Positions 1 through 64,000 of a stretch of DNA of 64,000 nt are shown here, piece after piece. Position numbers and translations under genes: made by a program. Every line of letters starts with the position of its first letter. Within the stretch, counting starts at the first letter, position 1. The DNA is from Actomonas aquatica. Its GTDB lineage: Bacteria; Verrucomicrobiota; Verrucomicrobiia; Opitutales; Opitutaceae. The notes below the pieces were generated by a model. That model was not told where the DNA came from and searched no databases. It was given only the letters and a program-made list of their open reading frames with translations. The stretch is from contig NZ_CP139781.1 in NCBI RefSeq assembly GCF_019679435.2, positions 4,522,001 through 4,586,000 of the forward strand. Reading direction: 5' to 3'.

Positions 1-1520
1 TTGCGCAGGAGGACGGCGTCGCCTTGGTTTTGGCTGAAGGCGAGGTCGAGGTCACCGTCTCCATCGTAGTCGGCGAGGGCGAGTCCGCGGGCGGTGTAGG
101 CTCGGGAGGTCGCCGGGCCGGCGAGCGCGGCGACGTCACGAAAGCCGCCGTCGTCCTGCATGAAGAGGAGCAAGGGTTCGGCGACGAGTCGGGTGCGGTC
201 GTCGTCACGTTCGAGGGTGCTGCCATTGGCGACCACGAGGTCGATGCGGCCGTCGCGGTCGAGATCGGCGAACGCGCTGCCCCAGCCGACGCGGTCGATG
301 GAGATCTCTCCGAGACGGAAGGGGCGGGCCTTGTCCAGATACTCGAGTTTGCCGGTGGCGGTGACGTGGCTTTGGTAGAGAGCGTTTTCCTGGGCCAGCC
401 AATGGGCGATGAACAGATCGGGCAGGCCGTCGGGCGTGCCGTCGATGTCGCCTGTTTCGGCGACCGAGAGCCCCATGGAGCCGCGTCCGTCTGCGGTGCC
501 GGTGACGGCGGAAAGATCGAGAAAGAAGACGGGTTCGTCAGGGCCGAAGTCGGCGCCGGAGTTGCGATAGAGACGGTTGGCGGAGACGTCGTTGTTGACG
601 TAGAGATCCAACCAGCCGTCGCCGTCGAGGTCGCAGAAGAAGGCGGCGAGGCTGCGGCCATCGGGATTGGCGACGCCGGTGGCGGCGGTGACGTCCTCAA
701 AGGTGCCGTCGCCGCGGTTGCGGAAGAGGCGGTTGGGCGAGGCGTCGTAGGCGTTGGAGTTGATGGTGTAGGGGGCCTCGTAGGCGGCGCCGGGCGGCGG
801 GGGCGGCGGCTCGCGACCGTCGGAGTCGTAGTCGACGTAGTTGCAGAGGTAGAAGTCGAGGTGGCCGTCGCGGTCGTAGTCGCCCCAGGCGGTGCCGGTG
901 CCCCAGCCGGGATCGTCAACCCCGGCGGCGACGGCGACGTCGATAAAGGTGCCGTCGCCAAGATTACGATACAGGCGATTTGGGCCGCGGTTGGTGACGT
1001 GGAGGTCGAGGTGGCCATCGTTGTCATAGTCGATCCACGTGGCGCCCATGCCGAATCCCGCGGGATCGGCGACGCCGGCAATGTCGGTGAGGTCGGTAAA
1101 AGTGCCGTCGCCGTTATTTCGATACAAACGGTTGCCAGAGGAGTCCCAGCCGACGGTGGGCACAATGCCTGGATGGTTGACAAGGTAGAGATCGGGATCG
1201 CCGTCGCCGTCGTAGTCGCCCCAGGCGAGACCGGAGCCATTGTCTTCCGGCAGGGCGCGGTGACGGGTCGGAGGGCCGTGGCGGAACACGAGGCCAGCGG
1301 GGGCGGTGACGTCGATGAAGCGAACGGGGGAATGATCGGCGCGGGCTTCGTCGGTGTAGGCGGTGCTGACGTGGATGCGCGCCTCCGCTTGGTCGGTGTC
1401 CTGCAGGCGCAGGAGCCACCACGCGGCGGCACTGAGCGCGCCGGTGCCGCCGATGAGGGCGAGCCAGGTCAAGCGGAGACGACGTCGGCGGAGCGAGGGA
1501 CGGGGAGGCGGCCGATTCAT
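1..1520 (-). CDS. CRTAC1-like FG-GAP/VCBS repeat protein (3' end off window)
   Basis: The minus-strand frame is open from an ATG at 1520 to the left edge, so the C-terminus is missing (about 506 codons seen). An arginine-rich start (RRRRLRLTW) followed by one hydrophobic segment (about residues 16-38) suggests a signal anchor and export. The rest is a series of calcium-binding FG-GAP motifs: DYDGDGDPDLYLV, DYDNDGHLDLHV, DYDRDGHLDFYL, DLDGDGWLDLYV, DLDRDGRIDLVV and DYDGDGDLDLAF, with repeated 'NRLYRN.GDGTF.D' linkers typical of beta-propeller blades. The ASPIC/UnbV end expected in this family would lie beyond the edge. The ATG overlaps the stop of the upstream multihaem cytochrome gene (ATGA), so the two are translationally coupled. 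The role is unknown; an exported binding or scaffold protein working with the cytochrome is an inference. Confidence 0.85.
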   Translation of the reverse strand, partial: MNRPPPRPSLRRRRLRLTWLALIGGTGALSAAAWWLLRLQDTDQAEARIHVSTAYTDEARADHSPVRFIDVTAPAGLVFRHGPPTRHRALPEDNGSGLAWGDYDGDGDPDLYLVNHPGIVPTVGWDSSGNRLYRNNGDGTFTDLTDIAGVADPAGFGMGATWIDYDNDGHLDLHVTNRGPNRLYRNLGDGTFIDVAVAAGVDDPGWGTGTAWGDYDRDGHLDFYLCNYVDYDSDGREPPPPPPGAAYEAPYTINSNAYDASPNRLFRNRGDGTFEDVTAATGVANPDGRSLAAFFCDLDGDGWLDLYVNNDVSANRLYRNSGADFGPDEPVFFLDLSAVTGTADGRGSMGLSVAETGDIDGTPDGLPDLFIAHWLAQENALYQSHVTATGKLEYLDKARPFRLGEISIDRVGWGSAFADLDRDGRIDLVVANGSTLERDDDRTRLVAEPLLLFMQDDGGFRDVAALAGPATSRAYTARGLALADYDGDGDLDLAFSQNQGDAVLLR

Positions 1521-3631
1521 GGGGTGACGGCGTCGTCCAGGACGATATGGCGGACGGCGGTGTCCTTGGTGACCGTGGGCTGCAGAACGCCGCTGTCGCG
1601 CTCCATTTCCGGAATCACGAGGTCGAGGAACTCCTGGCGGTAACGGCGGAAGTTCAGGCTGGCGGTGACGGTGAGCGGTCCGACGGCGTCGGCCGGGATG
1701 GCGACGTGGTAGGATTGTTTGTCAGCGTAACGGGGGAAGATGCTGCGGTTGCCGCTGCCGCCGGCCTTGCGCCAGAGCTCGTGGCGCAGCAGGGGCTGGC
1801 CGTGCTCATCGAGCGGCACGCCTTCCAGCACGAGGGTGCCCTCGTCGCGGGGGCGTCCGGGCTGGTGCTCGACGCCGGATTCGTCCTGGATGCGGCGGGT
1901 GACGGGATCGATGCCGCCGAACTCGGCGAGAACCGTGCCTGACGCGTCAGCGACGGTGAGGTGCACCCAGGCGCGCAGGAAATCGAGCGGACCAGTGATG
2001 AAGTTGTGACCGATCTTGCGGTTGCGCACGATTACCTGAAGTTCCAGAGGCGCGCCGCGGGGCGCGGAGTCGGGGGCGACGATTTCGATGGGGGCGACGG
2101 GGCCCTCGGGCCAGAGGTGGGCAATCTCGGGCAGCACGGTTTCGCCCTTGATCCAGGCTTCGGTGAGCGCGCGGTGTTTTTCCCAGTGCGGCAGTTTGAG
2201 CACCTCGGCCATGAAGAAGTTGGTCCCGATGGTGCCGTGATGGCGGTGGGCACCGTCGTCGGCGCTGCGGCGCAGGTCGCCGCCCTCGCCGGCGCCGGGG
2301 TCGCGGGAGCCGGGCACGAGGCGCATATGGCAATCGCGGCAGCTCAGGCTTTTGTCGGAGTTGCCCTCGTCGATCCAGTGACTCTTGCGCCACTCGTCGA
2401 ATTGGTTCTGCGATGGGCTGGCACCGAAGCGGTTAAGTGCCTCGGGGATGAACTGCTTGTGGCAGGCACCGCAGAATTCGGGCGTGCGTAGGAGGTTACG
2501 GTCGTAGTCGATCAGATGCTGGCGCGGGTAGGCCCGAATCAGGAAATCGGATACACGCTTGGCGAGACCGGCGCTGTTTTCACCCAGATATTTGTGCGGG
2601 GGGACCAGCACGTAGTCGGCGTTGCCGCGCTGGTCGACCTGGGCAATGGAGTGGCACACGGCGCAGGAGATTCCCTCCTGCATGCCGGGAGCGGATAGAC
2701 TGAGGTTGTGGATGTCCTTGGCGCCGGCAAAAAGGGAGATCGGATCGTGGCAGCCGGCGCAGTAGCGGGTGTCGGCGGCGCTACGGTCGGCGGCGAAGTT
2801 CCGCTGCACAGCCTGAAAAGGCGGGTTCATCGCGGAGAAGCGGTGAGCGCTTGGTTCCCACTCGGCCAGGATCTCCTCATGGCAGCCCGTCGTGCCGCAG
2901 GAGGCGGAGTGGGCAAGCATTTCGGGGTTGATGAAGTTGCCGTCCACGGTGGTGGCGTAGGTAGGGGCGAAGGGATTGCCGCGGTATTCCGCGAATTGTT
3001 GGGCGTATTCCGGCAGGGTGTAGCCATCGCGGGCGGTCAGGTGCACTGGAATTTGCGGCAGGAAGCTGGCCGTCAGCATGAGGGTGGCATAGACGCCGAC
3101 GAGGGTGCCCGCGAGGGCAAGCGTGCGGTGGCGCAGTTTGGGTCCCAAGCCATGCAACAGGCGGAGCGGGCCGCCACGCCGCAGCCACGCGGCGACGAGG
3201 TGGGCGATCACGACGGTGGCCGTGGCCAATCCAGTGACAAGGTGGACTTGGTCCCAAAACGGGGAAACCCGGCTTCCGAAAAGCGCTTGGACAGTCACGG
3301 CGAGTCCGCTGCTGAGACATGTGAGCGTAAGGGCCAGCGCGCCGTAGCCGAGCAGCCCGACCACGGAGAGATTCTGGTCGCGCCAAGTTTGCCAGTGTCG
3401 GACTTGGTAGATCGCGAAAGGGCCGAGCAGGAGCACCCCGGCGATCCCGTGCAGCAGGACCTGCAACTGGGCGAGGAGAGAGAAGGGCGCCAGCAGTATC
3501 CATAGACCGGTGACGGCTTCGAGGGCGAAGCCGGCCAACACGAGCCACGTAAGCAGGGACGACCCTTTGGGCGATGCTTGACGGTGTCGCCGGGCAGCTG
3601 CGGTTGGTTGAGTTGCAGGCGGATGGGACAA
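1517..3631 (-). CDS. Cytochrome b-like membrane domain fused to pentahaem cytochrome c
   Basis: 704 aa from a TTG start. About five hydrophobic segments (residues 28-50, 56-75, 88-112, 125-150, 170-190) carry histidines placed like b-haem ligands (H61, H79, H130, H144), so this half resembles a quinone-linked cytochrome b. The periplasmic half has five c-haem motifs: an unusual CX4CH (CGTTGCH, 245-251), CAGCH (291-295), CAVCH (323-327), CGACH (387-391) and CRDCH (431-435). Residues after about 500 look like a beta-rich domain without haem motifs. It probably passes electrons from the quinone pool to a periplasmic acceptor, but no substrate can be named. It is followed with a 4-bp overlap by an FG-GAP gene. 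The start overlaps a divergent gene by 58 bp, so one of the two start codons is probably wrong. The topology places the first membrane segment correctly with the TTG start. Confidence 0.82.
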   Translation of the reverse strand: MSHPPATQPTAAARRHRQASPKGSSLLTWLVLAGFALEAVTGLWILLAPFSLLAQLQVLLHGIAGVLLLGPFAIYQVRHWQTWRDQNLSVVGLLGYGALALTLTCLSSGLAVTVQALFGSRVSPFWDQVHLVTGLATATVVIAHLVAAWLRRGGPLRLLHGLGPKLRHRTLALAGTLVGVYATLMLTASFLPQIPVHLTARDGYTLPEYAQQFAEYRGNPFAPTYATTVDGNFINPEMLAHSASCGTTGCHEEILAEWEPSAHRFSAMNPPFQAVQRNFAADRSAADTRYCAGCHDPISLFAGAKDIHNLSLSAPGMQEGISCAVCHSIAQVDQRGNADYVLVPPHKYLGENSAGLAKRVSDFLIRAYPRQHLIDYDRNLLRTPEFCGACHKQFIPEALNRFGASPSQNQFDEWRKSHWIDEGNSDKSLSCRDCHMRLVPGSRDPGAGEGGDLRRSADDGAHRHHGTIGTNFFMAEVLKLPHWEKHRALTEAWIKGETVLPEIAHLWPEGPVAPIEIVAPDSAPRGAPLELQVIVRNRKIGHNFITGPLDFLRAWVHLTVADASGTVLAEFGGIDPVTRRIQDESGVEHQPGRPRDEGTLVLEGVPLDEHGQPLLRHELWRKAGGSGNRSIFPRYADKQSYHVAIPADAVGPLTVTASLNFRRYRQEFLDLVIPEMERDSGVLQPTVTKDTAVRHIVLDDAVTP

Positions 3632-6090
3632 AGCGGCGAGTGGGCGAGGCGCAGGCGGTGGGAGAGTTGGGCGCGGGGGCGGTGGTGCGAGTAGGGCATT
3701 TCCGGGACTCGGTGGCGCGGGAAGCCCGTTTGCTGCAGGAGCGGCCCACCTTTGCGGATGTGCTGGCGCTCGGACCGGGCGGAGCCGTGCTGTTGGAGCG
3801 GATCAGTGAAACCGAACTGGTGGACGTGACCGAGGCCGCAGGGTTTGGTGGGCTGAACGGCCGCGATGCCGCGTGGTTGGATTATGAATACGATGGCGAT
3901 CTCGATCTACTCGTGGTGGGTGAGGCAGGTTTGACGCTGTGGCAAAACAACGGCTCGGGACGGTTTGAAGAAGTGGCGGCGATGGTTGGCCTCGACCCGA
4001 AGGGGCTGGGCATTTCGCTGGCGGTGGCGGACCTGGACGCCAACGGCGGCGTGGATGTGGTGGTGGCGGGGGCAGAGAATGGCACGACGGTGTGGCAGAA
4101 TGTCCGGGCCGGTCGCTTCCGTGCGCCGACGGCACCGGTCGGTCCTTGGCCGTCGGCCGAACGCGCGCTGCTGGAGGACGTGGACAACGACGGAAGAGCG
4201 GATGTGGCGCTGGTGGGCTCCGGCCAGACCCGGCTGCGCCTCGGCGGCAAGGGCGGTGAAGTCGTGATGGACCATCCCGAGTGGACACCGACGGCGGCGG
4301 TGTGGGTGGACCTGGAGATGGACGGCTGGGTGGAGTTCTGTGCGGCAGCTGAAGGCGTAATGCGCATTTGGCGCCATGATGACGTGGGGGGCTGGCGAGA
4401 GAGCGGCGAGACGATGGCGCTGCCCACGAGCGCACAGGTAACCGACCTTATTGCGGCGGATGCCGATGGCGACGGCGACGACGATCTGTGGATTGTGAGC
4501 GAGACAGGACAGGTGACGGAGTTTCGCAACGACATGGTGCAGGTTGGGCGTGCGCTGCGACTCCGGCTGGAATCGGCGGCGATGGCTAATCACGGCGGCA
4601 CCGGCGCGACGATCGAAGTGAGGGCGGGGCCGACGGTTGTAGCTCGTCAAGTTATGCGCGAAGTGCCGGCGGCGATCGGCCTGGGTGCACTCGCGCGGAT
4701 GGATTCGGTGCAGGTGGTATGGCCCGATGGCACGGTCGATAACCTGATCAATGTCCCAGTGACGGGTGAGGTCGTGACGGTGGAACGCACGCGGGTGATC
4801 ACGACCGGATCCTGCCCTTACCTTTATGCCTGGAATGGGGAGGAGTTCCGTTTTGTGACCGATTTTCTGGGGTCCGGCGCGTTGGGGCTCGCCCTGACGG
4901 GCGGCCTTAGCTGGCCCCCCGATCCGGTGGAAAAGGTGCGCATCGGTGATGATGCCGAACTGCAGCCGCGCGACGGACAGTATGAGATCGTGGTGAGCAG
5001 TGAGCTGCGCGAGGTGGACTATTTTGACGGGTTGCGGGTCATCGCGGTGGACCATCCGTCGAGCGAAGAAGTGCACCCGACCGATAGTTTCATGGCGCCG
5101 CCGGTGACGCCTTCGGAACTGTGGGCGGTGGGTGATGCGCGTCCGCTGCGGCGGGCGGTGGACAGCGTGGGGCGCGAGCTGACGGTGGCGTTGAGCGAAA
5201 TCGACGGAACATTCGCCCCCTGTGGGGAAGTGCTGCCGCCACCCTTGCGCGGTGTGTGCAGACCGATCTCGCACACTTTGGACTTCGGTCCGATTGAGTC
5301 GGATGAAGGGCTGGTGCTGGCCGTGACCGGATTGCTGGAGTTTGGCACCGCGAGCTCGAACATCGCCTTGTCGCAGACGAACGCGGCGTCGCTGGTCTGG
5401 CCCACGCTGGAGGCCGAGGACGCCGGCGGCCAATGGCATGCGGTGGCCGTCAATCTGGGCATCCCGGACGGGCGCACCAAGACCAACGTGGTGGACCTGA
5501 GCGGACGCCTGCCGCAGGGCACAAGGCGGCTGCGGCTCACGACCTCGTTTAAAATTTATTGGGATCGTATCGCCTTGTTCACGCGACGCCCGTTGCCGGA
5601 GGAGCACCGGCACACCGTCGACTTCAGTCGGGCCGAGTTGGCCTGGCGCGGATTCTCGCGAGTGGAAACGGCGGTCGATGGAATCACGCGGGTGCCGGTG
5701 TTTGAGGAGGTGAGTGATCAACCGCCATGGCACACCACGCTCGAAGGCTGGTGCACCCGATACGGCGATGTGAGTGAGTTGTTGCGAGCAACCGACGGAC
5801 GCTTGGCGGTGCTCAACGGAGGCGATGCAATGACCTTGGAGTGGTCGGCGAAGGCGCTCCCGCCGAAGCCTGCGGGATGGACGCGGACGTTCTTCCTCGA
5901 CGCGGTGGGCTGGGACAAGGAGGAGAACGCCAACACGGACGGCGGAGATCGGGTGGAGCCTTTGCCCGGGCAACCGCTGGCGATTGATCCGGAAGGGACG
6001 AGTGTGCTGCGGGACGATTGGACCCGGCACTGCAACACGCGCTGGGTGCCGCGAGACCGCTTTGCGCCAACCCGCGCGAACCGTGAATAG
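3574..6090 (+). CDS. FG-GAP repeat protein with ASPIC/UnbV domain
   Basis: 838 aa from the first ATG after an in-frame TAA at 3550. Degenerate FG-GAP repeats fill roughly residues 85-315 (DYEYDGDLDLLVV, DLDANGGVDVVV, DVDNDGRADVAL, DADGDGDDDLWI). An ASPIC/UnbV-type region follows (NHGGTGATIEV to VQVVWPDGTVDNL, about residues 330-400). The roughly 430 C-terminal residues start at a 'CPYLYAWNGEEFRFVTDF' block and look like a further domain of the same family. There is no signal peptide at this start. Relatives of this kind usually have an exported N-terminus, so the gene may be N-terminally shortened or start elsewhere. It is divergent from, and overlaps by 58 bp, the cytochrome gene. Together with the downstream partner of that gene, two FG-GAP proteins flank one cytochrome. 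Function unknown. Confidence 0.78.
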   Translation: MLDGVAGQLRLVELQADGTKRRVGEAQAVGELGAGAVVRVGHFRDSVAREARLLQERPTFADVLALGPGGAVLLERISETELVDVTEAAGFGGLNGRDAAWLDYEYDGDLDLLVVGEAGLTLWQNNGSGRFEEVAAMVGLDPKGLGISLAVADLDANGGVDVVVAGAENGTTVWQNVRAGRFRAPTAPVGPWPSAERALLEDVDNDGRADVALVGSGQTRLRLGGKGGEVVMDHPEWTPTAAVWVDLEMDGWVEFCAAAEGVMRIWRHDDVGGWRESGETMALPTSAQVTDLIAADADGDGDDDLWIVSETGQVTEFRNDMVQVGRALRLRLESAAMANHGGTGATIEVRAGPTVVARQVMREVPAAIGLGALARMDSVQVVWPDGTVDNLINVPVTGEVVTVERTRVITTGSCPYLYAWNGEEFRFVTDFLGSGALGLALTGGLSWPPDPVEKVRIGDDAELQPRDGQYEIVVSSELREVDYFDGLRVIAVDHPSSEEVHPTDSFMAPPVTPSELWAVGDARPLRRAVDSVGRELTVALSEIDGTFAPCGEVLPPPLRGVCRPISHTLDFGPIESDEGLVLAVTGLLEFGTASSNIALSQTNAASLVWPTLEAEDAGGQWHAVAVNLGIPDGRTKTNVVDLSGRLPQGTRRLRLTTSFKIYWDRIALFTRRPLPEEHRHTVDFSRAELAWRGFSRVETAVDGITRVPVFEEVSDQPPWHTTLEGWCTRYGDVSELLRATDGRLAVLNGGDAMTLEWSAKALPPKPAGWTRTFFLDAVGWDKEENANTDGGDRVEPLPGQPLAIDPEGTSVLRDDWTRHCNTRWVPRDRFAPTRANRE

Positions 6091-6114
6091 TTTGCCTCAG
6101 GAGCATCGATCAAA

Positions 6115-7602
6115 ATGAACTCAGACCTTGCCTACCTCAGTGCGGTGGAATTGGCGGCGGCGATAAGGACGAAGGCCTTGTCCCCGGTGGAAGTGGTGCG
6201 GTTTTTCCTAACGCGCATCGAGGCGGAGAACCCGCGGATCAATGCGTTCGTGAGGGTCTTACCCGAACATGCGCTCGCCCGTGCGGCCGCGGCCGAGGCG
6301 GCGGTGATGCGGGGGGAAAACATCGGGCCTCTGCACGGTGTGCCCGTGGCGATCAAGGATCTCTTCGATTTCAAGGCCGGTGTGCCCAATACCTTCGGGT
6401 GTCGCGTGTTTGCCGAATTTGTGCCGGAGGAGTCGGCGACATACGTGCAAAGGCTGGAGGCCGCGGGCGCGATTGTCATCGGCAAGACCAATACCCCGGA
6501 GTTTGGCCACAAGGGGACTACCGACAATCTGCTGTTTGGCCCAACCAGCACGCCGTTTGCGCCAGGCCGCAATGCCGGAGGATCGTCGGGTGGAAGTGCG
6601 GCGGCATTGGCGGCTGGCTTGGTGCCATTAGCCCAGGGGTCCGATGCGGGAGGATCCATCCGCATTCCCGCCGCGTGGTGCGGAGTTTATGGATACAAAG
6701 CATCCTTTGGACGGGTGGCGGCGGCGTATCGCCCCAATGCATTTCTTGCCCACACGCCCTTTGTTCATGCCGGCCCCATGGCCCGCTCGGTGAAGGACGC
6801 GGCGCTCATGCTCAACGTGATGGGTCGATCTCATCCCCGCGACCCGCTATGTCTGCCAGATGGCGGGGAGGACTTTCTGGCCGCAGCTAGCAGCAAGGTT
6901 CGCGGCCTGCGTGTAGCCTTCAGTCCGGACCTGGATGTGTTTCCTGTCGAGTCAGGCGTCGGGAGAGTGGTGGAGGCCGCATTGGATGGCTTCCGCGCCG
7001 CAGGTGCGTCGGTCGAACGAGTTAAGCTTGGGATCAAGCGACCGCAGTCGGAGTGGTCGGCCTTGTGGAATCGACAGATGGCGGTGCTTTACGCGGCAAT
7101 GGCGGAGGATTTTCACGAGGCGGGGATCGACTTGGTCCACGATCACCGCAACCAAGTGCCGGTGGAGGTAATTGATCTGATCGAAACGGGACGTCGGATG
7201 AGTGCCTTGAGTTCCAAGCTCGACGATCGACTGCGGACGGAGTTTGCGGACGCGTTGCAGGACGTGTTGGATGACTATGATGCGTTGGTGACGCCGACGT
7301 TGGCGTGTCAACCGGTCGAGAACACGACGGACGGACGCACGCTCGGCCCAACACGAGTGGGCGGTGAGGCAGTAGATCCGGGCATCGGCTGGTGCCTGAC
7401 CTATCCAATCAATTGGAGTGGCAACCCGGCGGCTTCTATTCCCGCGGGCTTGGATGATGACGGGCTACCTGTCGGCTTGCAACTGGTAGGACGTCGCCAT
7501 GGGGATGCCACGGTGTTGGCATTGAGCCAAGCCTTCGAAGTAGCTCACCCTTGGCATGAAATCTACTCCCGCGCGGCAACTGGTTCAATCCGGGACTGTT
7601 GA
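6115..7602 (+). CDS. Amidase (amidase signature family)
   Basis: 495 aa, a normal length for amidase-signature enzymes, which hydrolyse carboxamides through a Ser-cisSer-Lys triad. The triad is readable: K81 in VAIKDLFD, the cis-serine in the glycine-rich GGSSGGS (S157), and the nucleophile S181 in GSDAGGSIRIPA. The C-terminal 'GNPAASIPAG...GLPVGLQLVG' block is also typical. There is no signal peptide, so it is cytoplasmic. There is no gatB or gatC nearby and it stands alone 24 bp after the FG-GAP gene, so a stand-alone amidase of unknown substrate is more likely than a GatA subunit. About 170 bp without any gene or clear motif follow before the convergent CBS/ClC reading frame. Confidence 0.93.
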   Translation: MNSDLAYLSAVELAAAIRTKALSPVEVVRFFLTRIEAENPRINAFVRVLPEHALARAAAAEAAVMRGENIGPLHGVPVAIKDLFDFKAGVPNTFGCRVFAEFVPEESATYVQRLEAAGAIVIGKTNTPEFGHKGTTDNLLFGPTSTPFAPGRNAGGSSGGSAAALAAGLVPLAQGSDAGGSIRIPAAWCGVYGYKASFGRVAAAYRPNAFLAHTPFVHAGPMARSVKDAALMLNVMGRSHPRDPLCLPDGGEDFLAAASSKVRGLRVAFSPDLDVFPVESGVGRVVEAALDGFRAAGASVERVKLGIKRPQSEWSALWNRQMAVLYAAMAEDFHEAGIDLVHDHRNQVPVEVIDLIETGRRMSALSSKLDDRLRTEFADALQDVLDDYDALVTPTLACQPVENTTDGRTLGPTRVGGEAVDPGIGWCLTYPINWSGNPAASIPAGLDDDGLPVGLQLVGRRHGDATVLALSQAFEVAHPWHEIYSRAATGSIRDC

Positions 7603-7773
7603 TTCTGAAGTCCATTGCGATCTCGCTCAACATTTGTTGGGCGTCGACTTGATAGGTGAGTATTAGCGTTCGGTGTGCCTAAAGGAGAGCCAAAATCAGG
7701 AGGCCCGAGAAACAAGCTAAGCATAAGCGTCCCGCGAGAGGGATGATGTTGAAACGGGTGGTGAGAGCGCGGT

Positions 7774-8385
7774 TCATGGTGAGTTCGGTTTGAGGTTGGA
7801 GTGAGCTTTACGCGCATGCGGATGGAGCCAGCCAGGTTCCCGGTCGCGTTCCTCCGCGTGACGTTGCAACTGAGCGGTCAGAATGGCGGATCGACCGAGA
7901 TAACCGACCAAGCGGGAAGGTGATTCCCGTGAAACGACGGGCAGCCGGCCGATATGGTGTCGAAACATCCGGGCAAGCACAGCGCTCACTTCCTCATCGG
8001 GAAAGGCGGTGTGCAGCGTGCGGGAAGTGACTTCCGCAACCGGAAGACTGCCGCGGCCGGCAGCAAGCGCCTCCAGCAGGTCCCGCCGCGTGATGATACC
8101 GGACGGGATTCTGGATTCATCCGCGAGGATCAAGGCTTGGTGATGGCTTACCGTGGGATCATGGGCTCCAATGCGATTAGCCAGCGCTTGCACCGTGACA
8201 TGGGGAGGAATGGTTTGCGGTTCGGTTTCCATCACCGACGAAACTCTCGTGTGAGCAAAGGCATCGGTAGCCATTTCAACCGGCACGGAAACCCCTCGTT
8301 GATGAACCGGTGTGGTCATAATCGAATGGCGGGACCACAACCGGGCGACCAGAATTGCAATGGGGCGGCGGTGGCCAACGGCCAA
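7774..8385 (-). CDS. C-terminal CBS-domain part of a broken ClC channel gene
   Basis: This frame is the continuation of the upstream ClC gene (same frame, separated by one TAG at 8398-8400). Its first residues contain the end of the last channel helix (IAILVARLWSRHSI). Two CBS domains follow, with motifs such as VSSVMETEPQTI, 'SGIITRRDLLEAL' and 'GRLPVVSRESPSRLVGYLGR'. CBS pairs bind adenine nucleotides and tune ClC gating. The stop before it results from one extra base and one missing base about 40 bp apart (see the finding). If these are sequencing errors, this is not a separate gene but residues from about 407 onward of a roughly 600-residue channel. If they are real, the domain would be made only by an internal start and the channel would lose its regulator. 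Confidence 0.7.
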   Translation of the reverse strand: MAVGHRRPIAILVARLWSRHSIMTTPVHQRGVSVPVEMATDAFAHTRVSSVMETEPQTIPPHVTVQALANRIGAHDPTVSHHQALILADESRIPSGIITRRDLLEALAAGRGSLPVAEVTSRTLHTAFPDEEVSAVLARMFRHHIGRLPVVSRESPSRLVGYLGRSAILTAQLQRHAEERDREPGWLHPHARKAHSNLKPNSP

Positions 8386-8397
8386 AGGGCGGTGGCG

Positions 8398-9618
8398 CTA
8401 CCGGTGAATCTCCACCCCCAGAATGACGGATGCGATATAGGCGTGGGTGCCACCGGCAAAGAACGCGATCATGCCTGTAAGGGCGGCCAAGGCCGGGGGA
8501 ACCGTTGGCAAGCCGATGGCTCCGGCGATCATGGTGGCCAGTAGGCCGACACCGCCGCCGGCGATCAACATGGGAGCGAGGGTCCCTCCAGAGGTGCCGC
8601 TGCTGAGCGAGATGACCCACGCGGCTAGCTTGCAGCCACAGATGATGAGCATAACAGCCACGGGGGCATCTCCGCGCAAAAGATCCTTTATTACATCGTA
8701 GCTGGCGCCAAATACGTGCGGCTGCCAAAGACCGATCAGCCCAACGGCCGCTCCCCCCAAAACGGGTCGCAGCATCCACGACCGGATGAAATGGGAAAAA
8801 AGTTTCTCCATGCCGTGAGCCGCCGCAGTGGCACTGACGGCGACGATCCCGGCGACCAAGCCAATGAATCCGATGCTCGGCCAGAGTTGCCAGTCCAGTT
8901 CAAGAGCCGCGCCCAAGGGGAAAACTGCGCCACCGCCCGTCCATGCATAGCGCACGGCCTGCGCGAGCGATGCAGCCAGCATGACCGGCACCAAAGAGCG
9001 GGCTTTGAACTCAAATAATAGGAGCTCGACTGTCAGCAGCGTGGCGGCCACCGGACTTCCGAATACCATGGTCATCGCCGCGGCTGCACCGGAGCTGAGA
9101 AGCACCCGGCGTTCGATCGCGGTCAAGGTCAGCACTTGCCCGATCAAGGAACCCAAGGCACTCCCGGTCGCGATGACGGGACCTTCCGCACCGTAGGGGC
9201 CGCCGGTGCCAATTGAAATGGCGGAGCCGATGGGCTTGAGCAGCGCCACCTGAGGCGAGATTCGGCTCCGGTTTACAAGCACCTGTTCCATGACCTCCGG
9301 TATGCCGTGTCCGAGAATGCTACGGGTTCCCCAGCGAGCCAGCAACGCGATGAGCACGGACCCCGCGACTGGAACCACCACGACCCAGCCACCCAGGCCG
9401 TGTGTCACCGGCGAGGTTAAGGTGGTGTCAATTCGGCCGTAAAAGGACAAGTTGGTGATCACTCCAATCAGGATCAAAAGCGAGTGAGCGGCGACAGCAG
9501 CGCCGAGGCTTACAACCAAGGCCAAGCCGCACAGCCAAACGCCGCGGAAATTTCCCGGCTGGCTCGAATCGACCAGCTGTTCGCTGGTTGAAGTGATGGG
9601 TGTGTTATCAGGCTGCAC
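8398..9618 (-). CDS. ClC-family chloride channel/transporter (frame broken at the 3' end)
   Basis: 406 aa from a GTG start; a polytopic inner-membrane protein. ClC signatures are present in order: GHGIPE (residues 103-108), GPYGAEGPVIATG with the gating glutamate (E145), GSPVAATLLTVELLLFE, and SSGTSGGTLAPMLIAGGG. The gating glutamate is kept, and antiporters as well as channels retain it, so chloride/proton exchange is possible. The frame ends prematurely in the last helix at VILGVEIHR. Reading one base over gives EITGSATALWPLATAA, the expected ClC continuation, and a second one-base shift returns to the frame of the downstream CBS domains. The complete gene is therefore 7774-9618 with two compensating indels. 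No obvious operon partner; the upstream 467 bp hold no convincing gene. Confidence 0.85.
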   Translation of the reverse strand: MQPDNTPITSTSEQLVDSSQPGNFRGVWLCGLALVVSLGAAVAAHSLLILIGVITNLSFYGRIDTTLTSPVTHGLGGWVVVVPVAGSVLIALLARWGTRSILGHGIPEVMEQVLVNRSRISPQVALLKPIGSAISIGTGGPYGAEGPVIATGSALGSLIGQVLTLTAIERRVLLSSGAAAAMTMVFGSPVAATLLTVELLLFEFKARSLVPVMLAASLAQAVRYAWTGGGAVFPLGAALELDWQLWPSIGFIGLVAGIVAVSATAAAHGMEKLFSHFIRSWMLRPVLGGAAVGLIGLWQPHVFGASYDVIKDLLRGDAPVAVMLIICGCKLAAWVISLSSGTSGGTLAPMLIAGGGVGLLATMIAGAIGLPTVPPALAALTGMIAFFAGGTHAYIASVILGVEIHR

Positions 9619-10085
9619 GTTTCTCGGATTTCAGCAAAGAATCCGTCGAATAAAACATCGTGAAGCGATATAAAAATCCCGTCCCCCCATGCCACCAGCG
9701 GTTAAGGCTAGGTGATTACAGGGCATGGGCGCGACGAACTGCATGCAATAGTTCGCCGCGATCTCGCGCGGTCGGAAGAACGTCGAAGTCTCTACCAACG
9801 ACTCTCGTCGTCTCAAGCGGACATCCAGCGCACCGGAAACCGTGAGTTCGCCATTCAGCCCTCCGACCTGATCAAGGCCACGCAGAAGCCCCCAATCCAC
9901 CGCCACATCCGAACGATCACGCCTCGAAGCGGCCGAGGCCTTGTCCATGCGCATGACCGCCCCACAAAGCCACGCAAACCCGCCGCGCCACCCAATCGTT
10001 CGGAGTCCGCCACGGCATGCGGCACTGACCGAACATTGTGCTTTTGCGGGTGTCGAATCAGACTGGCATTTCGGTAGGGAAACCT
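9619..10085 (+). other. Intergenic region, 467 bp, no supported gene
   Basis: Short open frames on both strands (for example minus 9631-9954) have no recognisable domain and compositionally biased translations. The first 60 bases are AT-rich and could hold the promoter of the leftward ClC gene. The boundary marks the start of the AT-richer patch with the DUF4365 gene. I see no terminal repeats, integrase or tRNA sequence here. Confidence 0.5.
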
Positions 10086-11690
10086 ATGATTGGGTCGATG
10101 GCGAAGACCTTTTCGGAGCAGTCAGATATTGACGATCGAGCGAAGAGAATCTTGCGCGAACGCATCGAGGACTGGTGGACCTTGCGTGACCGAGTTCCCG
10201 ATGTTCATGTGGATTACGAGATCGAGCACAAATGCGAAGGGGAACCCTCCGCACTCACGGCCTATGTGCAGTTGAAGGGAACAAGGAGGATCAATGTTTC
10301 CGGCGGGATGGCGCGTCTACAGCTCAAGACGAAACACCTCAGGTATTGGGTGAAGGCGCGACGACCTGTGATGCTGATACTCGTCGAAACATCGAGCGGA
10401 CGTTCGTACTTCCTGTTCATGCAGGCATGGGTGCTTGAGAATCAACTTCAACAGGAACTGGAAAAGAAGAGCACCCTTCGTGTGCGAATTCCTCTGGAGC
10501 AAGAACTGAAGCCCGATAGCTTCCTGCGGGCGGTGCAAGAGGCAGATATCTACCTCAGAGAACAGCATCCCAGTTCCCCGGCGGCGGCGATCGCTGCTGC
10601 TGAGCAAGCGTGGTCCCATCTTGACCCACGCTTCCAGGTCGCTCTGACAGCCACCAAGGATCACAACACCTATGCAATCAGCCCCAAAGCGGGTGATCCC
10701 GTCAGTCTTAAGCTGACGCTCACGGGTCTCGCTCCGGAGCAGCTTCGTTCCGCGAAGTCGTCGCTCGACTGGGGGCGGCACTGCAAATTAACAACAGAGA
10801 AGATCAAGATCGAAGGGTCGCCGTTGTTTGAGACGATTGCCCAGAAGGCCCATCAGGCCGAGTTGGGTTTCAACGGCAACCGAAGAGCGGCTAGTGTCCG
10901 ATTAATCGTGGGGAATCAACCCGCTCAACAGCTCACTGTGGATGGATTCTTATCAGCAGGCGCCGCTGGGATCGCTTTTACTGCGGATGAAGCGTCGCCC
11001 ATTCGGGTAGGCTTGGAGTTCCCGAATAGTGGACGTTCGACGGCGATTGTTTCCATCAACCTGCAAACTGATCCAGATGCATGGGAGGGGCGCCGCCTCC
11101 TGTCGCTTACTCATCTGGATCAGGTGGCCCGGTTCTCTGAAACGGCCGAAAAATTCGATGGGCTCCGATTAGAATTATGGATGGGTGCGAACCGGCTATT
11201 GAAACCGGGAAAAAAGTTTAAATCAGAAAAGCTTTTTGAAGCACTCGCTTGGTGGTTCGGATTGCTGCGGGAGGCGGTTGATGCGGCGGTATACTTTGGG
11301 ATCGATCCGATTGTTCCGAGGCTAGATTCTCTTTCCGATTCGCAAATCAGTAGGACTTGGCAAGCCATTCGCCTCGCGAAGAGCGGCACTCAAGAGGTCG
11401 AACATTACGACGTGGACCCGAGTGAAAAAGCCAAGGAATATTTCTCAGATGGAAAGGTCGAGGCCAGTGGATTTGTAAGGATAGCCATTCCATTGGAAAT
11501 CGACATCTTGGCGCACAAAACCAAAGCAGGGTTCCTGCAACTAGAACCCGTTCATGGACGCATCGTGCGAATGGACAAGACGCACGGTGACGAAATCCTC
11601 CGCGTCTTCCCGACGGAATCACGAAGTTTTACGTTCCGACACGTTTCAGCGCTCGATACGTCCGGTGACACAGGCGATGGGGAGTGTTAG
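10086..11690 (+). CDS. DUF4365-containing protein, putative PD-(D/E)XK-fold nuclease
   Basis: 534 aa from ATG 10086 (another ATG 12 bases on). Residues about 20-120 fit DUF4365: an acidic pair at D43/E45 (VDYEIEH), then 'TAYVQLKGT' with the QxK signature (Q62, K64), then the family core 'LKTKHLRYWVKARRPVMLIL'. DUF4365 is regarded as a restriction-endonuclease-like fold found in mobile and defence-associated genes. The remaining 400 residues are unassigned; they contain beta-rich stretches (residues 200-340) and a charged C-terminal part. Base composition and codon use are visibly more AT-rich than the neighbours, and it lies beside a tRNA-Leu 3' fragment, so horizontal acquisition is likely. 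No partner (methylase, helicase or toxin) is present, so a defence role is only an inference. Confidence 0.75.
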   Translation: MIGSMAKTFSEQSDIDDRAKRILRERIEDWWTLRDRVPDVHVDYEIEHKCEGEPSALTAYVQLKGTRRINVSGGMARLQLKTKHLRYWVKARRPVMLILVETSSGRSYFLFMQAWVLENQLQQELEKKSTLRVRIPLEQELKPDSFLRAVQEADIYLREQHPSSPAAAIAAAEQAWSHLDPRFQVALTATKDHNTYAISPKAGDPVSLKLTLTGLAPEQLRSAKSSLDWGRHCKLTTEKIKIEGSPLFETIAQKAHQAELGFNGNRRAASVRLIVGNQPAQQLTVDGFLSAGAAGIAFTADEASPIRVGLEFPNSGRSTAIVSINLQTDPDAWEGRRLLSLTHLDQVARFSETAEKFDGLRLELWMGANRLLKPGKKFKSEKLFEALAWWFGLLREAVDAAVYFGIDPIVPRLDSLSDSQISRTWQAIRLAKSGTQEVEHYDVDPSEKAKEYFSDGKVEASGFVRIAIPLEIDILAHKTKAGFLQLEPVHGRIVRMDKTHGDEILRVFPTESRSFTFRHVSALDTSGDTGDGEC

Positions 11691-12024
11691 TGGATTTTTC
11701 AGACATAGCCTCCTGTCTTTGCTGATCTGAAACTGGTGCAGTTGCCTGGGCGCTTGGGAGTGGCCCCCTCGAAGCGAGTGCTGGATGAATTTCTGGCAAC
11801 GGCGGTTGAGCACAGTCTGCTCCCGATTCAACGTGGAATGGGGTTCGCCTTCAGGAGTAGACGAGGGAGCAGGCCTCCGCTGGTTTTTCCTATACTCCGT
11901 CCTATACTCGGGCCCGAAATTCAGGCCTTTTCGGGACGATTCCGGACCGTGTTTGGCCTTTCTGTCGGTGTGGTTTGAGAGGCAGGGACAGGCGGAGACT
12001 GTTCGAGACCAACCACTTAAACGA
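11691..12024 (+). other. Intergenic stretch between the DUF4365 gene and the tRNA remnant
   Basis: About 330 bp. Open frames of 60-90 codons occur but overlap each other in different frames and show no domain. No integrase or recombination-directionality gene is left. I looked here for the missing 5' half of the tRNA (acceptor strand GCTCGGG, D-arm) and did not find it. It is best read as degraded accessory DNA. Confidence 0.45.
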
Positions 12025-12078
12025 CCTTAGAAGCCCTTGCCGTAAGGCGTGCTGGTTCGAGTCCAGTCCCGAGCACCA
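12025..12078 (+). pseudogene. 3' half of tRNA-Leu(UAG), likely attachment-site remnant
   Basis: From 12025 the sequence reads as the 3' part of a leucine tRNA: anticodon loop CTTAGAA (12026-12032, anticodon UAG), 3' anticodon stem GCCCT (12033-12037), a long class II variable arm (TGCC GTAA GGCG), T-arm with stem gctgg/ccagt around TTCGAGT (12051-12067), acceptor 3' strand CCCGAGC, discriminator A and encoded CCA (12076-12078). The five bases before the loop (acgac) do not pair with GCCCT and no D-arm or 5' acceptor strand lies upstream. It is therefore not a working tRNA. A 3' fragment starting at the anticodon loop is the usual footprint of a tyrosine-recombinase element integrated into a tRNA gene; the complete gene would be at the other end, outside this window. 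Confidence 0.8.
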
Positions 12079-12120
12079 GCCTTCGCTCCCGCGGGGAGCT
12101 TCGGCTGGCGGGGCCAGCGT
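12062..12120 (+). repeat. 59-bp direct repeat, copy 1 (tRNA 3' end plus hairpin)
   Basis: Identical to 12254-12312. It begins inside the T-arm of the tRNA remnant, includes the CCA end and continues through a stem-loop (ccagcc...ggctgg outside, gctccc/gggagc inside, loop gcg) that looks like the tRNA terminator. The copies are 192 bp apart, start to start. Confidence 0.85.
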
Positions 12121-12170
12121 CCGACTACGGAATATGGACTGGACGATGAACCATGGTTCGACGGAGCGGA

Positions 12171-12248
12171 GTGTCGCGGTGCGACACGGAGCGGAGATGG
12201 GGCGCCCGTAGGGCGATCTCGCGGAAGCGAGATCCCGCCTTTGGCGGG
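12171..12248 (+). repeat. Array of four small perfect hairpins
   Basis: Four consecutive stems with loops of three or four bases: gtgtcgc-ggt-gcgacac (12171-12187), cgccc-gta-gggcg (12203-12215), gatctcgc-ggaa-gcgagatc (12215-12234) and ccgcc-ttt-ggcgg (12235-12247). Each stem has a different sequence, so this is not one element copied four times. It lies between the two copies of the 59-bp repeat, at the end of the leftward-transcribed glycosidase gene. Confidence 0.75.
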
Positions 12249-12253
12249 ACCAA

Positions 12254-12312
12254 TCCAGTCCCGAGCACCAGCCTTCGCTCCCGCGGGGAGCTTCGGCTGG
12301 CGGGGCCAGCGT
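12254..12312 (+). repeat. 59-bp direct repeat, copy 2
   Basis: Second copy of 12062-12120. Only the last 17 bases of the tRNA and the following hairpin are repeated, not the anticodon arm, so this copy is a second-order duplication or an older recombination scar. Confidence 0.85.
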
Positions 12313-12330
12313 TCGATCACGCGACACCTA

Positions 12331-14469
12331 TCACGGCAGCGGCTGCAAACCTTCGGCGCGGACGGTCCAGGTGCCGTCGTTGGGGATGCCCGGATGAGGA
12401 GTCTCGTTGCCTTCCCAGCCGGCGATCATGAGGGCGACGGCGGAGAGGAAGGAGCCGTTGGCCGGTAGATAGACGGCTATTTCGGTGCGACCAGGGGCGG
12501 CACCTTGGCGGGCGCGGTCGCTGCCTTGGGGGCAGTGACCGTTGGGGGCGTAGCGGTTGTTGGGGCCGTCGCGTAGCAGGACTTCAATGGCATCCTGCGG
12601 GCGATTCAGCCGCGTCGCGGTCATGGCGATCATGGGGTAGTCCCAGCCCCAGATTTTGGTTTCCCAATCCCAGTCGGCCAACACGGCGTCGAGCGTGCGG
12701 TCCATGGTGGCGCGATCGACGTCGGGGCCACCGGGGAGGAAGCCGAGGGGCATGAGCATTTGCGGGTGGTCGTGCCGGCTGTTGAGGTTGGTCCAAGTGT
12801 CGGGGTGGGATTCGAGGGCGACGTATTTGCCGTCGTCGGTGGCGAGGGGCGGCAGGTGGGCGAGGCGGTGGTCCCAGTCGGCGTTGCGCTCCAAGCCGGC
12901 ACGTTCGCGCCAGGTTTGCGCGGTTTCGAGCGCCCAACGCCAGTAAGCGAGTTCGAAGGACGGGTTTTGGCTGGTGGCTTGGTCGTGGATTTCCTGCGCG
13001 ATCCACAACGGTGGGCCGAGCACGTAGGTGCCGCGGGTTTCGTCCCATTGCAGCATGGTGGCGAGGCAGGCGGCGGTGTCCTGCACGAGATCGAAGTAGT
13101 GTGTCGCGTGGGCGGCGGCCGGGTCGTGGCGGCGGAGCAACTCGGCTAGGTAGATGGGGTGGGGCTGGTTCCAGACGATGAGCGGGTTGCCGCCGGGGCT
13201 TTCGCGCATGTCTGGGCCGACCATCTTGGCCCAGCGGGCGCCGGCGAGATTGCGACTGGCGGCGAGGGTGCGGGCTTCGGGCAAGCGGCGCACAAACCAA
13301 TCGAGATTGGTGGCGGCGAGATCGGGGCGGCCCCAAAGCACGAAGTGCGCGGTGTGCCACCAGATCATCTCAGTGTGGTGCTTCCCATACCACGTGTTGC
13401 AGGTGAGGCCACTCTCCTGCGGCGGCACCTCGCCGACGCTTTGCACGGCCGTGAGATATTGGGACTGCACGATGCGGCGCTCGAGTTTGGGCGCGAGCGG
13501 ATTGGTGCTGCCGGTCAGGTCGACCGCGGCGCCGCGGGTCCAGAACTGCTCCCAATGGGCAGCGCTCGCAGCGCGAACAGCAGCGGGTTCCGGTATCCGG
13601 TTGGTGGGCACGGACTCGCTGTAGCGCAGACTGAGAGCGAGCGTGGTGGTGCCTTCGTTGGGTTCGAAGGCGAACGTGTGCGGGGCTGCGGCGTCGGGCG
13701 TGATGGGGAGGCTGGTGGTGACGGTGTAGGTGGTGCCGAGCACCTCGCGGGCGATGGTGTGTGTGTCGCGCAGCTCGGAGCGGTGAGACTCGGGTTGGCT
13801 CCAATCGAAGGCAGGGGTGTTTTTAACGGACGGATCGTGTCCGCGGGGGAAGCGCAGGCGGAGGCGGAGTTCGCCGCGCGCGACCAGCGGTGACTCGAGT
13901 TCGATGGCGATGGTGTCGGAATCGGGAGCGCAGCTGGTGCGCACCGAGACAGGCTCAGCACCGAGAGTAAAGTGGCTGGTGATGACGCCGGTCCATTGGT
14001 CGAGGGTTTGGTGGGGATCGACGATGTCAGCCGGGGTGAAGGGCGATCCGTCGGGTTTGCGCCAATCGAGCGCGAGCTGGCCGAGCGGATGGAGGCGCGG
14101 GTTGCGGCGCAGCCATTGACCGGCGGCTTCGTCGGAGTTGCTCGGCAAGGCCAAGGTCGTGCCGTCGGGTTGCACGTAATCGCGGTTGGCGTCGGCGACG
14201 GTGTAGTTCTCCGGGTTGGCTTCGGTCACCCAGCACCAGCGGGCGAGGGTTTCGAGGGGAATGCCGTTGGCGTAGTAGTGATCGCCGAAGGTCTGCAGAC
14301 CGGTGACGTCGACGGTGAAGGCGAAGCCGCCATTGCCGACGGTGAGCGGGGCCCAGGGATCGACGGTGGTGACCACGGGATTGTTCCGGGCTACGAGGGC
14401 ATGGCGGTCGATGGGGGGCGAGGCCGCGAGACTCGAGGCGAGGGCGACGAAAACGAGGAGGTGGCGCAT
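12331..14469 (-). CDS. Exported (alpha/alpha)6-barrel glycosidase-like protein
   Basis: 712 aa. The signal peptide is MRHLLVFVALASSLAASP. The N-terminal 300 residues are a beta-sandwich-like region (VGNGGFAFTVDVTGLQTF...). The C-terminal half has the aromatic and acidic blocks of six-hairpin glycosidases: 'WYGKHHTEMIWWHTAHFVLW', 'MVGPDMRESPGGNPLI', 'WNQPHPIYLAEL', 'WDWETKIWGWDYPMIAMTA'. This layout resembles the GH65/GH95-type architecture, but I cannot assign a family or substrate. The gene starts 3 bp after the GH28 gene, so the pair forms an operon for a pectin-like or other plant or algal polysaccharide. It is probably periplasmic. The C-terminal end faces the hairpin and tRNA-remnant region. 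Confidence 0.75.
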   Translation of the reverse strand: MRHLLVFVALASSLAASPPIDRHALVARNNPVVTTVDPWAPLTVGNGGFAFTVDVTGLQTFGDHYYANGIPLETLARWCWVTEANPENYTVADANRDYVQPDGTTLALPSNSDEAAGQWLRRNPRLHPLGQLALDWRKPDGSPFTPADIVDPHQTLDQWTGVITSHFTLGAEPVSVRTSCAPDSDTIAIELESPLVARGELRLRLRFPRGHDPSVKNTPAFDWSQPESHRSELRDTHTIAREVLGTTYTVTTSLPITPDAAAPHTFAFEPNEGTTTLALSLRYSESVPTNRIPEPAAVRAASAAHWEQFWTRGAAVDLTGSTNPLAPKLERRIVQSQYLTAVQSVGEVPPQESGLTCNTWYGKHHTEMIWWHTAHFVLWGRPDLAATNLDWFVRRLPEARTLAASRNLAGARWAKMVGPDMRESPGGNPLIVWNQPHPIYLAELLRRHDPAAAHATHYFDLVQDTAACLATMLQWDETRGTYVLGPPLWIAQEIHDQATSQNPSFELAYWRWALETAQTWRERAGLERNADWDHRLAHLPPLATDDGKYVALESHPDTWTNLNSRHDHPQMLMPLGFLPGGPDVDRATMDRTLDAVLADWDWETKIWGWDYPMIAMTATRLNRPQDAIEVLLRDGPNNRYAPNGHCPQGSDRARQGAAPGRTEIAVYLPANGSFLSAVALMIAGWEGNETPHPGIPNDGTWTVRAEGLQPLP

Positions 14470-14472
14470 GGC

Positions 14473-16137
14473 TCAGCGAGTGAAGTTGTCCGGTTTACCG
14501 CTGGTGCGCAGCGTTTGCAGATCCTCGACGTCGCGCAGCACCCAGGTGGGCTCACCCTCGGCGGGTTGAAGGGAGACATCGCGGAAGCTCGCACCATTGG
14601 CGCCTTCCAGGTGAATGGCCGGACGGGCGTCGGGGGTGTCGGTGCGCAGCTCGATGTCGTGCAGGCGCAGGTTGGCGACGTGGCGGGCGAACATCCCCCA
14701 GGATGGCATGGTGCCAAAAACATCGGGGTCGGGGTAGGCGCGCTCGTAGCCGGGGACTTCGCGGTTCGCCTGCTCGGCGGTGCCGCCGCCGGCGTAGTGG
14801 AAACGCAGGTTGGAGAGGGTCACGTCTTCGATGGGGTGGTCGGGCAGGCCGGCGATGAGGATGCCGTGATCGGGGGCGACGTTGGAGGCGACGATGTTGC
14901 TGATGTTGATGCGACGCACGGTGCCCGGGCCGGCGGCGACGGGACTGCGGAGGCGGGCGCCGAGGCGGATGAAGATGGGCGCGTTCTGAACGTCGCGCAT
15001 GGTGATATTGCTGATACTCACGTCTTCGAGCACACCGCCATCGACCTGCTCGAGGGCGAGGCCGCGGGAGTAGTCGAAGACGCAGTTGTCGATGGTGATG
15101 TTGCGGAAGCCGCCGCCGGCTTCGGTGCCAAATTTGATGCGGCCCATCACGCCGCCAAAGCGCTGGGTGGTGCGGGTGCGGGTGCCGTCGAGGAGGGTGC
15201 CCTCGTCGTAGCCGGAGACGAAGCAGTTGGTGATGGTGACGTTCTCGCAGACGCGGGCGTAGCCGAGGCCGTGGGAGGATTTGAGGCAGATGGCGTCGTC
15301 CCACGGGGCGTTGACCGCGGTGTTGCTGATGCGGACGTTGGAGCAGGCATCGATGTCCATGCCGTCGCGGTTGGTATCGATGGTGAGGTTGTCGATGGTG
15401 AGGTTGTCGACGCCGGTGGCGAGGATGGCGAAGTGGCCGCCGTGCAGCATGCGAAAGTCGCGCAGGGTGACGTTGGTGCAGTTTTTGAGCGCGATGGCTT
15501 TGTTGCCGACGCCGGCGGGCAGGGCGTCGCGAGCGTTGGGGTAGTTGAAGGGACCCGGCGTGAGGTCGGGGCGGGGCGGGTAGTCGAAGGGACCGTCGGC
15601 CTTAAGCACGTCGGGCAGTTCGCCGTCGTCGGTGGGTGGTGGAGTGGCGTTGACGGGGAGGGATATGCGGCCGTTCCCGCGGGAGAGGCCGCGACCGTAG
15701 ATGAGGCCAGGGCCGGTGATGGAGACGTCGGTCAGGTCCTCGCCGTAGATGAGGCTGTTGCGCCAGTGGCTGTGTCCAAAATCCTGATACTCGTTCCACT
15801 CGTTGGGCTCGGGCGCGTCGTAGCCGCCGGGTTCGCCGGGGGCGGGGGGATCGGCTGCGAGGAGGGTGGCACCCGGGCCGAGGTGCAGGGTGATGTGACT
15901 GCGCAGGCGGATGGTGTAACTCAGGTAGTCGCCGGCGGGCAGCACGACCGTGCCGCCGCCTGCGGCCGCGGCGGCTTCGATGGCGGCGTTGATGGCAGGC
16001 GAGTCGAGCGTGGTGCCGTCGCCGGTGGCGCCGTAGTCGCGCACGGAAAAAGTGCCGATGGTGGCGGATAGACTGGCCGAAGTGGCGAGAGCGAGCAGGC
16101 ACGCGAGCAGACGGAGCAGCGGTCGGGGTAGGGGCAT
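14473..16137 (-). CDS. Glycoside hydrolase family 28 (polygalacturonase-like), exported
   Basis: 554 aa with an N-terminal signal peptide (MPLPRPLLRLLACLLALATS). It has the pectate-lyase-like opening 'FSVRDYGATGDGTTLDSPAI' (residues 30-49), then right-handed beta-helix coils. The GH28 catalytic elements are in order: D258 in NRDGMDID, D280/D281 in WDDAICLKSS, the SHG motif (288-290, matching GHG) and RIK (333-335). GH28 enzymes invert galacturonide or rhamnogalacturonan bonds; the exact specificity is not readable. First gene of a two-gene operon with the glycosidase-like gene. The divergent TPR gene starts 158 bp away, so the intervening region must hold both promoters; I see no clear operator in it. 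Confidence 0.9.
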   Translation of the reverse strand: MPLPRPLLRLLACLLALATSASLSATIGTFSVRDYGATGDGTTLDSPAINAAIEAAAAAGGGTVVLPAGDYLSYTIRLRSHITLHLGPGATLLAADPPAPGEPGGYDAPEPNEWNEYQDFGHSHWRNSLIYGEDLTDVSITGPGLIYGRGLSRGNGRISLPVNATPPPTDDGELPDVLKADGPFDYPPRPDLTPGPFNYPNARDALPAGVGNKAIALKNCTNVTLRDFRMLHGGHFAILATGVDNLTIDNLTIDTNRDGMDIDACSNVRISNTAVNAPWDDAICLKSSHGLGYARVCENVTITNCFVSGYDEGTLLDGTRTRTTQRFGGVMGRIKFGTEAGGGFRNITIDNCVFDYSRGLALEQVDGGVLEDVSISNITMRDVQNAPIFIRLGARLRSPVAAGPGTVRRINISNIVASNVAPDHGILIAGLPDHPIEDVTLSNLRFHYAGGGTAEQANREVPGYERAYPDPDVFGTMPSWGMFARHVANLRLHDIELRTDTPDARPAIHLEGANGASFRDVSLQPAEGEPTWVLRDVEDLQTLRTSGKPDNFTR

Positions 16138-16294
16138 GGTGGGACACTAAAGGGGTGTTCGGATAAGAAGAAAGCCTGACCGGTCGATCCGGGTATCAAC
16201 GAGGTCGATAGCAGTTAAACAATAGGGCGACATTTGTCGGGGCGGACCGGTTTGCGATTGCCGGAGGGGGGACGCGGGCCTTGCGTCTGAGCCC

Positions 16295-19132
16295 GTGTGG
16301 GCCCTCCCGATCAGGCTTCGATTTTTGGTAGGATTGTTGGGGGTAACTGTCGCTGGAGCCCAGCCGGTGGCACAGTTGGGCACGCAAGCGCTGCAGGAGG
16401 AGGCGCAGGTGCAAATCGAACGCGGTGCGTGGGGCGAAGCGGTGCCGTTTTTGCGCGAGTTAAATCGGCGGTTGCGCGAGTCGAGCGATGCGGCGGCGGT
16501 GCGGTCGCGGGAGCAGGTTTTGTATTTTCTCGGGTTGGGGCAGCTGCAGATGGCGAACCTGCCGGGGGCGGCGGACACGCTGGCGGAGTTTATTGCAACG
16601 TATCCGGAATCGCCACAGGCGGTGACGGCGCAACTGTATCGGGGGGACACCTACTACTACCAAGGGCGGCTGGCCGATGCGCGGGCGCTGTATGAAGAAC
16701 TGGGGCGGCGATGGTCGCCGGGAGATCTGGGCGTGGCGGAGCGAGCGCTGTATTGGGAGCACTACGCGGACTGTGTATATGCGGAGAAAGACTGGGAGGC
16801 GGGGGCCGAGGTGTTCGCGGCCCTGCAAGGCGCGGCGGCGCAGCTGCTCGATGCGGGGGCGGCGCGCGAGAAGGGCGCCAAGGCCGCGTCGTATCGGCTG
16901 CAGGCGGCGATCGCGGCCAACGATTTTGCGGCGGCGCTGGAGCTGTTGCCGGAGCTCACCGGCGGGGCAGGGCGCACGCGGCACGACCTCGCGCTGAACC
17001 TCGCGCTCATGCGCGGCGGCGATGAACTCTATCAGGCCGGGCGCCACGGCGAGGCATTGTTCTTCTACGAACTGGTCCTGCGACCGGCGGAGCTGCGGCG
17101 CTTCTGGACGGAGCAGCGGGCGCGGCTGGAGGCGGAGCAGGCGCGGGTCGTCGGGGTGGCTTGGCTGGCGGATCGTGCGCTGGAGGTGGAGGGGGAACTG
17201 CGCGAAGCGGCGCAACGGTTGGGGCAGCTAGGAGAGGCGTTTGATGGGGAGACGAGCGATGCGGCGAAGCCGGTGAGCGACTATACGCAGGCGTTGGATT
17301 TTCGGGTGGCGCGCTGCTACCTCGCGGAGGAGCGGGTATTTGAAGCGTATTGGGCGTTCGTGCGGCTGGAGGAGTCGGCGACGGCGGATGGGTTTGTGGA
17401 GGAGGCGGTTTATGGTCAGGTGAAGACCGCGGCGGCGGCGGGGTTCGACGATCGGGTGCGACGCACGGCGCGACGTTACCTGCGCGAGGCGGCGTATGAG
17501 CGTTTCATCGGCGATGTGGGTTACGAACTGCTACAGACGGCGCTGCGAGCGGAGGACGAGTTGGCGGTGCAAGAACTCACCGAAGCGTTCATGGCGCGGG
17601 TGCGACTGGATCCGCGCCTGCAGGAAGCGCCGAAGCTGATTTACCTGGTGGGATCGACCTTGCTGGAGCGCGGTGATTTGGCGGGGTTGCGGGAGCGGCT
17701 GGAGCCGATGTTGGCGGCGTATCCGGAATATGGATTCAGCGATGGTCTGGCCTACTGGCTGGGCATGGCCGATGTGCTGGAAGGGCGCTACCGACCGGCG
17801 CGGGCGTATTTTGAGCGCATCGTGGCCGATTTTCCCAACGGCGGATATGCGGAGGACGCGCACTTTCGCATCGGGGTGTGTTGGTTTGGCCTGCTCGACT
17901 ACAAGAAGGCGCGGCTGAAGCTGGATGGTTTCCTGCAGGACTATCCGGACAGTCGACTGGTTTGTGAGGCGCAGGCACTGCTGGGCGATCTGGCGGCGGC
18001 GGAAGGGCGGGTGGACGCGGCGCTCAATGCCTATGCGGCGGCGCGGGATGCGGGTGGGATGCTTTCGCCGCCGAATCAAGGTTACATCGACCATGCGGTG
18101 TTTCAGGGCGGCAAACTGCTGGCGGGGTCCGGGCGATGGGCGGAGATGGCGGAGTGGTTTGAAAGTTATCTGCGGCGCTGGGGTGAGGACGGGCGGGCGG
18201 GGGATGCGATCTATGAACTGGGGCGCGCGCAGGTGGCGCTGGGGCGCACGGATGCGATGCTCGACCTGTGGATCGAGTCGATCCTGCGCTTCGGCGATGA
18301 TCCGCGGGATACGGGGCCGGACCTGATGCTGGCGGAGTATCCGGAGCACTACCGGGCGGTGCGGGGCGGCTCGCCGGAGGGCGTGTTTAAGGATGCTCTA
18401 CGCATCGCGACCGCGCAGGCGGAAACGACCTTGGTGCTACGTCTGGCGACGGCCCTGCGGGCGTTGCCGGAGGTGGCGGGAGACGGGTTGCTGGAGGTGA
18501 CGGCGGAGAATTTGGAGCAGGCGAGTGGAGCGGTGCTGGTGGCGGCGGCGCGGCGACTGGCGGAGGCGGACCCAGCGCTGGCGCGGACGGCCCTGGAGCG
18601 GGCAGTGGAGTTGTCGCCTTTTGCGCCGTTTGCGCCGGAGGCGTGGGCGCGGCTGGCAGAACTGCGCGAGCAGGCGGGGGAAGTGTTGCCGGCGATCGCG
18701 GCGTGGCAGCACGTGGCGGCGACGTTTCCGACGGCCCCGGAGGCGCGGGTGGCGCGGTTGCGCGAGGGCGATCTGCAGCGGGAACGGGGCGCGACGGCCA
18801 ATGCGATCGCGGCGTATCGCGAGGTGTTGAAGGTGCGGGAGTGGCGTGGGGCGGCGTGGGCGGAGGCGAACTTTAAGATCGGGCTCACGCACTTCGAGGC
18901 GGGCGACTACGAAAAGGCGTTTGGGTTTTGCCAGCGGGTTTACGTGCTCTACGGCGGCGTGGCCGAGTGGGCGGCGGAGGCCTACCTCACCAGTGGATTG
19001 GCGTTGGAGCGGCTCGGTCGTGGTGATGAGGCAGTGGCGACGTATCGGGAGTTGGTGCAACAAAATCGACTGGCCGACACCAAAGCGGCGGCGGCGGCAC
19101 GCGAGCGGCTGGAGGCGTTGGGGGCGTCATGA
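16295..19132 (+). CDS. Large exported TPR protein of an ExbB/ExbD operon
   Basis: 945 aa from a GTG start, with a signal-peptide-like beginning (ALPIRLRFLVGLLGVTVAGA). Almost the whole length is tetratricopeptide repeats, for example 'LAEFIATYPESPQAVTAQLYRG', 'ADFPNGGYAEDAHFRIGVCW' and 'FLQDYPDSRLVCEAQALLGD', spaced as in the YbgF/CpoB and BamD type of outer-membrane accessory proteins. It is probably periplasmic, giving a protein-docking scaffold. It is the first gene of a tightly coupled operon: its stop overlaps the next ATG (ATGA at 19129). In Tol-Pal systems a TPR protein (CpoB) is also co-encoded, so a role in coordinating envelope work powered by the downstream ExbB/ExbD motor is an inference. 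Confidence 0.75.
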   Translation: MWALPIRLRFLVGLLGVTVAGAQPVAQLGTQALQEEAQVQIERGAWGEAVPFLRELNRRLRESSDAAAVRSREQVLYFLGLGQLQMANLPGAADTLAEFIATYPESPQAVTAQLYRGDTYYYQGRLADARALYEELGRRWSPGDLGVAERALYWEHYADCVYAEKDWEAGAEVFAALQGAAAQLLDAGAAREKGAKAASYRLQAAIAANDFAAALELLPELTGGAGRTRHDLALNLALMRGGDELYQAGRHGEALFFYELVLRPAELRRFWTEQRARLEAEQARVVGVAWLADRALEVEGELREAAQRLGQLGEAFDGETSDAAKPVSDYTQALDFRVARCYLAEERVFEAYWAFVRLEESATADGFVEEAVYGQVKTAAAAGFDDRVRRTARRYLREAAYERFIGDVGYELLQTALRAEDELAVQELTEAFMARVRLDPRLQEAPKLIYLVGSTLLERGDLAGLRERLEPMLAAYPEYGFSDGLAYWLGMADVLEGRYRPARAYFERIVADFPNGGYAEDAHFRIGVCWFGLLDYKKARLKLDGFLQDYPDSRLVCEAQALLGDLAAAEGRVDAALNAYAAARDAGGMLSPPNQGYIDHAVFQGGKLLAGSGRWAEMAEWFESYLRRWGEDGRAGDAIYELGRAQVALGRTDAMLDLWIESILRFGDDPRDTGPDLMLAEYPEHYRAVRGGSPEGVFKDALRIATAQAETTLVLRLATALRALPEVAGDGLLEVTAENLEQASGAVLVAAARRLAEADPALARTALERAVELSPFAPFAPEAWARLAELREQAGEVLPAIAAWQHVAATFPTAPEARVARLREGDLQRERGATANAIAAYREVLKVREWRGAAWAEANFKIGLTHFEAGDYEKAFGFCQRVYVLYGGVAEWAAEAYLTSGLALERLGRGDEAVATYRELVQQNRLADTKAAAAARERLEALGAS

Positions 19133-20184
19133 AAATGTGGTTACCGAAAGTGCTTTGGCTGGGGATCGTGGTGGGCGCCACGTTGACGGCGGAACCATTG
19201 CGGGCGCGTTGGGGCGGCGGAGAGGGCGATGGCGAGGGGCAATGGATGCAGGTGTTGGGGGTAGACGCGGCGGGCCGGGTGCGGTTGGTGCCGGAGGGGC
19301 AGCCGGAAGGAGAGGCTTTGGTGCCGCGGGAGGAGGCGAAGGGGTTGCGTTTTGAGCTGCCGCGGGATTACGAGCGGGCGCGACGGCTGGCGCTGGCGGG
19401 GCGGCATGGCGAGGCGGCGCTGTTGTTGCGCCGATTTGTGCCGGCGCTGGTGCCGTATACGCCGGTGCCGGAGTCGAACGCGGGGGCGGCGGTGCGACTG
19501 TATTTGCGTTCGCTGGTGCGGGAGGAGGCGTGGGCGGATGCGTTGGCGATGATGCTCGCGATCGAGCCGGAGCACGCGGGCACGGAGTTGGCGCGGGAGA
19601 GCGCGGAGCTGGCGCGGGGGTTACAGAGGGCGCAGCGTTGGGACGAGCTGCGTTTGCTGCTGGAGGTGTGGTGGGTGGCGGCGCCGACGGCGGAGTCCGC
19701 GGAGAGTCGGCGCAATGCCTTGGCGATGGCGACGGATCTGCGGCGCGGGGGTCAATGGGAGGAGGCGGCGGTGCTTTATGAGAAGCTGCGGCGCGGCACG
19801 GAAGGGGCGGAGCGGCGCACGCTTGATCTGTTGTTGGCCTATCTGGATTGGCACCGGGGCAGCGATCTGGGAGCGCGGGCTTTGTTGGAGGTGATGGAGG
19901 CACCGCCGGCGGCGGAGGATGACGGGGCTTTGTATCGGTTGTTGCGGGGGCGGTTGAATTTGGCGGCGGGGGAGACGCGGGCGGCGTTGGATGAATTGGC
20001 CACGGCATTGGTGGCGGCGGGCAGCACGAGCGAGTGGCGGATCGAGCTGGTCGCGGCGTTGGCGTTGGCGTATCGGGAAAATGGAGACGAGGCCGTGGCG
20101 GCGCGCATCACCGGGGATCTGCAACGGCAGCATCCGGATTCGCGATGGACGGCGGAAGCGAGCGCGGGGGAGCAAATTTTATGA
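19129..20184 (+). CDS. Exported TPR-like protein of the ExbB/ExbD operon
   Basis: 351 aa. The N-terminus 'WLPKVLWLGIVVGATLTAEP' looks like a signal peptide. Residues 40-70 could be a small beta-rich segment; the rest is alanine/leucine/glutamate-rich helical repeats of TPR type (ARRLALAGRHGEAALLLR, 'GGQWEEAAVLYEKLRRGT'). It overlaps both neighbours by 4 bp (ATGA at 19129 and at 20181), so it is made in step with the first TPR protein and ExbB. No enzyme motif. It is best called a second periplasmic adaptor of the same complex. Confidence 0.68.
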   Translation: MKMWLPKVLWLGIVVGATLTAEPLRARWGGGEGDGEGQWMQVLGVDAAGRVRLVPEGQPEGEALVPREEAKGLRFELPRDYERARRLALAGRHGEAALLLRRFVPALVPYTPVPESNAGAAVRLYLRSLVREEAWADALAMMLAIEPEHAGTELARESAELARGLQRAQRWDELRLLLEVWWVAAPTAESAESRRNALAMATDLRRGGQWEEAAVLYEKLRRGTEGAERRTLDLLLAYLDWHRGSDLGARALLEVMEAPPAAEDDGALYRLLRGRLNLAAGETRAALDELATALVAAGSTSEWRIELVAALALAYRENGDEAVAARITGDLQRQHPDSRWTAEASAGEQIL

Positions 20185-20945
20185 AAACTCAACGAATCGA
20201 GTGGATGACGATCACGCGCTGGCTGTTGCTGGCCGGACTGGTGCCGGCGTTGTTGCACGCGCAGGACACGGCGGCGGCGAGTGCGGCGGACGGTGCGGGC
20301 GACGTGAGTCTGGGGCAGTTGTGGGCGCAGGGCGGTTGGGCGATGTATCCGCTGGCCTTGTTCTCGATGGCGGCGTTTGGGCTCATCGTTTTCAACGCGA
20401 TGGCGATTCGAGAGAAGGCGCTGCTGCGGCCTGATGTGACTGCGCAGTTGGCGGAGACCTTGGGGCGGGGTGACGTGGCTTCGGCGCGCACCATGTGTGA
20501 GGAGGAACCGTGCCTGGTGGCCAACATCACGGCCGCGGGATTGGCGCGGGTGAAGGCGGGGGCGTATGACGTCGAAGCGGTGGAGAAGGCGATGGAGGAG
20601 GCTGCGGTGGAAGAGATCGCGGGGCCTTTTGGCGTGATCAGCTACCTGTCGATTTTGGCGACGCTGGCGCCGATGGTCGGCATGCTCGGCACGGTGTCCG
20701 GTATGATCAAAGCGTTCCGCAATATCGCGCTCGGCGGCATGGGCAAACCGGAGTTGTTGGCGGACAATATTTCGGAGGCGCTCATCACGACGGCGGTGGG
20801 TTTGGTGGTGGGAATTCCGGCGATGTTTGCCTTCTTCTTTTTCAAGAGTCGCTACGCGCGGCTGACCTCGCGGCTGGCGCGGATTTGCGGTGATTTGCAT
20901 CACACGCTTACGCATGCGATGCGGACCAAAGGAGGCGGTGCGTGA
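20181..20945 (+). CDS. exbB: MotA/TolQ/ExbB proton channel family protein
   Basis: 254 aa from ATG 20181, which overlaps the previous stop (ATGA); an upstream in-frame start at 20034 would add a tail of non-protein-like sequence. N-terminal signal-like segment, then 'GGWAMYPLALFSMAAFGLIVF' as the first core membrane helix. The family block follows at about residues 150-230: 'ISYLSILATLAPMVGMLGTVSGMIKAF' and 'ALITTAVGLVVGIPAMFAFFFF', the two helices that line the proton path. ExbB/TolQ pentamers with ExbD/TolR dimers convert proton motive force into movement of a TonB- or TolA-like partner. The neighbours are two ExbD genes and a VWA protein. Confidence 0.92.
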   Translation: MKTQRIEWMTITRWLLLAGLVPALLHAQDTAAASAADGAGDVSLGQLWAQGGWAMYPLALFSMAAFGLIVFNAMAIREKALLRPDVTAQLAETLGRGDVASARTMCEEEPCLVANITAAGLARVKAGAYDVEAVEKAMEEAAVEEIAGPFGVISYLSILATLAPMVGMLGTVSGMIKAFRNIALGGMGKPELLADNISEALITTAVGLVVGIPAMFAFFFFKSRYARLTSRLARICGDLHHTLTHAMRTKGGGA

Positions 20946-21358
20946 AGATGGGGATGCAGGGCGCGGATGACGCGCGCTTCGACATGACGCCGATGATGGA
21001 CATCGTGTTCCAGCTCATCGCGTTCTTCATGATCGTGGCGACTTACGTCACACGGGAGAAAGTCGAAGTGGAACTGCCGCTGGCGGTGAACGCGGCGATC
21101 GCGGAGAACCAGCAGGGCCGTATGATGATTTCCATTACGGTCGACGGCCAGGTGTGGGCGGGCTCGCGGGCGGTGAGCTTGGACGAACTCGCGAGCGACG
21201 TTCGCAGTTGGCTGACGGACGACGCTGATGCGAAGATCGTGATTCGGGCCGAACGTTCCAACAGCTACGGTTTGGTGAAGCAGGTGATGAAGGTCTGCCG
21301 CGATGCGGGGATCAGCGACATCATCTTCTCGTCGTTTCAATCGGAGGGCGGGGGATGA
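20942..21358 (+). CDS. exbD: ExbD/TolR family protein, first copy
   Basis: 138 aa from GTG 20942 (GTGA overlap with exbB). A single N-terminal membrane helix follows the family signature 'FDMTPMMDIVFQLIAFFMIVATYV', which includes the membrane aspartate D20 that binds the proton. The periplasmic part has the usual 'ITVDGQVW.G.R.VSLDEL' and 'IVIRAERSNSYGLVKQVM' pattern. It forms the stator with ExbB. A repeat element of about 110 bp (21384-21491) separates it from the second exbD, the only sizeable gap in an otherwise overlapping operon. Confidence 0.92.
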   Translation: MKMGMQGADDARFDMTPMMDIVFQLIAFFMIVATYVTREKVEVELPLAVNAAIAENQQGRMMISITVDGQVWAGSRAVSLDELASDVRSWLTDDADAKIVIRAERSNSYGLVKQVMKVCRDAGISDIIFSSFQSEGGG

Positions 21359-21383
21359 GGGAGGCTGACGCGATGAAGGGGGT

Positions 21384-21491
21384 GACCACGAAACACACTA
21401 AATACACGAAAGCCGTCAGCCTGATGGGTTTGGCCCACGGAACACACGGATTACACGGAACCGATTCTCTGCCGTTCCGTGTGTTCCGTGG
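21384..21491 (+). repeat. Cacga-type repeat elements between two exbD genes
   Basis: 21384-21411 matches the terminal repeat of the GxxExxY cassette at 51644-51673 with one base change. About 20 bp further on is a second palindromic element of the same style: 21433-21448 (cccacggaacacacgg) and 21476-21491 (ccgtgtgttccgtggg) are perfect 16-bp inverted repeats. No gene lies within. It interrupts a translationally coupled operon without harming a reading frame. Confidence 0.8.
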
Positions 21492-21521
21492 GCGACCTCT
21501 GCAGTGGGGAGGAGTGGTTGG

Positions 21522-21956
21522 ATGAAAACCAGTCGGGACATGTTTGCGGAGGAGGAGGGGTTCTCTTTGGACTCGATGCTGGATATCGTCTTCCTGCTGT
21601 TGATCTACTTCATGGTGACGGCGGCGTTTGTGAAGGAAGAGGCGGACATCAGCATGTCGTTGCCGAGTCGGGTGGAGCAGGACGAGCCGCTCGATATGCC
21701 GGAGGAGCAGGTGCTCGATATTCTGGCGGATGGACGCGTGCTCTTGAATGGGTTGGAGGTGGATGACGCGCTGAGTCCCGATCTGCCGATGCTTACGCGC
21801 ACCTTGGCGCGGTTCCGACAGGCGGCGGATGACGCGCAGGTGCCGGCGTTTATCGTGGTGCAGCCGGAGGACGAAGCCCGGCATCAGCGGATCATTGATG
21901 TGCTCAACGCCTGTGCGGTGGCGAAGATCGAACTCGTATCCTTCAACTTGGAATGA
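21522..21956 (+). CDS. exbD: ExbD/TolR family protein, second copy
   Basis: 144 aa from ATG 21522 (MKTSRDMF); the TTG-type start six codons upstream is less likely. One membrane helix with the proton-binding aspartate lies in 'FSLDSMLDIVFLLLIYFMVT'. The periplasmic part (ILADGRVLLNGLEVDD; 'FIVVQPEDEARHQRIIDVLN') fits ExbD. Its sequence differs clearly from the first ExbD, so the pair probably forms a heterodimer rather than a recent duplication. Its stop overlaps the following ATG (ATGA at 21953). Confidence 0.9.
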   Translation: MKTSRDMFAEEEGFSLDSMLDIVFLLLIYFMVTAAFVKEEADISMSLPSRVEQDEPLDMPEEQVLDILADGRVLLNGLEVDDALSPDLPMLTRTLARFRQAADDAQVPAFIVVQPEDEARHQRIIDVLNACAVAKIELVSFNLE

Positions 21957-23278
21957 AGCAGCGCGCCAAACGGAGCACCTTGTTTTGGGTCATCGCGATC
22001 AGTGTGGCGGTGCACGTGATAGCGGGCGCGATCTTTGCGGGGCTGAAGATCTACCGTTACACGGAGCCGCCGGAAGCGACCTTTGAGTCACCGCCGCCGG
22101 CGCGACGCATGGCGCAGGCGAATGTGGAATACCGGGTGGCGATGCAGCAGTTGCAGCAGCAGAGCGCGCGGCCGCCCGGGCAGACTGCAGGGGCGATGGA
22201 CAGCCTGTTGGAGCAATCGCTGGAGTCATTCGACAGTCCGGGAGGCGCGTTTGGCACGTCGGCGCTGGGCGGCACGCCGGTGGTGGTGGGGGCGGGAGCG
22301 GGACGCGGCCGTGGTTTGGGGCGGATCGGTGGAGGGGGCGGTTCGCTGGCCATCGGGGTGTCGGCAGTGGACTTTTTTGGCATCAAGAAGCAGGGCGAAC
22401 GCGTCTGTTTTATCGTGGATGCCGGGGCTTCGATGGTGGAGCCGGAGCGCGGTGATTTGCCGGGTTATGAGCGAGTGAAGGCGGAACTCGTGGCGATGGT
22501 GGAGGGGCTCTCGCCGGGCACGTTTTTTAACATCGTGGTGTTTGAGCGAGGGGTGGACCTCTACGCGCCGCGCATGGTGGTGGCCACGCGGGACAATACC
22601 TCGCAGGTGGCCGACTGGATCGCGCCGTATTGGCGGCTGGTGGACGGGAAGATCAAAGAGCGGGGAACGTTTCGGAAGAACTACGAACCGGAACTGGTGG
22701 ACTGGGAGGGCGCGGGCGGAACCTCGCGCATGGATTTGGCGTTGGCGGCGGCGTTGGAGCAGCGGGCGGATTTGATTTTTATGATTACCGATGGCACGCC
22801 CTCGATCCGCTTGGCACGCAAGGAGGCCGAGGATCAAACGTGGCGGCGCCGGGTGGAGGGTTACGAGGAGGCGCGGGCGCGTTATGAGGCAAGTGAACGC
22901 GGAAAGCGGGAGATGGCGGCTTACGAGCAGGAACGGGCGGTTTGGCAGGCGGCGCGGGATCGCGAAAAGGCGGAGCGCGAAGCGAAAGGACTGCCGCCGG
23001 TCGTGCGCGAAGGCGGCAACCGCGGGGCACCGTCGCGGCCGGGTCCGTCGCGGCCGAGTCGGCCGACGGAGTATGCGGAGTTGGATGATTTGCAGCGCTG
23101 GGTGCGGCGGCGGGCGACGACGCTTTACGAGAGTGGCGGCAGTGCGTTGCCGAGTCTAAATCTGGTGGGTTATTCGCCCAACGCGCGGGGGACGGCGACG
23201 ATCGAAGTGCTGGCGAAGACGTTCCCAGATGGGACGAGTCGGGTGATTGGGGCGTTTGCGGCGGGTGGGACGCCGTAG
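21953..23278 (+). CDS. TonB-position membrane protein with a degenerate VWA domain
   Basis: 441 aa. A cytoplasmic start (MKQRAKR), one membrane helix (residues about 9-30) and a proline-containing stretch imitate TonB/TolA. The C-terminal domain is not TonB-like but a von Willebrand A fold beginning at 'RVCFIVDAGASMVEP'. The MIDAS motif DxSxS reads DAGAS, so the first serine is replaced by glycine; the later threonine (GGTSRMDLAL) and aspartate (MITDGTPS) positions are kept. A charged helical insertion (residues about 285-345) rich in R, E and A follows, then a C-terminal 'LNLVGYSPNARGTATIEVLA' block. Last gene of the ExbB/ExbD operon. It is likely the moving partner of the motor, carrying a binding domain instead of a TonB box reader; this is inference. 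Confidence 0.78.
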   Translation: MKQRAKRSTLFWVIAISVAVHVIAGAIFAGLKIYRYTEPPEATFESPPPARRMAQANVEYRVAMQQLQQQSARPPGQTAGAMDSLLEQSLESFDSPGGAFGTSALGGTPVVVGAGAGRGRGLGRIGGGGGSLAIGVSAVDFFGIKKQGERVCFIVDAGASMVEPERGDLPGYERVKAELVAMVEGLSPGTFFNIVVFERGVDLYAPRMVVATRDNTSQVADWIAPYWRLVDGKIKERGTFRKNYEPELVDWEGAGGTSRMDLALAAALEQRADLIFMITDGTPSIRLARKEAEDQTWRRRVEGYEEARARYEASERGKREMAAYEQERAVWQAARDREKAEREAKGLPPVVREGGNRGAPSRPGPSRPSRPTEYAELDDLQRWVRRRATTLYESGGSALPSLNLVGYSPNARGTATIEVLAKTFPDGTSRVIGAFAAGGTP

Positions 23279-23363
23279 GGACGCGGAGGCGTTTCGCGAC
23301 TTTCCGGGGTTTCGTGGGAAAACCGGTGGCGCAGCGGGCGATCTTGGCTAGGGTCACCGTCCC

Positions 23364-23756
23364 ATGCCTAACGTTACCAAACTCCTGCACACGCGCATGC
23401 GTGTGAATGATATCGAAGCCACCGTGAAGTTTTACACCGAGGCGCTCGGTCTGACCGAGTCCCGTCGGCATACCTCGCCGCGTGGCGCGCAGTTGGTGTT
23501 CCTCGCGACGCCTAACAGCGAAGAGGAGATCGAGCTCTGCCAGATGCCGGCCGGCGCCGAACCGGTGAAGGTGCAGGAAGACCTCATGCACCTCGCGTTT
23601 GAAGTCGAAGACCTGGTCAAGTTTGCCGAGGACGCGAAGGCGGCTGGCTACGAGCTGAGCGACGGTCCGACCGAGACTGGAAGCGGCTCCATGATCGCCT
23701 TCATCGACGCGCCGGAAGGCTACGAGGTGGAGCTGATCCAGAAGGCGAAAGCCTGA
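23364..23756 (+). CDS. gloA: Lactoylglutathione lyase (glyoxalase I), VOC family
   Basis: 130 aa, the standard bacterial GloA length. It isomerises the hemithioacetal of methylglyoxal and glutathione to S-lactoylglutathione. The four metal ligands are readable: H9 (LLHTRMRV), E57 (EEIELCQ), H76 (LMHLAFEV) and E123 (EGYEVELIQ). The motif 'KFYTEALGL' is characteristic. Cytoplasmic and monocistronic; followed by a perfect 23-bp inverted repeat that probably ends transcription from both sides. Confidence 0.93.
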   Translation: MPNVTKLLHTRMRVNDIEATVKFYTEALGLTESRRHTSPRGAQLVFLATPNSEEEIELCQMPAGAEPVKVQEDLMHLAFEVEDLVKFAEDAKAAGYELSDGPTETGSGSMIAFIDAPEGYEVELIQKAKA

Positions 23757-23768
23757 CGGGGTTATGAT

Positions 23769-23835
23769 GTCGGGCGTAAAGCCCGACCCACAAATAAGTT
23801 ACTCTGCCTGACGTGGGTCGGGCTTTACGCCCGAC
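23769..23835 (+). repeat. Palindromic repeat pair (REP-like), likely bidirectional terminator
   Basis: 23769-23791 and 23813-23835 are perfect 23-bp inverted copies, and each contains its own hairpin gtcgggc-gtaaa-gcccgac. The structure sits between two convergent gene ends (gloA and ogg). A related 'ggc-gtaaa-gcc' element lies inside ogg. Confidence 0.85.
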
Positions 23836-23863
23836 AACCACGCTCTTGTAAAACTAAGTCCGT

Positions 23864-24838
23864 TCACCGGCCTCCTTGGGTGCGTTCCCAGGCGAAGAGG
23901 TGTTGTTGGGCGAGGCCGGCGGTGGGGCCGTAGTGGACGCGGCCGAAGTGGGCGACTTGGGTGGGGCTCCACCCTTCGAGGCCGTAGCGGCGGGCCATGG
24001 CTTTGAGCATCCAGGTGTCGACGGGAAAGGCTTCGTGGTGGCCGAGGCCGAAGAGGAGCACGCAGTCGGCGATCTTTTCGCCCACGCCGGGCAAGGTGAG
24101 CAGGCGCATTTTGGCGGCGGCGTAGGGTAACGCGGCGGTTTCTTCCAGCCAGGCGGGAGCGGCGGCGAGGACCTCCGCGGTGCCCTTGATGTAGCGGGCG
24201 CGGAAACCGAGTTGGCAGGCGCGTAGGTCGGCTTCGGAGACGGCGGCGAGTTGTGGCCAGGTGGGCAAGGCGTTTTCCGAAACGCTGAAATTCTGAAAAG
24301 CTGAAACACTGAAATCGAGGGGTGTGCCAAGGCGGGTGGCGAGCAGAGCCAGCATCTGTTTGATCTGCGGGATCTGCTTGGTGGCGCTGCAGAGGAAGGC
24401 GAGCAGGGTCTCGCCGAAGGGCTGGCGCAGGATGCGCAGATGCGGGTGGAGCGCGTGGCAGGTGGCGAGGTGCGGGTCCGTCGCGAGCGGCAGGGCAGCG
24501 TCGATGCGGTCGTGGCGATCGTCATCGATGGCCAGGTAGTGGCGCAGGGCCGGGAGTGTGGTCTCGGCGAACGAGGCGGGGAGAGAATACTCGAGCGGCA
24601 GCGGCGGCGGAGAGGCAGGATTGTCGCGGCGTAAAGCCGCTCCCACAGTTGGAGTTGGCCTTAGGCGGAGGCGGGCGAGGTGGTGGGACCATTGGCCGAT
24701 CCAGGTGGTGTCGTCGGATTCTGGATACCAACGGAAGGCCTGGCCGCCGTCGAGTTGCTCGCGGAGGCCGATGGCGGTGTAGGACGGGGCGCCGGGGAGA
24801 GGGGCCCACGGGGTCCAAGTGAGGGGTGGGGCGGACAT
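23864..24838 (-). CDS. ogg: 8-oxoguanine DNA glycosylase, OGG1-like (HhH-GPD)
   Basis: 324 aa. It removes oxidised guanine from DNA in base-excision repair. The N-terminal 'GGQAFRWYPE...WIGQW' matches the OGG domain, and 'FLCSATKQIPQIKQML' matches the FICSSNNNI helix. The HhH motif 'LTLPGVGEKIADCVLLF' carries the catalytic lysine K255, and D274 in 'FPVDTWML' is the conserved acid. Two stretches do not belong to the family and are encoded by repeats: residues about 64-73 (TVGAALRRDN) by a palindromic element, and residues about 175-189 (DFSVSAFQNFSVSEN) by an 8-bp tandem repeat. Both keep the frame and fall in loops, so the enzyme may still work. It is the last gene of a minus-strand group, 30 bp after the alpha-E gene, with a gggccggc/gccggccc hairpin in the gap. 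Confidence 0.88.
   Translation of the reverse strand: MSAPPLTWTPWAPLPGAPSYTAIGLREQLDGGQAFRWYPESDDTTWIGQWSHHLARLRLRPTPTVGAALRRDNPASPPPLPLEYSLPASFAETTLPALRHYLAIDDDRHDRIDAALPLATDPHLATCHALHPHLRILRQPFGETLLAFLCSATKQIPQIKQMLALLATRLGTPLDFSVSAFQNFSVSENALPTWPQLAAVSEADLRACQLGFRARYIKGTAEVLAAAPAWLEETAALPYAAAKMRLLTLPGVGEKIADCVLLFGLGHHEAFPVDTWMLKAMARRYGLEGWSPTQVAHFGRVHYGPTAGLAQQHLFAWERTQGGR
24274..24315 (-). repeat. In-frame 8-bp tandem repeat (nnTTTCAG type) inside ogg
   Basis: On the gene strand the sequence is five units on an 8-bp spacing, each containing TTTC followed by AG or GG (tttcagtg, tttcagct, tttcagaa, tttcagcg, tttcggaa). It encodes F-S/Q-containing residues 175-189 of Ogg, a stretch absent from the family core. 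Confidence 0.65.
24621..24647 (-). repeat. Palindromic REP-like element inserted in frame in ogg
   Basis: 27 bp with the stem gcggc-gtaaa-gccgc (24626-24640) and the conserved flank tcccaca. It is the same style as the hairpins at 23769-23835. It encodes residues 64-73 of Ogg without breaking the frame. Confidence 0.7.
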
Positions 24839-24868
24839 GGGAAGGGCCGGCTCGCGGCCGGCCCAACG

Positions 24869-25888
24869 TCAGACGTCGTAGTCGAAGAAGTTGTCCTGCA
24901 CGGCGGCGTGGATTTCGCCGAGGCGGATTTGGAAGGCGTCGAGGTATTCGTGCAGGCCGTTGCTGATGACGCTGGTGACGTCGGAGTTCTCGAGGTGCAC
25001 GCGGGTCTGATTGATTTTGGCGAGGACCGGGTTTTGCTCGGCGTCGCCGTGGGCGGCGGCGATTTTGTTGAGGCAGTTTTCGGCCGAGATGATCGAGGCG
25101 AGAATGGAGCGAGGGAAGGCGCGGTCGTAGAGCAGGTAATCGACCGCGCGTTCGAGGTTGAGCTGACCGCGCTTGGAGCGGCGGAAGGCCTCAAAGCCGG
25201 AGCAGGAGCGCAGGACGGAGGCCCACTGCACGATGTCGAGGGCAGAGCCGACCTCGTGGAGGTCGGGCAGGATCATGAAGTATTTGATGTCGATGATACG
25301 CGACACGTTGTCGGCGCGCTCGAGGTAGCGGCCGAGCAGATAGAACCACCAGCCCTCGTCGCGGGGCAGCATGGATTCGGCGACGCCGTAGAGTTGTTGG
25401 ATGCGCAGCTTGAGTTGGGCGAGGTAATCGCTGGAGCCCTGCTTTTGGTAGGTGCGGAAGCTGTGGGTCGAGAGCTCGTGGTAGAAGGTGTTGAGCGTCT
25501 CCCACATCTCGGAGGCGATCTGGTCCTGGATGCAGCGGGCGTTCTCGCGGGCGGCGGCGATGCAGGACACGTAGGAGGACGGGTTCTCGCGATCGAAGAG
25601 CAGGTAACGCACGACGGTCTCTTCGGAGATGTTGTCGCCGTGAATTTTGTGGAAGCCCTCGTCGTCGCCGGTGACGAAGACGAGTGGTTCCCAGGCGCGG
25701 GGGTCATCGGCGTCGCGGCGCGCCTCGAGGTCGAGGACGAGCTGGGCGTTGACGTCGACCAGGCGCACGGTGTTTTCGGCGCGCTCGAGTTGGCGGGCGG
25801 TCCAGTAGATGAGGCTGGCGACGCGGCTGAGCATGCCGGAACGGGCGGCGGATTCGGCGTCGTCGAGGATGAGGGGAGAAGTGGGCAT
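24869..25888 (-). CDS. Alpha-E domain protein (partner of permuted ATP-grasp)
   Basis: 339 aa from ATG 25888; an internal start at 'MLSRVASLIYWTARQLERAE' (25834) matches the usual family start and is equally possible. The protein is the all-helical alpha-E (DUF403) domain, with the paired 'YWTARQLERAENTVRLVDV' and 'FYLLGRYLERADNVSRIIDI' blocks. These domains are almost always encoded beside circularly permuted ATP-grasp enzymes and are thought to act with them in forming or recognising peptide-like bonds; the product is not known. The ATP-grasp gene lies 50 bp upstream in the same operon. The expected transglutaminase-like third partner is not in the window. Confidence 0.9.
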   Translation of the reverse strand: MPTSPLILDDAESAARSGMLSRVASLIYWTARQLERAENTVRLVDVNAQLVLDLEARRDADDPRAWEPLVFVTGDDEGFHKIHGDNISEETVVRYLLFDRENPSSYVSCIAAARENARCIQDQIASEMWETLNTFYHELSTHSFRTYQKQGSSDYLAQLKLRIQQLYGVAESMLPRDEGWWFYLLGRYLERADNVSRIIDIKYFMILPDLHEVGSALDIVQWASVLRSCSGFEAFRRSKRGQLNLERAVDYLLYDRAFPRSILASIISAENCLNKIAAAHGDAEQNPVLAKINQTRVHLENSDVTSVISNGLHEYLDAFQIRLGEIHAAVQDNFFDYDV

Positions 25889-25938
25889 GGCGGCGCAGGA
25901 GTGGATGGTTGCGGCGGAGGGCGGCGGGGCGGGCGGCG

Positions 25939-27438
25939 TCAGATGGCGATGCGTTCGCGGCCGGTTTCGGTGGTGGGTGGCGTCTCGGCCTCGGTGTCGG
26001 CGAGGACCCAGGTGTCCTTGGAGCCGCCGCCTTGGGAGGAGTTGACGACGAGGGAGCCCTTGGTGAGGGCGACGCGGGTGAGGCCGCCGGACATGATGCG
26101 AACCTTGTCGCCGTAGAGGATGTAGGGACGCAGGTCGAGGTGGCGGCCCTCGATGGCCTTGCCGTTGTTGCAAACGGTGGGGCAGCGGGAGAGGCCGAGG
26201 GTGGGTTGCGCGATGAAGTTGCGCGGGTGGGCGATGATCTTGGCGCGGAACTCCTCGATCTGCTCGCGGGTGGATTTGGGGCCGACGAGCATGCCGTAAC
26301 CGCCGGCCTCGTTGACGCTTTTGACGACGAGGTCGGGGAGGTTTTCGAGCACGTAGGCGCGGTCCTTGGAATCGGAGGTGAGGAAGGTGTCGACGTTGGG
26401 GAGGACGGGGTCTTCCTGCAGGTAGAAGCGGATCATATCCGGCACGTAATAATAGATCGCCTTGTCGTCGGAGATGCCGGTGCCGATGGGGTTGGTGAGG
26501 GCGACGTTGCCCTTGCGGTAGGCTTCGAAGAGGCCGGGAACGCCGAGGAGGGAGTCCTTGCGGAAGACGGTCGGGTCGAGGAAGTCGTCGTCGATGCGGC
26601 GGTAGATGACGTGCACCCGCTTGAGGCCGTGGGTGCGCTTCATATAGACCTTGTCGTCCTGGACGACGAGGTCGTTGCCCTCGACGATATCGATGCCCAT
26701 CTGGCGGGCGAGGAAGGCGTGTTCGAAGTAGGCGGAGTTGTAGACGCCGGGGGTGAGCAGGACGACGGTGGGCTCCTCGATGTCGGGGGCGAGGGAGGTG
26801 AGGAGGTTAAGCAGGTCTGACGGGTAGTTGGAGACCGGACGCACGCCGTATTTGCGCAGCAGGTTGGGGAAGACGCGCTTCATGACCTGGCGGTTTTCGA
26901 GCACGTAGCTGACGCCGGAGGGAGTGCGCAGGTTGTCTTCGAGCACACGGTAGGTGCCGTGTTGGTCGCGCACGAGGTCGGTGCCGTTGATGTGCACGTG
27001 GCGGTTGAGCGGCAGGTTGACGCCGACGAGTTCGCGGCGGAAGTGGGCGCAGCTCTCGACCAACTCACGCGGGACGATGCCCTCCTTCACGATGTGTTGG
27101 TCGTGGTAGATGTCGTAGAGGAACTGATCGAGCGCGATCATGCGCTGGGTGAGGCCGCGCACGAGGTGGCGCCACTCGTCGGCGGCGATGATGCGCGGGA
27201 TCAGATCGAAGGGGAAAATCTTCTCGGTGCCGGCCTTGTCGGAGTAGACGGTGAACGTGACGCCGCGGCGCTTGAAGGTCTTGTCGGCGGTCTTCTGCCG
27301 CTGGGCGAGTTCACCCATGCCGTTAAGGCGGGCGTAGCGGTCGAAGAGGTTTTGGTAGTGCGGGCGGGGTTCACCGGCGTCGGTGAACATTTCGTCGTAG
27401 AAGGGGCCAGTGTCGTAGTTGGCGAAGAGATCGGACAT
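25939..27438 (-). CDS. Circularly permuted ATP-grasp type 2 protein
   Basis: 499 aa from ATG 27438 ([18 protein letters not shown]), which matches the usual family start; the frame stays open for 135 codons upstream but with low-complexity translation. Family blocks are present: '[24 protein letters not shown]', '[30 protein letters not shown]', '[20 protein letters not shown]', '[27 protein letters not shown]' and '[12 protein letters not shown]'. ATP-grasp enzymes form acyl phosphates and ligate them to amines or thiols. This permuted subfamily is uncharacterised but pairs with alpha-E proteins. It is encoded immediately upstream of the alpha-E gene. Cytoplasmic; no membrane segment. Confidence 0.93.
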
Positions 27439-27472
27439 GATGAGGCGGGCGTTCGGACAGGGGGGGCGGGTT

Positions 27473-27973
27473 TTAGGGAGCGTAATCGGTCCAGAGGAAA
27501 CTTTGTTCGGCGGCGAGCAGGGTGCCGTCGGTGGCGGTGAGGGTGAGCGACCAGGCGACGGGGGCTTCCTCGGGATCGATCCAATCGCGACCGGTGAGGC
27601 CGACGTGGACGGCGTGACTGCCGGCGGGCAGGTCAAAGGTGAACGTGTGGGGCTCGGCCTGGGTGGTGCCGGGACGCACCACCTCGAGTTGCACGGTGGT
27701 GCCGGGATAGGCCGTGGCGGCGTCGGTGCGAATGAGCCAGTAGTAACCGCCGCGCGCGTTGGGCTGGGAACGCAGGGCGTTCTGGTTGATGGCGTCGGGG
27801 CTGCTGCCGAAGTATTCGCCGAGGCGGGTGAAACTGGTGGCATCCCGGTAGCCGGGCCAGACGCGCACGAGTTGGACGCGGGTCGCCGAGGAATCGGTGG
27901 GCGTGTCGGCGAGGGCGATGGCGGGGGCGGTCAGGAGGAGGGAGACGAAAATGGCGGTGAGGGATCGACGCAT
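27473..27973 (-). CDS. Small exported protein of unknown function
   Basis: 166 aa from ATG 27973. The signal peptide is '[22 protein letters not shown]'. The mature part starts with '[21 protein letters not shown]' and ends in two beta-rich stretches that read like an immunoglobulin-type sandwich ([39 protein letters not shown]). I do not recognise the family. It lies between the oligopeptide-binding lipoprotein (86 bp upstream) and the ATP-grasp gene (34 bp downstream), so it is probably transcribed with them. No catalytic motif can be seen. Confidence 0.7.
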
Positions 27974-28007
27974 GCGGGGCCCGGCAACATGACGCAGAGT
28001 CCGACCG

Positions 28008-28048
28008 GGGGCAAGTCCGGTGCAATTCCTGTGCCGAGCCGCAGAGGA
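28008..28048 (+). promoter_or_regulatory. Cobalamin-riboswitch-like core on the plus strand (weak)
   Basis: The plus strand reads gcaagtccggtgcaattcc followed by tgtgccgagccgcagagg. This resembles the conserved core of cobalamin riboswitches (gnAAGnCCGGUGnaAAUCC...CCGCnACGG) with a few changes. It lies in the 86-bp gap between two minus-strand genes and would therefore control nothing in sense; downstream on the plus strand is only the antisense of the lipoprotein gene. It may be a decayed element or coincidence. Confidence 0.22.
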
Positions 28049-28059
28049 TTTATCGGTGA

Positions 28060-29718
28060 TCAGGGTAAGTTGAGCTCGGTGGCGGCGGACGGTTCGAGGC
28101 TCAGGTCCTGATAGCGACGGAAGCTGAGGGGGTTGGCAGTCCAACCGCGGACTTCCGGGCGAATGAGGAAGGGTTGGGTGCCGTGATAGAGCGGGACCAT
28201 CGGCAGCTCGGTGAGGAGGCGAGTCTCGGCCTCCTGATAGGCGGCGAGGCGCGTGGCTTCGTCGGGGGCGCGAGCGGCGCGGGCGAGGGCGTCGTCGTAG
28301 GCGGCGTCGCTCCAGCCGGTGGCGTTGTTGCCGCCGTCGGTGATGAAGAGGGCGAGGAAGGTCTCGGGGTCGAGGTAGTCACCGATCCAGGCGGCGTTGG
28401 AGATGTCGTAGTTGAGGGCACGCTCGTCGCTGAGCCACACGCGTTGCTCTTTCACGGCGATCTCGGTGCGCAGGCCGAGCTCGCGCTGCCACATCTGTTG
28501 GATGGCTTCGAGGACGAGGCGGTCGATTTCGCGCGGGCGGGTAATGACTTCGAGGGGGCGCAGGCCGTCGCCTTTGGGGTAACCCGCGGCGGCGAGGAGG
28601 CGGCGGGCTTCGTCGGGATCGTAGCGCAACGGCGTCTCGGCAGTGTAGCCGTTGGTATTCGGGGGCGTGAGACGGGGGGCGGCGCGTTCGCCGCCGGTGA
28701 GCACGTGGTCGGCGAGGGCGTCGCGATCGATGGCGAGGGCGAGCGCGCGACGCACGCGCGGGTTATCGAGCGGCGGGCGGGTGGTGTTGAACCGCATGAA
28801 GGCGGTCTGGAAAAACGGGTCGAGGCGCAGGAGCTCCGGGGCGTCGGTCTGGTAGGCCTTGATTTTGGTGAGGGGCAGGCCGGAGGTGATGTGGAGTTGA
28901 CCGGCGCGGAAGGCGTTTTCCTGAGCGGTGACGTTGGCGTAGGGGTGAAAAACGACGGCGTTGAGGGCGACGGCGTCGGCGGTGCGGAAGTGCGGGTTGC
29001 GCTCGGCGCGCAGGTGTTGATCGGGCGACCACTCGGTGAGTTGGAAGGGACCGTTGCCGATGAGGGTGCCGGCGCGGGCCCAGGGGTTGCTGAGGTTGAT
29101 GGTGCCGCCGAGTTGGCGGAGCACATGCAGCGGCACGGGGTAGGCGACGGGTAGGGTCAGGATGGCCGGCAGGGCGGGCGTGGGATGTTCGAGCTCGATG
29201 CGGAGCGTGAGCGGATCGACGACCTTCACGCCCACCGCGACGAAGTCGGGTATCTCGCCGGCGGCGAAACGTTCGGCGTTTTTGATGGGGAAGAGGACGT
29301 AGGCGTATTCGGAGCCGATGGAGGGGGCGAGGGCGCGCACGAAGGAGTCGCGAAAGGTCTGGGCGTCGAGGGGTGTGCCGTCGGACCACTGCAAACCCTC
29401 GCGCAGGTGGAAGGTCCATGTGAGTCCGTCGGTCGAAGTTTCCCAAGACTCGGCCGCACCGGGCACGATGCGGGAGGTGTTGGCATCGAGAGCGGTGAGG
29501 CCTTCGAACAAGGCGGTGATGACCTGCATGTCGCTGAAGGCGATGGCGAGGTGCGGGTCGAGGGTCTCGGGTTCGTCGGAGATGGCGAGATGCAGCACGC
29601 CCTCGCGGTTGCCGACCTCGACGGCGGACTCACGCGGCGCGCAGCCTACGGCCATGAGGAGCAGGAGCAGCAAAGCGGACAAAAGCGTGAGCGGGGCGGC
29701 GGCGAAGCGAGGGCGCAT
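28060..29718 (-). CDS. Oligopeptide ABC transporter substrate-binding lipoprotein (SBP family 5)
   Basis: 552 aa from ATG 29718. The N-terminus 'LSALLLLLLMAVGC' is a lipoprotein signal with cysteine at the end of an imperfect lipobox. Family 5 features: 'EPETLDPHLA' near the N-terminus, 'ALFEGLTALD', 'WTFHLREGLQWSDGTPL', 'NPRVRRALALAIDRDAL' and 'LPMVPLYHGTQPFL'. It is an OppA-type receptor for oligopeptides, possibly murein peptides. No permease or ATPase genes accompany it. It is the first gene of a minus-strand group that runs into the exported small protein, ATP-grasp, alpha-E and ogg genes. The association with a putative peptide-ligase pair is suggestive but unproven. Confidence 0.92.
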   Translation of the reverse strand: MRPRFAAAPLTLLSALLLLLLMAVGCAPRESAVEVGNREGVLHLAISDEPETLDPHLAIAFSDMQVITALFEGLTALDANTSRIVPGAAESWETSTDGLTWTFHLREGLQWSDGTPLDAQTFRDSFVRALAPSIGSEYAYVLFPIKNAERFAAGEIPDFVAVGVKVVDPLTLRIELEHPTPALPAILTLPVAYPVPLHVLRQLGGTINLSNPWARAGTLIGNGPFQLTEWSPDQHLRAERNPHFRTADAVALNAVVFHPYANVTAQENAFRAGQLHITSGLPLTKIKAYQTDAPELLRLDPFFQTAFMRFNTTRPPLDNPRVRRALALAIDRDALADHVLTGGERAAPRLTPPNTNGYTAETPLRYDPDEARRLLAAAGYPKGDGLRPLEVITRPREIDRLVLEAIQQMWQRELGLRTEIAVKEQRVWLSDERALNYDISNAAWIGDYLDPETFLALFITDGGNNATGWSDAAYDDALARAARAPDEATRLAAYQEAETRLLTELPMVPLYHGTQPFLIRPEVRGWTANPLSFRRYQDLSLEPSAATELNLP

Positions 29719-29802
29719 GGAGGGAAAGAACGGTCGCCTGCAGACGATCGCAAGTTTGCGACGGGGTCTTGGAGCTTGCGGGCGCGGGGGCGGCGGCCTG
29801 TC

Positions 29803-30843
29803 ATGCCGACGAACCCTCAACCAGTGAACAGCATGCAATGGTATTACGCTCTGAACGGCCAACGGGTTGGCCCGGTTTCCCCTCAAGACTTTGCCCAGGC
29901 CGTGGCCGACGGCACGGTGACCGGCGAGACCTTGGTCTGGCACGAAGGGATTCCGGCGTGGGTGCCGTGGCAGACGATCTCCGCAACGACGACGCTACCG
30001 GCGGTGGGCGCGGAAGGCGCGGGGAGCGACCTGCCGCCGGCCTTGGGCGCGCCGGAAGCGACGTCGGCAGGAGCAGGAGCCGCGGCGGAGGCTTGGACGC
30101 GGGCTGAGTTTGTGCGGCGCCTGCGGGAGAACGGCTTCGCCTTCAGCCTGGGCGAAGGGATCGGCCGTATTTGGAAAACCATGACGGACGGGTATTGGCT
30201 GGGACTGGGCGTGGTGGTGGTCGTGGCCCTGCTCACGATCGTGGCGGGGATGCTGCCGGTGATCGGCCTGCTCGCGAATATTCTGGTGGCGCCGCAGCTG
30301 ACGGCCGGTGCGATGTGGTTTTTCCTGCAGCGCACGCGAGGGGAGAGTCCGGCGTTTGAGTCGGTGTTTGATGGCTTCCGGCTGCGTTTCGTGCCGCTGC
30401 TATTGCTCGGGCTGATTCAGTTTGCGGCCAGTTTCCTCATCGTCGGCCTGATGATCCTGATCATGCTCCCGTTCGGCCTGAGTCTGGATGCGCTGCAGGA
30501 TAACGAGGCGATGGCGGCGATGATGAGTGGTGGGCTCGTGCTGACCTTGATGGGATTTGGCTTTGTGATCTCGATCGTGGCGGCCCGTTTCATGTTGGCC
30601 CACGTCATTGTGATGGACCAACCCGCTATGAACGTGATCGACGCTCTGTTGCTCAGCTGGCGAATCACCGGCATGCGATTCTGGTCGTTGTTGGCGATCT
30701 GCGTGCTCGTGATCGTCGTCACCTTTATCGGCTTTTTGCCCTTCATTGTGGGCTGGATCTTCCTGTTGCCGCTGGTGCCGGCGGCGGTGGCGCGGGTTTA
30801 CGAAGACGCGCGTTTGTCGGCTGCGGGCACGCCGGCAGAATAA
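29803..30843 (+). CDS. GYF_2-domain membrane protein (six or so membrane segments)
   Basis: 346 aa from ATG 29803; a second ATG at 29833 begins directly at the domain. Residues 11-60 are a GYF_2 domain (MQWYYALNGQRVGPVSP, 'GETLVWHEGIPAWVPW'), a small fold that usually binds proline-rich peptides and faces the cytoplasm. After a linker come hydrophobic segments from about residue 130 to the end (YWLGLGVVVVVALLTIVAG, 'LLLLGLIQFAASFLIVGLMI', 'FWSLLAICVLVIVVTFIGF'), resembling the DUF975/glycerophosphoryl-diesterase membrane-domain type. It is the first of a run of membrane genes on the plus strand. The following gene starts with a second GYF_2 domain. Confidence 0.83.
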   Translation: MPTNPQPVNSMQWYYALNGQRVGPVSPQDFAQAVADGTVTGETLVWHEGIPAWVPWQTISATTTLPAVGAEGAGSDLPPALGAPEATSAGAGAAAEAWTRAEFVRRLRENGFAFSLGEGIGRIWKTMTDGYWLGLGVVVVVALLTIVAGMLPVIGLLANILVAPQLTAGAMWFFLQRTRGESPAFESVFDGFRLRFVPLLLLGLIQFAASFLIVGLMILIMLPFGLSLDALQDNEAMAAMMSGGLVLTLMGFGFVISIVAARFMLAHVIVMDQPAMNVIDALLLSWRITGMRFWSLLAICVLVIVVTFIGFLPFIVGWIFLLPLVPAAVARVYEDARLSAAGTPAE

Positions 30844-30882
30844 TTGCGATAATGAGGGGTTGAGCTGAGCCGGTGAGCTGTC

Positions 30883-31689
30883 ATGGAAAGTGGCACGCTT
30901 TCCTCAACCTCCATGGACTGGTTCTACGCGATCAACAACAACCGGCAGGGACCGGTGAATCCGGAAACACTCGCACGTCTCGTCAGCGACGGCACGATCA
31001 CCGCGGAGACCTTGGTCTGGCGGCAGGGCATGGCGAAATGGGAACCCTATGGCGAGGTCGCGGCGGCCGAGGGACTCGATGTGCCGGGGCAGGGCGTGGA
31101 CCCGGACTCGGCGATCTGCGCGGTCGACGGCAAACGTTATCCCAAGCGGGAGATGGTGGAGTATGAGGGGCGCTGGATCAGCGCCGGCAACCGCGATGTA
31201 TTCTTTCAACGACTACGTGAGGGGGTGCCGCTCGATACCGGCAGCATCGTGCCGGGGCCGTATGGTTACGCGAACTTTGGCCGCCGCTTTGTAGCCAAGC
31301 TGCTTGATGGTTTCATCGTCTACGTCCTCAACACGGTGTTGCAGATGCTGACGATGCCGCTCTTCGCCTCCTCATTCATGCGGGATCCGGAGGCGATCTT
31401 CACTTACTCGATCATCATCCAGCTCATCGGTATCGTGGTCGGTCTGTCCTACGGCATTCTCTTTATCCGCAAGTTTGACGCCACGCCGGGCAAACTGGCT
31501 CTGGGCCTCAAGGTCCTCCGGGCGAATGGCGACAAGCTCTCCATAGGGCGCATCATTGGACGTTACTTCTCTGAATGGCTGAGCGGTCTGATCCTCGCGA
31601 TCGGTTACCTCATGGCCGCGTGGGATGACGAACAACGCACCCTGCATGACCGCATTTGCGACACCCGCGTGATCAAGGCGCGCGCCTAA
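30883..31689 (+). CDS. GYF_2 and RDD family membrane protein
   Basis: 268 aa. GYF_2 domain at residues 11-60 (MDWFYAINNNRQGPVNP, 'ETLVWRQGMAKWEPYGEV'), close in sequence to the preceding protein's domain. A short cysteine-poor linker (ICAVDGKRYPKREMVEYEGRW) is followed by an RDD membrane domain: 'NFGRRFVAKLLDGFIVYVL', 'FDATPGKLALGLKVL' and 'DEQRTLHDRICDTRVI' carry the characteristic arginine and aspartate positions. RDD proteins are of uncertain function, some acting in ion transport. The ATG at 30913 is an alternative start. The gap to the next gene is 25 bp. Confidence 0.88.
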   Translation: MESGTLSSTSMDWFYAINNNRQGPVNPETLARLVSDGTITAETLVWRQGMAKWEPYGEVAAAEGLDVPGQGVDPDSAICAVDGKRYPKREMVEYEGRWISAGNRDVFFQRLREGVPLDTGSIVPGPYGYANFGRRFVAKLLDGFIVYVLNTVLQMLTMPLFASSFMRDPEAIFTYSIIIQLIGIVVGLSYGILFIRKFDATPGKLALGLKVLRANGDKLSIGRIIGRYFSEWLSGLILAIGYLMAAWDDEQRTLHDRICDTRVIKARA

Positions 31690-31714
31690 TTTTCCTCCCG
31701 CACTGCATAGCATC

Positions 31715-32293
31715 ATGGCACCCGAGCTCCTGACCAAGATCAAGTGTCCGCAGTGCACGAAGAACTTGGAGGCGATCGCTTGGGACGGAGACGGCGAGGC
31801 GACCTGCACCTGGTGCCAGACGCCCTTCGCGATTGCGGCCACCTATCCGGCCCTGGCGGCACCGGCGCAGGCCCCGGTCCCGACGGCCGTGAAAGTCGAA
31901 GCGGGGGCGACCTGTTTTTATCACGACGAAAACGAGGCGGTGCACACCTGCGACCATTGCGGGCGTTATCTGTGCAATGTCTGCAGTCTCGAATTCGACG
32001 AAGGCGTGACCTGTCCGGCATGTGTCTCCGTGAAACGAAACGAGAGCGACGAGGCGGTCGGCTCGCGCGTGTTGTATGACCGACTGGCGCTGGGCTTGGC
32101 GGTGCTGCCTCTGATCATATGGCCGTTCACCCTGCTCACGGCGCCCACCACGATCGGCGTGGTGATCTACGGGTGGAAAAAACCGACCAGTCTGGTGGGG
32201 GGGGGCAAAGCCCGCATGTTGATCGCGGCCGCGGTGGCGTTGATCGAGATCGTAGGATGGACGTTGGTCTTCGTCGGAGGATTTCCCCGCTAA
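31715..32293 (+). CDS. Zinc-ribbon/B-box membrane protein
   Basis: 192 aa. Two metal-binding modules: an N-terminal ribbon CPQC...CTWC (residues about 11-36) and a B-box-like module C..H...H.C..C..YLC..C...CPAC (about residues 68-108), whose Cys/His spacing fits two zinc ions. Two membrane helices close the protein (LALGLAVLPLIIWPFTLL; 'ARMLIAAAVALIEIVGWTLVF'). It is probably a cytoplasmic-facing adaptor anchored in the inner membrane. A related single B-box protein is encoded two genes further on. Function unknown. Confidence 0.78.
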   Translation: MAPELLTKIKCPQCTKNLEAIAWDGDGEATCTWCQTPFAIAATYPALAAPAQAPVPTAVKVEAGATCFYHDENEAVHTCDHCGRYLCNVCSLEFDEGVTCPACVSVKRNESDEAVGSRVLYDRLALGLAVLPLIIWPFTLLTAPTTIGVVIYGWKKPTSLVGGGKARMLIAAAVALIEIVGWTLVFVGGFPR

Positions 32294-32310
32294 ACGGAGG
32301 CGCAGTGCGC

Positions 32311-32949
32311 ATGGCGAAGAAGGAAAAACGTTACCATCGGCTCACCCGGCCCCGCTCTGGGCTCGGCACCTATGACAGTCTTTGGCGGGGCAAGGACCAC
32401 TTGCTGGTGGTGAGTTCGAGCGGGTTCTCCGAATCGTATTATCGGTTTTTCCTGCGCGATATTCAGGCCTTCCTGGTGCGGCCCTCGAAGCGTTATTTCT
32501 ACTTCAACCTCATCGGAGGCTGTATCGCTGGGCTGTCGCTCATGCCGCTGTTGGCGGATCTGGTGACCAACAAGTCGATGGAAGCGGCGATAGCGGACTG
32601 GATCGGTTTCGCCTTCCTTTTTGTCCCGAGCTTTTTGGTGCTGGTGGTGAACCTCATCAAAGGTCCCAGTTGCGTGGTTTCGGTCAGCACGGCCTTGCAG
32701 ACCAAGGAACTACGACCGGTGGGGCGGCGCCGGACCTGGCGTCGGGTGCGGGCGAAGATCGAGCCCTTGATCCAGGAGGCGCAGGCGGCGTTGGTGAGCG
32801 CGGCTCAGGTGCCCGCGGAGCCGGTGGAGGTGCCGCCGATGCCGGACCCCACCCCGACGCCTACGCCTACTCCGACCGTAATCCCGAACTCCGACGACGA
32901 CTCCGCGGATAACGGTGGTGCTGCCTCGCCGCCTCCACCGCCCGCATGA
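32311..32949 (+). CDS. Two-helix membrane protein of unknown function
   Basis: 212 aa from ATG 32311 (a GTG two codons upstream is also possible). The cytoplasmic start is basic (MAKKEKRYHRLTRPRS). Residues 20-60 resemble a pleckstrin-like or PH-like strand pattern (DHLLVVSSSGFSESYYRFFL, 'DIQAFLVRPSKRYFYF'). Two membrane helices follow (about residues 68-88 and 98-118). The C-terminus is a disordered acidic tail with a proline-threonine repeat (DPTPTPTPTPTV). The proline-rich tail could be the ligand of the GYF_2 domains encoded upstream; this is inference. The stop overlaps the next start (ATGA). Confidence 0.65.
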   Translation: MAKKEKRYHRLTRPRSGLGTYDSLWRGKDHLLVVSSSGFSESYYRFFLRDIQAFLVRPSKRYFYFNLIGGCIAGLSLMPLLADLVTNKSMEAAIADWIGFAFLFVPSFLVLVVNLIKGPSCVVSVSTALQTKELRPVGRRRTWRRVRAKIEPLIQEAQAALVSAAQVPAEPVEVPPMPDPTPTPTPTPTVIPNSDDDSADNGGAASPPPPPA

Positions 32950-33341
32950 ACGTTCCGCCCCTGCCGAAGACGGACGGCGCTGAGCCGGCCAGCCCGACGC
33001 GGGCGGCGCCGGTGCAAAAGCGACGTTGCATGCGCCACGCCCAACGTGAGGCGGTGGCGAAGTGTCTCGGCTGCGGCGGAGCCTTGTGTCGGGAGTGCGT
33101 CTCCACCCACGGCGGCAAAATTTATTGTGCGCCCTGTCGCGGCAAACTTCTCGCGGCGGAAGCGGAGGCGGGCAAACCGCGGCGACGTTTCGGGCCGGTG
33201 GTGCGACGCTGGGTGCTGTCGGGCCTAGCATTTCTCTTGGCCTGGACGGTGTTTTTGTTGATCGGGCGATTTGCGGTGAGCATTCCGCCGACGACCCATG
33301 ACGCGACGTTGTGGGACCACTGGCAGGAGGGCGGACCATGA
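32946..33341 (+). CDS. B-box zinc-finger membrane protein
   Basis: 131 aa. One B-box-like zinc module at residues about 28-65 (CMRHAQREAVAKCLGCGGAL to 'YCAPCRGKLL') is followed by one membrane helix (VLSGLAFLLAWTVFLLIGRF). It overlaps the preceding gene (ATGA at 32946) and the following DUF4129 gene (ATGA at 33338), so it is part of the same translational unit. Probably an adaptor like the larger zinc-ribbon protein two genes upstream. Confidence 0.75.
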   Translation: MNVPPLPKTDGAEPASPTRAAPVQKRRCMRHAQREAVAKCLGCGGALCRECVSTHGGKIYCAPCRGKLLAAEAEAGKPRRRFGPVVRRWVLSGLAFLLAWTVFLLIGRFAVSIPPTTHDATLWDHWQEGGP

Positions 33342-35056
33342 GCGCGGCGCGTCGTCAGTCCAAGCCGCTGAAGGACAGGGAAGGCATCGGTGGCGTGGCC
33401 ATGGTGGAGGAGGCCCTGCATCTGCTGCGGCAGGCGCCGGCGGGTTGGTGGGTGTTGTATCTGGCCGGTGTGGTGCCGTGGCTGACGGGGCTGTTGTGGG
33501 TCTGGTCGCGCTGGGTCTGGCTCAAGCCCACGGCGGGCGAGCAGGCGTGGTTGGCGCTGTTGTTGGTGGGGCTCTTTTTCTGGCTCAAAGGCATGCAAAG
33601 CGAGTGCGCGGCGCGGCTGCTGGCGCTGCGGCACGGACGTCCGGCGGAGCCATGGTCCTGGCGGCGTTGGACACGGCGAGCGCAGGCGCAGTTTCGACTG
33701 CAGGCGTGGGGGCTGGTGGTGCTGCCGGCGATGGCGGCGCTGACGCTGCCCTTCGGTTGGGTGATGGCCTATTACCAAAGCGCGACGGTCCTGGGTGACG
33801 CGGAGAATCTCGATGGGGAGTCGCGGGCGCGGGCGATGGACTGGCCCGGGCAAAACCACCTCGGCCTGCTGTGGGTTTCGCTCGGCAGCCTCATCGTCTG
33901 GGTGAACCTCGCCACCTGTTTCTACCTGCTGCCGTGGTTGGCGAACCGCCTGCTCGGCATCGAAAACCTCTTCGCGACGCGCGGCATCCTGCTGCTCAAT
34001 TCCACCTTCCTGCTCGTCGTGACGATGTTGGCCTGGATGGCGGTGGATCCGTTGATCAAGGCCTTCTACACGCTGCGGATTTTCTACGGGCAATCGCGGC
34101 GGGAGGCGAGTGACCTACGGGTGGAGTTGCGAACGCTGCTGGCGGGCAGTCGGGCGGCCCGCGTGGTTTCGGTGGCGTTCGTGGCGCTGGTGTTGGCGGG
34201 CAGCGGCATCGGCAGCAACCCGGCGCGCGCGGCCGAAGGCGACGCCAGCCGGATGGACGTGTCCGAGGCGGAGGTGCAGGCGGCGATCGACCGGGCGCTG
34301 CAGCAAACTGATTTTAAGTGGAACCTGCAGCCCCTGCCGCCGCCGCCCGATGAGTTGGCGGAGAAAGGATGGATGCAGGACATGGCGGAGTCGGCGCGGG
34401 ATGCGGCGGTTGCGTTGCGCGACTCGATCCGGCGCACTTGGAGGCGCGTCACCGACTGGTTGGACAGCTGGACGAAGCCTGACAACGCGCCGGTCGTGCA
34501 GGAACGGCCCACCCGAGTGCGAGACGACGATGGCGGCGGCTCCTGGCTGACCCCGTTCCTCTACATCGTGTTGTTCGGCATCGTGCTCTTGCTCGGCTGG
34601 CTGGTGTGGCTGGCGGTGAAGAGGGGACGTATGCAGGTCGTGCCGGAAGTCATGGCGGCGCCGTCTGAGGCGGCGGTGCCGGATCTGCGGGACGAGCGGG
34701 TGCACGCGGCGCAGTTGCCGTGGGATCGCTGGCTGCAGTTGGCGCGCGAGTGCATGGATCGCGGGGAGTGGCGCTTGGCGTGGCGGGCCTTGTTTTTGGC
34801 GCAGTTGGCGCGACTGGCGGCGGAGGATTGGCTGCGACTGGATCCGGCCAAAACCAACCTGACCTACGAACGTGAATTGGCGCGCAACGTGCCGCACGAT
34901 CCGGCGGTGGTGACCGGGTTTCGCGGGCGTCGCCAGGGCTTCGAGCGGGTGTGGTATGGCCGTGCCGAGGCAGGCGTGGACGAAGCCGAACAATGGTGGA
35001 CGGAGCTGCGGCAGACGCCGGCGCCGTCGGCCCCGGCAGAAAGGGCGGTGGGATGA
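33338..35056 (+). CDS. DUF4129-domain membrane protein
   Basis: 572 aa from ATG 33338. About five membrane segments in the first 260 residues (YLAGVVPWLTGLLWVW; 'LALLLVGLFFWLKGM'; 'LVVLPAMAALTLPFGWVM'; 'LGSLIVWVNLATCFYLL'; 'LLLNSTFLLVVTMLAWM'). A periplasmic stretch follows a helix at about residues 280-300, then another helix (LYIVLFGIVLLLGWLVWLAV) and the C-terminal DUF4129-like region 'WLQLARECMDRGEWRLAWRA...LARLAAEDWLRLDPAKTN'. DUF4129 is typical of MoxR/DUF58 loci, often fused to or beside transglutaminases. The stop overlaps the next ATG. Confidence 0.8.
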   Translation: MSAARRQSKPLKDREGIGGVAMVEEALHLLRQAPAGWWVLYLAGVVPWLTGLLWVWSRWVWLKPTAGEQAWLALLLVGLFFWLKGMQSECAARLLALRHGRPAEPWSWRRWTRRAQAQFRLQAWGLVVLPAMAALTLPFGWVMAYYQSATVLGDAENLDGESRARAMDWPGQNHLGLLWVSLGSLIVWVNLATCFYLLPWLANRLLGIENLFATRGILLLNSTFLLVVTMLAWMAVDPLIKAFYTLRIFYGQSRREASDLRVELRTLLAGSRAARVVSVAFVALVLAGSGIGSNPARAAEGDASRMDVSEAEVQAAIDRALQQTDFKWNLQPLPPPPDELAEKGWMQDMAESARDAAVALRDSIRRTWRRVTDWLDSWTKPDNAPVVQERPTRVRDDDGGGSWLTPFLYIVLFGIVLLLGWLVWLAVKRGRMQVVPEVMAAPSEAAVPDLRDERVHAAQLPWDRWLQLARECMDRGEWRLAWRALFLAQLARLAAEDWLRLDPAKTNLTYERELARNVPHDPAVVTGFRGRRQGFERVWYGRAEAGVDEAEQWWTELRQTPAPSAPAERAVG

Positions 35057-36228
35057 AGTCACGTTTTACCTGGGTCGCGCTGCTGGGACTGATCGTGCTG
35101 TTGGGCGCGGTGATTGTGCAGACCTATCATCGTCGGATCGCGCGCGACCTGTATCCGCTCTACTCCAGCCTGCGGGCGGATCGGCTCGGGCTGCGGGTCT
35201 TGCACGATACGATCAACGAGTTGCCGGGGCACCAAGCGACGCGCTGGAAGCGTGACCTGGCCGATCTGCGGGACACGCCGGACCGCGTGGTGCTGCTGGC
35301 CGGACTCGTGCCGGCGGAAGGCGAGTGGCTGGGCATGGGCAACGACGCGCGGCAGGCGCTGCAGCGGGCGGCTTACGCCGGGAACCGGGTGGTGCTCGCC
35401 TTTCGACCGCTCCGGGATGTGGCCAACCTTTTCGGGGAAAATCAGGGCATCGGGGACCCGAACGAAGACGAAGACAACGACGCGGAGGAGGAAGCGGATC
35501 CGCTGCCAAACGACACCGCGGAGTCCACGGAAGGCACATTCGTTTCGCTGGGTTTTGCGTTGCGGCGACGCTACGTGCACGACGACCGCGGGTTGGCGAC
35601 CGCGACCGACGCAGCGCGGCAGCGGGGACTGCCGTCGGCGTTGCGCTGGCGGAGTGATGCCGCGCTCGAGCGGATGGATGACGTCGAAGGCTCGTGGCAG
35701 GTGCTCTACACCTATGGCGGTCGCCCGGTCGTGATGGAGCGGGCGCTGGGCCGCGGTTCGCTGGTGGTGATGCTCGAAACGTATCCGCTCAGCAATGAAG
35801 CGCTGCATGTCGCTCCCGAACCTTCGCTGGTGCGCTGGCTGCTCGACGGCAGCCGACAGGTGGAGTTTGTCGAAGCGCATCTCGGTGTGCGCGAGGATCC
35901 GGGTCTGGCGGCCTTGGCGCGGCGGTATGGCCTGTCGGGCGCGTTGATCGTGATCGCGCTGTGGGCGCTCCTGCTGGTGTGGCGGCGCACGGTGCTGTTT
36001 CTGCCGGAGCCGCCGGAACCGGCGACGCTCGATCTTACCTACGAACCGACGGCCGGCCTCGAAGCGCTGCTGCGCCGCTCGGTGCCGCCCGGCAAAGTGA
36101 TGGACACCTGCGTGACGGAGTGGAAACACACGGCCCCGCCGCGCGAGCACGAGCGGCTGCAGCGTCAGCCCGGACTGTCACCAGTCGATGAATACAACCA
36201 GATTTCCCGCGAGCTGCGGCCGCGTTGA
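35053..36228 (+). CDS. DUF4350-domain membrane protein
   Basis: 391 aa. N-terminal membrane helix (FTWVALLGLIVLLGAVIVQTY), then a periplasmic DUF4350 domain (YSSLRADRLGLRVLHDTINE, 'DRVVLLAGLVPAEGEWLGMG'). An acidic insertion (NEDEDNDAEEEADP) is unusual. The C-terminal helix 'GALIVIALWALLLVWRRTVLF' is followed by a cytoplasmic tail. This is the standard neighbour of DUF4129 and MoxR genes. The overlap with the DUF4129 gene (ATGA at 35053) suggests one complex. Function unknown. Confidence 0.83.
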   Translation: MKSRFTWVALLGLIVLLGAVIVQTYHRRIARDLYPLYSSLRADRLGLRVLHDTINELPGHQATRWKRDLADLRDTPDRVVLLAGLVPAEGEWLGMGNDARQALQRAAYAGNRVVLAFRPLRDVANLFGENQGIGDPNEDEDNDAEEEADPLPNDTAESTEGTFVSLGFALRRRYVHDDRGLATATDAARQRGLPSALRWRSDAALERMDDVEGSWQVLYTYGGRPVVMERALGRGSLVVMLETYPLSNEALHVAPEPSLVRWLLDGSRQVEFVEAHLGVREDPGLAALARRYGLSGALIVIALWALLLVWRRTVLFLPEPPEPATLDLTYEPTAGLEALLRRSVPPGKVMDTCVTEWKHTAPPREHERLQRQPGLSPVDEYNQISRELRPR

Positions 36229-36265
36229 CCCTTCCCCCAAACCGCCCCTCTGAATCCTCCGCTTT

Positions 36266-37234
36266 ATGTCGAATCCTGTTCTCGAAAAATTGGTTCCCAC
36301 CCTCAACGCGGCCCGCGCCGAGATCGCCAAGGTGATCATCGGACAGGAGGCCGTCATCGAGCTGGCACTCGTCACCCTGCTCACGCGGCAGCACGCGCTG
36401 CTGGAAGGCGTGCCCGGCGTGGCCAAGACCCTGCTGGTGCGCACGCTCGCGGCGGTGCTCGGTGTGCCGAGCGGGCGCGTGCAGTTTACGCCCGACCTCA
36501 TGCCGGCCGACATCACCGGCACCAACGTTTTTAACCTGAAGGAGAACGCCTTCACCCTGATCAAGGGCCCCGTGTTCACCTCGTTTCTGCTGGCCGACGA
36601 AATCAACCGCGCGCCGGCCAAGACGCAGGCGGCGCTGTTGCAGGCCATGCAGGAGCGCGAAGTCACGATTGATCGCGACACGCATCGGTTGGATGAAAAC
36701 TTCACGGTCTTCGCGACGCAGAATCCGGCGGATTCCGAAGGCACCTATCCGCTGCCGGAAGCGCAGAAGGATCGCTTCATGGTGAAGATTCAGATGGATG
36801 CGCCCAACCGGGAGCAGGAGCTGGAACTGGCCCAACGTTTGCTCGGCCAGGAGACGCCCGAGAAGGTGTTGGCGAGTGGCGGCGTGCAACCCGCGCTGGC
36901 CGGTGGCGAACTCGCGGCGCTGCGCGAGGTGCTGCAGAGCGTGACGATGCGCGAAGAGGTGGTGACTTACGCGGTCGACCTGGTGCGGGCGACCCGCGAG
37001 CACGAAAGTGTGATGGTCGGCGCGGGACCGCGCGCGACGCAGGCGTTGCTGTTGGGCGGTCGGGCCAAGGCGGCGTTGGCCGAGCGCGACTTTGTGACGC
37101 CGGACGACCTGCGGGCGCTGGCCGAGCCGGTGCTGGGGCATCGTCTGGTGCTGCGGCCGGAGTTTGAAATCGAAGGCCTGACGATCGACGAAGTGCTGGA
37201 GCGCCTGCTGGAACAGGTGCCGGTGCCGCGGTGA
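36266..37234 (+). CDS. MoxR-family AAA+ ATPase
   Basis: 322 aa. Walker A 'GVPGVAKT' (residues 48-55), Walker B with '[20 protein letters not shown]' (about residue 110), and sensor regions '[23 protein letters not shown]' and '[17 protein letters not shown]' identify MoxR. These ATPases act as chaperones that mature or assemble partner proteins, commonly with VWA or DUF58 proteins. The next gene is DUF58, and two VWA proteins lie in the window. 38 bp after the DUF4350 stop, no overlap, so it may have its own translational start. Confidence 0.95.
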
Positions 37235-37275
37235 GGACGGACCATGATGGTCGATGTCACCAATGAACGGATACG

Positions 37276-38649
37276 ATGATTGAGCCCGTGCACAGTCCGC
37301 AACCGGAAGGCCCGCAGTCCAGTGTGGTGCCGGGGCGGCGCCTGCTCGCGGGCGTGGCGGTGGTGGCGTTGTATGCCTTGCTGTGTGCGGCGTGGGACGA
37401 GTTGGCGGGCACGTGGCTGTTGGCGCTGGGCGGCTGGCTGCTGGTCGCGTTGGTGGACCTGGCTTGGAGTCTGCAGACGGTGAAGACGCCGGAGCTGAGC
37501 GTGGCGGAGGTGGTGCGCTTCACCAAGGACCGGGCGGGCACGTTGCGGGTGCATCTGGCGCGGCGGGAGGGCACGCCGGATCGGCTGCGGTTTGCGTTGG
37601 CGCTGCCGGGCGGGTTTACGGACGAACGGGACGAAGTTATGCTGACCCTGCCGGAGGAGGCGAAGTCGCATGTCGACTGGAAGGCGACGCCGGCGGCGCG
37701 GGGACGTTTTTATGGTGTGCGGGCGGCGTGTGAGCTGCGGTCGTGCTGGGGCTTTTGGGAGCTGCGGGAACGGCGAGTGTTGCCGTGCGAGCTGCGGGTG
37801 TATCCGGACCTGTTGAAAGAGCGGGCGGTGATGGCGGCGATGTTCCTCGATCGCGGTCAGTTTGGACAGAAGGTGACGCGCACGATCGGGCGCGGGCGGG
37901 AGTTTGAGAAGCTGCGGGAGTATCAGCCCGGCGACGGTTTTGATGAGATCCACTGGAAAGCGACGGCGAAGCAGGGTTATCCGGTGACGAAGGTGTTTCA
38001 GGCGGAGCGCACGCAGGAGATTTATGTGGTGCTCGACACCTCGCGACTGAGTGCGCGGCCGGTGCAGATGGACGGCATCACGACGACGGTGTTGGAGCGT
38101 TACCTGACCTCGGCGCTGGTTTTGCTGCAGGCGGCGCAGCGGCAGGGGGATCGGTTCGGACTGGTGGCGTATGGGAGCCGCGTGCGGGCGTTTCTGCGGG
38201 CGGGTAATGGAGCGGCGCATTACGGGGCGTGTCGGGAGGCGGTGCACACGCTGCAGCCGGTGCCGGAGACGCCGGACCCGGCGGAGATCGTGCGGTTTCT
38301 GCGCACACGACTGAGGCGGCGGGCGTTGTTGTTTTTCCTGACGGACCTGAGTGATCCGGTGTTGGCGGAGGAATTTGCGCGGCACATTGGACCGCTGGCG
38401 CGGCAGCATCTGGTGATGATCAACCAGGTGCGTCCGCCGGGCGTGCAGCCGCTCTTCGCCGGCGAGGCCGTGACGGAGACGGCCGAAGTGTATCAGCGAC
38501 TGGCGGGACATCTGCGCTGGTCGGAGTTGCGCAAGGTGAGTCAGTTGCTGCGGCCGCAGGGCGCGACGGTGGCGATGATGGATGACGAAGCGTTGGCGGG
38601 GCATTTGGTCACGCAGTATCTCGAAGTGAAACGGAGGCAGGCGCTGTGA
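37276..38649 (+). CDS. DUF58 domain protein (VWA-like)
   Basis: 457 aa from ATG 37276. Two N-terminal membrane helices (LLAGVAVVALYALLCAAWDEL; 'WLLALGGWLLVALVDLAW'). The DUF58 core reads 'GREFEKLREYQPGDGFDEIHWKATAK', followed by a VWA-like fold 'QEIYVVLDTSRLSARP' in which the MIDAS DxSxS reads DTSRL, so metal binding is doubtful. Typical client of MoxR, encoded 42 bp downstream of it. It overlaps the SpoIIM gene (GTGA at 38646). Confidence 0.93.
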   Translation: MIEPVHSPQPEGPQSSVVPGRRLLAGVAVVALYALLCAAWDELAGTWLLALGGWLLVALVDLAWSLQTVKTPELSVAEVVRFTKDRAGTLRVHLARREGTPDRLRFALALPGGFTDERDEVMLTLPEEAKSHVDWKATPAARGRFYGVRAACELRSCWGFWELRERRVLPCELRVYPDLLKERAVMAAMFLDRGQFGQKVTRTIGRGREFEKLREYQPGDGFDEIHWKATAKQGYPVTKVFQAERTQEIYVVLDTSRLSARPVQMDGITTTVLERYLTSALVLLQAAQRQGDRFGLVAYGSRVRAFLRAGNGAAHYGACREAVHTLQPVPETPDPAEIVRFLRTRLRRRALLFFLTDLSDPVLAEEFARHIGPLARQHLVMINQVRPPGVQPLFAGEAVTETAEVYQRLAGHLRWSELRKVSQLLRPQGATVAMMDDEALAGHLVTQYLEVKRRQAL

Positions 38650-39662
38650 TTGTGGATCTGGACAAATTCATCGCGGCGGAGCGGCCCGGCTGGTTGCGGC
38701 TGGACGAGATGCTGGCGCGGCGGGCGGAGGATCCGTGGGCGGAGATGACGCTGGAGGAGGCGCGGGAGTTGGAGCGGCTCTACCTGCGGGCGTCGGCCGA
38801 TCTGGCGCGACTGTCGACCCTGGCGGCGGAGCCGGACGTGCAGCGGTATCTGGAGCGGCTGGTGGCGCGCGGGTATGCGGAAGTGCACGGCGGCGAAGTG
38901 CGGCGGGAGCGTTTTCAGGTTTGGCGCTGGCTGCGGGTGACGCTGCCGCAGGCGTGGCGTCGGCAACGCAAAGCCTTTGGGTTGGCCTTGGCGCTGATGC
39001 TGGTGGGCGCGGCGTTTGGGGGCGCGGCGGTGGCGTTTGATCCGGAGGCCAAGCCCGTGATCATGCCGTTTTCGCATCTGCTGGGGGATCCCTCGGAGCG
39101 GGTGGCGGAGGAGGAGGCGCAGAGCCGCTCGCCGAGTGGGCACCATTCGACCTTTGCCGGACAGTTGATGACCCACAACACGCAGGTGACGCTGACCGCG
39201 CTGGCGCTCGGCCTGACCTGGGGTGTGGGCACGCTGGTGCTGATGTTCTACAACGGCGTGATCCTGGGCGCGGTGGTGGTGGACTACGTGTTGGCGGGTG
39301 AAACGACGTTTTTGCTCGGCTGGTTGTTGCCGCACGGATCGATCGAGTTGCCGGCCATCCTGGTGGGCGGGCAGGCGGGGTTCGTATTGGCCGGAGCACT
39401 ACTGGGACGCGGGCAACGCCAGCGGTTGGCCGATCGTCTGCGCGCGGTGGCGGGGGACGTGGTGACGTTGGCGGTGGGCGCGGCGTTGATGTTGGTGTGG
39501 GCGGGCATCGTGGAGTCGTTCATCTCCCAATATCACGAGCCGGTGTTGCCGTATTGGCTGAAAATCACGATGGGCCTGCTGGAGCTGACGGCGTTGATCG
39601 CCTACCTCGGTTGGAGTGGGCGCGGTGCGGAGCGGGCGTTGCCGAAAGGAGGGCGGCGATGA
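38646..39662 (+). CDS. Stage II sporulation protein M family (DUF95) membrane protein
   Basis: 338 aa from GTG 38646. About 110 cytoplasmic helical residues (WLRLDEMLARRAEDP, 'LERLYLRASADLARLST') then several membrane segments including 'AFGLALALMLVGAAFGGAAVAF' and the family region 'MTHNTQVTLTALALGLTWGVG', 'LVLMFYNGVILGAVVVDYVL' and 'LLPHGSIELPAILVGGQAGF'. In non-sporulating bacteria SpoIIM-like proteins sit beside RDD and MoxR genes, as here. The stop overlaps the RDD gene start (ATGA at 39659). Confidence 0.92.
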   Translation: MIVDLDKFIAAERPGWLRLDEMLARRAEDPWAEMTLEEARELERLYLRASADLARLSTLAAEPDVQRYLERLVARGYAEVHGGEVRRERFQVWRWLRVTLPQAWRRQRKAFGLALALMLVGAAFGGAAVAFDPEAKPVIMPFSHLLGDPSERVAEEEAQSRSPSGHHSTFAGQLMTHNTQVTLTALALGLTWGVGTLVLMFYNGVILGAVVVDYVLAGETTFLLGWLLPHGSIELPAILVGGQAGFVLAGALLGRGQRQRLADRLRAVAGDVVTLAVGAALMLVWAGIVESFISQYHEPVLPYWLKITMGLLELTALIAYLGWSGRGAERALPKGGRR

Positions 39663-40432
39663 CGGGGGCGGCGCCGGTGGCACGGATGGCGGAGATGCGC
39701 TTGCGCACGCCGGAAGGCGTGTCGTTCTCGCTGCGGCTGGCGAGTCCGCTGCTGCGCATGGTGGCGCTGTTGATCGACTGGGGCGTGGTGACGGTGGCGT
39801 GGGGACTGGTGGCGATCGTGATGGGGCTGCTGGAGCTGTTGGCCGGAGACTTCGCGCGGGGGGCGACGGTGGTGCTGTATTTTCTGCTCTCGCAAGGCTA
39901 CCGCGTGTTCACCGAGTGGGCGTGGCGCGGGCAGACGCTGGGCAAGCGGCTGATGAAGCTGCGGGTGGTGGACGCGCGGGGGCTGCGGCTCACGCTGTCG
40001 CAGGTGCTGTTGCGCAACATCCTGCGGTTTGTGGACGCGTTGCCCGGCGCGTATGCGGTCGGCGGTGTGGCGGCGTTGCTTTCGGCGCGCGGGCAGCGGT
40101 TGGGGGATTTGGTGGCGGGCACGCTGGTGGTGTGGGAGCAGACGGAGCCGAGTCCGGATCTGGGGCTGTTGGGCGACAACAAATACAACTCCCTGCGCGG
40201 ACATGCACCGGTGGTGGCGCGACTGCGGCAGGCGGTGTCGGCCAAGGAAGCGCGGGTGGCGTGGCAGGCGCTGCGGCGGCGGGAGCAGTTGGAGGACCGG
40301 GCGCGCCTGGCGCTGTTTGGCGAGCTGGCGGCGCATTTTCGGGCCGTGACCAAGTTCCCGCCGGAAACGGTGGATGGACTTTCGGACGAACAATTTGTGC
40401 GAAACGTGGTCGACGTATTGCTCGTGAAATGA
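39659..40432 (+). CDS. RDD family membrane protein
   Basis: 257 aa from ATG 39659. RDD signature: 'SPLLRMVALLIDWGVVTVAW' with the arginine-aspartate spacing in helix 1, 'RGQTLGKRLMKLRVVDARG' after helix 2, and 'SARGQRLGDLVAGTLVV' at the end of the domain. A cytoplasmic tail of about 110 residues (DRARLALFGELAAHFRAVTK) follows. Last gene of the MoxR/DUF58/SpoIIM unit. A second RDD protein with a GYF_2 domain is encoded at the head of the cluster, so the cluster is framed by RDD proteins. Confidence 0.9.
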   Translation: MTGAAPVARMAEMRLRTPEGVSFSLRLASPLLRMVALLIDWGVVTVAWGLVAIVMGLLELLAGDFARGATVVLYFLLSQGYRVFTEWAWRGQTLGKRLMKLRVVDARGLRLTLSQVLLRNILRFVDALPGAYAVGGVAALLSARGQRLGDLVAGTLVVWEQTEPSPDLGLLGDNKYNSLRGHAPVVARLRQAVSAKEARVAWQALRRREQLEDRARLALFGELAAHFRAVTKFPPETVDGLSDEQFVRNVVDVLLVK

Positions 40433-40503
40433 GGCGCGACGGAGCGTCCCCACTTTATCCCTAATAAACCCACGCCTCAGGCGTCTTTACCTGCGCAGGT
40501 CAC

Positions 40504-41031
40504 ATGAACCCGACCGGAAACGATGAACACGCAGGATCTTGGATCGATGAGGCGGTGCGCGAGCACCAGGCGCCGCTGGTGCGTTATGCGACGCGGCTGG
40601 TGGGCGGTGATGAAGAACGGGCCCGCGATGTGGTGCAGGACACCTTTGTGCGATTGCTCAAGCAACCGCCGGAGCAGGTCAACGGCCACGTCGTCGAATG
40701 GCTCTACACCGTCTGTCGCAACCGCGCGATGGACGTCCTCCGCAAGGAGGGCCGCATGAGGGCGTTTGCGGAAGGCGAGGTGGAGAAAGTGACGACCGGC
40801 GAAGCGCGGCCGGGGCGTGACCTGGAGGCGGAGGAACGGCGCGAGGCGGTGCTGGCGATGATCGACCAGTTGCCGGCCAACCAACAGGAGGTCATCCGGC
40901 TGAAGTTTCAGAACGGATTCAGTTACAAGGAAATCAGCCGTATCACCGAACTCTCGGTGAGCAACGTGGGTTTTCTGATCCACACGGCGGTGAAAAAGCT
41001 GCGGCAGGAGATGGCGATGCAACGCCCCTGA
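40504..41031 (+). CDS. ECF-type RNA polymerase sigma factor
   Basis: 175 aa. Region 2 (HQAPLVRYATRLVGGDEERA, 'DVVQDTFVRLLKQ') and region 4 (QLPANQQEVIRLKFQNGFSYKEIS, with helix-turn-helix 'KEISRITELSVSNVGFLIHT') are complete and there is no region 3, as in ECF sigma factors. The next gene encodes its likely membrane anti-sigma partner. The region before the gene may contain the autoregulated promoter, but I cannot assign its elements with confidence. Confidence 0.93.
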   Translation: MNPTGNDEHAGSWIDEAVREHQAPLVRYATRLVGGDEERARDVVQDTFVRLLKQPPEQVNGHVVEWLYTVCRNRAMDVLRKEGRMRAFAEGEVEKVTTGEARPGRDLEAEERREAVLAMIDQLPANQQEVIRLKFQNGFSYKEISRITELSVSNVGFLIHTAVKKLRQEMAMQRP

Positions 41032-41073
41032 TCCGCGCGACCAGACGAGATTTAAAACGACGAGGAAACGACG

Positions 41074-43446
41074 ATGAACGACAGGCAAATGAGTCCCGAT
41101 GACCCGCGATTGACGGCGTATGCGCTGGGTGAACTGGAGGGCGAAGAGGCCCGCCACGTGGCGGCGGCGGTGGCGGCCGATCCGGCACTGCAGGCCGTGG
41201 TGGAGGACGTGCGTGCGATGGGCGACGACCTCGAAGGCGTGTTGGCGGCGGAGGCGTTGCCGGAGGTCGAGCCGGTGCGACCCTCGGAGCTGAAGGATGA
41301 GCTGTATCCGTTTACGCCCAAGAAGGTGGTGCGTTTCCCGGTGTTCTGGGTGTCGGGCCTAATGGCCGCAGGTTTTGCGGTGATGATGGTGGTCTATAAC
41401 CGCAACAATCCGGGAGCTCAGGAGCAGGTCATCACTTACGATTTGGATCTGACAAACTTGCCGCCGGCGCCGAGTGCGACGGATGGCGTGGCCCCGGCGA
41501 CGGTGCCGGCTCCGGCCCCGTCGGTCGCGGCGGCGGAGTTGGCGGATGACGAAGTGGCGGTGAAGGGGGCGGGGACGCTCTCGGCGGCACCGGTGGAATC
41601 TCGTGAAGTTGAGCCATCGTCGTCCTTTGCGGTGACGGAAGCTCCGAGCTGGGTGACCATGGATGCACCATTGCTCGAAGCGACGAACCTGCCGGCGGTG
41701 GTCGTGCAGATCAGTCGGGAACAGGCGTTGCAGGCGGCGAAGCAGCGCGGCGACACGGTTACCCTCAATGCGGATCAGCCTGAACTGGTGGCATTGGGAA
41801 TGGGCGGCAATGGGACGGAGTTGACCGCGGCGAGTGGCAATGCTTCGAACCGCCCGTGGGGGCAAACGACGGGCACGTTGTCTGCGCCGGCGCTACCGGG
41901 CCTGAGGAGCGACCTCTCGTCGCGGTCCTACAGCTCTTACATCCGCCCGCTGATGGCGCCGCCGGCGCGGGTGGTGGCAAACACCGAACGTTATGCGACG
42001 GTGCGGGAGTCGGCGTGGCAGATCCCGACAGCGCAGCCGACCTCGACCTTTGCGGCCGATGTGGACACGGCAAGTTACAGCAACGTGCGTCGCTTCCTGC
42101 AGAACGGCGATCTGCCGCCGATGGATGCGGTGCGCATCGAGGAGTTGGTGAACGCCTTCACTTACAATTACGCTCCGCCGACGAGCGAGGATGAGGGGCC
42201 AATGGCGGCGCATTTGGAGGTGGCGCAGGCGCCGTGGGCGCCCGAGCACAAGCTGGTGCGGGTGGGCCTGAAGGCGCGGGACCTGAGTAACGCGATGCGC
42301 GCGCCGGCCAATCTGGTGTTTCTGCTCGATGTCTCGGGCTCGATGGGGGCAAGCAACAAGCTGCCGCTGGCGGTGCGGGCGATGCACCTGCTGGTCGATC
42401 AACTGCGACCGGATGATCGGGTGGCGATCGTGACTTACGCGGGCATGTCGGGACTGGCGCTGCCGTCGACTCCGATGACGAATCGTAGCGAGATCGAGCG
42501 AGCTTTGAACGGTCTGCAATCGGGCGGTTCCACCAACGGCGAGAACGGCATCCAACTCGCTTACGATGTGGCCAAGGCGCACTTTGTGGACGGCGGTATC
42601 AATCGCGTGATCCTCTGCACGGACGGCGATTTTAATGTCGGCATAAGCGGCGTGGGTGATCTGGAGCGGCTCATCACGGAGAAGGCGCAGACCGGCGTGT
42701 TCCTGACCGCGCTGGGATTTGGCATGCACAACTTGCAGGACCAGACGCTCGAGACGCTGGCTGATCGCGGCAACGGGCAGTATGGCTACATCGACTCCGA
42801 GCAGGAGGCGCGGCGGCTGTTGGTGGAGCAGGTGGAAGGCACGCTCGCGACGGTGGCGCAGGACGTGAAGCTGCAGGTCGAGTTCAACCCACGGCGGGTG
42901 GCGGCGTATCGACTGATTGGTTACGAAAATCGTGCGCTGGCCCGGCAGGATTTTGCCGATGATCGCAAGGACGGCGGCGAAGTGGGCGCGGGTCAGGCGG
43001 TGACGGCGCTCTATGAGGTTGTGCCGGTGGGCTCGGCGTTGCCGGAGGAGTTCATCGATGTGGAGCTGGCGGACCTGCGCTACCAACCGGCGACCGGAAC
43101 GACCGCGGCTGCGGCGGCGGTGAACGACGTGCCCTTGGGGGCCGACATCGACAACGAGCTGCTCGTGGTGCACGTGCGGGCGAAGACGCCGAACGGGGAG
43201 GTGAGTCGCCAGTGGAGTTATCCGTTGGTGGATGAGGACCGGAGCTTCGCGGCGGCGTCGGAGGACTTCCGCTTTGCGTCGGCGGTGGCGGGGTTTGGTA
43301 TGGTGCTGCGCGACTCTCCGCGACGGGCGGGACTGACGTTGGGCGAGGTCAAGCAGTGGGCGCAGGGCGCGATGGGCTTTGATCCCGGAGGCCGGCGGCA
43401 GGAGCTGCTGGCGCTGATCGCGGCAGCCGAGCGGTTGGTGCGATAA
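41074..43446 (+). CDS. Anti-sigma-like/VWA fusion membrane protein (YfbK type)
   Basis: 790 aa. The first 75 residues (PRLTAYALGELEGEEARHVA) look like the helical start of anti-sigma factors but lack the zinc CxxC/His set. A membrane helix lies at about residues 90-110, followed by a long low-complexity periplasmic linker (to about 310), a VWF_N-type domain 'STFAADVDTASYSNVRRFL', a VWA domain with an intact MIDAS 'LLDVSGSMGASNK' (D419) and 'CTDGDFNVG', and a C-terminal DUF3520-like region. The 42-bp spacing from the sigma gene suggests that this protein holds the sigma factor at the membrane and senses a periplasmic ligand through its VWA part; inference. Confidence 0.88.
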   Translation: MNDRQMSPDDPRLTAYALGELEGEEARHVAAAVAADPALQAVVEDVRAMGDDLEGVLAAEALPEVEPVRPSELKDELYPFTPKKVVRFPVFWVSGLMAAGFAVMMVVYNRNNPGAQEQVITYDLDLTNLPPAPSATDGVAPATVPAPAPSVAAAELADDEVAVKGAGTLSAAPVESREVEPSSSFAVTEAPSWVTMDAPLLEATNLPAVVVQISREQALQAAKQRGDTVTLNADQPELVALGMGGNGTELTAASGNASNRPWGQTTGTLSAPALPGLRSDLSSRSYSSYIRPLMAPPARVVANTERYATVRESAWQIPTAQPTSTFAADVDTASYSNVRRFLQNGDLPPMDAVRIEELVNAFTYNYAPPTSEDEGPMAAHLEVAQAPWAPEHKLVRVGLKARDLSNAMRAPANLVFLLDVSGSMGASNKLPLAVRAMHLLVDQLRPDDRVAIVTYAGMSGLALPSTPMTNRSEIERALNGLQSGGSTNGENGIQLAYDVAKAHFVDGGINRVILCTDGDFNVGISGVGDLERLITEKAQTGVFLTALGFGMHNLQDQTLETLADRGNGQYGYIDSEQEARRLLVEQVEGTLATVAQDVKLQVEFNPRRVAAYRLIGYENRALARQDFADDRKDGGEVGAGQAVTALYEVVPVGSALPEEFIDVELADLRYQPATGTTAAAAAVNDVPLGADIDNELLVVHVRAKTPNGEVSRQWSYPLVDEDRSFAAASEDFRFASAVAGFGMVLRDSPRRAGLTLGEVKQWAQGAMGFDPGGRRQELLALIAAAERLVR

Positions 43447-43467
43447 GAGGTCTCGCAGAGGAGGCAC

Positions 43468-43501
43468 AAAAAAGGCCGGGCGACGTCGCCCGGCCTTTTT
43501 T
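43468..43501 (+). terminator. Bidirectional rho-independent terminator
   Basis: A-tract, perfect stem ggccgggcga/tcgcccggcc and T-tract form one continuous 34-bp palindrome between two convergent genes, the VWA protein and the PEP-CTERM protein. It can stop transcription from either side. Confidence 0.95.
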
Positions 43502-43526
43502 GGTCGAAGGGATGAGACGCGTTTGC

Positions 43527-46500
43527 TTACGCGCGGCGGCGGCGCCAGGCGTGCCAGCCAACGATGGCCAGGCCGAGGCCGAAGAGGGCGTAGGTGGAGG
43601 GCTCGGGCACGGGGGTGAAGTTGACCAGCAGGAGGTTATCAGCGAGCGGGCCATCACTGAGGATGCCGATGTCGTTGGCGAGGCTGAGCGAGAAGAAGCC
43701 GTCGCCGGCGAGGGCCTGCAGGTCGGTATCGATGCTGAAGTTGATGATATCCAGATCGAAGGTGGAAATGGAGGTGAGCGAACCCAAGACCAACCAAGTG
43801 TAGCTCTCGTTGGGATCAAAATTCACGGGGACGATGCCGTCTTCGTTGGTGAGGAAAATGTTGAACGGATCGATGGCCGTGGAGGTGAAGGCGAGGGAAT
43901 CGGCGACGAGGAAGTCGGCGATGACATCGCCGTTGGACGCGTCGCCGAGTTCGATTTCGAGGCCGCCGCCACTGGCGAATTCGACCGCACCGTCTAGCTG
44001 GAGGTGGCCAATGGAGAAGCCCGGCGCGATCTTGGCGTTGTCGCCGACCTGCAGGGTGTTGTCGAAGGTGAGGCGGCCGTTGCCGCCTAGGGTGCCGCCG
44101 TTGGGGCCGAAGACGAGGTTGGCGTTGACGGGGTTGAAGGTGGCGTCGCTATCGATGTAGAGGGTCGCACCGTCAAGGGTGACGGAGGGCGTGCCCAGTT
44201 CGCCGCCGCCGTTGCCAAAGGCATTGCTGCCACTCGCGTAGACTGTGGCACCATTGCTGATGGTGGTGCCGCCGGTGTAGGAATTGCCGCCGGTGAGGGA
44301 TTGTTCGCCTTCGCCGGTGATGACGAGCGCGCCTTCGCCGCTGATGTAGCCGCCGAATTCAAGCTCCAGACCCTTGGGGTCGATCGTGAGGGTCGTGCCC
44401 GTTGCCAAGTGCACGAAGGCGGTGGACATGTAAAACTCCTCGCCGTCGAGGATATCGACGAGGCCCCCGATGGTCGGGTTGGCGGAGTTGAAGTTCAGGG
44501 TTTGACCGTAGCCGTAGCCCATGGCGATCGGACCGGAACCGGCGGCGGTGTCGGTGTCGATGTTGACGGTGCCTTCCATGATCAGCATGCCGCCGGAAAA
44601 CTCGCTGTTGTTGCCGCCGAGGTTGAGGGTGCCGCCGCTGGCCTTGATGAGGCTGGCGCTGCCGAAGATGTCGCCGTCGAGGGTGAAGTTGGAGTCGGTC
44701 TCGAGGTAGGGAGTGTCGACGATGAGGTTGCCGGAAAGCTCGATCGCGTTGGCGAGGACCAAGTCGACGCTGCCGGCGCGTAGGACAGGATACTCCTCAA
44801 AGTAGAGCTCCGGTTCTTCGCCGTAGTAGAGCGAGTCGGTGAAGCCGTAGCCGCCGCCGATGGCGGAGAGGGTGCCGGTGCCGAGTGCGTTGTCGTGGGT
44901 TACGATCAAGCCGCCGTTGGAGAGGTAGGTGCCGCCGGTGTAGGTGTTGTCGCCAGCGAGGGTGACGGACGAATAGCGGGACTCCATGCTGCCCTCGGAT
45001 TGGAACGACCCGGTGGCGGAGGTATTGTAGTCGCCGATGTAGACAGCGGTCGGGGTCTCGTTGGCGTCCGTCAGGGTGCTGGCCACGGTGAGCGCTCCGC
45101 CTTTGTAACCGGCAAATCGATACGCGGTGGCGGTGGAGGGCAGGGTGATCGCGCCCTGGAGCATGACATCGGTGGTGGTGGCGAGGTAAAAGCCGCTGTT
45201 GGTGAAGCCGGAGAGATCGATGTCTTCGGTGATGAGGCGGGGGGAGCTGCTGTCCTGCGAATCAAAACCGATGAAGCCTTGGGCAAGCTGGTTGTTCCAT
45301 TGGCCGAGGTAGGACGCGATGGTGCGGGTGTCGTCCTGCAGGCCGATGTAACCGCCTTGCTGGGTCAGCAGACTGGCGCCGGTGGGGAGGGTGCCGGGGG
45401 CGTTGCCAAAGATGAGGGCGGAGTTGGCGACCTCGACGGGACCCGTGAAGCTATTAGCCGACGAATTGAGGTAGACAGTCAGGGCGCTGTCGTAGGCAGA
45501 ATAAACTTGGATGCCGCGCGGGCTCTCGCCGTCGGACAGGGTGGAGCCGACGCGGAGTTCGCCGCCGCCGCCGCCAAAGCGGTAGTTGGTGCCGGCGGGC
45601 GTGATGGTGCCGGTGATTTCGGCGCGGGTGAGGGAGCCCAGGGTGACATCGGGGTGCAGGCCGCTCAGGTCGAGGTCGCCCGCGTAGCTGTTGACGACCA
45701 TGGAATCGGGGTCGGTATCGAAGCCAATAGCGCCTTGGTAGCCGGTGGGATCGAAGCGGGAGAGAAACTCGGTGAGGGAGGCGGTTTGGTCGGCCAGGGT
45801 GGCTTCGATCAGGCCGATGTAGCTGGAGGTGGTGCCGGTGTAATCACCCGCGGTGGGCAGGCTGTCGCCATCGAGGAAGACGACCTGACCTTGTTGCACA
45901 TTGAGGCCCCCGGTGAAGTCGGTGATGCCGCCGAAGAGCACGGGGCGGTCGGCGTAGACGGTGACGGCGGTGCCCTCGTTTTCCTCAATGACGCTGCCTT
46001 CGAAAGAGAGCAGGCCGCCGTAGTTTTCGATGAGGGTGTCGTCGAGAAGGGTGACGGTGCCGGCGAAGTTGAGCTCGTTCTCCTGATAGTCCTCGTCCTC
46101 GTAGGTGGAGAGGTAGTTGGTCACGGTGACGGCGTTGTTGATCGTCTGATCGTAGTCGACCGCGACGAGGCCCGGGTAGAGGTAGAGACTCTGGTCCTTC
46201 GGTCCGATGGTGAGGGTGGCATTGCCGAGAGCCTCGCTGCTGCCGATGCCCAGCACACCGTCGGTCAGGAGCACTTCACCGGAGAGGGCGGAGGAATTGT
46301 AGCCGGAGAGCAGCAGCATGCCGGTGCCGGATTTGCGCACTTGAGTGGAACTGGTGAGGGTGCCGGCGATTTCGACCTCGGCACTGCCGTGGACATACCA
46401 GTCGGTGTTATCGGCGATGACGTTGACGCTGTAGTCGAAGAGGATTTCGGAGGGGAAGTAGCCGTAGGCGGTATCCAGGGCGGCGGCGGAAGGTTGGGAG

Positions 46501-46880
46501 ATCAAGGGCCCTTCGAAGCCGCCGGCGACTTCAACATAGCTGCGGATCGTGAAGTCGACATTGGTGAGCTCCACATAGTCGGCGGAGAAAGCGTAGTTGG
46601 CCCCGGAATCGAAGTTCAGCGCGGCGACGTCGGGGTAGCTATCGAGGGCAATGTGGATCTCGTCGCCGAAGTTGAATAGGAGGCCGGGGAAGTAAGCGAC
46701 GGTCATGCCGTCGAAACTCGGCAGTTGCCCATCAAGCCAGTTGGCGGAGTCGGACCAGTAGTTGTCCTCGGGGTTGTCGCCGGTCCACTCGGCCGTCACC
46801 GGCACGGCGGGTTCGATGGCCCAAACGGTGGGGAGGAGAAGAAAGCTGGCGCAGGCGGAGAGAAAACGCTGACGACTCAT
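43527..46880 (-). CDS. PEP-CTERM repeat protein with autotransporter-type passenger repeats
   Basis: 1117 aa from ATG 46880 (MSRQRFLSACASFLLLPTVWA, signal peptide). The body is a parallel beta-helix-like series with passenger-associated repeats such as 'GGTLNLGGNNSEFSGGMLIMEG', 'LTGGNSYTGGTTISNGATVYA' and 'LAGDNTYTGGTYLSNGGLIV'. There is no outer-membrane barrel. The C-terminus is a PEP-CTERM sorting signal: VPEPSTYALFGLG, a hydrophobic helix and RRRR. Such tails are recognised by an exosortase (EpsH-type) and cleaved during export to the surface or exopolysaccharide. No exosortase gene lies in the window. Composition is Asp/Gly/Thr/Ser-rich with almost no cysteine. Monocistronic, with the terminator at its 3' end. 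Confidence 0.92.
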   Translation of the reverse strand: MSRQRFLSACASFLLLPTVWAIEPAVPVTAEWTGDNPEDNYWSDSANWLDGQLPSFDGMTVAYFPGLLFNFGDEIHIALDSYPDVAALNFDSGANYAFSADYVELTNVDFTIRSYVEVAGGFEGPLISQPSAAALDTAYGYFPSEILFDYSVNVIADNTDWYVHGSAEVEIAGTLTSSTQVRKSGTGMLLLSGYNSSALSGEVLLTDGVLGIGSSEALGNATLTIGPKDQSLYLYPGLVAVDYDQTINNAVTVTNYLSTYEDEDYQENELNFAGTVTLLDDTLIENYGGLLSFEGSVIEENEGTAVTVYADRPVLFGGITDFTGGLNVQQGQVVFLDGDSLPTAGDYTGTTSSYIGLIEATLADQTASLTEFLSRFDPTGYQGAIGFDTDPDSMVVNSYAGDLDLSGLHPDVTLGSLTRAEITGTITPAGTNYRFGGGGGELRVGSTLSDGESPRGIQVYSAYDSALTVYLNSSANSFTGPVEVANSALIFGNAPGTLPTGASLLTQQGGYIGLQDDTRTIASYLGQWNNQLAQGFIGFDSQDSSSPRLITEDIDLSGFTNSGFYLATTTDVMLQGAITLPSTATAYRFAGYKGGALTVASTLTDANETPTAVYIGDYNTSATGSFQSEGSMESRYSSVTLAGDNTYTGGTYLSNGGLIVTHDNALGTGTLSAIGGGYGFTDSLYYGEEPELYFEEYPVLRAGSVDLVLANAIELSGNLIVDTPYLETDSNFTLDGDIFGSASLIKASGGTLNLGGNNSEFSGGMLIMEGTVNIDTDTAAGSGPIAMGYGYGQTLNFNSANPTIGGLVDILDGEEFYMSTAFVHLATGTTLTIDPKGLELEFGGYISGEGALVITGEGEQSLTGGNSYTGGTTISNGATVYASGSNAFGNGGGELGTPSVTLDGATLYIDSDATFNPVNANLVFGPNGGTLGGNGRLTFDNTLQVGDNAKIAPGFSIGHLQLDGAVEFASGGGLEIELGDASNGDVIADFLVADSLAFTSTAIDPFNIFLTNEDGIVPVNFDPNESYTWLVLGSLTSISTFDLDIINFSIDTDLQALAGDGFFSLSLANDIGILSDGPLADNLLLVNFTPVPEPSTYALFGLGLAIVGWHAWRRRRA

Positions 46881-47039
46881 GCTGCGGTTATGGGAGAGTC
46901 CCGAGGGCAAGGCAAGGCGGACATCCATTTGCATTTACTTTGTAAAAACGATTTTCGGAACGCGTAAGCTGCTAAATAGCAGGCGATTGTAACCTCGGTG
47001 GCGTCGCCCACTAGCTGAAGTTAGAGGCGAAAGACGAAA

Positions 47040-48731
47040 TCAGTCGCCAAGGGTGTAGATACGGACCGGTTCGTGGCGGCCTTTAACCAGGTGTTTGCCC
47101 AAGTCACGGGAGGGGTAAGGGGCGTGGCGGCGGGCGGCGATCAAGGTGGATTCGCTGAGAATGAGATCGGTGCCAAACTCCTCGCGACGGGTGAGGGCCT
47201 GGAGGCGGGCGGCGAGGTTTACGCCGTCGCCGATGACGGAGTAGTTGAGACGCCGGTGGGAGCCGATGTTGCCGGCGATGACGCGGGCGGAGTTGATGCC
47301 GATGCCGAAGGCGAGCGGCGGCAGGCTCTCGGCGACAAATTCGCGATTCAGCTCGGCGAGGGCGCTGCGCATTGCTTGGGCGGCTTGGAGGGCGCGATGG
47401 GCGCAGTCGGGCGCGGAGACCGGCGCGCCGAAGAGGGCCATGATCTCGTCGCCGATGAATTTATCGATGACCCCGCCGGCGGACTCGATGGCCGCGGTCA
47501 TACGGTCGAGGTAGCGGTTGAGCTGGGCCACGACATCGCGCGCAGGCAGGTCTTCGGCAAAGGTCGTGAAGCCGCGCAGGTCGGCGAAGAGGATGGTGAC
47601 CTCGCGTTCCTCGCCACCGAGGGCGGCGCCTTCGCGCATGAGTTCGGCGGCGACCTCGGGGGAGACGTTTTTGTCCAACAGGTCGCGCACCTGGTCGCGT
47701 TCGGCGAGGCCGGTGCTCATGGCATTGAAGGCGTGGGCGAGGTCGCCGAGCTCGTCGCGGCGGTTGAGTTCGAGGCGGGTGGTGTAGTCGCCGGCGGCGA
47801 TGAGTTGGGTGTGGTGGGCGAGGGCCTGCACGGGTCGGCTCAGGCGGCGGGCGAGTCCGGCGCCGAGGATGGCGGCGACCGCGATGCCGCCGAGACTGAC
47901 GAAGAAAATGAGGCGGCCCAGGCGGCGGGATGGGGCTAGTTTCTCGTGCAGGGAGTATTGCAGGAGGGTGAGCAGGTGGCCGCCGGAATCGAGGGGGACG
48001 GGGCGGACGCGGACCAGGATGCTCTGCTCCTGCAGGCTTAGTTGCTGCATGGTGCTGTCGTCCATGGTGAGGCCGGGAACCTGTCGGGTCAGGGCTTCGC
48101 GCAGAGGCGCTTCGAGGGAAGACGCAGTGATTTGTCCCTGAGTGTTGGCGAAACTTACATCGACACCGGTCATGGCGTGTAGATCGGAGGCGAGGGTGGA
48201 GTCCACGCGGGTGCCGACCACCCACCAGGCGACGATCGTCGGCGCGTAGATCGGCACGGCGGCCGCGACGTAGAGTTCGCCATCGAGTTCGATGTAACCG
48301 GTGGCGCGAGCTTCCTCACTTTCGTCGGCACGGAGAACGATTTCGGCAAACAGGTCGTCCGGCGCGGCGGGCAGGGCGGTGATGGTGGCGCCATCGAGAT
48401 CGACCCAAGCGTTGAGGTCGGCATCGATCCGATCGCGGGCGCTGGCCATCGCCGACTGCAGGGTTTCGGCGTCTTCGAGGAAGGTGAAAAAGTTCTGGCG
48501 AAAAGCGTAGTCGCGGGCGACGGCAGTGGCGCTGATCGCCAGTTGGCGGACGTGGTCGGAGGAGACGCGTTCGAACGCAATGGCGGCCGCTTCGAGGTCG
48601 GTCTCAATCTCCCGGCGGGCCTCCCGGTGGTTCACGAATGCGACCATTGTATAGATCGCGATCTGGGTGGCCGCGACGGCCGCGAGGAGCACCGTCAGCA
48701 GGGTCGCGCGGAAGCTGCGGAAGCGGATCAT
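47040..48731 (-). CDS. Membrane class III adenylate/guanylate cyclase with sensor and HAMP
   Basis: 563 aa. N-terminal helix (residues about 8-28), a periplasmic Cache-like sensor of about 240 residues, a second helix (IFFVSLGGIAVAAILGAGLA), HAMP (RRLSRPVQALAHHTQLIAAG) and the catalytic domain from about residue 370. Metal aspartates lie in 'ILFADLRGFTTF' and 'FIGDEIMALFG', and the lysine of 'IDKFIGDE' is the adenine-type purine-specifying residue. 'YSVIGDGVNLAARL' contains the Asp and the Asn/Arg transition-state pair. cAMP production is therefore expected. It is the last gene of an operon after the outer-membrane barrel and the cupredoxin, with a 30-bp gap. Confidence 0.93.
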   Translation of the reverse strand: MIRFRSFRATLLTVLLAAVAATQIAIYTMVAFVNHREARREIETDLEAAAIAFERVSSDHVRQLAISATAVARDYAFRQNFFTFLEDAETLQSAMASARDRIDADLNAWVDLDGATITALPAAPDDLFAEIVLRADESEEARATGYIELDGELYVAAAVPIYAPTIVAWWVVGTRVDSTLASDLHAMTGVDVSFANTQGQITASSLEAPLREALTRQVPGLTMDDSTMQQLSLQEQSILVRVRPVPLDSGGHLLTLLQYSLHEKLAPSRRLGRLIFFVSLGGIAVAAILGAGLARRLSRPVQALAHHTQLIAAGDYTTRLELNRRDELGDLAHAFNAMSTGLAERDQVRDLLDKNVSPEVAAELMREGAALGGEEREVTILFADLRGFTTFAEDLPARDVVAQLNRYLDRMTAAIESAGGVIDKFIGDEIMALFGAPVSAPDCAHRALQAAQAMRSALAELNREFVAESLPPLAFGIGINSARVIAGNIGSHRRLNYSVIGDGVNLAARLQALTRREEFGTDLILSESTLIAARRHAPYPSRDLGKHLVKGRHEPVRIYTLGD

Positions 48732-48761
48732 ACGCGCGAGGACGGCGGCCGGTGGCGGTGC

Positions 48762-49409
48762 TCAGTAACCGTGGCCACCCGCATCGGGAGCGCGGCGCAG
48801 CCGGCGATCGGGACGCAGTTTGAGCTCCAGCGGCACCGTGAGCGGTGTGCCTGCCGCGAGGGTGATTTCTTCGGAGTGAGATTTGCGCAGGCGTGGATGC
48901 CAGGCTTCCAAAGTGTAGCGGCCAGCTGGCAGATCGGTGAGACGGAGGCGGCCGTCGGCGTCAGTCTGGCCGAACCACGGCGTGTCGACGACGACGATGT
49001 GGGAGATCATCCAATCGTGGATGTTGCAGCCGACGGGGATGATGCCGGGTTTGTCGAGCACGACGGATTCGGTCTGGTTGCCGCCGTGCAGCGGAATCTC
49101 GAACTGAGCGGGGCGGGAGAGCGAATAGACGTGATGTTGCACGTCATCGAGATTGGGAAAAGCGACCTCGGTGCCGACCCGCACGATGGAGATGTAGGGG
49201 GTGAACTCTTCGTCCTGCTGTTTGACGGTGGCGTGGAGGTTCGAGGGAGCCGGTGGCGTTGGCCGGTCGAGCGGCGTGAGCCAGACGGCAAGCTCGGCGA
49301 TCGGGACCTGCTTCTGGTCGTTGACCTGAATTTCCACGTCGGCCGCGCGAACTCCGGCGGTCACGAGCAAGAGCAGTGCGATGCGAAAGGTTAAGTGGCT
49401 AGAACGCAT
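48762..49409 (-). CDS. Exported cupredoxin (plastocyanin-like) protein
   Basis: 215 aa from ATG 49409. The signal peptide is 'SSHLTFRIALLLLVTAGVRA'. A type 1 copper site is readable: the first histidine in 'LDDVQHHVYSLS', then Cys, His and Met in 'VGCNIHDWM'. The C-terminal part resembles a carboxypeptidase-regulatory-like fold (TDADGRLRLTDLPAGRYTLEAWHP). Proteins of this plan are often annotated as methylamine-utilisation proteins. It could be a periplasmic electron carrier or copper/redox sensor for the cyclase encoded next. It overlaps the upstream barrel gene by 11 bp. Confidence 0.87.
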   Translation of the reverse strand: MRSSHLTFRIALLLLVTAGVRAADVEIQVNDQKQVPIAELAVWLTPLDRPTPPAPSNLHATVKQQDEEFTPYISIVRVGTEVAFPNLDDVQHHVYSLSRPAQFEIPLHGGNQTESVVLDKPGIIPVGCNIHDWMISHIVVVDTPWFGQTDADGRLRLTDLPAGRYTLEAWHPRLRKSHSEEITLAAGTPLTVPLELKLRPDRRLRRAPDAGGHGY

Positions 49410-50259
49410 GGACGAATTGCAGGGTGAGGACGGTATTGCGGTAGGTTTTGTGGGCTGACGAGGTCGAGCGAGTGGATTCAACGCCCGCCGAGATCGAGCT
49501 GGCGTGGCCGAGGGCGCGGGAGACGGTGAGGGAAGCGCCGTTGAGACGAGCCTCGGTGCGGTAGGGAAACCAGTCACCGCCGAAGATGCCGTCCAGCCAT
49601 TGGGGGGTGCCGGCGAATGACGGCCAGCTGTTGCGGCACCACGAGAGTTGATCGCCCTGGCGATGGCGGAGGCGGAGCGAAATGCGCCAGTCCGGCGTGG
49701 GGTCGTAGTGAGCCGCGGCAGCGTAGGTCCACTGGGTGTGTGAATAGACGGCGCGTTTGGCATCGAGCCGATTCAACTCGACCGAGGCGGCCAGCAACCA
49801 GGCGGGGGAGAGGCGGCGGGAAAACTGCGTGTCGATGCGCAACTGGTTGCCCGACCATTCGTCGACGCGGGCGAGCAGACGACCGACGGTCACGTGCGTG
49901 TCGAGGCGGGGCGCGTAGGGGCCGAGGCCAAACTTCCAACGCAGACCCGCGGTGGCGGTGAGGTCGCTCAGGTCGAGGCCCTCGTAGTCGAGCCAGTGAG
50001 TGCTCGCGGCGGTGAGTTTGAAGGAACCCTGCAGGTCGCGGCTCAGCAGGCGGTGGGTGCCATAGTCGACGGAGGCGAAGACGGCGGAGTCGGCCTTTTC
50101 CTCTTGGGCCGAGTTGGTGACGTTGTCGTTGTGGGTGAAGCCGACGGCGGCGTTGGTGGACCACGCTTGCCCCCAGATTGGTAGGCCTGTTGTCAGTAGG
50201 CCGAACAGGCAGGCCAGAACGAAGCGGAAGCAGGATGGGGTGAGGGGCGGGGGTAACAT
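49399..50259 (-). CDS. Predicted outer-membrane beta-barrel protein
   Basis: 286 aa. Signal peptide-like start (FVLACLFGLLTTGLPIWGQA), then alternating strands with aromatic ends: 'STNAAVGFTHNDNVTNS', 'GLRWKFGLGPYAPRLDTHV', 'WRISLRLRHRQGDQLSW', and a C-terminal strand 'NTVLTLQFVHAF' ending in phenylalanine, the BAM recognition residue. There is no conserved family that I can name. First gene of the barrel-cupredoxin-cyclase operon. The preceding gene (tesA-like) ends 9 bp upstream on the same strand, so it may join that transcript. Confidence 0.8.
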   Translation of the reverse strand: MLPPPLTPSCFRFVLACLFGLLTTGLPIWGQAWSTNAAVGFTHNDNVTNSAQEEKADSAVFASVDYGTHRLLSRDLQGSFKLTAASTHWLDYEGLDLSDLTATAGLRWKFGLGPYAPRLDTHVTVGRLLARVDEWSGNQLRIDTQFSRRLSPAWLLAASVELNRLDAKRAVYSHTQWTYAAAAHYDPTPDWRISLRLRHRQGDQLSWCRNSWPSFAGTPQWLDGIFGGDWFPYRTEARLNGASLTVSRALGHASSISAGVESTRSTSSAHKTYRNTVLTLQFVHAF

Positions 50260-50268
50260 CGACGCAAC

Positions 50269-50913
50269 TCAAGGAGATACCAAAGGCGCAAGGTGCGTCC
50301 AGACTGTCTCGGCGACGATGCGGTGTCCGGCGGAATTGGGATGGATGGCGTCGGCTTGGTTGAGCTCGGCTACGCCGCCCACGCCGTCGAGCAGGAACGG
50401 GATGAGCGTAGCGTCGTTGGCCTCGGCGAGGCGCGGGAATATGGCGGCAAAGTCCTTCGCGTAATCGCCCATGCTCGTGGGCATCTGCATCCCAGCGATG
50501 ACGAGTTGCACGTTGGGATTTTTGGCGCGCACACGGTCGATGATTTTTTGGAGGTTGGCTTCGAGCAGATCGAGGGGGAGGCCGCGCAGGCCGTCGTTGG
50601 CGCCGAGTTCGAGCACGAAGATGTCGACCGGCTGGCGCATGACCCAGTTGATGCGGCGCAGGCCGCCGGAGGAGGTTTCACCGGAGAGGCCGGCGTTGAC
50701 GATGCGGTAGGGCAGGCCGGCGTCCGCCAGTTTGTCGCCGATGAGGGCGGGAAAGGCGGTGACGGTGGGGTCATTGAGGCCGTAGCCGGCGGTCAGGCTG
50801 TCGCCGTAGAACAGGATGGTCTGCACGTCGTCGGTATTGGAGTCGGCGCGGGTGGCGGCACTGCCGCAGATCAACGCGAGAACTAGAAAGGGGAGGCGAA
50901 GCGTCTTCGTCAT
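50269..50913 (-). CDS. tesA: GDSL/SGNH arylesterase, TesA-like
   Basis: 214 aa from ATG 50913, with a signal peptide (FLVLALICGSAATRA). SGNH blocks are complete: I 'ILFYGDSLTAGYGL' (nucleophile Ser), II 'NAGLSGETS', III 'ELGANDGLRG' and V 'QADAIHPNSAGHRI' (Asp/His). These are periplasmic multifunctional acyl hydrolases of the thioesterase I type. It is divergent from ybbA and followed by ybbP, the same tesA-ybbA-ybbP arrangement as in enterobacteria, so lipid-related substrates are likely. Confidence 0.93.
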   Translation of the reverse strand: MTKTLRLPFLVLALICGSAATRADSNTDDVQTILFYGDSLTAGYGLNDPTVTAFPALIGDKLADAGLPYRIVNAGLSGETSSGGLRRINWVMRQPVDIFVLELGANDGLRGLPLDLLEANLQKIIDRVRAKNPNVQLVIAGMQMPTSMGDYAKDFAAIFPRLAEANDATLIPFLLDGVGGVAELNQADAIHPNSAGHRIVAETVWTHLAPLVSP

Positions 50914-50955
50914 TTGCACATCGGGAGGCACGGGGTTTCGTTCGCGCCTTCGCTC

Positions 50956-51645
50956 ATGAGTGTTCAATCCATGTTGAAAGTCCAGCGCCTGACCAAGAGC
51001 TACCCCACGGCGGCGGGGGCGTTGACCGTTTTAAACGAAGTCAGCTTCGATCTGGCCGCGGGGGAGTCGCTCGCGATTCTGGGTCCATCGGGCAGCGGTA
51101 AAACCACGTTGCTGGGCCTTTGCGCCGGCCTCGATCGACCGTCGGGCGGTGAGGTGATGGTGGCTGGCGAAGCGATCGGCGCGATGAGCGAGGACGAGCG
51201 CGCGCGGGTGCGCAACGAGCACGTGGGCTTCGTGTTTCAGAACTTTCAATTGGTGCCCACGCTCACCGCCTTGGAGAACGTGCTGGTGCCGCTCGAGCTG
51301 CGCGGGGCGGGTGGCGCGGCGGCCGAGGCCAAGGCGGTGGAGTTGCTCACGCGCGTGGGTCTGGGCGCACGCACGGACCATTATCCGGTGCAGCTGTCCG
51401 GCGGTGAACAGCAGCGCGTGGCGTTGGCGCGGGCGTTTATCAACGAGCCCAAGATCCTCTTCTGTGATGAGCCGACAGGTAACCTGGACGGCGCTACGGC
51501 GCACACGGTGCAGGAGCTCATCTTCGGCCTGAACCACGAAAAAGGCACAACGTTGGTGATGGTCACGCACGACCTAGAACTGGCCAAGCTCTGCGCCCAA
51601 GTCCTCCGCCTCCGCAACGGCGAAGTGGTCGAGGGAGATTTTTAA
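50956..51645 (+). CDS. ybbA: ABC transporter ATP-binding protein (LolD/FtsE-like, YbbA type)
   Basis: 229 aa from ATG 50956; the upstream in-frame start at 50914 is less family-like. Walker A 'LGPSGSGKTT', Q-loop 'FVFQNFQLVPTLTALEN', signature 'QLSGGEQQRVALARA', Walker B 'ILFCDEPTGNLDG' and H-loop 'VMVTHDLE' are all present. It pairs with the large FtsX-type permease YbbP (52108-54642), from which it is separated by the inserted GxxExxY cassette. Its stop TAA at 51643-51645 coincides with the first bases of the cassette's inverted repeat, so the natural 3' end may have been altered. Confidence 0.93.
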   Translation: MSVQSMLKVQRLTKSYPTAAGALTVLNEVSFDLAAGESLAILGPSGSGKTTLLGLCAGLDRPSGGEVMVAGEAIGAMSEDERARVRNEHVGFVFQNFQLVPTLTALENVLVPLELRGAGGAAAEAKAVELLTRVGLGARTDHYPVQLSGGEQQRVALARAFINEPKILFCDEPTGNLDGATAHTVQELIFGLNHEKGTTLVMVTHDLELAKLCAQVLRLRNGEVVEGDF

Positions 51646-52090
51646 CCACGAAACACACGAAATACACGAAAGGGCCTGTCATGCAGAACGTCATTTATGC
51701 GGATGAATCCTACCGAATTATGGGAGCTTGTTTTGAGGTCTACCGGGAGAAGGGATGCGGTTTCTTGGAGGCGGTCTTTCAAGAGTGCCTGGAGCTGGAG
51801 TTTGCGGATCAGGGACTACCGTTTGTGGCTCAGCCCAAGTTGGAACTGAGCTACAAGGGCAGAACGCTGAAGCAGACCTATTCGCCGGACTTTGTTTGTT
51901 TCGGGAAAATTATCGTAGAGATAAAAGCGGTATCGGCTCTGACCGATGAGCACCGGGCGCAGGTCCACAACTACCTCAAGTCGACGGGCATGAAATTGGG
52001 CATCCTCGTGAATTTTGGGCACTACCCGAAAGTCGAAAGCGAACGCATCGTCCTCTGAACCCTTTCGTGTATTTCGTGTGTTTCGTGGTT
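51644..52090 (+). mobile_element. GxxExxY cassette bounded by 30-bp inverted repeats
   Basis: 447 bp: 51644-51673 and 52061-52090 are perfect inverted repeats of 30 bp built on the core ccacgaaacacacgaaa. Between them is one gene, with only 7 bp before its ATG and 2 bp after its stop. No transposase. The unit sits between ybbA and ybbP. Confidence 0.85.
51681..52058 (+). CDS. GxxExxY protein, PD-(D/E)XK nuclease family
   Basis: 125 aa. The family motif 'GCGFLEAVF' (the final Tyr is Phe here) follows 'YRIMGACFEVY'. The putative nuclease site is P69-D70 in 'YSPDF', then E80 and K82 in 'IIVEIKAV'; a helix 'QVHNYLKSTGMKLGILVNFG' completes the fold. Proteins of this family are small, widespread in environmental bacteria and functionally uncharacterised. 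Whether this copy cuts DNA is unknown, but the acidic-lysine core is intact. The gene fills the space between two perfect 30-bp inverted repeats, so it looks like a cargo or mobiliser of that element. Confidence 0.93.
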   Translation: MQNVIYADESYRIMGACFEVYREKGCGFLEAVFQECLELEFADQGLPFVAQPKLELSYKGRTLKQTYSPDFVCFGKIIVEIKAVSALTDEHRAQVHNYLKSTGMKLGILVNFGHYPKVESERIVL

Positions 52091-52107
52091 TAACCCCAAT
52101 CTAGCAG

Positions 52108-54642
52108 ATGCGTTTTATCCTGAAAATGGCCTGGCGGGATTCGCGGGCTTCGCGGCGGCGGTTGGTGCTGGCTTCGTTTTCCATCGTGCTGGGCATCGCG
52201 TCGCTGGTGGCGATCGGGTCCTTCAATGCGAATCTGCGCGAGGCGATCGATGCGCAGGCTCGCACCCTGCTCGGGGCCGATCTGCGGGTGCAGGGGCGGG
52301 CGGCGTTTTCACCGGAGATCCTCGCCGAGCTCGAGGCCATGGGCGGGCAGCAGGCGCGCGAGATCGCGCTGTCCACCATGATCGTTTTCCCCACCGCGGA
52401 GAACCGCACGCGGCTGGCCACGCTGCGGGCGCTGGAAGGCGGGTATCCATTTTATGGTGACTTCGAGACCGTGCCGGCCGATGCGCCGGCCAAGCTCGCG
52501 GCGGGCGGCAAGGTGGCCGTGTTGGAAGAGACCCTGATGGCGCAGTTTGGCGTGGCGGTGGGGGACCCGATCCGACTGGGCGACGAGGAGTTTACGGTGG
52601 TGGGCGCGCTGCGGCAGATCCCCGGGGATTCGGTGATGGTGGCAATGCTTTCGCCACGGGTCTTCATTCCCTACGACGAGCTGGAGGGCGCGGGGCTGCT
52701 CGGCCCGGGCAGCCTGGCGCGGCACCGGCGTTACGTGGTGTTTGACGATGGCAGCGATCCGCTGGCGGTGGAGCGGCGCATGCGCGAGGCCTACCCGGAT
52801 GAGCACCTCGGCTACGAGACGGTGGAGGAGCGCAAGCGGGAGTTGGGCAACGCGCTGCGCAACGTGTATTCGTTCCTGAGTTTGGTGGGATTTGTGGCGC
52901 TGTTTTTGGGCGCGATTGGCGTGGCGAGTGCGATCCATGTGCACATCCGTCAGAAGATCCCGACGGTCGCGGTGCTGCGTTGTTTGGGCGCGAGTTCCCG
53001 CACGGCCTTCGGCGTGTATCTCGTGCAGGGCCTCGCGCTCGGTCTGATCGGCTCGGTGGTCGGTGCGGCGGTGGGCGTGGGCGTGCAGCTCGCGCTGCCG
53101 CGATTGGTGGCGGACATGCTGCCGGTGGAGGTGGACTTTGGCATCATCTGGCCGGTCGTGTTTAAGGGCGCGGGGGCGGGTCTGTTGATCTGCGGGTTGT
53201 TTTCGCTGCTGCCGTTGCTGGCGGTGCGGCGCGTGTCGCCGCTGGTGGCGATTCGGGCGGCGGTGGCCGAGGCGGCGGCCAACCGGGATCCGTGGCGCTG
53301 GGTCGTTTACGGCGGCATCGTGGCCATCGTGGCGGGTTTTGCGCTGCGGCAGGCTCCGCGGTGGCAGGTGGGCGTGGGTTTCATCGTCGCGCTGGCCGTG
53401 AGTTTTCTGGTGCTCGGTCTGTTGGGCAGAGTGGTGGCGTGGGCGGCGCGACGGTTCACCCCAAAGCGCGCGCCGTATGTGTGGCGACAGGGCATCGCGA
53501 ACCTGCACCGACCGAACAATCGCACCGTGTTGCTGTTGCTCGCGCTGGGCTTGGGCACGTTCCTGATCGTGACGTTGGCGCTGACGCGGGCGACCCTGCT
53601 GGCACAGATCGCGGGCGCGGGCGGCAGCGATCGTCCCAACCTGTTGTTCTTCGATATTCAGGACGACCAGATCGATCCGCTGCGCGAGATTCTGGTGCGT
53701 GAAGACGCGCCAATGTTGGCCGACGCGCCGATCGTGACCATGCGCGTGTCGCAGGTGCGGGGCACGCCGGTGGGCGAGATCCTGCGCGACCGGGACAACA
53801 ACGTCGCGGATTGGACGCTGCGGCGCGAATACCGCTCGACCTTCCGCGATCATTTGAACGAGCGCACGGAGCGCATCACGGCGGGCGAGTGGGTGAGTGC
53901 GGTCGAATACGATGGCTCCGGCGTGGTGCCGATCTCGCTGGAGCAGGGCGTCGCCGAGCAGATGAACGTCGCGCTCGGCGACGAGATTGAATGGGACGTG
54001 CAGGGCCTATCGATCCTGACGCGCGTGGCCAGTTTGCGCGAAGTCGAGTGGCGACGCATGGAGCCCAACTTCTTTGTGGTTTTCCCGGCGGGCGTGTTGG
54101 AGCCGGCGCCGAAGTTTTACGTGGCGGCGACGCGCGTGGGCGATCCGGCGCATTCGGCGCGGGTGCAGGAGGCGATCGTGGCCGCGTTGCCGAATGTATC
54201 CGCAATCGATCTACAACTGGTGCTCGAGACCCTCGATGGCATTTTCGAGAAGGTGCAGTTTGTGATTCAGTTCATGGCACTCTTTACGGTCGCGACCGGC
54301 GTGATCGTGCTGGTCGGCACCATGATGAGCGGTCGTCTGCAACGCCTGCGCGAAGTCGTGCTGTTGCGCACGCTCGGGGCGACGGGGCGGCAGTTGTGGC
54401 AGATTCAGTTGGTCGAATATGCCGTGCTCGGTCTGCTCTCCGCGCTGGTGGGCTGCGGCCTCGCCGTGGTGGCCAACGGGTTGCTGGCGCACTTTGTGTT
54501 TGAGACGGTCGGGGTGGCCTCGCCGGTGACGCTGGTGGTGGCTGTGATCACGGTGTCGGCGATCACGCTGCTGACGGGGCTGATGTCGAACCGGGGCGTG
54601 ACGAATCACCCGCCACTGGAGGTGCTGCGGGCGGAAGGTTGA
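52108..54642 (+). CDS. ybbP: FtsX-like ABC permease (YbbP type)
   Basis: 844 aa with the MacB/FtsX permease plan duplicated: one helix and a periplasmic domain (residues 30-250), three helices (FLSLVGFVALFLGAIGVASA, 'VYLVQGLALGLIGSVVGAAV', 'LLICGLFSLLPLLAVRRVSP'), a second half with a periplasmic domain, and three terminal helices (FMALFTVATGVIVLVG to 'LVVAVITVSAITLL'). It works with YbbA in energy-driven movement of lipid or lipoprotein-like substrates, in the manner of LolCDE/MacB mechanotransmission. The start lies 18 bp beyond the cassette. Its stop overlaps the AraC start by one base. Confidence 0.93.
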   Translation: MRFILKMAWRDSRASRRRLVLASFSIVLGIASLVAIGSFNANLREAIDAQARTLLGADLRVQGRAAFSPEILAELEAMGGQQAREIALSTMIVFPTAENRTRLATLRALEGGYPFYGDFETVPADAPAKLAAGGKVAVLEETLMAQFGVAVGDPIRLGDEEFTVVGALRQIPGDSVMVAMLSPRVFIPYDELEGAGLLGPGSLARHRRYVVFDDGSDPLAVERRMREAYPDEHLGYETVEERKRELGNALRNVYSFLSLVGFVALFLGAIGVASAIHVHIRQKIPTVAVLRCLGASSRTAFGVYLVQGLALGLIGSVVGAAVGVGVQLALPRLVADMLPVEVDFGIIWPVVFKGAGAGLLICGLFSLLPLLAVRRVSPLVAIRAAVAEAAANRDPWRWVVYGGIVAIVAGFALRQAPRWQVGVGFIVALAVSFLVLGLLGRVVAWAARRFTPKRAPYVWRQGIANLHRPNNRTVLLLLALGLGTFLIVTLALTRATLLAQIAGAGGSDRPNLLFFDIQDDQIDPLREILVREDAPMLADAPIVTMRVSQVRGTPVGEILRDRDNNVADWTLRREYRSTFRDHLNERTERITAGEWVSAVEYDGSGVVPISLEQGVAEQMNVALGDEIEWDVQGLSILTRVASLREVEWRRMEPNFFVVFPAGVLEPAPKFYVAATRVGDPAHSARVQEAIVAALPNVSAIDLQLVLETLDGIFEKVQFVIQFMALFTVATGVIVLVGTMMSGRLQRLREVVLLRTLGATGRQLWQIQLVEYAVLGLLSALVGCGLAVVANGLLAHFVFETVGVASPVTLVVAVITVSAITLLTGLMSNRGVTNHPPLEVLRAEG

Positions 54643-55601
54643 TGCCGATGGACGTCCCGCTGAGCACCTCTGCGGTCGAGCACCGCAAATACTTCCCGGG
54701 GCGGATGACGCACCTCGGCGAAGGTGCGGCGTGGCAAGATATCTTGGTGGAAATTCACCATCGTCCGGCGGTGAGCGAAACGATGCTCATTCCCGCGGTG
54801 GCCGAGCCGCAGCTGCAGTGGCAGATTTCCGGGCACCTGCGGTGTGAGGATCGGGAAGTGGATGGGCAGTGGGAGATGCATCAGGTCGAGCCGGGCGACT
54901 TGTTTTTGATCACCGAGCCCGAGCCGTATGAGCTCCGCTGGCAGGCCATTGACGACCAACCGGTGGTGGTGATGCACGTGACCATCGGGCTGCCGCTTTT
55001 GGCGCGCGCGGCGAAGGAGTTGTTTGGCGCCGGCGCGGGCATCCCGCTTTTGCGCGAGTTTAATGGCGAACGCGACCCCACCATCCTGGCGTTGTTGGAG
55101 ATGCTGCGGCGCGAGTTGGTGGAACAACGGACGGCCAGCGTGTCGTTTGTGCAAGGCGTCGCCCAGGCGCTAGCGCTGCATCTTGTGCGCACTTACCGCG
55201 ATGACGAGCGTCCGCAACCGCGGCGGGCCACGGCGCTACCCGCCTTTCACCTGCAACAGGTCCTGCGCCTGATGGAAGGAGCCCTCGCTGAAGGCATCCA
55301 GGTCGGTCGACTCGCCGCCGAGGTGGGCATGAGCGAGTCGCACTTTTCGCGGATGTTTAAGGGCAACACCGGCTTCTCGCCGTCGCGCTATTTCATCCGT
55401 CTGCGCATTTCGAAAGCACAGGAGCTGTTGCGCCAAACCACCCGGCCGATCATCGAGATCGGACTGGAGGTGGGTTATGCCAGCCCGAGTCACTTTGCCC
55501 ACGTCTTCCGGCGCGAGACCGGCACCACGCCGCAGGCTTACCGCGAGCACAACCAGAGCGACCTGCCGCCGGCGTATTTGAGCAGAATCGCGACAGCGTG
55601 A
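54642..55601 (+). CDS. AraC-family transcriptional regulator
   Basis: 319 aa from ATG 54642 (one base overlaps the ybbP stop; ATG 54648 is also possible). N-terminal cupin-like sensing domain (residues about 20-150, 'QVEPGDLFLITEPEPYELRW'), C-terminal double HTH with 'RLAAEVGMSESHFSRMFKGN' and 'GLEVGYASPSHFAHVFRRET'. It probably controls the following hydrolase/CMD/acetyltransferase genes, which begin 49 bp downstream on the same strand. The effector is unknown. Confidence 0.93.
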   Translation: MPMDVPLSTSAVEHRKYFPGRMTHLGEGAAWQDILVEIHHRPAVSETMLIPAVAEPQLQWQISGHLRCEDREVDGQWEMHQVEPGDLFLITEPEPYELRWQAIDDQPVVVMHVTIGLPLLARAAKELFGAGAGIPLLREFNGERDPTILALLEMLRRELVEQRTASVSFVQGVAQALALHLVRTYRDDERPQPRRATALPAFHLQQVLRLMEGALAEGIQVGRLAAEVGMSESHFSRMFKGNTGFSPSRYFIRLRISKAQELLRQTTRPIIEIGLEVGYASPSHFAHVFRRETGTTPQAYREHNQSDLPPAYLSRIATA

Positions 55602-55649
55602 GCGGATTCGCGCAAGCAGCCTGCCCGATTCGGGGGTAGGTTGCCGGGT

Positions 55650-56663
55650 ATGAAAAAGACCCTCATCCCGATCTTTATGGCCGCAACCGCTCCGCTCACC
55701 GCCGAGGTGGTGGAGACGTGGGACAAGACCTTCCCGCAGAGTGAAAAGGTCGACCACGAGAAAGTCGCTTTCAAGAACCGCTACGGCATCACCATCGTGG
55801 CCGATCTCTACCTGCCAAAGGATCTCGGCGACAAGTCGGCCGCAGCCCTCGCCGTCAGCGGACCCTATGGCGCGGTGAAGGAACAGGCTTCCGGTCTCTA
55901 CGCGCAGACCATGGCCGAGCGCGGTTTTGTGACGCTCGCCTTCGATCCGTCCTACACCGGCGAAAGTGGCGGCGAACCGCGCAACGTGTCCTCGCCCGAC
56001 ATCAACACCGAGGACTTCAGCGCTGCCGTCGATTTCCTCGGTCTGCACGCCAAGGTTGATCGTGAGCGCATCGGCATCATCGGCATCTGCGGCTTTGGTG
56101 GCATGGCGCTCAACGCCGCCGCTATCGACAAGCGCATCAAGGCCGTGGCCTCCAGCACGATGTATGACATGTCTCGAGTCATGGCCCGCGGTTACTTCGA
56201 CAGCATGACCCTCGAGGAGCGCACCAAGACCCTCGAACAACTCGGCGAACAACGTTGGAAGGACGCCGCCGCCGGCGAGCCCGCCTACGGTCCGGTCTCG
56301 CTCGAACTGTCGGGCGGCGAGCCGCAGTTCGTCGTCGACTACGCCGGCTACTACAAGTCGAAGGAGCGCGGTTTTCACCCGCGTTCGATCAACTCCAACG
56401 CGTCGTGGACGATCACCAATCCGCTCTCGTTCATGAACATGCCGCTGCTCACCTACATCGCCGAGATTTCGCCGCGGCCGACCCTCATCATCCACGGCGC
56501 CGACGCGCACTCCCGCTACTTCAGCGAAACGGCCTACGCCAACGCCGCCGAACCGAAGGAGCTCTTGATCATCGAAGACGCCAACCACGTGGACCTTTAC
56601 GACCAAGTGGATAAGATCCCCTTCGCCAAGCTCACCGAGTTCTTCACGACGAATCTCAAGTGA
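55650..56663 (+). CDS. Alpha/beta hydrolase with cysteine in the nucleophile elbow
   Basis: 337 aa from ATG 55650. The start (KKTLIPIFMAATAPLTA) may be a signal peptide. Alpha/beta hydrolase features: 'ADLYLPKD...ALAVSGPYGAVKEQ' (oxyanion region), the nucleophile elbow 'GICGFGGM' with Cys147 instead of serine, the acid in 'IHGADAHSRYF' and the histidine in 'IEDANHVDLYD'. A Cys-Asp-His triad is characteristic of dienelactone-hydrolase-like enzymes. It lies between the AraC regulator and a carboxymuconolactone-decarboxylase-like protein, which suggests a small catabolic or detoxification set. Confidence 0.87.
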   Translation: MKKTLIPIFMAATAPLTAEVVETWDKTFPQSEKVDHEKVAFKNRYGITIVADLYLPKDLGDKSAAALAVSGPYGAVKEQASGLYAQTMAERGFVTLAFDPSYTGESGGEPRNVSSPDINTEDFSAAVDFLGLHAKVDRERIGIIGICGFGGMALNAAAIDKRIKAVASSTMYDMSRVMARGYFDSMTLEERTKTLEQLGEQRWKDAAAGEPAYGPVSLELSGGEPQFVVDYAGYYKSKERGFHPRSINSNASWTITNPLSFMNMPLLTYIAEISPRPTLIIHGADAHSRYFSETAYANAAEPKELLIIEDANHVDLYDQVDKIPFAKLTEFFTTNLK

Positions 56664-56697
56664 CGCTGGCGGCGATTCACTCCGACCCATTCAGCAC

Positions 56698-57477
56698 ATG
56701 ATCCGACTTGTTCGTTCCACCCTTTTAACCGCGGCCCTCGCGCCGTTTCTCCTCATGAGTTCCACCCAAGCCCAACCTGCCTCCACGCCGGTCGAATCCG
56801 GCCTGGAGCGCGTCTCTCCCGCGCTCGCGGCATACAGCCAGCGCACCAGTCTGGCCGAACTCTGGCAACGTCCCGAGCTCTCCCCCCGCGATCGCAGCAT
56901 CGTCACCGTGAGCATCCTCGTGGCCCGCGGCCAAACCTCCGCCCTCAAGACCTACGTCAACCTCGCGCTCGATAACGGCGTGAAGCCGGGCGAAATCTCC
57001 GAACTCATCACCCACCTCGCGTTCTACTCCGGCTGGGCCAACGCCACCGGCGCGATCGAGGTGGTGGCCGACATCTTTGCCGAGCGCGGCATCGGTGAGG
57101 ACCAGTTGCCGGCGGTCGCGCCCGAGCTGTTGCCCTTGGACAAAGAGGCCGAGGCCAAGCGCGCCAGCACCGTCGACGCCATGGTCGGCCCGACCTCGCC
57201 CGGCTTGGTGATGTTTACCGCCGACCCGCTTTTCCTCGATCTGTGGCTCCGCCCCGGGCTCGCACCGCGCGACCGCAGTCTCGTCACGGTGAGCTCGCTC
57301 ATCGCCAACGGTCAGGCCGGCCAGATCACCTTCCACCTCAACAAGGCGATGGACAACGGACTCACCCAAACCGAGGCCGGTGAAGTGATCGCCCAGGCCG
57401 CCTTCTATGCCGGTTGGCCGAACGCCTTTTCCGCGGTGTCGGTCTTCAAGAGAGTCTTCGAAACCCGCGCCGAGTGA
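56698..57477 (+). CDS. Exported tandem carboxymuconolactone-decarboxylase-like protein
   Basis: 259 aa with a signal peptide (LTAALAPFLLMSSTQAQ). Two CMD/AhpD-type domains: residues about 50-140 (SPRDRSIVTVSILVARGQT, 'AFYSGWANATGAIEVV') and about 170-255 (APRDRSLVTVSSLIANGQA, 'AFYAGWPNAFSAVSVF'). Neither has the CxxC of AhpD, so peroxidase chemistry is unlikely. CMD-type lactone decarboxylation or a related isomerisation is possible. 34 bp downstream of the Cys-nucleophile hydrolase, a frequent pairing in Gram-negative bacteria. Confidence 0.88.
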   Translation: MIRLVRSTLLTAALAPFLLMSSTQAQPASTPVESGLERVSPALAAYSQRTSLAELWQRPELSPRDRSIVTVSILVARGQTSALKTYVNLALDNGVKPGEISELITHLAFYSGWANATGAIEVVADIFAERGIGEDQLPAVAPELLPLDKEAEAKRASTVDAMVGPTSPGLVMFTADPLFLDLWLRPGLAPRDRSLVTVSSLIANGQAGQITFHLNKAMDNGLTQTEAGEVIAQAAFYAGWPNAFSAVSVFKRVFETRAE

Positions 57478-57579
57478 TCGGCACCTTGAGGCCGGCGTCC
57501 ACCTGCCCGAGAGTCTCGCGTTCACTTCGATCAACGGGTGGGCGCATTTTCGTCTCCCGAACCTCGTCCCAATTTAGCC

Positions 57580-58158
57580 ATGTCCACCTCGACCCATTCC
57601 TCACCCGATATCTTTGCCCGCCTGCGCGCCGGTGAGACCGTGCCCTTCGACGACCCGGAGTGCCCGCGACTCAGAGAAGCGGCCATGGTGACCCGGCCCT
57701 TGGTGTTGCGGCTCAACCAGACAGCTGATCCGGACGAAATGCGGGCCTTGATGAGTGAGATCACGGGGCAGGAGCTCGACCCGAGCTTCGGTATCTTCCC
57801 GCCGTTTCACACCAACTACGGTCGGCAGACGAAGCTCGGGAAAAACGTCTTCATCAACTTCGACTGCGTGTTCCTCGACCTCGGTGGCATTACGTTGGAG
57901 GACGGCGTGTTTCTCGCGCCCAAAGTGAGTCTGCTCACCGAAAGTCATCCGCTCAAGCCGGCGGAGCGGCACGCGCTGAAAGCCGCGCCGATTCACATCA
58001 AGCGCAACGTCTGGGTCGGCGCCGGCGCGACGATCCTCGGTGGCGTGACCATCGGCGAAAACGCCGTCGTGGCGGCCGGGGCGGTGGTGTCAAAAGACGT
58101 TCCCGCCAACACCGTCGTCGGCGGCATCCCCGCCAAACACCTGAAGACGATCGAGTGA
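57580..58158 (+). CDS. Hexapeptide-repeat acetyltransferase (maltose/galactoside type)
   Basis: 192 aa from ATG 57580. An N-terminal helical Mac-like segment (LREAAMVTRPLVLRLNQTADP) precedes left-handed beta-helix hexapeptide repeats (GKNVFINFDCVFLDLGGI, 'IHIKRNVWVGAGATILGGVT', 'IGENAVVAAGAVVSKDVPAN'). These enzymes use acetyl-CoA to acetylate sugar hydroxyls. The acceptor is unknown. Last gene of the AraC-led set, 102 bp after the CMD-like gene, ending in a hairpin-rich convergent gap. Confidence 0.92.
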   Translation: MSTSTHSSPDIFARLRAGETVPFDDPECPRLREAAMVTRPLVLRLNQTADPDEMRALMSEITGQELDPSFGIFPPFHTNYGRQTKLGKNVFINFDCVFLDLGGITLEDGVFLAPKVSLLTESHPLKPAERHALKAAPIHIKRNVWVGAGATILGGVTIGENAVVAAGAVVSKDVPANTVVGGIPAKHLKTIE

Positions 58159-58295
58159 GCGGAGACGGGCAGGGACGGGCTTTGGTGGGCGCCCCATCGC
58201 GACGTTGTAGCCGGGGTCGATGACCCTGGGACCGGCCTCACCGAGGCCGGCTACAGCGGGAAGGCGACTTTGCGTCGCCGGTCACGCGCGACGGT
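58159..58295 (+). repeat. Hairpin cluster between convergent genes
   Basis: Outer stem tgtagccgg/ccggctaca (58206-58214 and 58247-58255) encloses smaller stems gggtc-gat-gaccc and ggcctc-acc-gaggcc. A third stem ggcgac/gtcgcc lies just downstream. The triplet loops match the style of the array at 12171-12248. It probably ends both converging transcripts. Confidence 0.7.
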
Positions 58296-59174
58296 TCAGC
58301 CTTCCGACGGGCGGAGGATGATGGTGGCGGTGCGGCCGGAGATGAGGGGAAGGTCGGCCGGGACGTCGTCCAACTCGATGCGCACGGGCACGCGTTGGGC
58401 GAGGCGCACCCAGCTGAAGGTGGGCGTGATGTTGGCCAGGAGGTCCCCTGAGTCGGAGCGCTCACGGTCGACAATGCCAGCGGCGATGCCGACGACGTGG
58501 CCGCGTAGTTCGCGCGATTCCCCCATGAGCAGGATCGTGGCGGTGTCGCCCAGTTTGACGTGCGGCAGTTTGGTTTCCTCGAAGTATCCGGAAACATAAT
58601 ACGACGCTTCGTCGACCAGCGCGGTGACGGCCTGGCCGGCGGTCACGTAGTTGCCGGGACGCAGGGAGAAGTTGGTGATGATGCCGGCGACGGGCGCAGT
58701 CACGCGGGAGCGGGCGAGGTTGAGTTTGGCGAGATCGAGATCGGCCAGCGCGCGGTCGTGATCGGCGCGGGCCTGCGCGGCGCGCGTCCGGGCCTGTTCG
58801 ATTTCCATGCGGGGCACGGCGGTGGTGCGTTCGAGCAGGTCGTAGCGCGCCATGTCGCGGCCCGCCTGATCGAGGGCGGCCTGAGCGGTGGCGAGCTGGG
58901 CTTGCGCCTGGCGCACTGCGAGTTCAAAACGGACGGGGTCGATGGCGAAGAGCGTGTCGCCGGCGGCGACCCGTTGATTGTCGCTCACAAAGACTTCACC
59001 GACGATGCCGGAGACGTCGGGCGCGACGCCCACGATGTCGGCGCGCAGGCGGCCGTCGCGGGTCCAGGGTTCGTCCATGTAGTGGATCCAGAGGTGGCGC
59101 ACGGTAAAGGCCGCGATTACGACCATGGTTACGGTGATGGTGACCCGGAGGAGTTGTTTCCCGAAGGTTTTCAT
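58296..59174 (-). CDS. HlyD-family membrane fusion protein, AaeA-like
   Basis: 292 aa from ATG 59174. N-terminal membrane anchor (LLRVTITVTMVVIAAFTV), a lipoyl/barrel-sandwich half motif (VAPDVSGIVGEVFVSDNQRV), an alpha-helical hairpin (AQAQLATAQAALDQAG to 'RAALADLDLAKLNL'-like region) and the second half 'VTAPVAGIITNFSLRPG', then a beta-barrel. It is the periplasmic adaptor of the FUSC efflux pump encoded upstream. The start overlaps the DUF1656 stop (ATGA at 59171). Confidence 0.93.
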   Translation of the reverse strand: MKTFGKQLLRVTITVTMVVIAAFTVRHLWIHYMDEPWTRDGRLRADIVGVAPDVSGIVGEVFVSDNQRVAAGDTLFAIDPVRFELAVRQAQAQLATAQAALDQAGRDMARYDLLERTTAVPRMEIEQARTRAAQARADHDRALADLDLAKLNLARSRVTAPVAGIITNFSLRPGNYVTAGQAVTALVDEASYYVSGYFEETKLPHVKLGDTATILLMGESRELRGHVVGIAAGIVDRERSDSGDLLANITPTFSWVRLAQRVPVRIELDDVPADLPLISGRTATIILRPSEG

Positions 59175-59377
59175 AAAAGGCGGGCGTGGAGCGCGGACAG
59201 CAGACCGAGCAGGACCACATAAAGAGCGATGTCGAAGAGGCCGCGGTGCCACACGAAGGTGTAGGCGTTGGCCAGGGCGAGGAGGCGCCGCAGGCCGAAC
59301 TGGAGAACCAGCGCGGTCACCGCCAAGACGAGCAAGGTGGGCACGTAGACGCCGTAGAGATTGAGTTCAGCATGCAT
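59171..59377 (-). CDS. DUF1656 small membrane protein (AaeX-like)
   Basis: 68 aa from ATG 59377. Two membrane helices (GVYVPTLLVLAVTALVLQFG; 'FDIALYVVLLGLLSALHA') and the typical DUF1656 start 'MHAELNLYGVYVP'. It is the small subunit of aaeXAB-type efflux loci, with overlaps on both sides (11 bp with FUSC, 4 bp with the HlyD gene). Confidence 0.9.
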   Translation of the reverse strand: MHAELNLYGVYVPTLLVLAVTALVLQFGLRRLLALANAYTFVWHRGLFDIALYVVLLGLLSALHARLL

Positions 59378-61424
59378 GGCGGAGCGTGGGTGAGTGGGAG
59401 TCGGCGGTGTGCAAATCAGGCGGAGCGGCGTCGGGGAAAAAGGCGCGGCGGAGGCCGACGAGGGCGTTGATGGCGATCCGGCCGGCCGGGTGGTCACCGA
59501 GGTTGGCTTGCAGGGCGTGGTCGATGTGGGTGAGCAAATCGGGTGAGGGGGGCGGCGGGGCGTGATGCGGCCGGTGGGCGCGGTAGTGGCGGGCGACATC
59601 GTGCAGGGTCACGTCGACCGTCGTGGCGGCAGCCGTGGGCAGCTGCGCCCGCTGCTCCTGCAGCGCGAGGATGTTGAACCCGATGCGCAGCTCGGCGAGG
59701 CCGTCGACCTGCGACAGGCGGGCGTTGTCGAGTCCGGCGAGGCGGGGCACGAGTCGACCGAGGCGATCGAGCATGCGGGCGGAAAGGGTGGCGTGGTCCT
59801 GGCGGTGGCGACCCTCGGCGAGTTTGGCGAGATCCCGCCAGCCGGCGTGAACGAGGCGGTGGGCGGCGAGCTCGGCGCCGAAGGGCCGCGTGATCATCGA
59901 GCAGGCGAGCGCGAAGGTGATGCCGGCGAGGTTGGCGAGGGCGGAGTTGGTGAAGGTCGCGAAGTCGCCGCTGTAGCGGTTCTGCAGCGGCACGAACAAC
60001 GCGACGTGCAGCATGATGAGATTGGACGCGGTGCCGATGGCGCGGCGGTTGGTGAGCGCGCCGAAAATGAGGAACAGCGGGGCGAAAATCAGCACCAGCA
60101 TCTCGAAGCTGTGCACGAGGGGCATGAGCCCAAACACATAACCGGCGGCGATTGGCAGACTGGCCACCGTCCACACCCACATGCCCACGATCAACTTCGC
60201 CGGCGTGTCGCTCTGGGCGAAGAGGGATGCGGCCACCGCGGCCATCATGGCGAAGACGCCGCCGTTGTCCCAGCCGGAGTAGATCCAGATCAGGCACGCG
60301 GCAAACACGGTGAGCACCACCATGACGGCGTTGAACGCCATGAGCCCGTGGTCGTGATGGCGGGCGCCGTTGGCTGCGCGGCGATAGCGCAAAGGATGGT
60401 CGGCAACGGCTGCGGGTTCGCGCGCGGCGATGCGGCGCTGCAGCGACAGGCAGTCCTCCCACAGGTCGATCAACTCGCGCAAGCGCTCGAGCGTGCCGGT
60501 CACGATGAGGTCGTCCCAACCTTGGCGGGCGGCGGTGGGTTCGAGTTCCTCGAGTCGGGCGCGGAACAGCTCGGCCTCCTCGGGCTCGGCGTCGCGTCGC
60601 ATCCACGCGGCGACATTGTCGAGCAGGCTGCGAATATCGGCCGGAATGCCCTGCGGACGGCGGGCGAGCGCGTGCAGGCGGTTGGCCACCGAGGAGAGCG
60701 TCGGCAACAGCATGAGCAGGCGGCCGCGCAATTCACGGGCGGCGCCCGCGAGGTCGCGGGTGGCCGCGTCGTAGCCGAGTTGGCTGATGATGAGATCGAG
60801 GTTGGCTACGTCGGCCGCCAAACGCTGACGCGAGAGCGGGGTGGTGAGACTCGCACCGTCGCCGCGCAGGATCGACTCGGCCCAATCGGCCGCGTCGCCC
60901 AACCACGTTTGGATACGCGCCGACAGCACCGAGCCCACGCTGGTGGGAAACACGATCGCGCCGATCACGCTGGCGCAGGTGATGCCGATCTCGATTTCTT
61001 CAAACCGCGCCAGCGCCACGTCGAAGATGGACTCCGGGTTGCCCACGGTGGGCAGGGCGACGAGGGCCAGCGTATAGCCAGCGAGCATGAACACGTAGCT
61101 GCGCGACGTGCGGTCCAACATGGAGATGAACAGCAGGCAGCCGGTCCAAACCGCGACGACGAGGCTGAACAGAATCGGCGTATCGACGAAGAGCGGCATG
61201 AACAGCACCGCAGCGCTCGCGCCGATCAAGGTGCCCATGACTCGAAAGAGACCCTTGGAACTCGTCGCGCCGGCGAGCGGGTTGGCCACGATGTAGACCG
61301 CCGCCACCGCCCAGTAGGGACTGGGCAGGTCGAAGGACAGCGCGATGAACAGCGCCAGCATCGCGGAGAAGAAGGTCTTCGCGCCAAACAACCAGTCCCG
61401 CCAATGCGGCCAGTAAGCGCTCAT
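59367..61424 (-). CDS. FUSC-family efflux permease (AaeB/YccS-like)
   Basis: 685 aa. Two membrane blocks, residues about 13-165 (FFSAMLALFIALSFDLPSPYWAVAAVYIV, family motif 'YWAVAAVYI') and about 365-510 (FNAVMVVLTVFAACLIWIYSGW, 'ASLPIAAGYVFGLMPLVHSF'), separated and followed by cytoplasmic helical domains. FUSC proteins export aromatic acids. Start and stop overlap the neighbouring marR (4 bp) and DUF1656 genes (11 bp), giving one operon marR-FUSC-DUF1656-HlyD. Confidence 0.93.
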   Translation of the reverse strand: MSAYWPHWRDWLFGAKTFFSAMLALFIALSFDLPSPYWAVAAVYIVANPLAGATSSKGLFRVMGTLIGASAAVLFMPLFVDTPILFSLVVAVWTGCLLFISMLDRTSRSYVFMLAGYTLALVALPTVGNPESIFDVALARFEEIEIGITCASVIGAIVFPTSVGSVLSARIQTWLGDAADWAESILRGDGASLTTPLSRQRLAADVANLDLIISQLGYDAATRDLAGAARELRGRLLMLLPTLSSVANRLHALARRPQGIPADIRSLLDNVAAWMRRDAEPEEAELFRARLEELEPTAARQGWDDLIVTGTLERLRELIDLWEDCLSLQRRIAAREPAAVADHPLRYRRAANGARHHDHGLMAFNAVMVVLTVFAACLIWIYSGWDNGGVFAMMAAVAASLFAQSDTPAKLIVGMWVWTVASLPIAAGYVFGLMPLVHSFEMLVLIFAPLFLIFGALTNRRAIGTASNLIMLHVALFVPLQNRYSGDFATFTNSALANLAGITFALACSMITRPFGAELAAHRLVHAGWRDLAKLAEGRHRQDHATLSARMLDRLGRLVPRLAGLDNARLSQVDGLAELRIGFNILALQEQRAQLPTAAATTVDVTLHDVARHYRAHRPHHAPPPPSPDLLTHIDHALQANLGDHPAGRIAINALVGLRRAFFPDAAPPDLHTADSHSPTLRHAC

Positions 61425-61894
61425 GGGCGGCGAGGAGACTCGAGCTGCGCGGCGAAGCTGTGGCAGTCGATCGTCTCAAACAGCGAGAGCACGCGGATGG
61501 TGGCCTCGAGGTCGGCGCGCGGGACGTCGGCGAGCAGGCGACTGCGCAGGTTGACCAGGATCACCTCCACCTTGCTGACCAAGCTTTCGCCCTCGGGTGT
61601 GAGCCACAGGTTTTTGGCGCGGCGATCCTTGGGGTCGACGGTGCGGGAGACCAGGCCGAGCTTCTCGAGTTGGTCGAGCAAGCGCACCAGCGACGGACCC
61701 TCGATACCGATTTGGGCGGCCAACTGCACCTGCTTCACGCCTCCGCCCATGCGGCTGATCCAGAGCAAGGGAGCGGTAAGGGCCTCGGAAATGTTTTGGG
61801 CGGCCATCGCCTGTTCGGCCACGCGCCGCCACTGTCGGCCTGCGTGGAGCAGGGAGGAAGTCAGCACGCGGCGCTCGTTATCCAGCTTGGTCAT
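61421..61894 (-). CDS. MarR-family transcriptional regulator
   Basis: 157 aa from ATG 61894 (a TTG two codons earlier is less likely). Winged-helix block 'QVQLAAQIGIEGPSLVRLLDQLEKLGLVSR' and wing 'DPKDRRAKNLWLTPEG' with the DxR signature of MarR. It is the first gene of the efflux operon and thus likely its repressor, released by a phenolic or aromatic acid. The AT-rich region directly before it has two copies of ctaattaa (61912-61919 and 61927-61934) that may be its operator. Confidence 0.93.
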   Translation of the reverse strand: MTKLDNERRVLTSSLLHAGRQWRRVAEQAMAAQNISEALTAPLLWISRMGGGVKQVQLAAQIGIEGPSLVRLLDQLEKLGLVSRTVDPKDRRAKNLWLTPEGESLVSKVEVILVNLRSRLLADVPRADLEATIRVLSLFETIDCHSFAAQLESPRRP

Positions 61895-61904
61895 GGCCAA
61901 GAGA

Positions 61905-61945
61905 TAGCATTCTAATTAATAGGAAGCTAATTAAATTGTCACTTT
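61905..61945 (-). promoter_or_regulatory. Candidate promoter/operator of the MarR efflux operon
   Basis: The only strongly AT-rich stretch nearby. ctaattaa occurs at 61912-61919 and 61927-61934, 15 bp apart. On the minus strand a gtgaca box is followed 15 bp later by tattaa, a weak -35/-10 pair. Overlap of the repeats with this promoter would suit repression by MarR. Confidence 0.45.
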
Positions 61946-61990
61946 TCTGGGGCGACGGGGAGGAGCTAGAGCGCGGCGCGCGGGGGCGAA

Positions 61991-63082
61991 TCAGAGCCCC
62001 AGTTCGTAGCGGGCGCTGCGGCCGGCGCCGACGGGGACGAAGGCGCCGAGCTCGACGAGGTGCTGGAGGTCGCGGGTGGCGGTGGCTTTGGAGACGCGGT
62101 TGAGCGAGACGTATTTGCGCGCGTTCATCCCGCCTTCGAAGCCACCGGGACCCGCATCGAGCATGCGTCGCACGGTGCGCAGCTGGCGGGCGTTGAGGTG
62201 GTCGCGGTGGCGATCGAAGAACCGCGCCTGATTCAGCACAAACATAACCAGCGCCTCGGCGTCGTGCTGGGCGGCGAGCACCGTGGCGACGAAGTAATGC
62301 AGCCACGGCGTGATCTCGTTGCTGCGCTGCGCGGTCTCCAGCGCGTCGTAGTAGCGTGACCGGTGTGCCTCGATCGTGCGCGAGAGGCTCAACGTGGCCG
62401 GTCGACCGAGCCCTTGCGACAGGGCTTTTTCGGCGAGGGCGCGGCCGATGCGTCCGTTGCCGTCCTCGAAGGGGTGGATGGATTCAAAGTAGAGGTGGGC
62501 GACCGCCGCGCGCACCGGCGCTGCGCCGAGCGAGTGGCGGGAGTCGTTGAACCACGCGATGAACCGCGCCATCTCCGCGGGCACTTGGGCGGAGGGCGGG
62601 GCTTCGAAGTGCAGCTTCGCTTTTCCGACGGCGCCCGAGACGACCTGCATCGGTTCGGCGTGGGTTCGCCATGCGCCAGCGAGGACGCGGCGATCGCCTT
62701 GCATCAGGGTGCGGTGCCAGGCGAACAGGGTCTCTTCAGTCAGGGGAGCATCCCAGGACTCGCGCACCGCGACCATCATTTCTCCGGCGCCGGCGGAGGC
62801 TCGGTCGGTCTGCGGGGGCGGGGCATCGGCCAGTCCCAGCCGGTGCCGCACCGAAGACATCACGTCGGGGCGGCTCAGGTATTCGCCCTCGATGGCGGAG
62901 GTTTTGACCGCTTCCGCGACCATGAGCTGGACCAAGGCGTCGGTGCGGTCGTGGGCATCCAGACCTTTCAGGAGTCCGGTCACTTGCCCGGCTTGGTCGG
63001 CGCAGCGCAGCAGATCGGCCTCCACCGCCGTGAGATCATAGCGGAAGTTTGGCCAATCGGGCTGCTGCCAATTGAAGGACAT
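61991..63082 (-). CDS. Fic-family enzyme with C-terminal winged helix
   Basis: 363 aa. N-terminal DUF4172-like part, then the Fic core with canonical 'HPFEDGNGRIGR' (residues 203-214): catalytic His203 and phosphate-binding GNGR. Such enzymes usually transfer AMP from ATP to a protein hydroxyl. A class II inhibitory helix is visible: T61-S-A-I-E65-G66, whose glutamate blocks ATP until relieved. The last 80 residues (LNARQLRTVRRMLDAG, 'YVSLNRVSKATATRDLQHLV') form a winged helix. Two 29-bp palindromes overlap and precede the start, so self-regulation is likely. Monocistronic and divergent from ftsK. No antitoxin gene is adjacent. Confidence 0.93.
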   Translation of the reverse strand: MSFNWQQPDWPNFRYDLTAVEADLLRCADQAGQVTGLLKGLDAHDRTDALVQLMVAEAVKTSAIEGEYLSRPDVMSSVRHRLGLADAPPPQTDRASAGAGEMMVAVRESWDAPLTEETLFAWHRTLMQGDRRVLAGAWRTHAEPMQVVSGAVGKAKLHFEAPPSAQVPAEMARFIAWFNDSRHSLGAAPVRAAVAHLYFESIHPFEDGNGRIGRALAEKALSQGLGRPATLSLSRTIEAHRSRYYDALETAQRSNEITPWLHYFVATVLAAQHDAEALVMFVLNQARFFDRHRDHLNARQLRTVRRMLDAGPGGFEGGMNARKYVSLNRVSKATATRDLQHLVELGAFVPVGAGRSARYELGL

Positions 63083-63110
63083 GAGCCGAATAGACGGCTT
63101 AATCGGCTCA
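63082..63110. promoter_or_regulatory. Palindromic operator-like site 1 over the fic start codon
   Basis: 29 bp with arms tgagccga/tcggctca. Its first base is also the first base of the fic ATG (minus strand). Same length and arms as site 2. Confidence 0.65.
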
Positions 63111-63126
63111 CAATAAAGCTAAAACG

Positions 63127-63155
63127 TGAGCCGATTATGGGCCGTAATCGGCTCA
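63127..63155. promoter_or_regulatory. Palindromic operator-like site 2 upstream of fic
   Basis: 29 bp with 11-bp arms tgagccgatta/taatcggctca, placed 45 bp centre to centre from site 1 (about four helical turns). Suited to cooperative binding of a dimeric winged-helix protein. Confidence 0.65.
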
Positions 63156-63232
63156 TGGGCGGCGGGGCAAAAGTCTTTGGACGGCTGCTTGCAGGGGGCG
63201 CGGCGAACGTCCTAGCGTGGTCGTTTCGCCTG

Positions 63233-64000
63233 ATGCCGACACCTGCCACGTCCCTGCCTGACCCGATACCCGAGACACCCCGTGAGGAACTTGAACCTGC
63301 TCAAAATCAACACTTAAGCGATGACGAGCGCCAGCTCGCGGCGTGGCGCGAGGGGCTGGAGCAACGGCTGGAGGAGCGGGCGCAGATCCGGGCGCGGCAT
63401 CGCGATCAGTTGGAGGATGCCTACGAGCATCTGCAGTCGCTGCGGGATGGCGTGAACGACCGGGCGGTGCCCGATGATCCGTCGGGTTTCGTGACCGTGC
63501 CCGATGCGGCCGAGGTCGCCGCGGCGGCCGCCCCCGAGCCGGTGCGTCTGCCGGATCCGTTTACGCCGGAGGATTTGGTGAACTACCAGATGCCGTCGCT
63601 CGAGTTGCTACGCTCGGCGGAGGGCGACGTGGGCGTCTACCGTCAGCCGGAGGACGTGGCGGTCGACAAGGCCAAGCTCCAGGACGCCTTGGACAGTTTT
63701 GCGGTTGATGCGCTGGTGCAGGACGCGATCGTGGGTCCGCGCGTGACCCAATATCTGGTGCGGCCGGGCTTCGGTGTGCGGGTGGAGGCGATCGCCTCGC
63801 TCGACAAAAACATCGCGCTGGCGATGTCGGCCAACGCGGTGCGCATTCAGGCGCCGATTCCCGGTGAGCAATTTGTGGGCGTGGAGGTGCCGCATCAGCA
63901 CAGTGCGCCGCTGGCCTTGCGCAGCTCGTTGGAAAACGCGGCGTGGCGCGGCAGCACGGCCGATCTGCCGCTCATGTTGGGTGTCGATGTGACCGGCCGT
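63233..64000 (+). CDS. ftsK: DNA translocase FtsK, N-terminal part (3' end off window)
   Basis: 256 codons from ATG 63233 to the right edge. The start has no membrane helices: a proline- and charge-rich stretch and a coiled-coil-like segment (ERQLAAWREGLEQRLEERAQ) come first. From about residue 170 the sequence matches the FtsK alpha/beta domains: 'VGPRVTQYLVRPGFGVRVEA', 'ASLDKNIALAMSANAVRIQA', 'APIPGEQFVGVEVPH' and the beginning of 'LPLMLGVDVTGR', which leads into the Walker A. FtsK pumps DNA during chromosome segregation at division. The short, membrane-less N-terminus suggests a soluble SpoIIIE/FtsK variant, or that a membrane part is encoded elsewhere. Confidence 0.85.
   Translation, partial: MPTPATSLPDPIPETPREELEPAQNQHLSDDERQLAAWREGLEQRLEERAQIRARHRDQLEDAYEHLQSLRDGVNDRAVPDDPSGFVTVPDAAEVAAAAAPEPVRLPDPFTPEDLVNYQMPSLELLRSAEGDVGVYRQPEDVAVDKAKLQDALDSFAVDALVQDAIVGPRVTQYLVRPGFGVRVEAIASLDKNIALAMSANAVRIQAPIPGEQFVGVEVPHQHSAPLALRSSLENAAWRGSTADLPLMLGVDVTGR

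Follow-up and report, generated by a model that had tools for sequence, protein, structure and literature searches.

The six-gene operon at 16295-23278 of the window (the whole stretch of 64,000 nucleotides analysed here, from the genome of Actomonas aquatica) probably encodes a TonB/TolA-like, proton-driven force-transduction complex, in which a VWA head would pull an envelope partner or a cargo. By the account given in the available text of PMC12204202 (2025), it belongs to a kind already predicted, the inner-membrane vWA force transducers of the PVC group, which have the same gene order and motif. The VWA motor output, set apart from known motor outputs in the initial annotation, therefore had a family, a gene order and a motif on record; our literature search found no second description of this family. 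Two aspects that we did not find described before are the exchange of the head in related operons and a possible link to the mucin utilisation locus MUL1. All six genes lie on the + strand, in the order TPR1-TPR2-ExbB-ExbD1-ExbD2-VWA, with the following features:

16295..19132, + strand: TPR1, a long, probably periplasmic TPR protein of 945 aa (Pfam TPR_6, 1e-22; NCBIfam tol_pal_ybgF)
19129..20184, + strand: TPR2, a second TPR-like, probably periplasmic protein of 351 aa (TPR_6 weak, 0.0012, below the curated cut-off)
20181..20945, + strand: ExbB/TolQ-type motor stator (Pfam PF01618, 2.5e-27)
20691..20693, + strand: T171 of ExbB (Thr in 62/62 ExbBs of motor-VWA loci)
20942..21358, + strand: ExbD1 (Pfam PF02472, 5.6e-24)
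20999..21001, + strand: D20 of ExbD1, putative proton-binding Asp (aligned helix Asp)
21359..21521, no strand: 163-bp gap, containing a perfect inverted repeat of 18 bp, that separates the two exbD genes (from the sequence)
21522..21956, + strand: ExbD2, a second, different ExbD, from its ATG (Pfam PF02472, 2e-17)
21582..21584, + strand: D21 of ExbD2, putative proton-binding Asp (aligned helix Asp)
21953..23278, + strand: predicted VWA-headed force transducer of 441 aa (AlphaFold2: helix 5-37, linker 76-130, VWA head ~137-438)
22001..22015, + strand: S17-x-x-x-H21, putative motor-docking pair in the transmembrane helix of the VWA protein (from conservation)
22418..22432, + strand: DAGAS, altered first MIDAS motif (S158 to G), residues 156-160 (from the sequence)

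The six genes named in the initial annotation are thus all present, with ExbB, both ExbDs and TPR1 supported by Pfam; the VWA head reaches a Pfam E-value of only 1.4e-4, below the curated cut-off. Its description of genes nearly all overlapping by 4 bp applies to four of the five junctions (TPR1/TPR2, TPR2/ExbB, ExbB/ExbD1 and ExbD2/VWA) and fails for ExbD1/ExbD2, which stand 163 bp apart. An alternative start of ExbD2, a GTG at 21504, is possible. The arms of the inverted repeat in this gap lie at 21433-21450 and 21476-21493, and the pattern ACACGGANTACACGGAA, part of the repeat, is found at three places genome-wide. The host genome consists of one contig of 6.1 Mb with ten MotA/ExbB-family matches, and the nearest named relatives by ExbB, among the best 80 of 520, are Opitutaceae such as Candidatus Synoicihabitans palmerolidicus (75-77% identity). 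A Pfam scan of eleven neighbouring genes found GH28-like, glyoxalase-like, OGG-like, Alpha-E, CP_ATPgrasp, SBP_bac_5, DUF4365, chloride channel, amidase and FG-GAP proteins and a 712-aa protein without a match; no TonB-dependent receptor, TolB or Pal was among them, as had been noted before.

Recurrence of the gene order across the phylum rules out chance or misannotation as the origin of the six-gene set. TPR1, ExbB, ExbD1 and ExbD2 stand beside 57 of the 58 motor-adjacent VWA genes that have at least 6 kb of upstream sequence (this operon counted), so that the order, whose conservation was in question at the outset, is widespread in Verrucomicrobiota. Loci were also picked by ExbB alone (the best 80 of 520 named loci, on contigs partly shared with the VWA census). 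Downstream sequence of 2.6 kb or more is available for 63 of these; all of them have two ExbDs, and a VWA gene is present in 43, a PA14 transducer as the next gene in 1 and neither head in 19. Where 5 kb or more is available upstream of ExbB, TPR1 and TPR2 are each found there in 58/64.

A VWA match is present in 24 of 57 genomes of relatives and, at 0.001, in 86 of 240 genomes of the phylum, some of the latter through the helix and linker only. Below 1e-50 there are 43 such phylum genomes, and 40 of these also have an ExbB match below 1e-50 (Fisher p ~1.6e-21); in the remaining three (G099, G137 and G184) the operon itself was seen directly. The VWA census comprises 80 matches hand-picked among those listed, from the top down to E ~6e-26, further copies in multi-copy genomes being omitted; its 113 rows became 110 VWA rows once three PA14-headed ones were dropped, and 67 of the 110 are motor-adjacent. 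Strong VWA homologues mostly stand beside ExbB/ExbD or belong to genomes that encode this motor.

The motor contact of TonB and TolA is made by a Ser and a His spaced four residues apart. A pair of this kind, S17/H21, lies in the single N-terminal helix of the VWA protein, and H21 is nearly invariant (at least 90%) across 71 aligned sequences. In the census, where the helix could not be aligned in 5 of the 110 rows, 64 of the 67 motor-adjacent heads retain the His (the exceptions are L129 with Leu, L135 with Thr and L146 with Tyr), as do 21 of the 33 motorless rows whose helix is aligned and 4 of the 5 rows at contig edges. By comparison, of 32 further N-terminal helices in the same loci, of membrane or signal type, 2 have a core His and none has SxxxH. 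If the SHLS motif is placed with the spacing of TonB, S17 and H21 are present, and F28 and K32 stand at the L and S places. 'Many' members of the family, not all, feature SHLS, according to the portion of PMC12204202 available.

The hallmarks of an ExbB-ExbD motor are present in the operon proteins, namely the ExbD helix Asp and the ExbB pore Thr. Among motor-VWA loci, T171 and T204 of ExbB occur in 62/62 and T203 in 51/62, while the helix Asp is found in 62/63 ExbD1 (one gap) and 65/65 ExbD2 sequences. In such motors the ExbD helix Asp is the proton-binding residue. Coupling of the VWA protein to the ExbB/ExbD motor is well supported by these sequence features. The placing of the VWA protein in the TonB/TolA position, as motor output with a helix that keeps the putative motor-contact residue, stands after the tests on motor co-occurrence and on helix residues.

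A different possibility is that the VWA protein is a separate sensor, or a Bat-like assembly factor, that merely shares the operon. Such a role would suit the 12 of 33 motorless relatives, with helix aligned, that are devoid of the His, as well as the presence of BatB among the structural matches described below. It fits poorly, however, with the His in 64/67 motor-adjacent heads, with the co-occurrence with ExbB in 40 genomes out of 43 and the three others seen directly, and with a PA14 sibling that occupies this slot on a similar anchor, and we regard it as improbable. The 12 rows are L045 and 11 members of a short, Gln-bearing class (L052 being judged by eye). These rows invite the idea that loss of the His tracks loss of the motor, but we do not claim it: L045 has Gln in place of His, yet a strong ExbB is encoded elsewhere in the same genome, and three motor-adjacent heads have no His.

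It is far less probable still that the VWA protein itself inserts into the ExbB pore, like the TPH-vWA family of PMC12204202, which, in the text available, likewise joins vWA proteins to TolQ homologues. That family is described there as having an Asp-bearing pore helix and no ExbD/TolR gene, whereas the helix of our VWA protein contains no Asp, and all 63 ExbB-chosen loci have two ExbDs after ExbB.

The VWA fold of the periplasmic part, proposed from the sequence, is well supported by modelling. An AlphaFold2 model based on the 71-sequence alignment has a mean pLDDT of 84.3 (over 90 in most of the head) and places between helix and head a stretch of disordered type (residues 76-130, pLDDT below 50, thus of low confidence). 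Foldseek matched this model to solved VWA domains of the PDB, including those of inter-alpha-inhibitor heavy chains, CLCA1, BatB and the PilB minor pilin, with TM-scores of about 0.2-0.3 when normalised by query length; a profile of the VWA alignment matches inter-alpha-trypsin inhibitor heavy chain H4 at 1.7e-6. The changed MIDAS (DAGAS) holds for this gene, where T257 and D280 stand at what we take to be the places of the other MIDAS ligands, but not as a family trait: DxSxS is kept in 36 of 69 motor-adjacent rows (not kept in 32, unreadable in 1) and in 9 of the 44 other rows (not kept in 33, unreadable in 2), in a tally that includes the three PA14-headed rows.

Some VWA genes have no motor beside them. 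Motorless His-bearing ones occur in genomes with the full operon elsewhere (G099, G102, G175, G215, G089 and G205), and all ten genomes probed for this class (G058, G099, G102, G139, G174, G175, G215, G252, G268 and G279) encode an ExbB scoring at least 240 bits against the operon profile; the corresponding scores are 115 to 226 bits in genomes with only Gln-class VWA genes. The His-bearing genes in operon genomes would fit one motor serving several heads.

A tie between motorless VWA genes and sulfatase neighbourhoods was considered and dropped, since sulfatases were found around 9 of 17 of them and in 10 of 36 control windows of the same six genomes, an excess that is not significant (p 0.12). 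The controls were 31 of 37 random draws, six being dropped for overlap with known loci or with one another, plus 5 hand-placed windows, and two of them (L212 and L219) contain PA14 transducers. There were 20 case loci in all, 9 with a sulfatase; three of the 20 lie in genomes that have no controls. Motorless L108, L114 and L133 were excluded from the count and L130 (helix missing) was included, and the sulfatase profile was seeded from one case locus.

Weak VWA matches restricted to the helix and linker revealed proteins with another head. The Pfam PA14 match passes its cut-off in three of them (L193, L264 and L280) and falls short of it in two (L265 and L278), and L267 and L275 have no match. 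A profile of the PA14 transducer matches 86 of 240 genomes at 0.001, 51 of them below 1e-30, in a tally that includes matches confined to helix and linker; it has no match in the Actomonas aquatica genome itself. We fetched 20 PA14 regions, chosen for variety and thus non-random. A motor is in line with the PA14 gene in five of them (L264, L265, L275, L278 and L280), as it is in the census locus L164; in L266 it lies ~5 kb from the PA14 gene, on the opposite strand, and no such motor was found in the other 14 regions. The PA14 gene follows the second ExbD in L264, L278 and L275, the last of which has neither a Pfam PA14 match nor the helix His; in L280 a squalene-hopene-cyclase-like head comes first. 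PA14 and VWA-class genes adjoin after the motor in L265 and L164. The L265 pair is 78% identical over 137 anchor residues and then diverges in the heads, the L164 pair is 60% identical over 249 residues, and the PA14/VWA (DFSAS) neighbours of L277 are 54% identical over ~150 residues.

The helix His is present in 22 of 25 aligned PA14 sequences (L275 is outside this alignment), the three without it being of Akkermansia type. The model of the L278 protein has a mean pLDDT of 75.7, with the head mostly above 90; its PDB matches begin with 18 sugar-binding PA14 adhesin domains, from Marinomonas and Candida, and go on to others that include Flo adhesins. An Asp-Asp pair, a known feature of PA14 lectins, is found in 23/25 sequences. 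Related operons thus have, beside the VWA head or instead of it, a predicted sugar-binding PA14 head on a closely similar anchor. The initial annotation had expected an output acting on a protein ligand, by force or by release; a protein may be the ligand, but the PA14-headed siblings point as much to a glycan.

The mechanism that we propose for the VWA motor complex, in which we infer the stoichiometry, the docking, the force and the partner, is as follows. An ExbB pentamer with an ExbD1/ExbD2 pair would tap the proton-motive force and move the single-helix transducer, docked via S17/H21. The flexible linker would take the VWA head into the periplasm, where, together with the dedicated TPR1 and TPR2, it would grip and pull an outer-membrane partner or a captured cargo. 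The head would be an exchangeable module, sister operons having on a similar anchor the sugar-binding PA14 head instead or as well. Most likely, the complex would serve to capture large glycans, or the proteins that bind them, or to take them up. It is the PA14-headed sister operons and a possible connection with MUL1 that lead us to put this glycan role forward, tentatively, and the substrate is a guess.

The same motor and coupling might instead maintain the envelope or drive gliding, the VWA head pulling an outer-membrane or surface adhesion protein in the style of Tol-Pal or of the Myxococcus gliding motor. The best NCBIfam match of TPR1 is indeed tol_pal_ybgF (5.9e-39 over six stretches, above its cut-off), and VWA domains commonly bind proteins. 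A gliding role is also suggested in the available text of PMC12204202; but neither Pal nor TolB is among the eleven neighbours scanned, a motor with several scattered heads is unlike Tol-Pal, and lectin-like PA14 heads in the same slot better suit a glycan. We hold this alternative to be somewhat unlikely.

A possible link leads to Akkermansia. Genome G078 is Akkermansia-like: its GH95 protein matches FucOB, an A. muciniphila enzyme (PDB 7zo0/7znz; 1790 bits over 777 residues). One of its loci, L189 (~0.67 Mb), contains ExbB-ExbD1-ExbD2-TPR1 and a TPR2-like gene. Its TPR1 matches the TPR1 profiles of the operon at 2.2e-31 over 888 columns, compared with 1.7e-12 for a control, the TPR protein of another motor. 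The TPR2 match (1.8e-8) is no better than that of operon-type TPR2 to TPR1 (4.7e-8) and may reflect TPR repeats only. In the ExbB tree, L189-type sequences fall inside the VWA-motor group, on a long branch and with weak support (92/42), and six other ExbB rows of the Actomonas aquatica genome fall outside it. L189 is possibly MUL1; MUL1 reportedly includes Amuc_0544 (Mul1A, a TPR protein).

In the accessible part of PMC13174399, MUL1 and MUL2 mediate mucin transport and processing, MUL1 being likened to a Sus system, and aquatic Akkermansiaceae, whose mechanisms for taking up large polysaccharides are called largely understudied, are reported to show no MUL1 synteny. Amuc_0546 is among the transporters ('biopolymer') raised in soy versus mucin medium, as given in the text available of PMC11480725, and Amuc_0543 is enriched in vesicles, as given in that of PMC13335810. 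A broader reading would be that interchangeable VWA and PA14 heads, on one kind of anchor and one TPR1/TPR2 motor, form a glycan capture and uptake engine of Verrucomicrobiota and their relatives, with MUL1 as a variant. We find this doubtful, and give it lower weight because the TPR2 match is weaker and the MUL1 papers are partly contrary. If the heads are indeed exchangeable in this way, this would provide the predicted transducer family with a class of substrates, a phenotype to seek in knockouts and a possible tie to a locus reported necessary for mucin handling.

Compared with known systems, the operon is closest in kind to the vWA transducers of PMC12204202 (Tichowtungia family; prediction only), which, as described in the text available, have a single helix with a Ser/His pair, a disordered linker and a vWA head, and whose gene follows TPR, tolQ-like and two tolR-like genes. 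For that family a motor box is also predicted in the linker, and the helix would dock on the motor in the manner of ExbBD-TonB. Here only the S and H of SHLS are present and there are two TPR genes. Section 8 of that paper, in the part available, mentions neither PA14 heads nor genomes in which one motor has several heads, nor a link to MUL1, and a limited literature search that included this section found no earlier description of PA14-headed transducers. If L189 is MUL1, the Akkermansia locus shares with the operon homologous ExbB, two ExbDs and TPR1, together with a TPR2-like protein; it differs in its order, ExbB-ExbD-ExbD-TPR1-TPR2, and in having no VWA there, and in that genome PA14 transducers devoid of the His lie elsewhere. 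BatA/BatB-type proteins likewise have a VWA domain on a membrane anchor, a likeness judged on that domain, but they are not tied to this motor. ExbBD-TonB and TolQRA differ from our operon in that here no receptor or Pal is adjacent (among the eleven neighbours scanned), the ExbDs are two different ones, TPR1 and TPR2 are part of the operon, and the C-terminal domain fold of TonB/TolA is absent, the head being VWA by AlphaFold2 and Foldseek (PA14 in relatives); they share with it the motor residues, the Ser/His pair of the helix and the layout of anchor, linker and head.

A short class of VWA genes carries Gln instead of the His of the anchor helix (H21, one of the putative motor-docking pair), in related loci L046, L047, L049-L052, L054, L056, L057, L173, L175 and L177, L052 being assigned by eye; the ExbB/ExbD motor was not found near these genes. 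Neighbouring genes were compared for members up to L057, and none was common to all of these, while L051 and L057 (with L053) have three in common. Gln also replaces His in the VWA protein of locus L045, where TPR1-TPR2-VWA (3692-9377) occurs without ExbB/ExbD, and a strong ExbB is encoded elsewhere in that genome.

Two loci came from a sample chosen by ExbB alone (best 80 of 520 named loci). In L317 (Planctomycetales bacterium HKST-UBA31), the five-gene motor module is followed by a 1150-aa open frame with a membrane helix, which stands in place of the VWA transducer. In L286 (Candidatus Synoicihabitans palmerolidicus) the operon looks fragmented, with matches to TPR1 split over six open frames, TPR2 over three and ExbB over two, and no VWA match downstream; this may represent a natural loss of the system.

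Two further regions of the window lie beside or within the operon:

12331-16137, strand opposite to the operon: two genes directly upstream of it
21359-21521: 163-bp gap from exbD1 to exbD2, which contains a perfect inverted repeat of 18 bp as well as short repeats of the ACACGGA type

One of the upstream genes encodes a GH28-like enzyme, the other a 712-aa protein that has no match in Pfam. At 11902-12327, APPAEAPRGSEGWCSG occurs twice within one open frame; this doubling is a short direct DNA repeat, perhaps non-coding. A 17-base pattern from the exbD1-exbD2 gap occurs three times genome-wide.

Finally, two transducer-like proteins have a similar anchor and a squalene-hopene-cyclase-like head:

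L195, 9436-10971
L280, 11391-13163

This is a third head type on such an anchor, beside VWA and the sugar-binding PA14 of sister operons.
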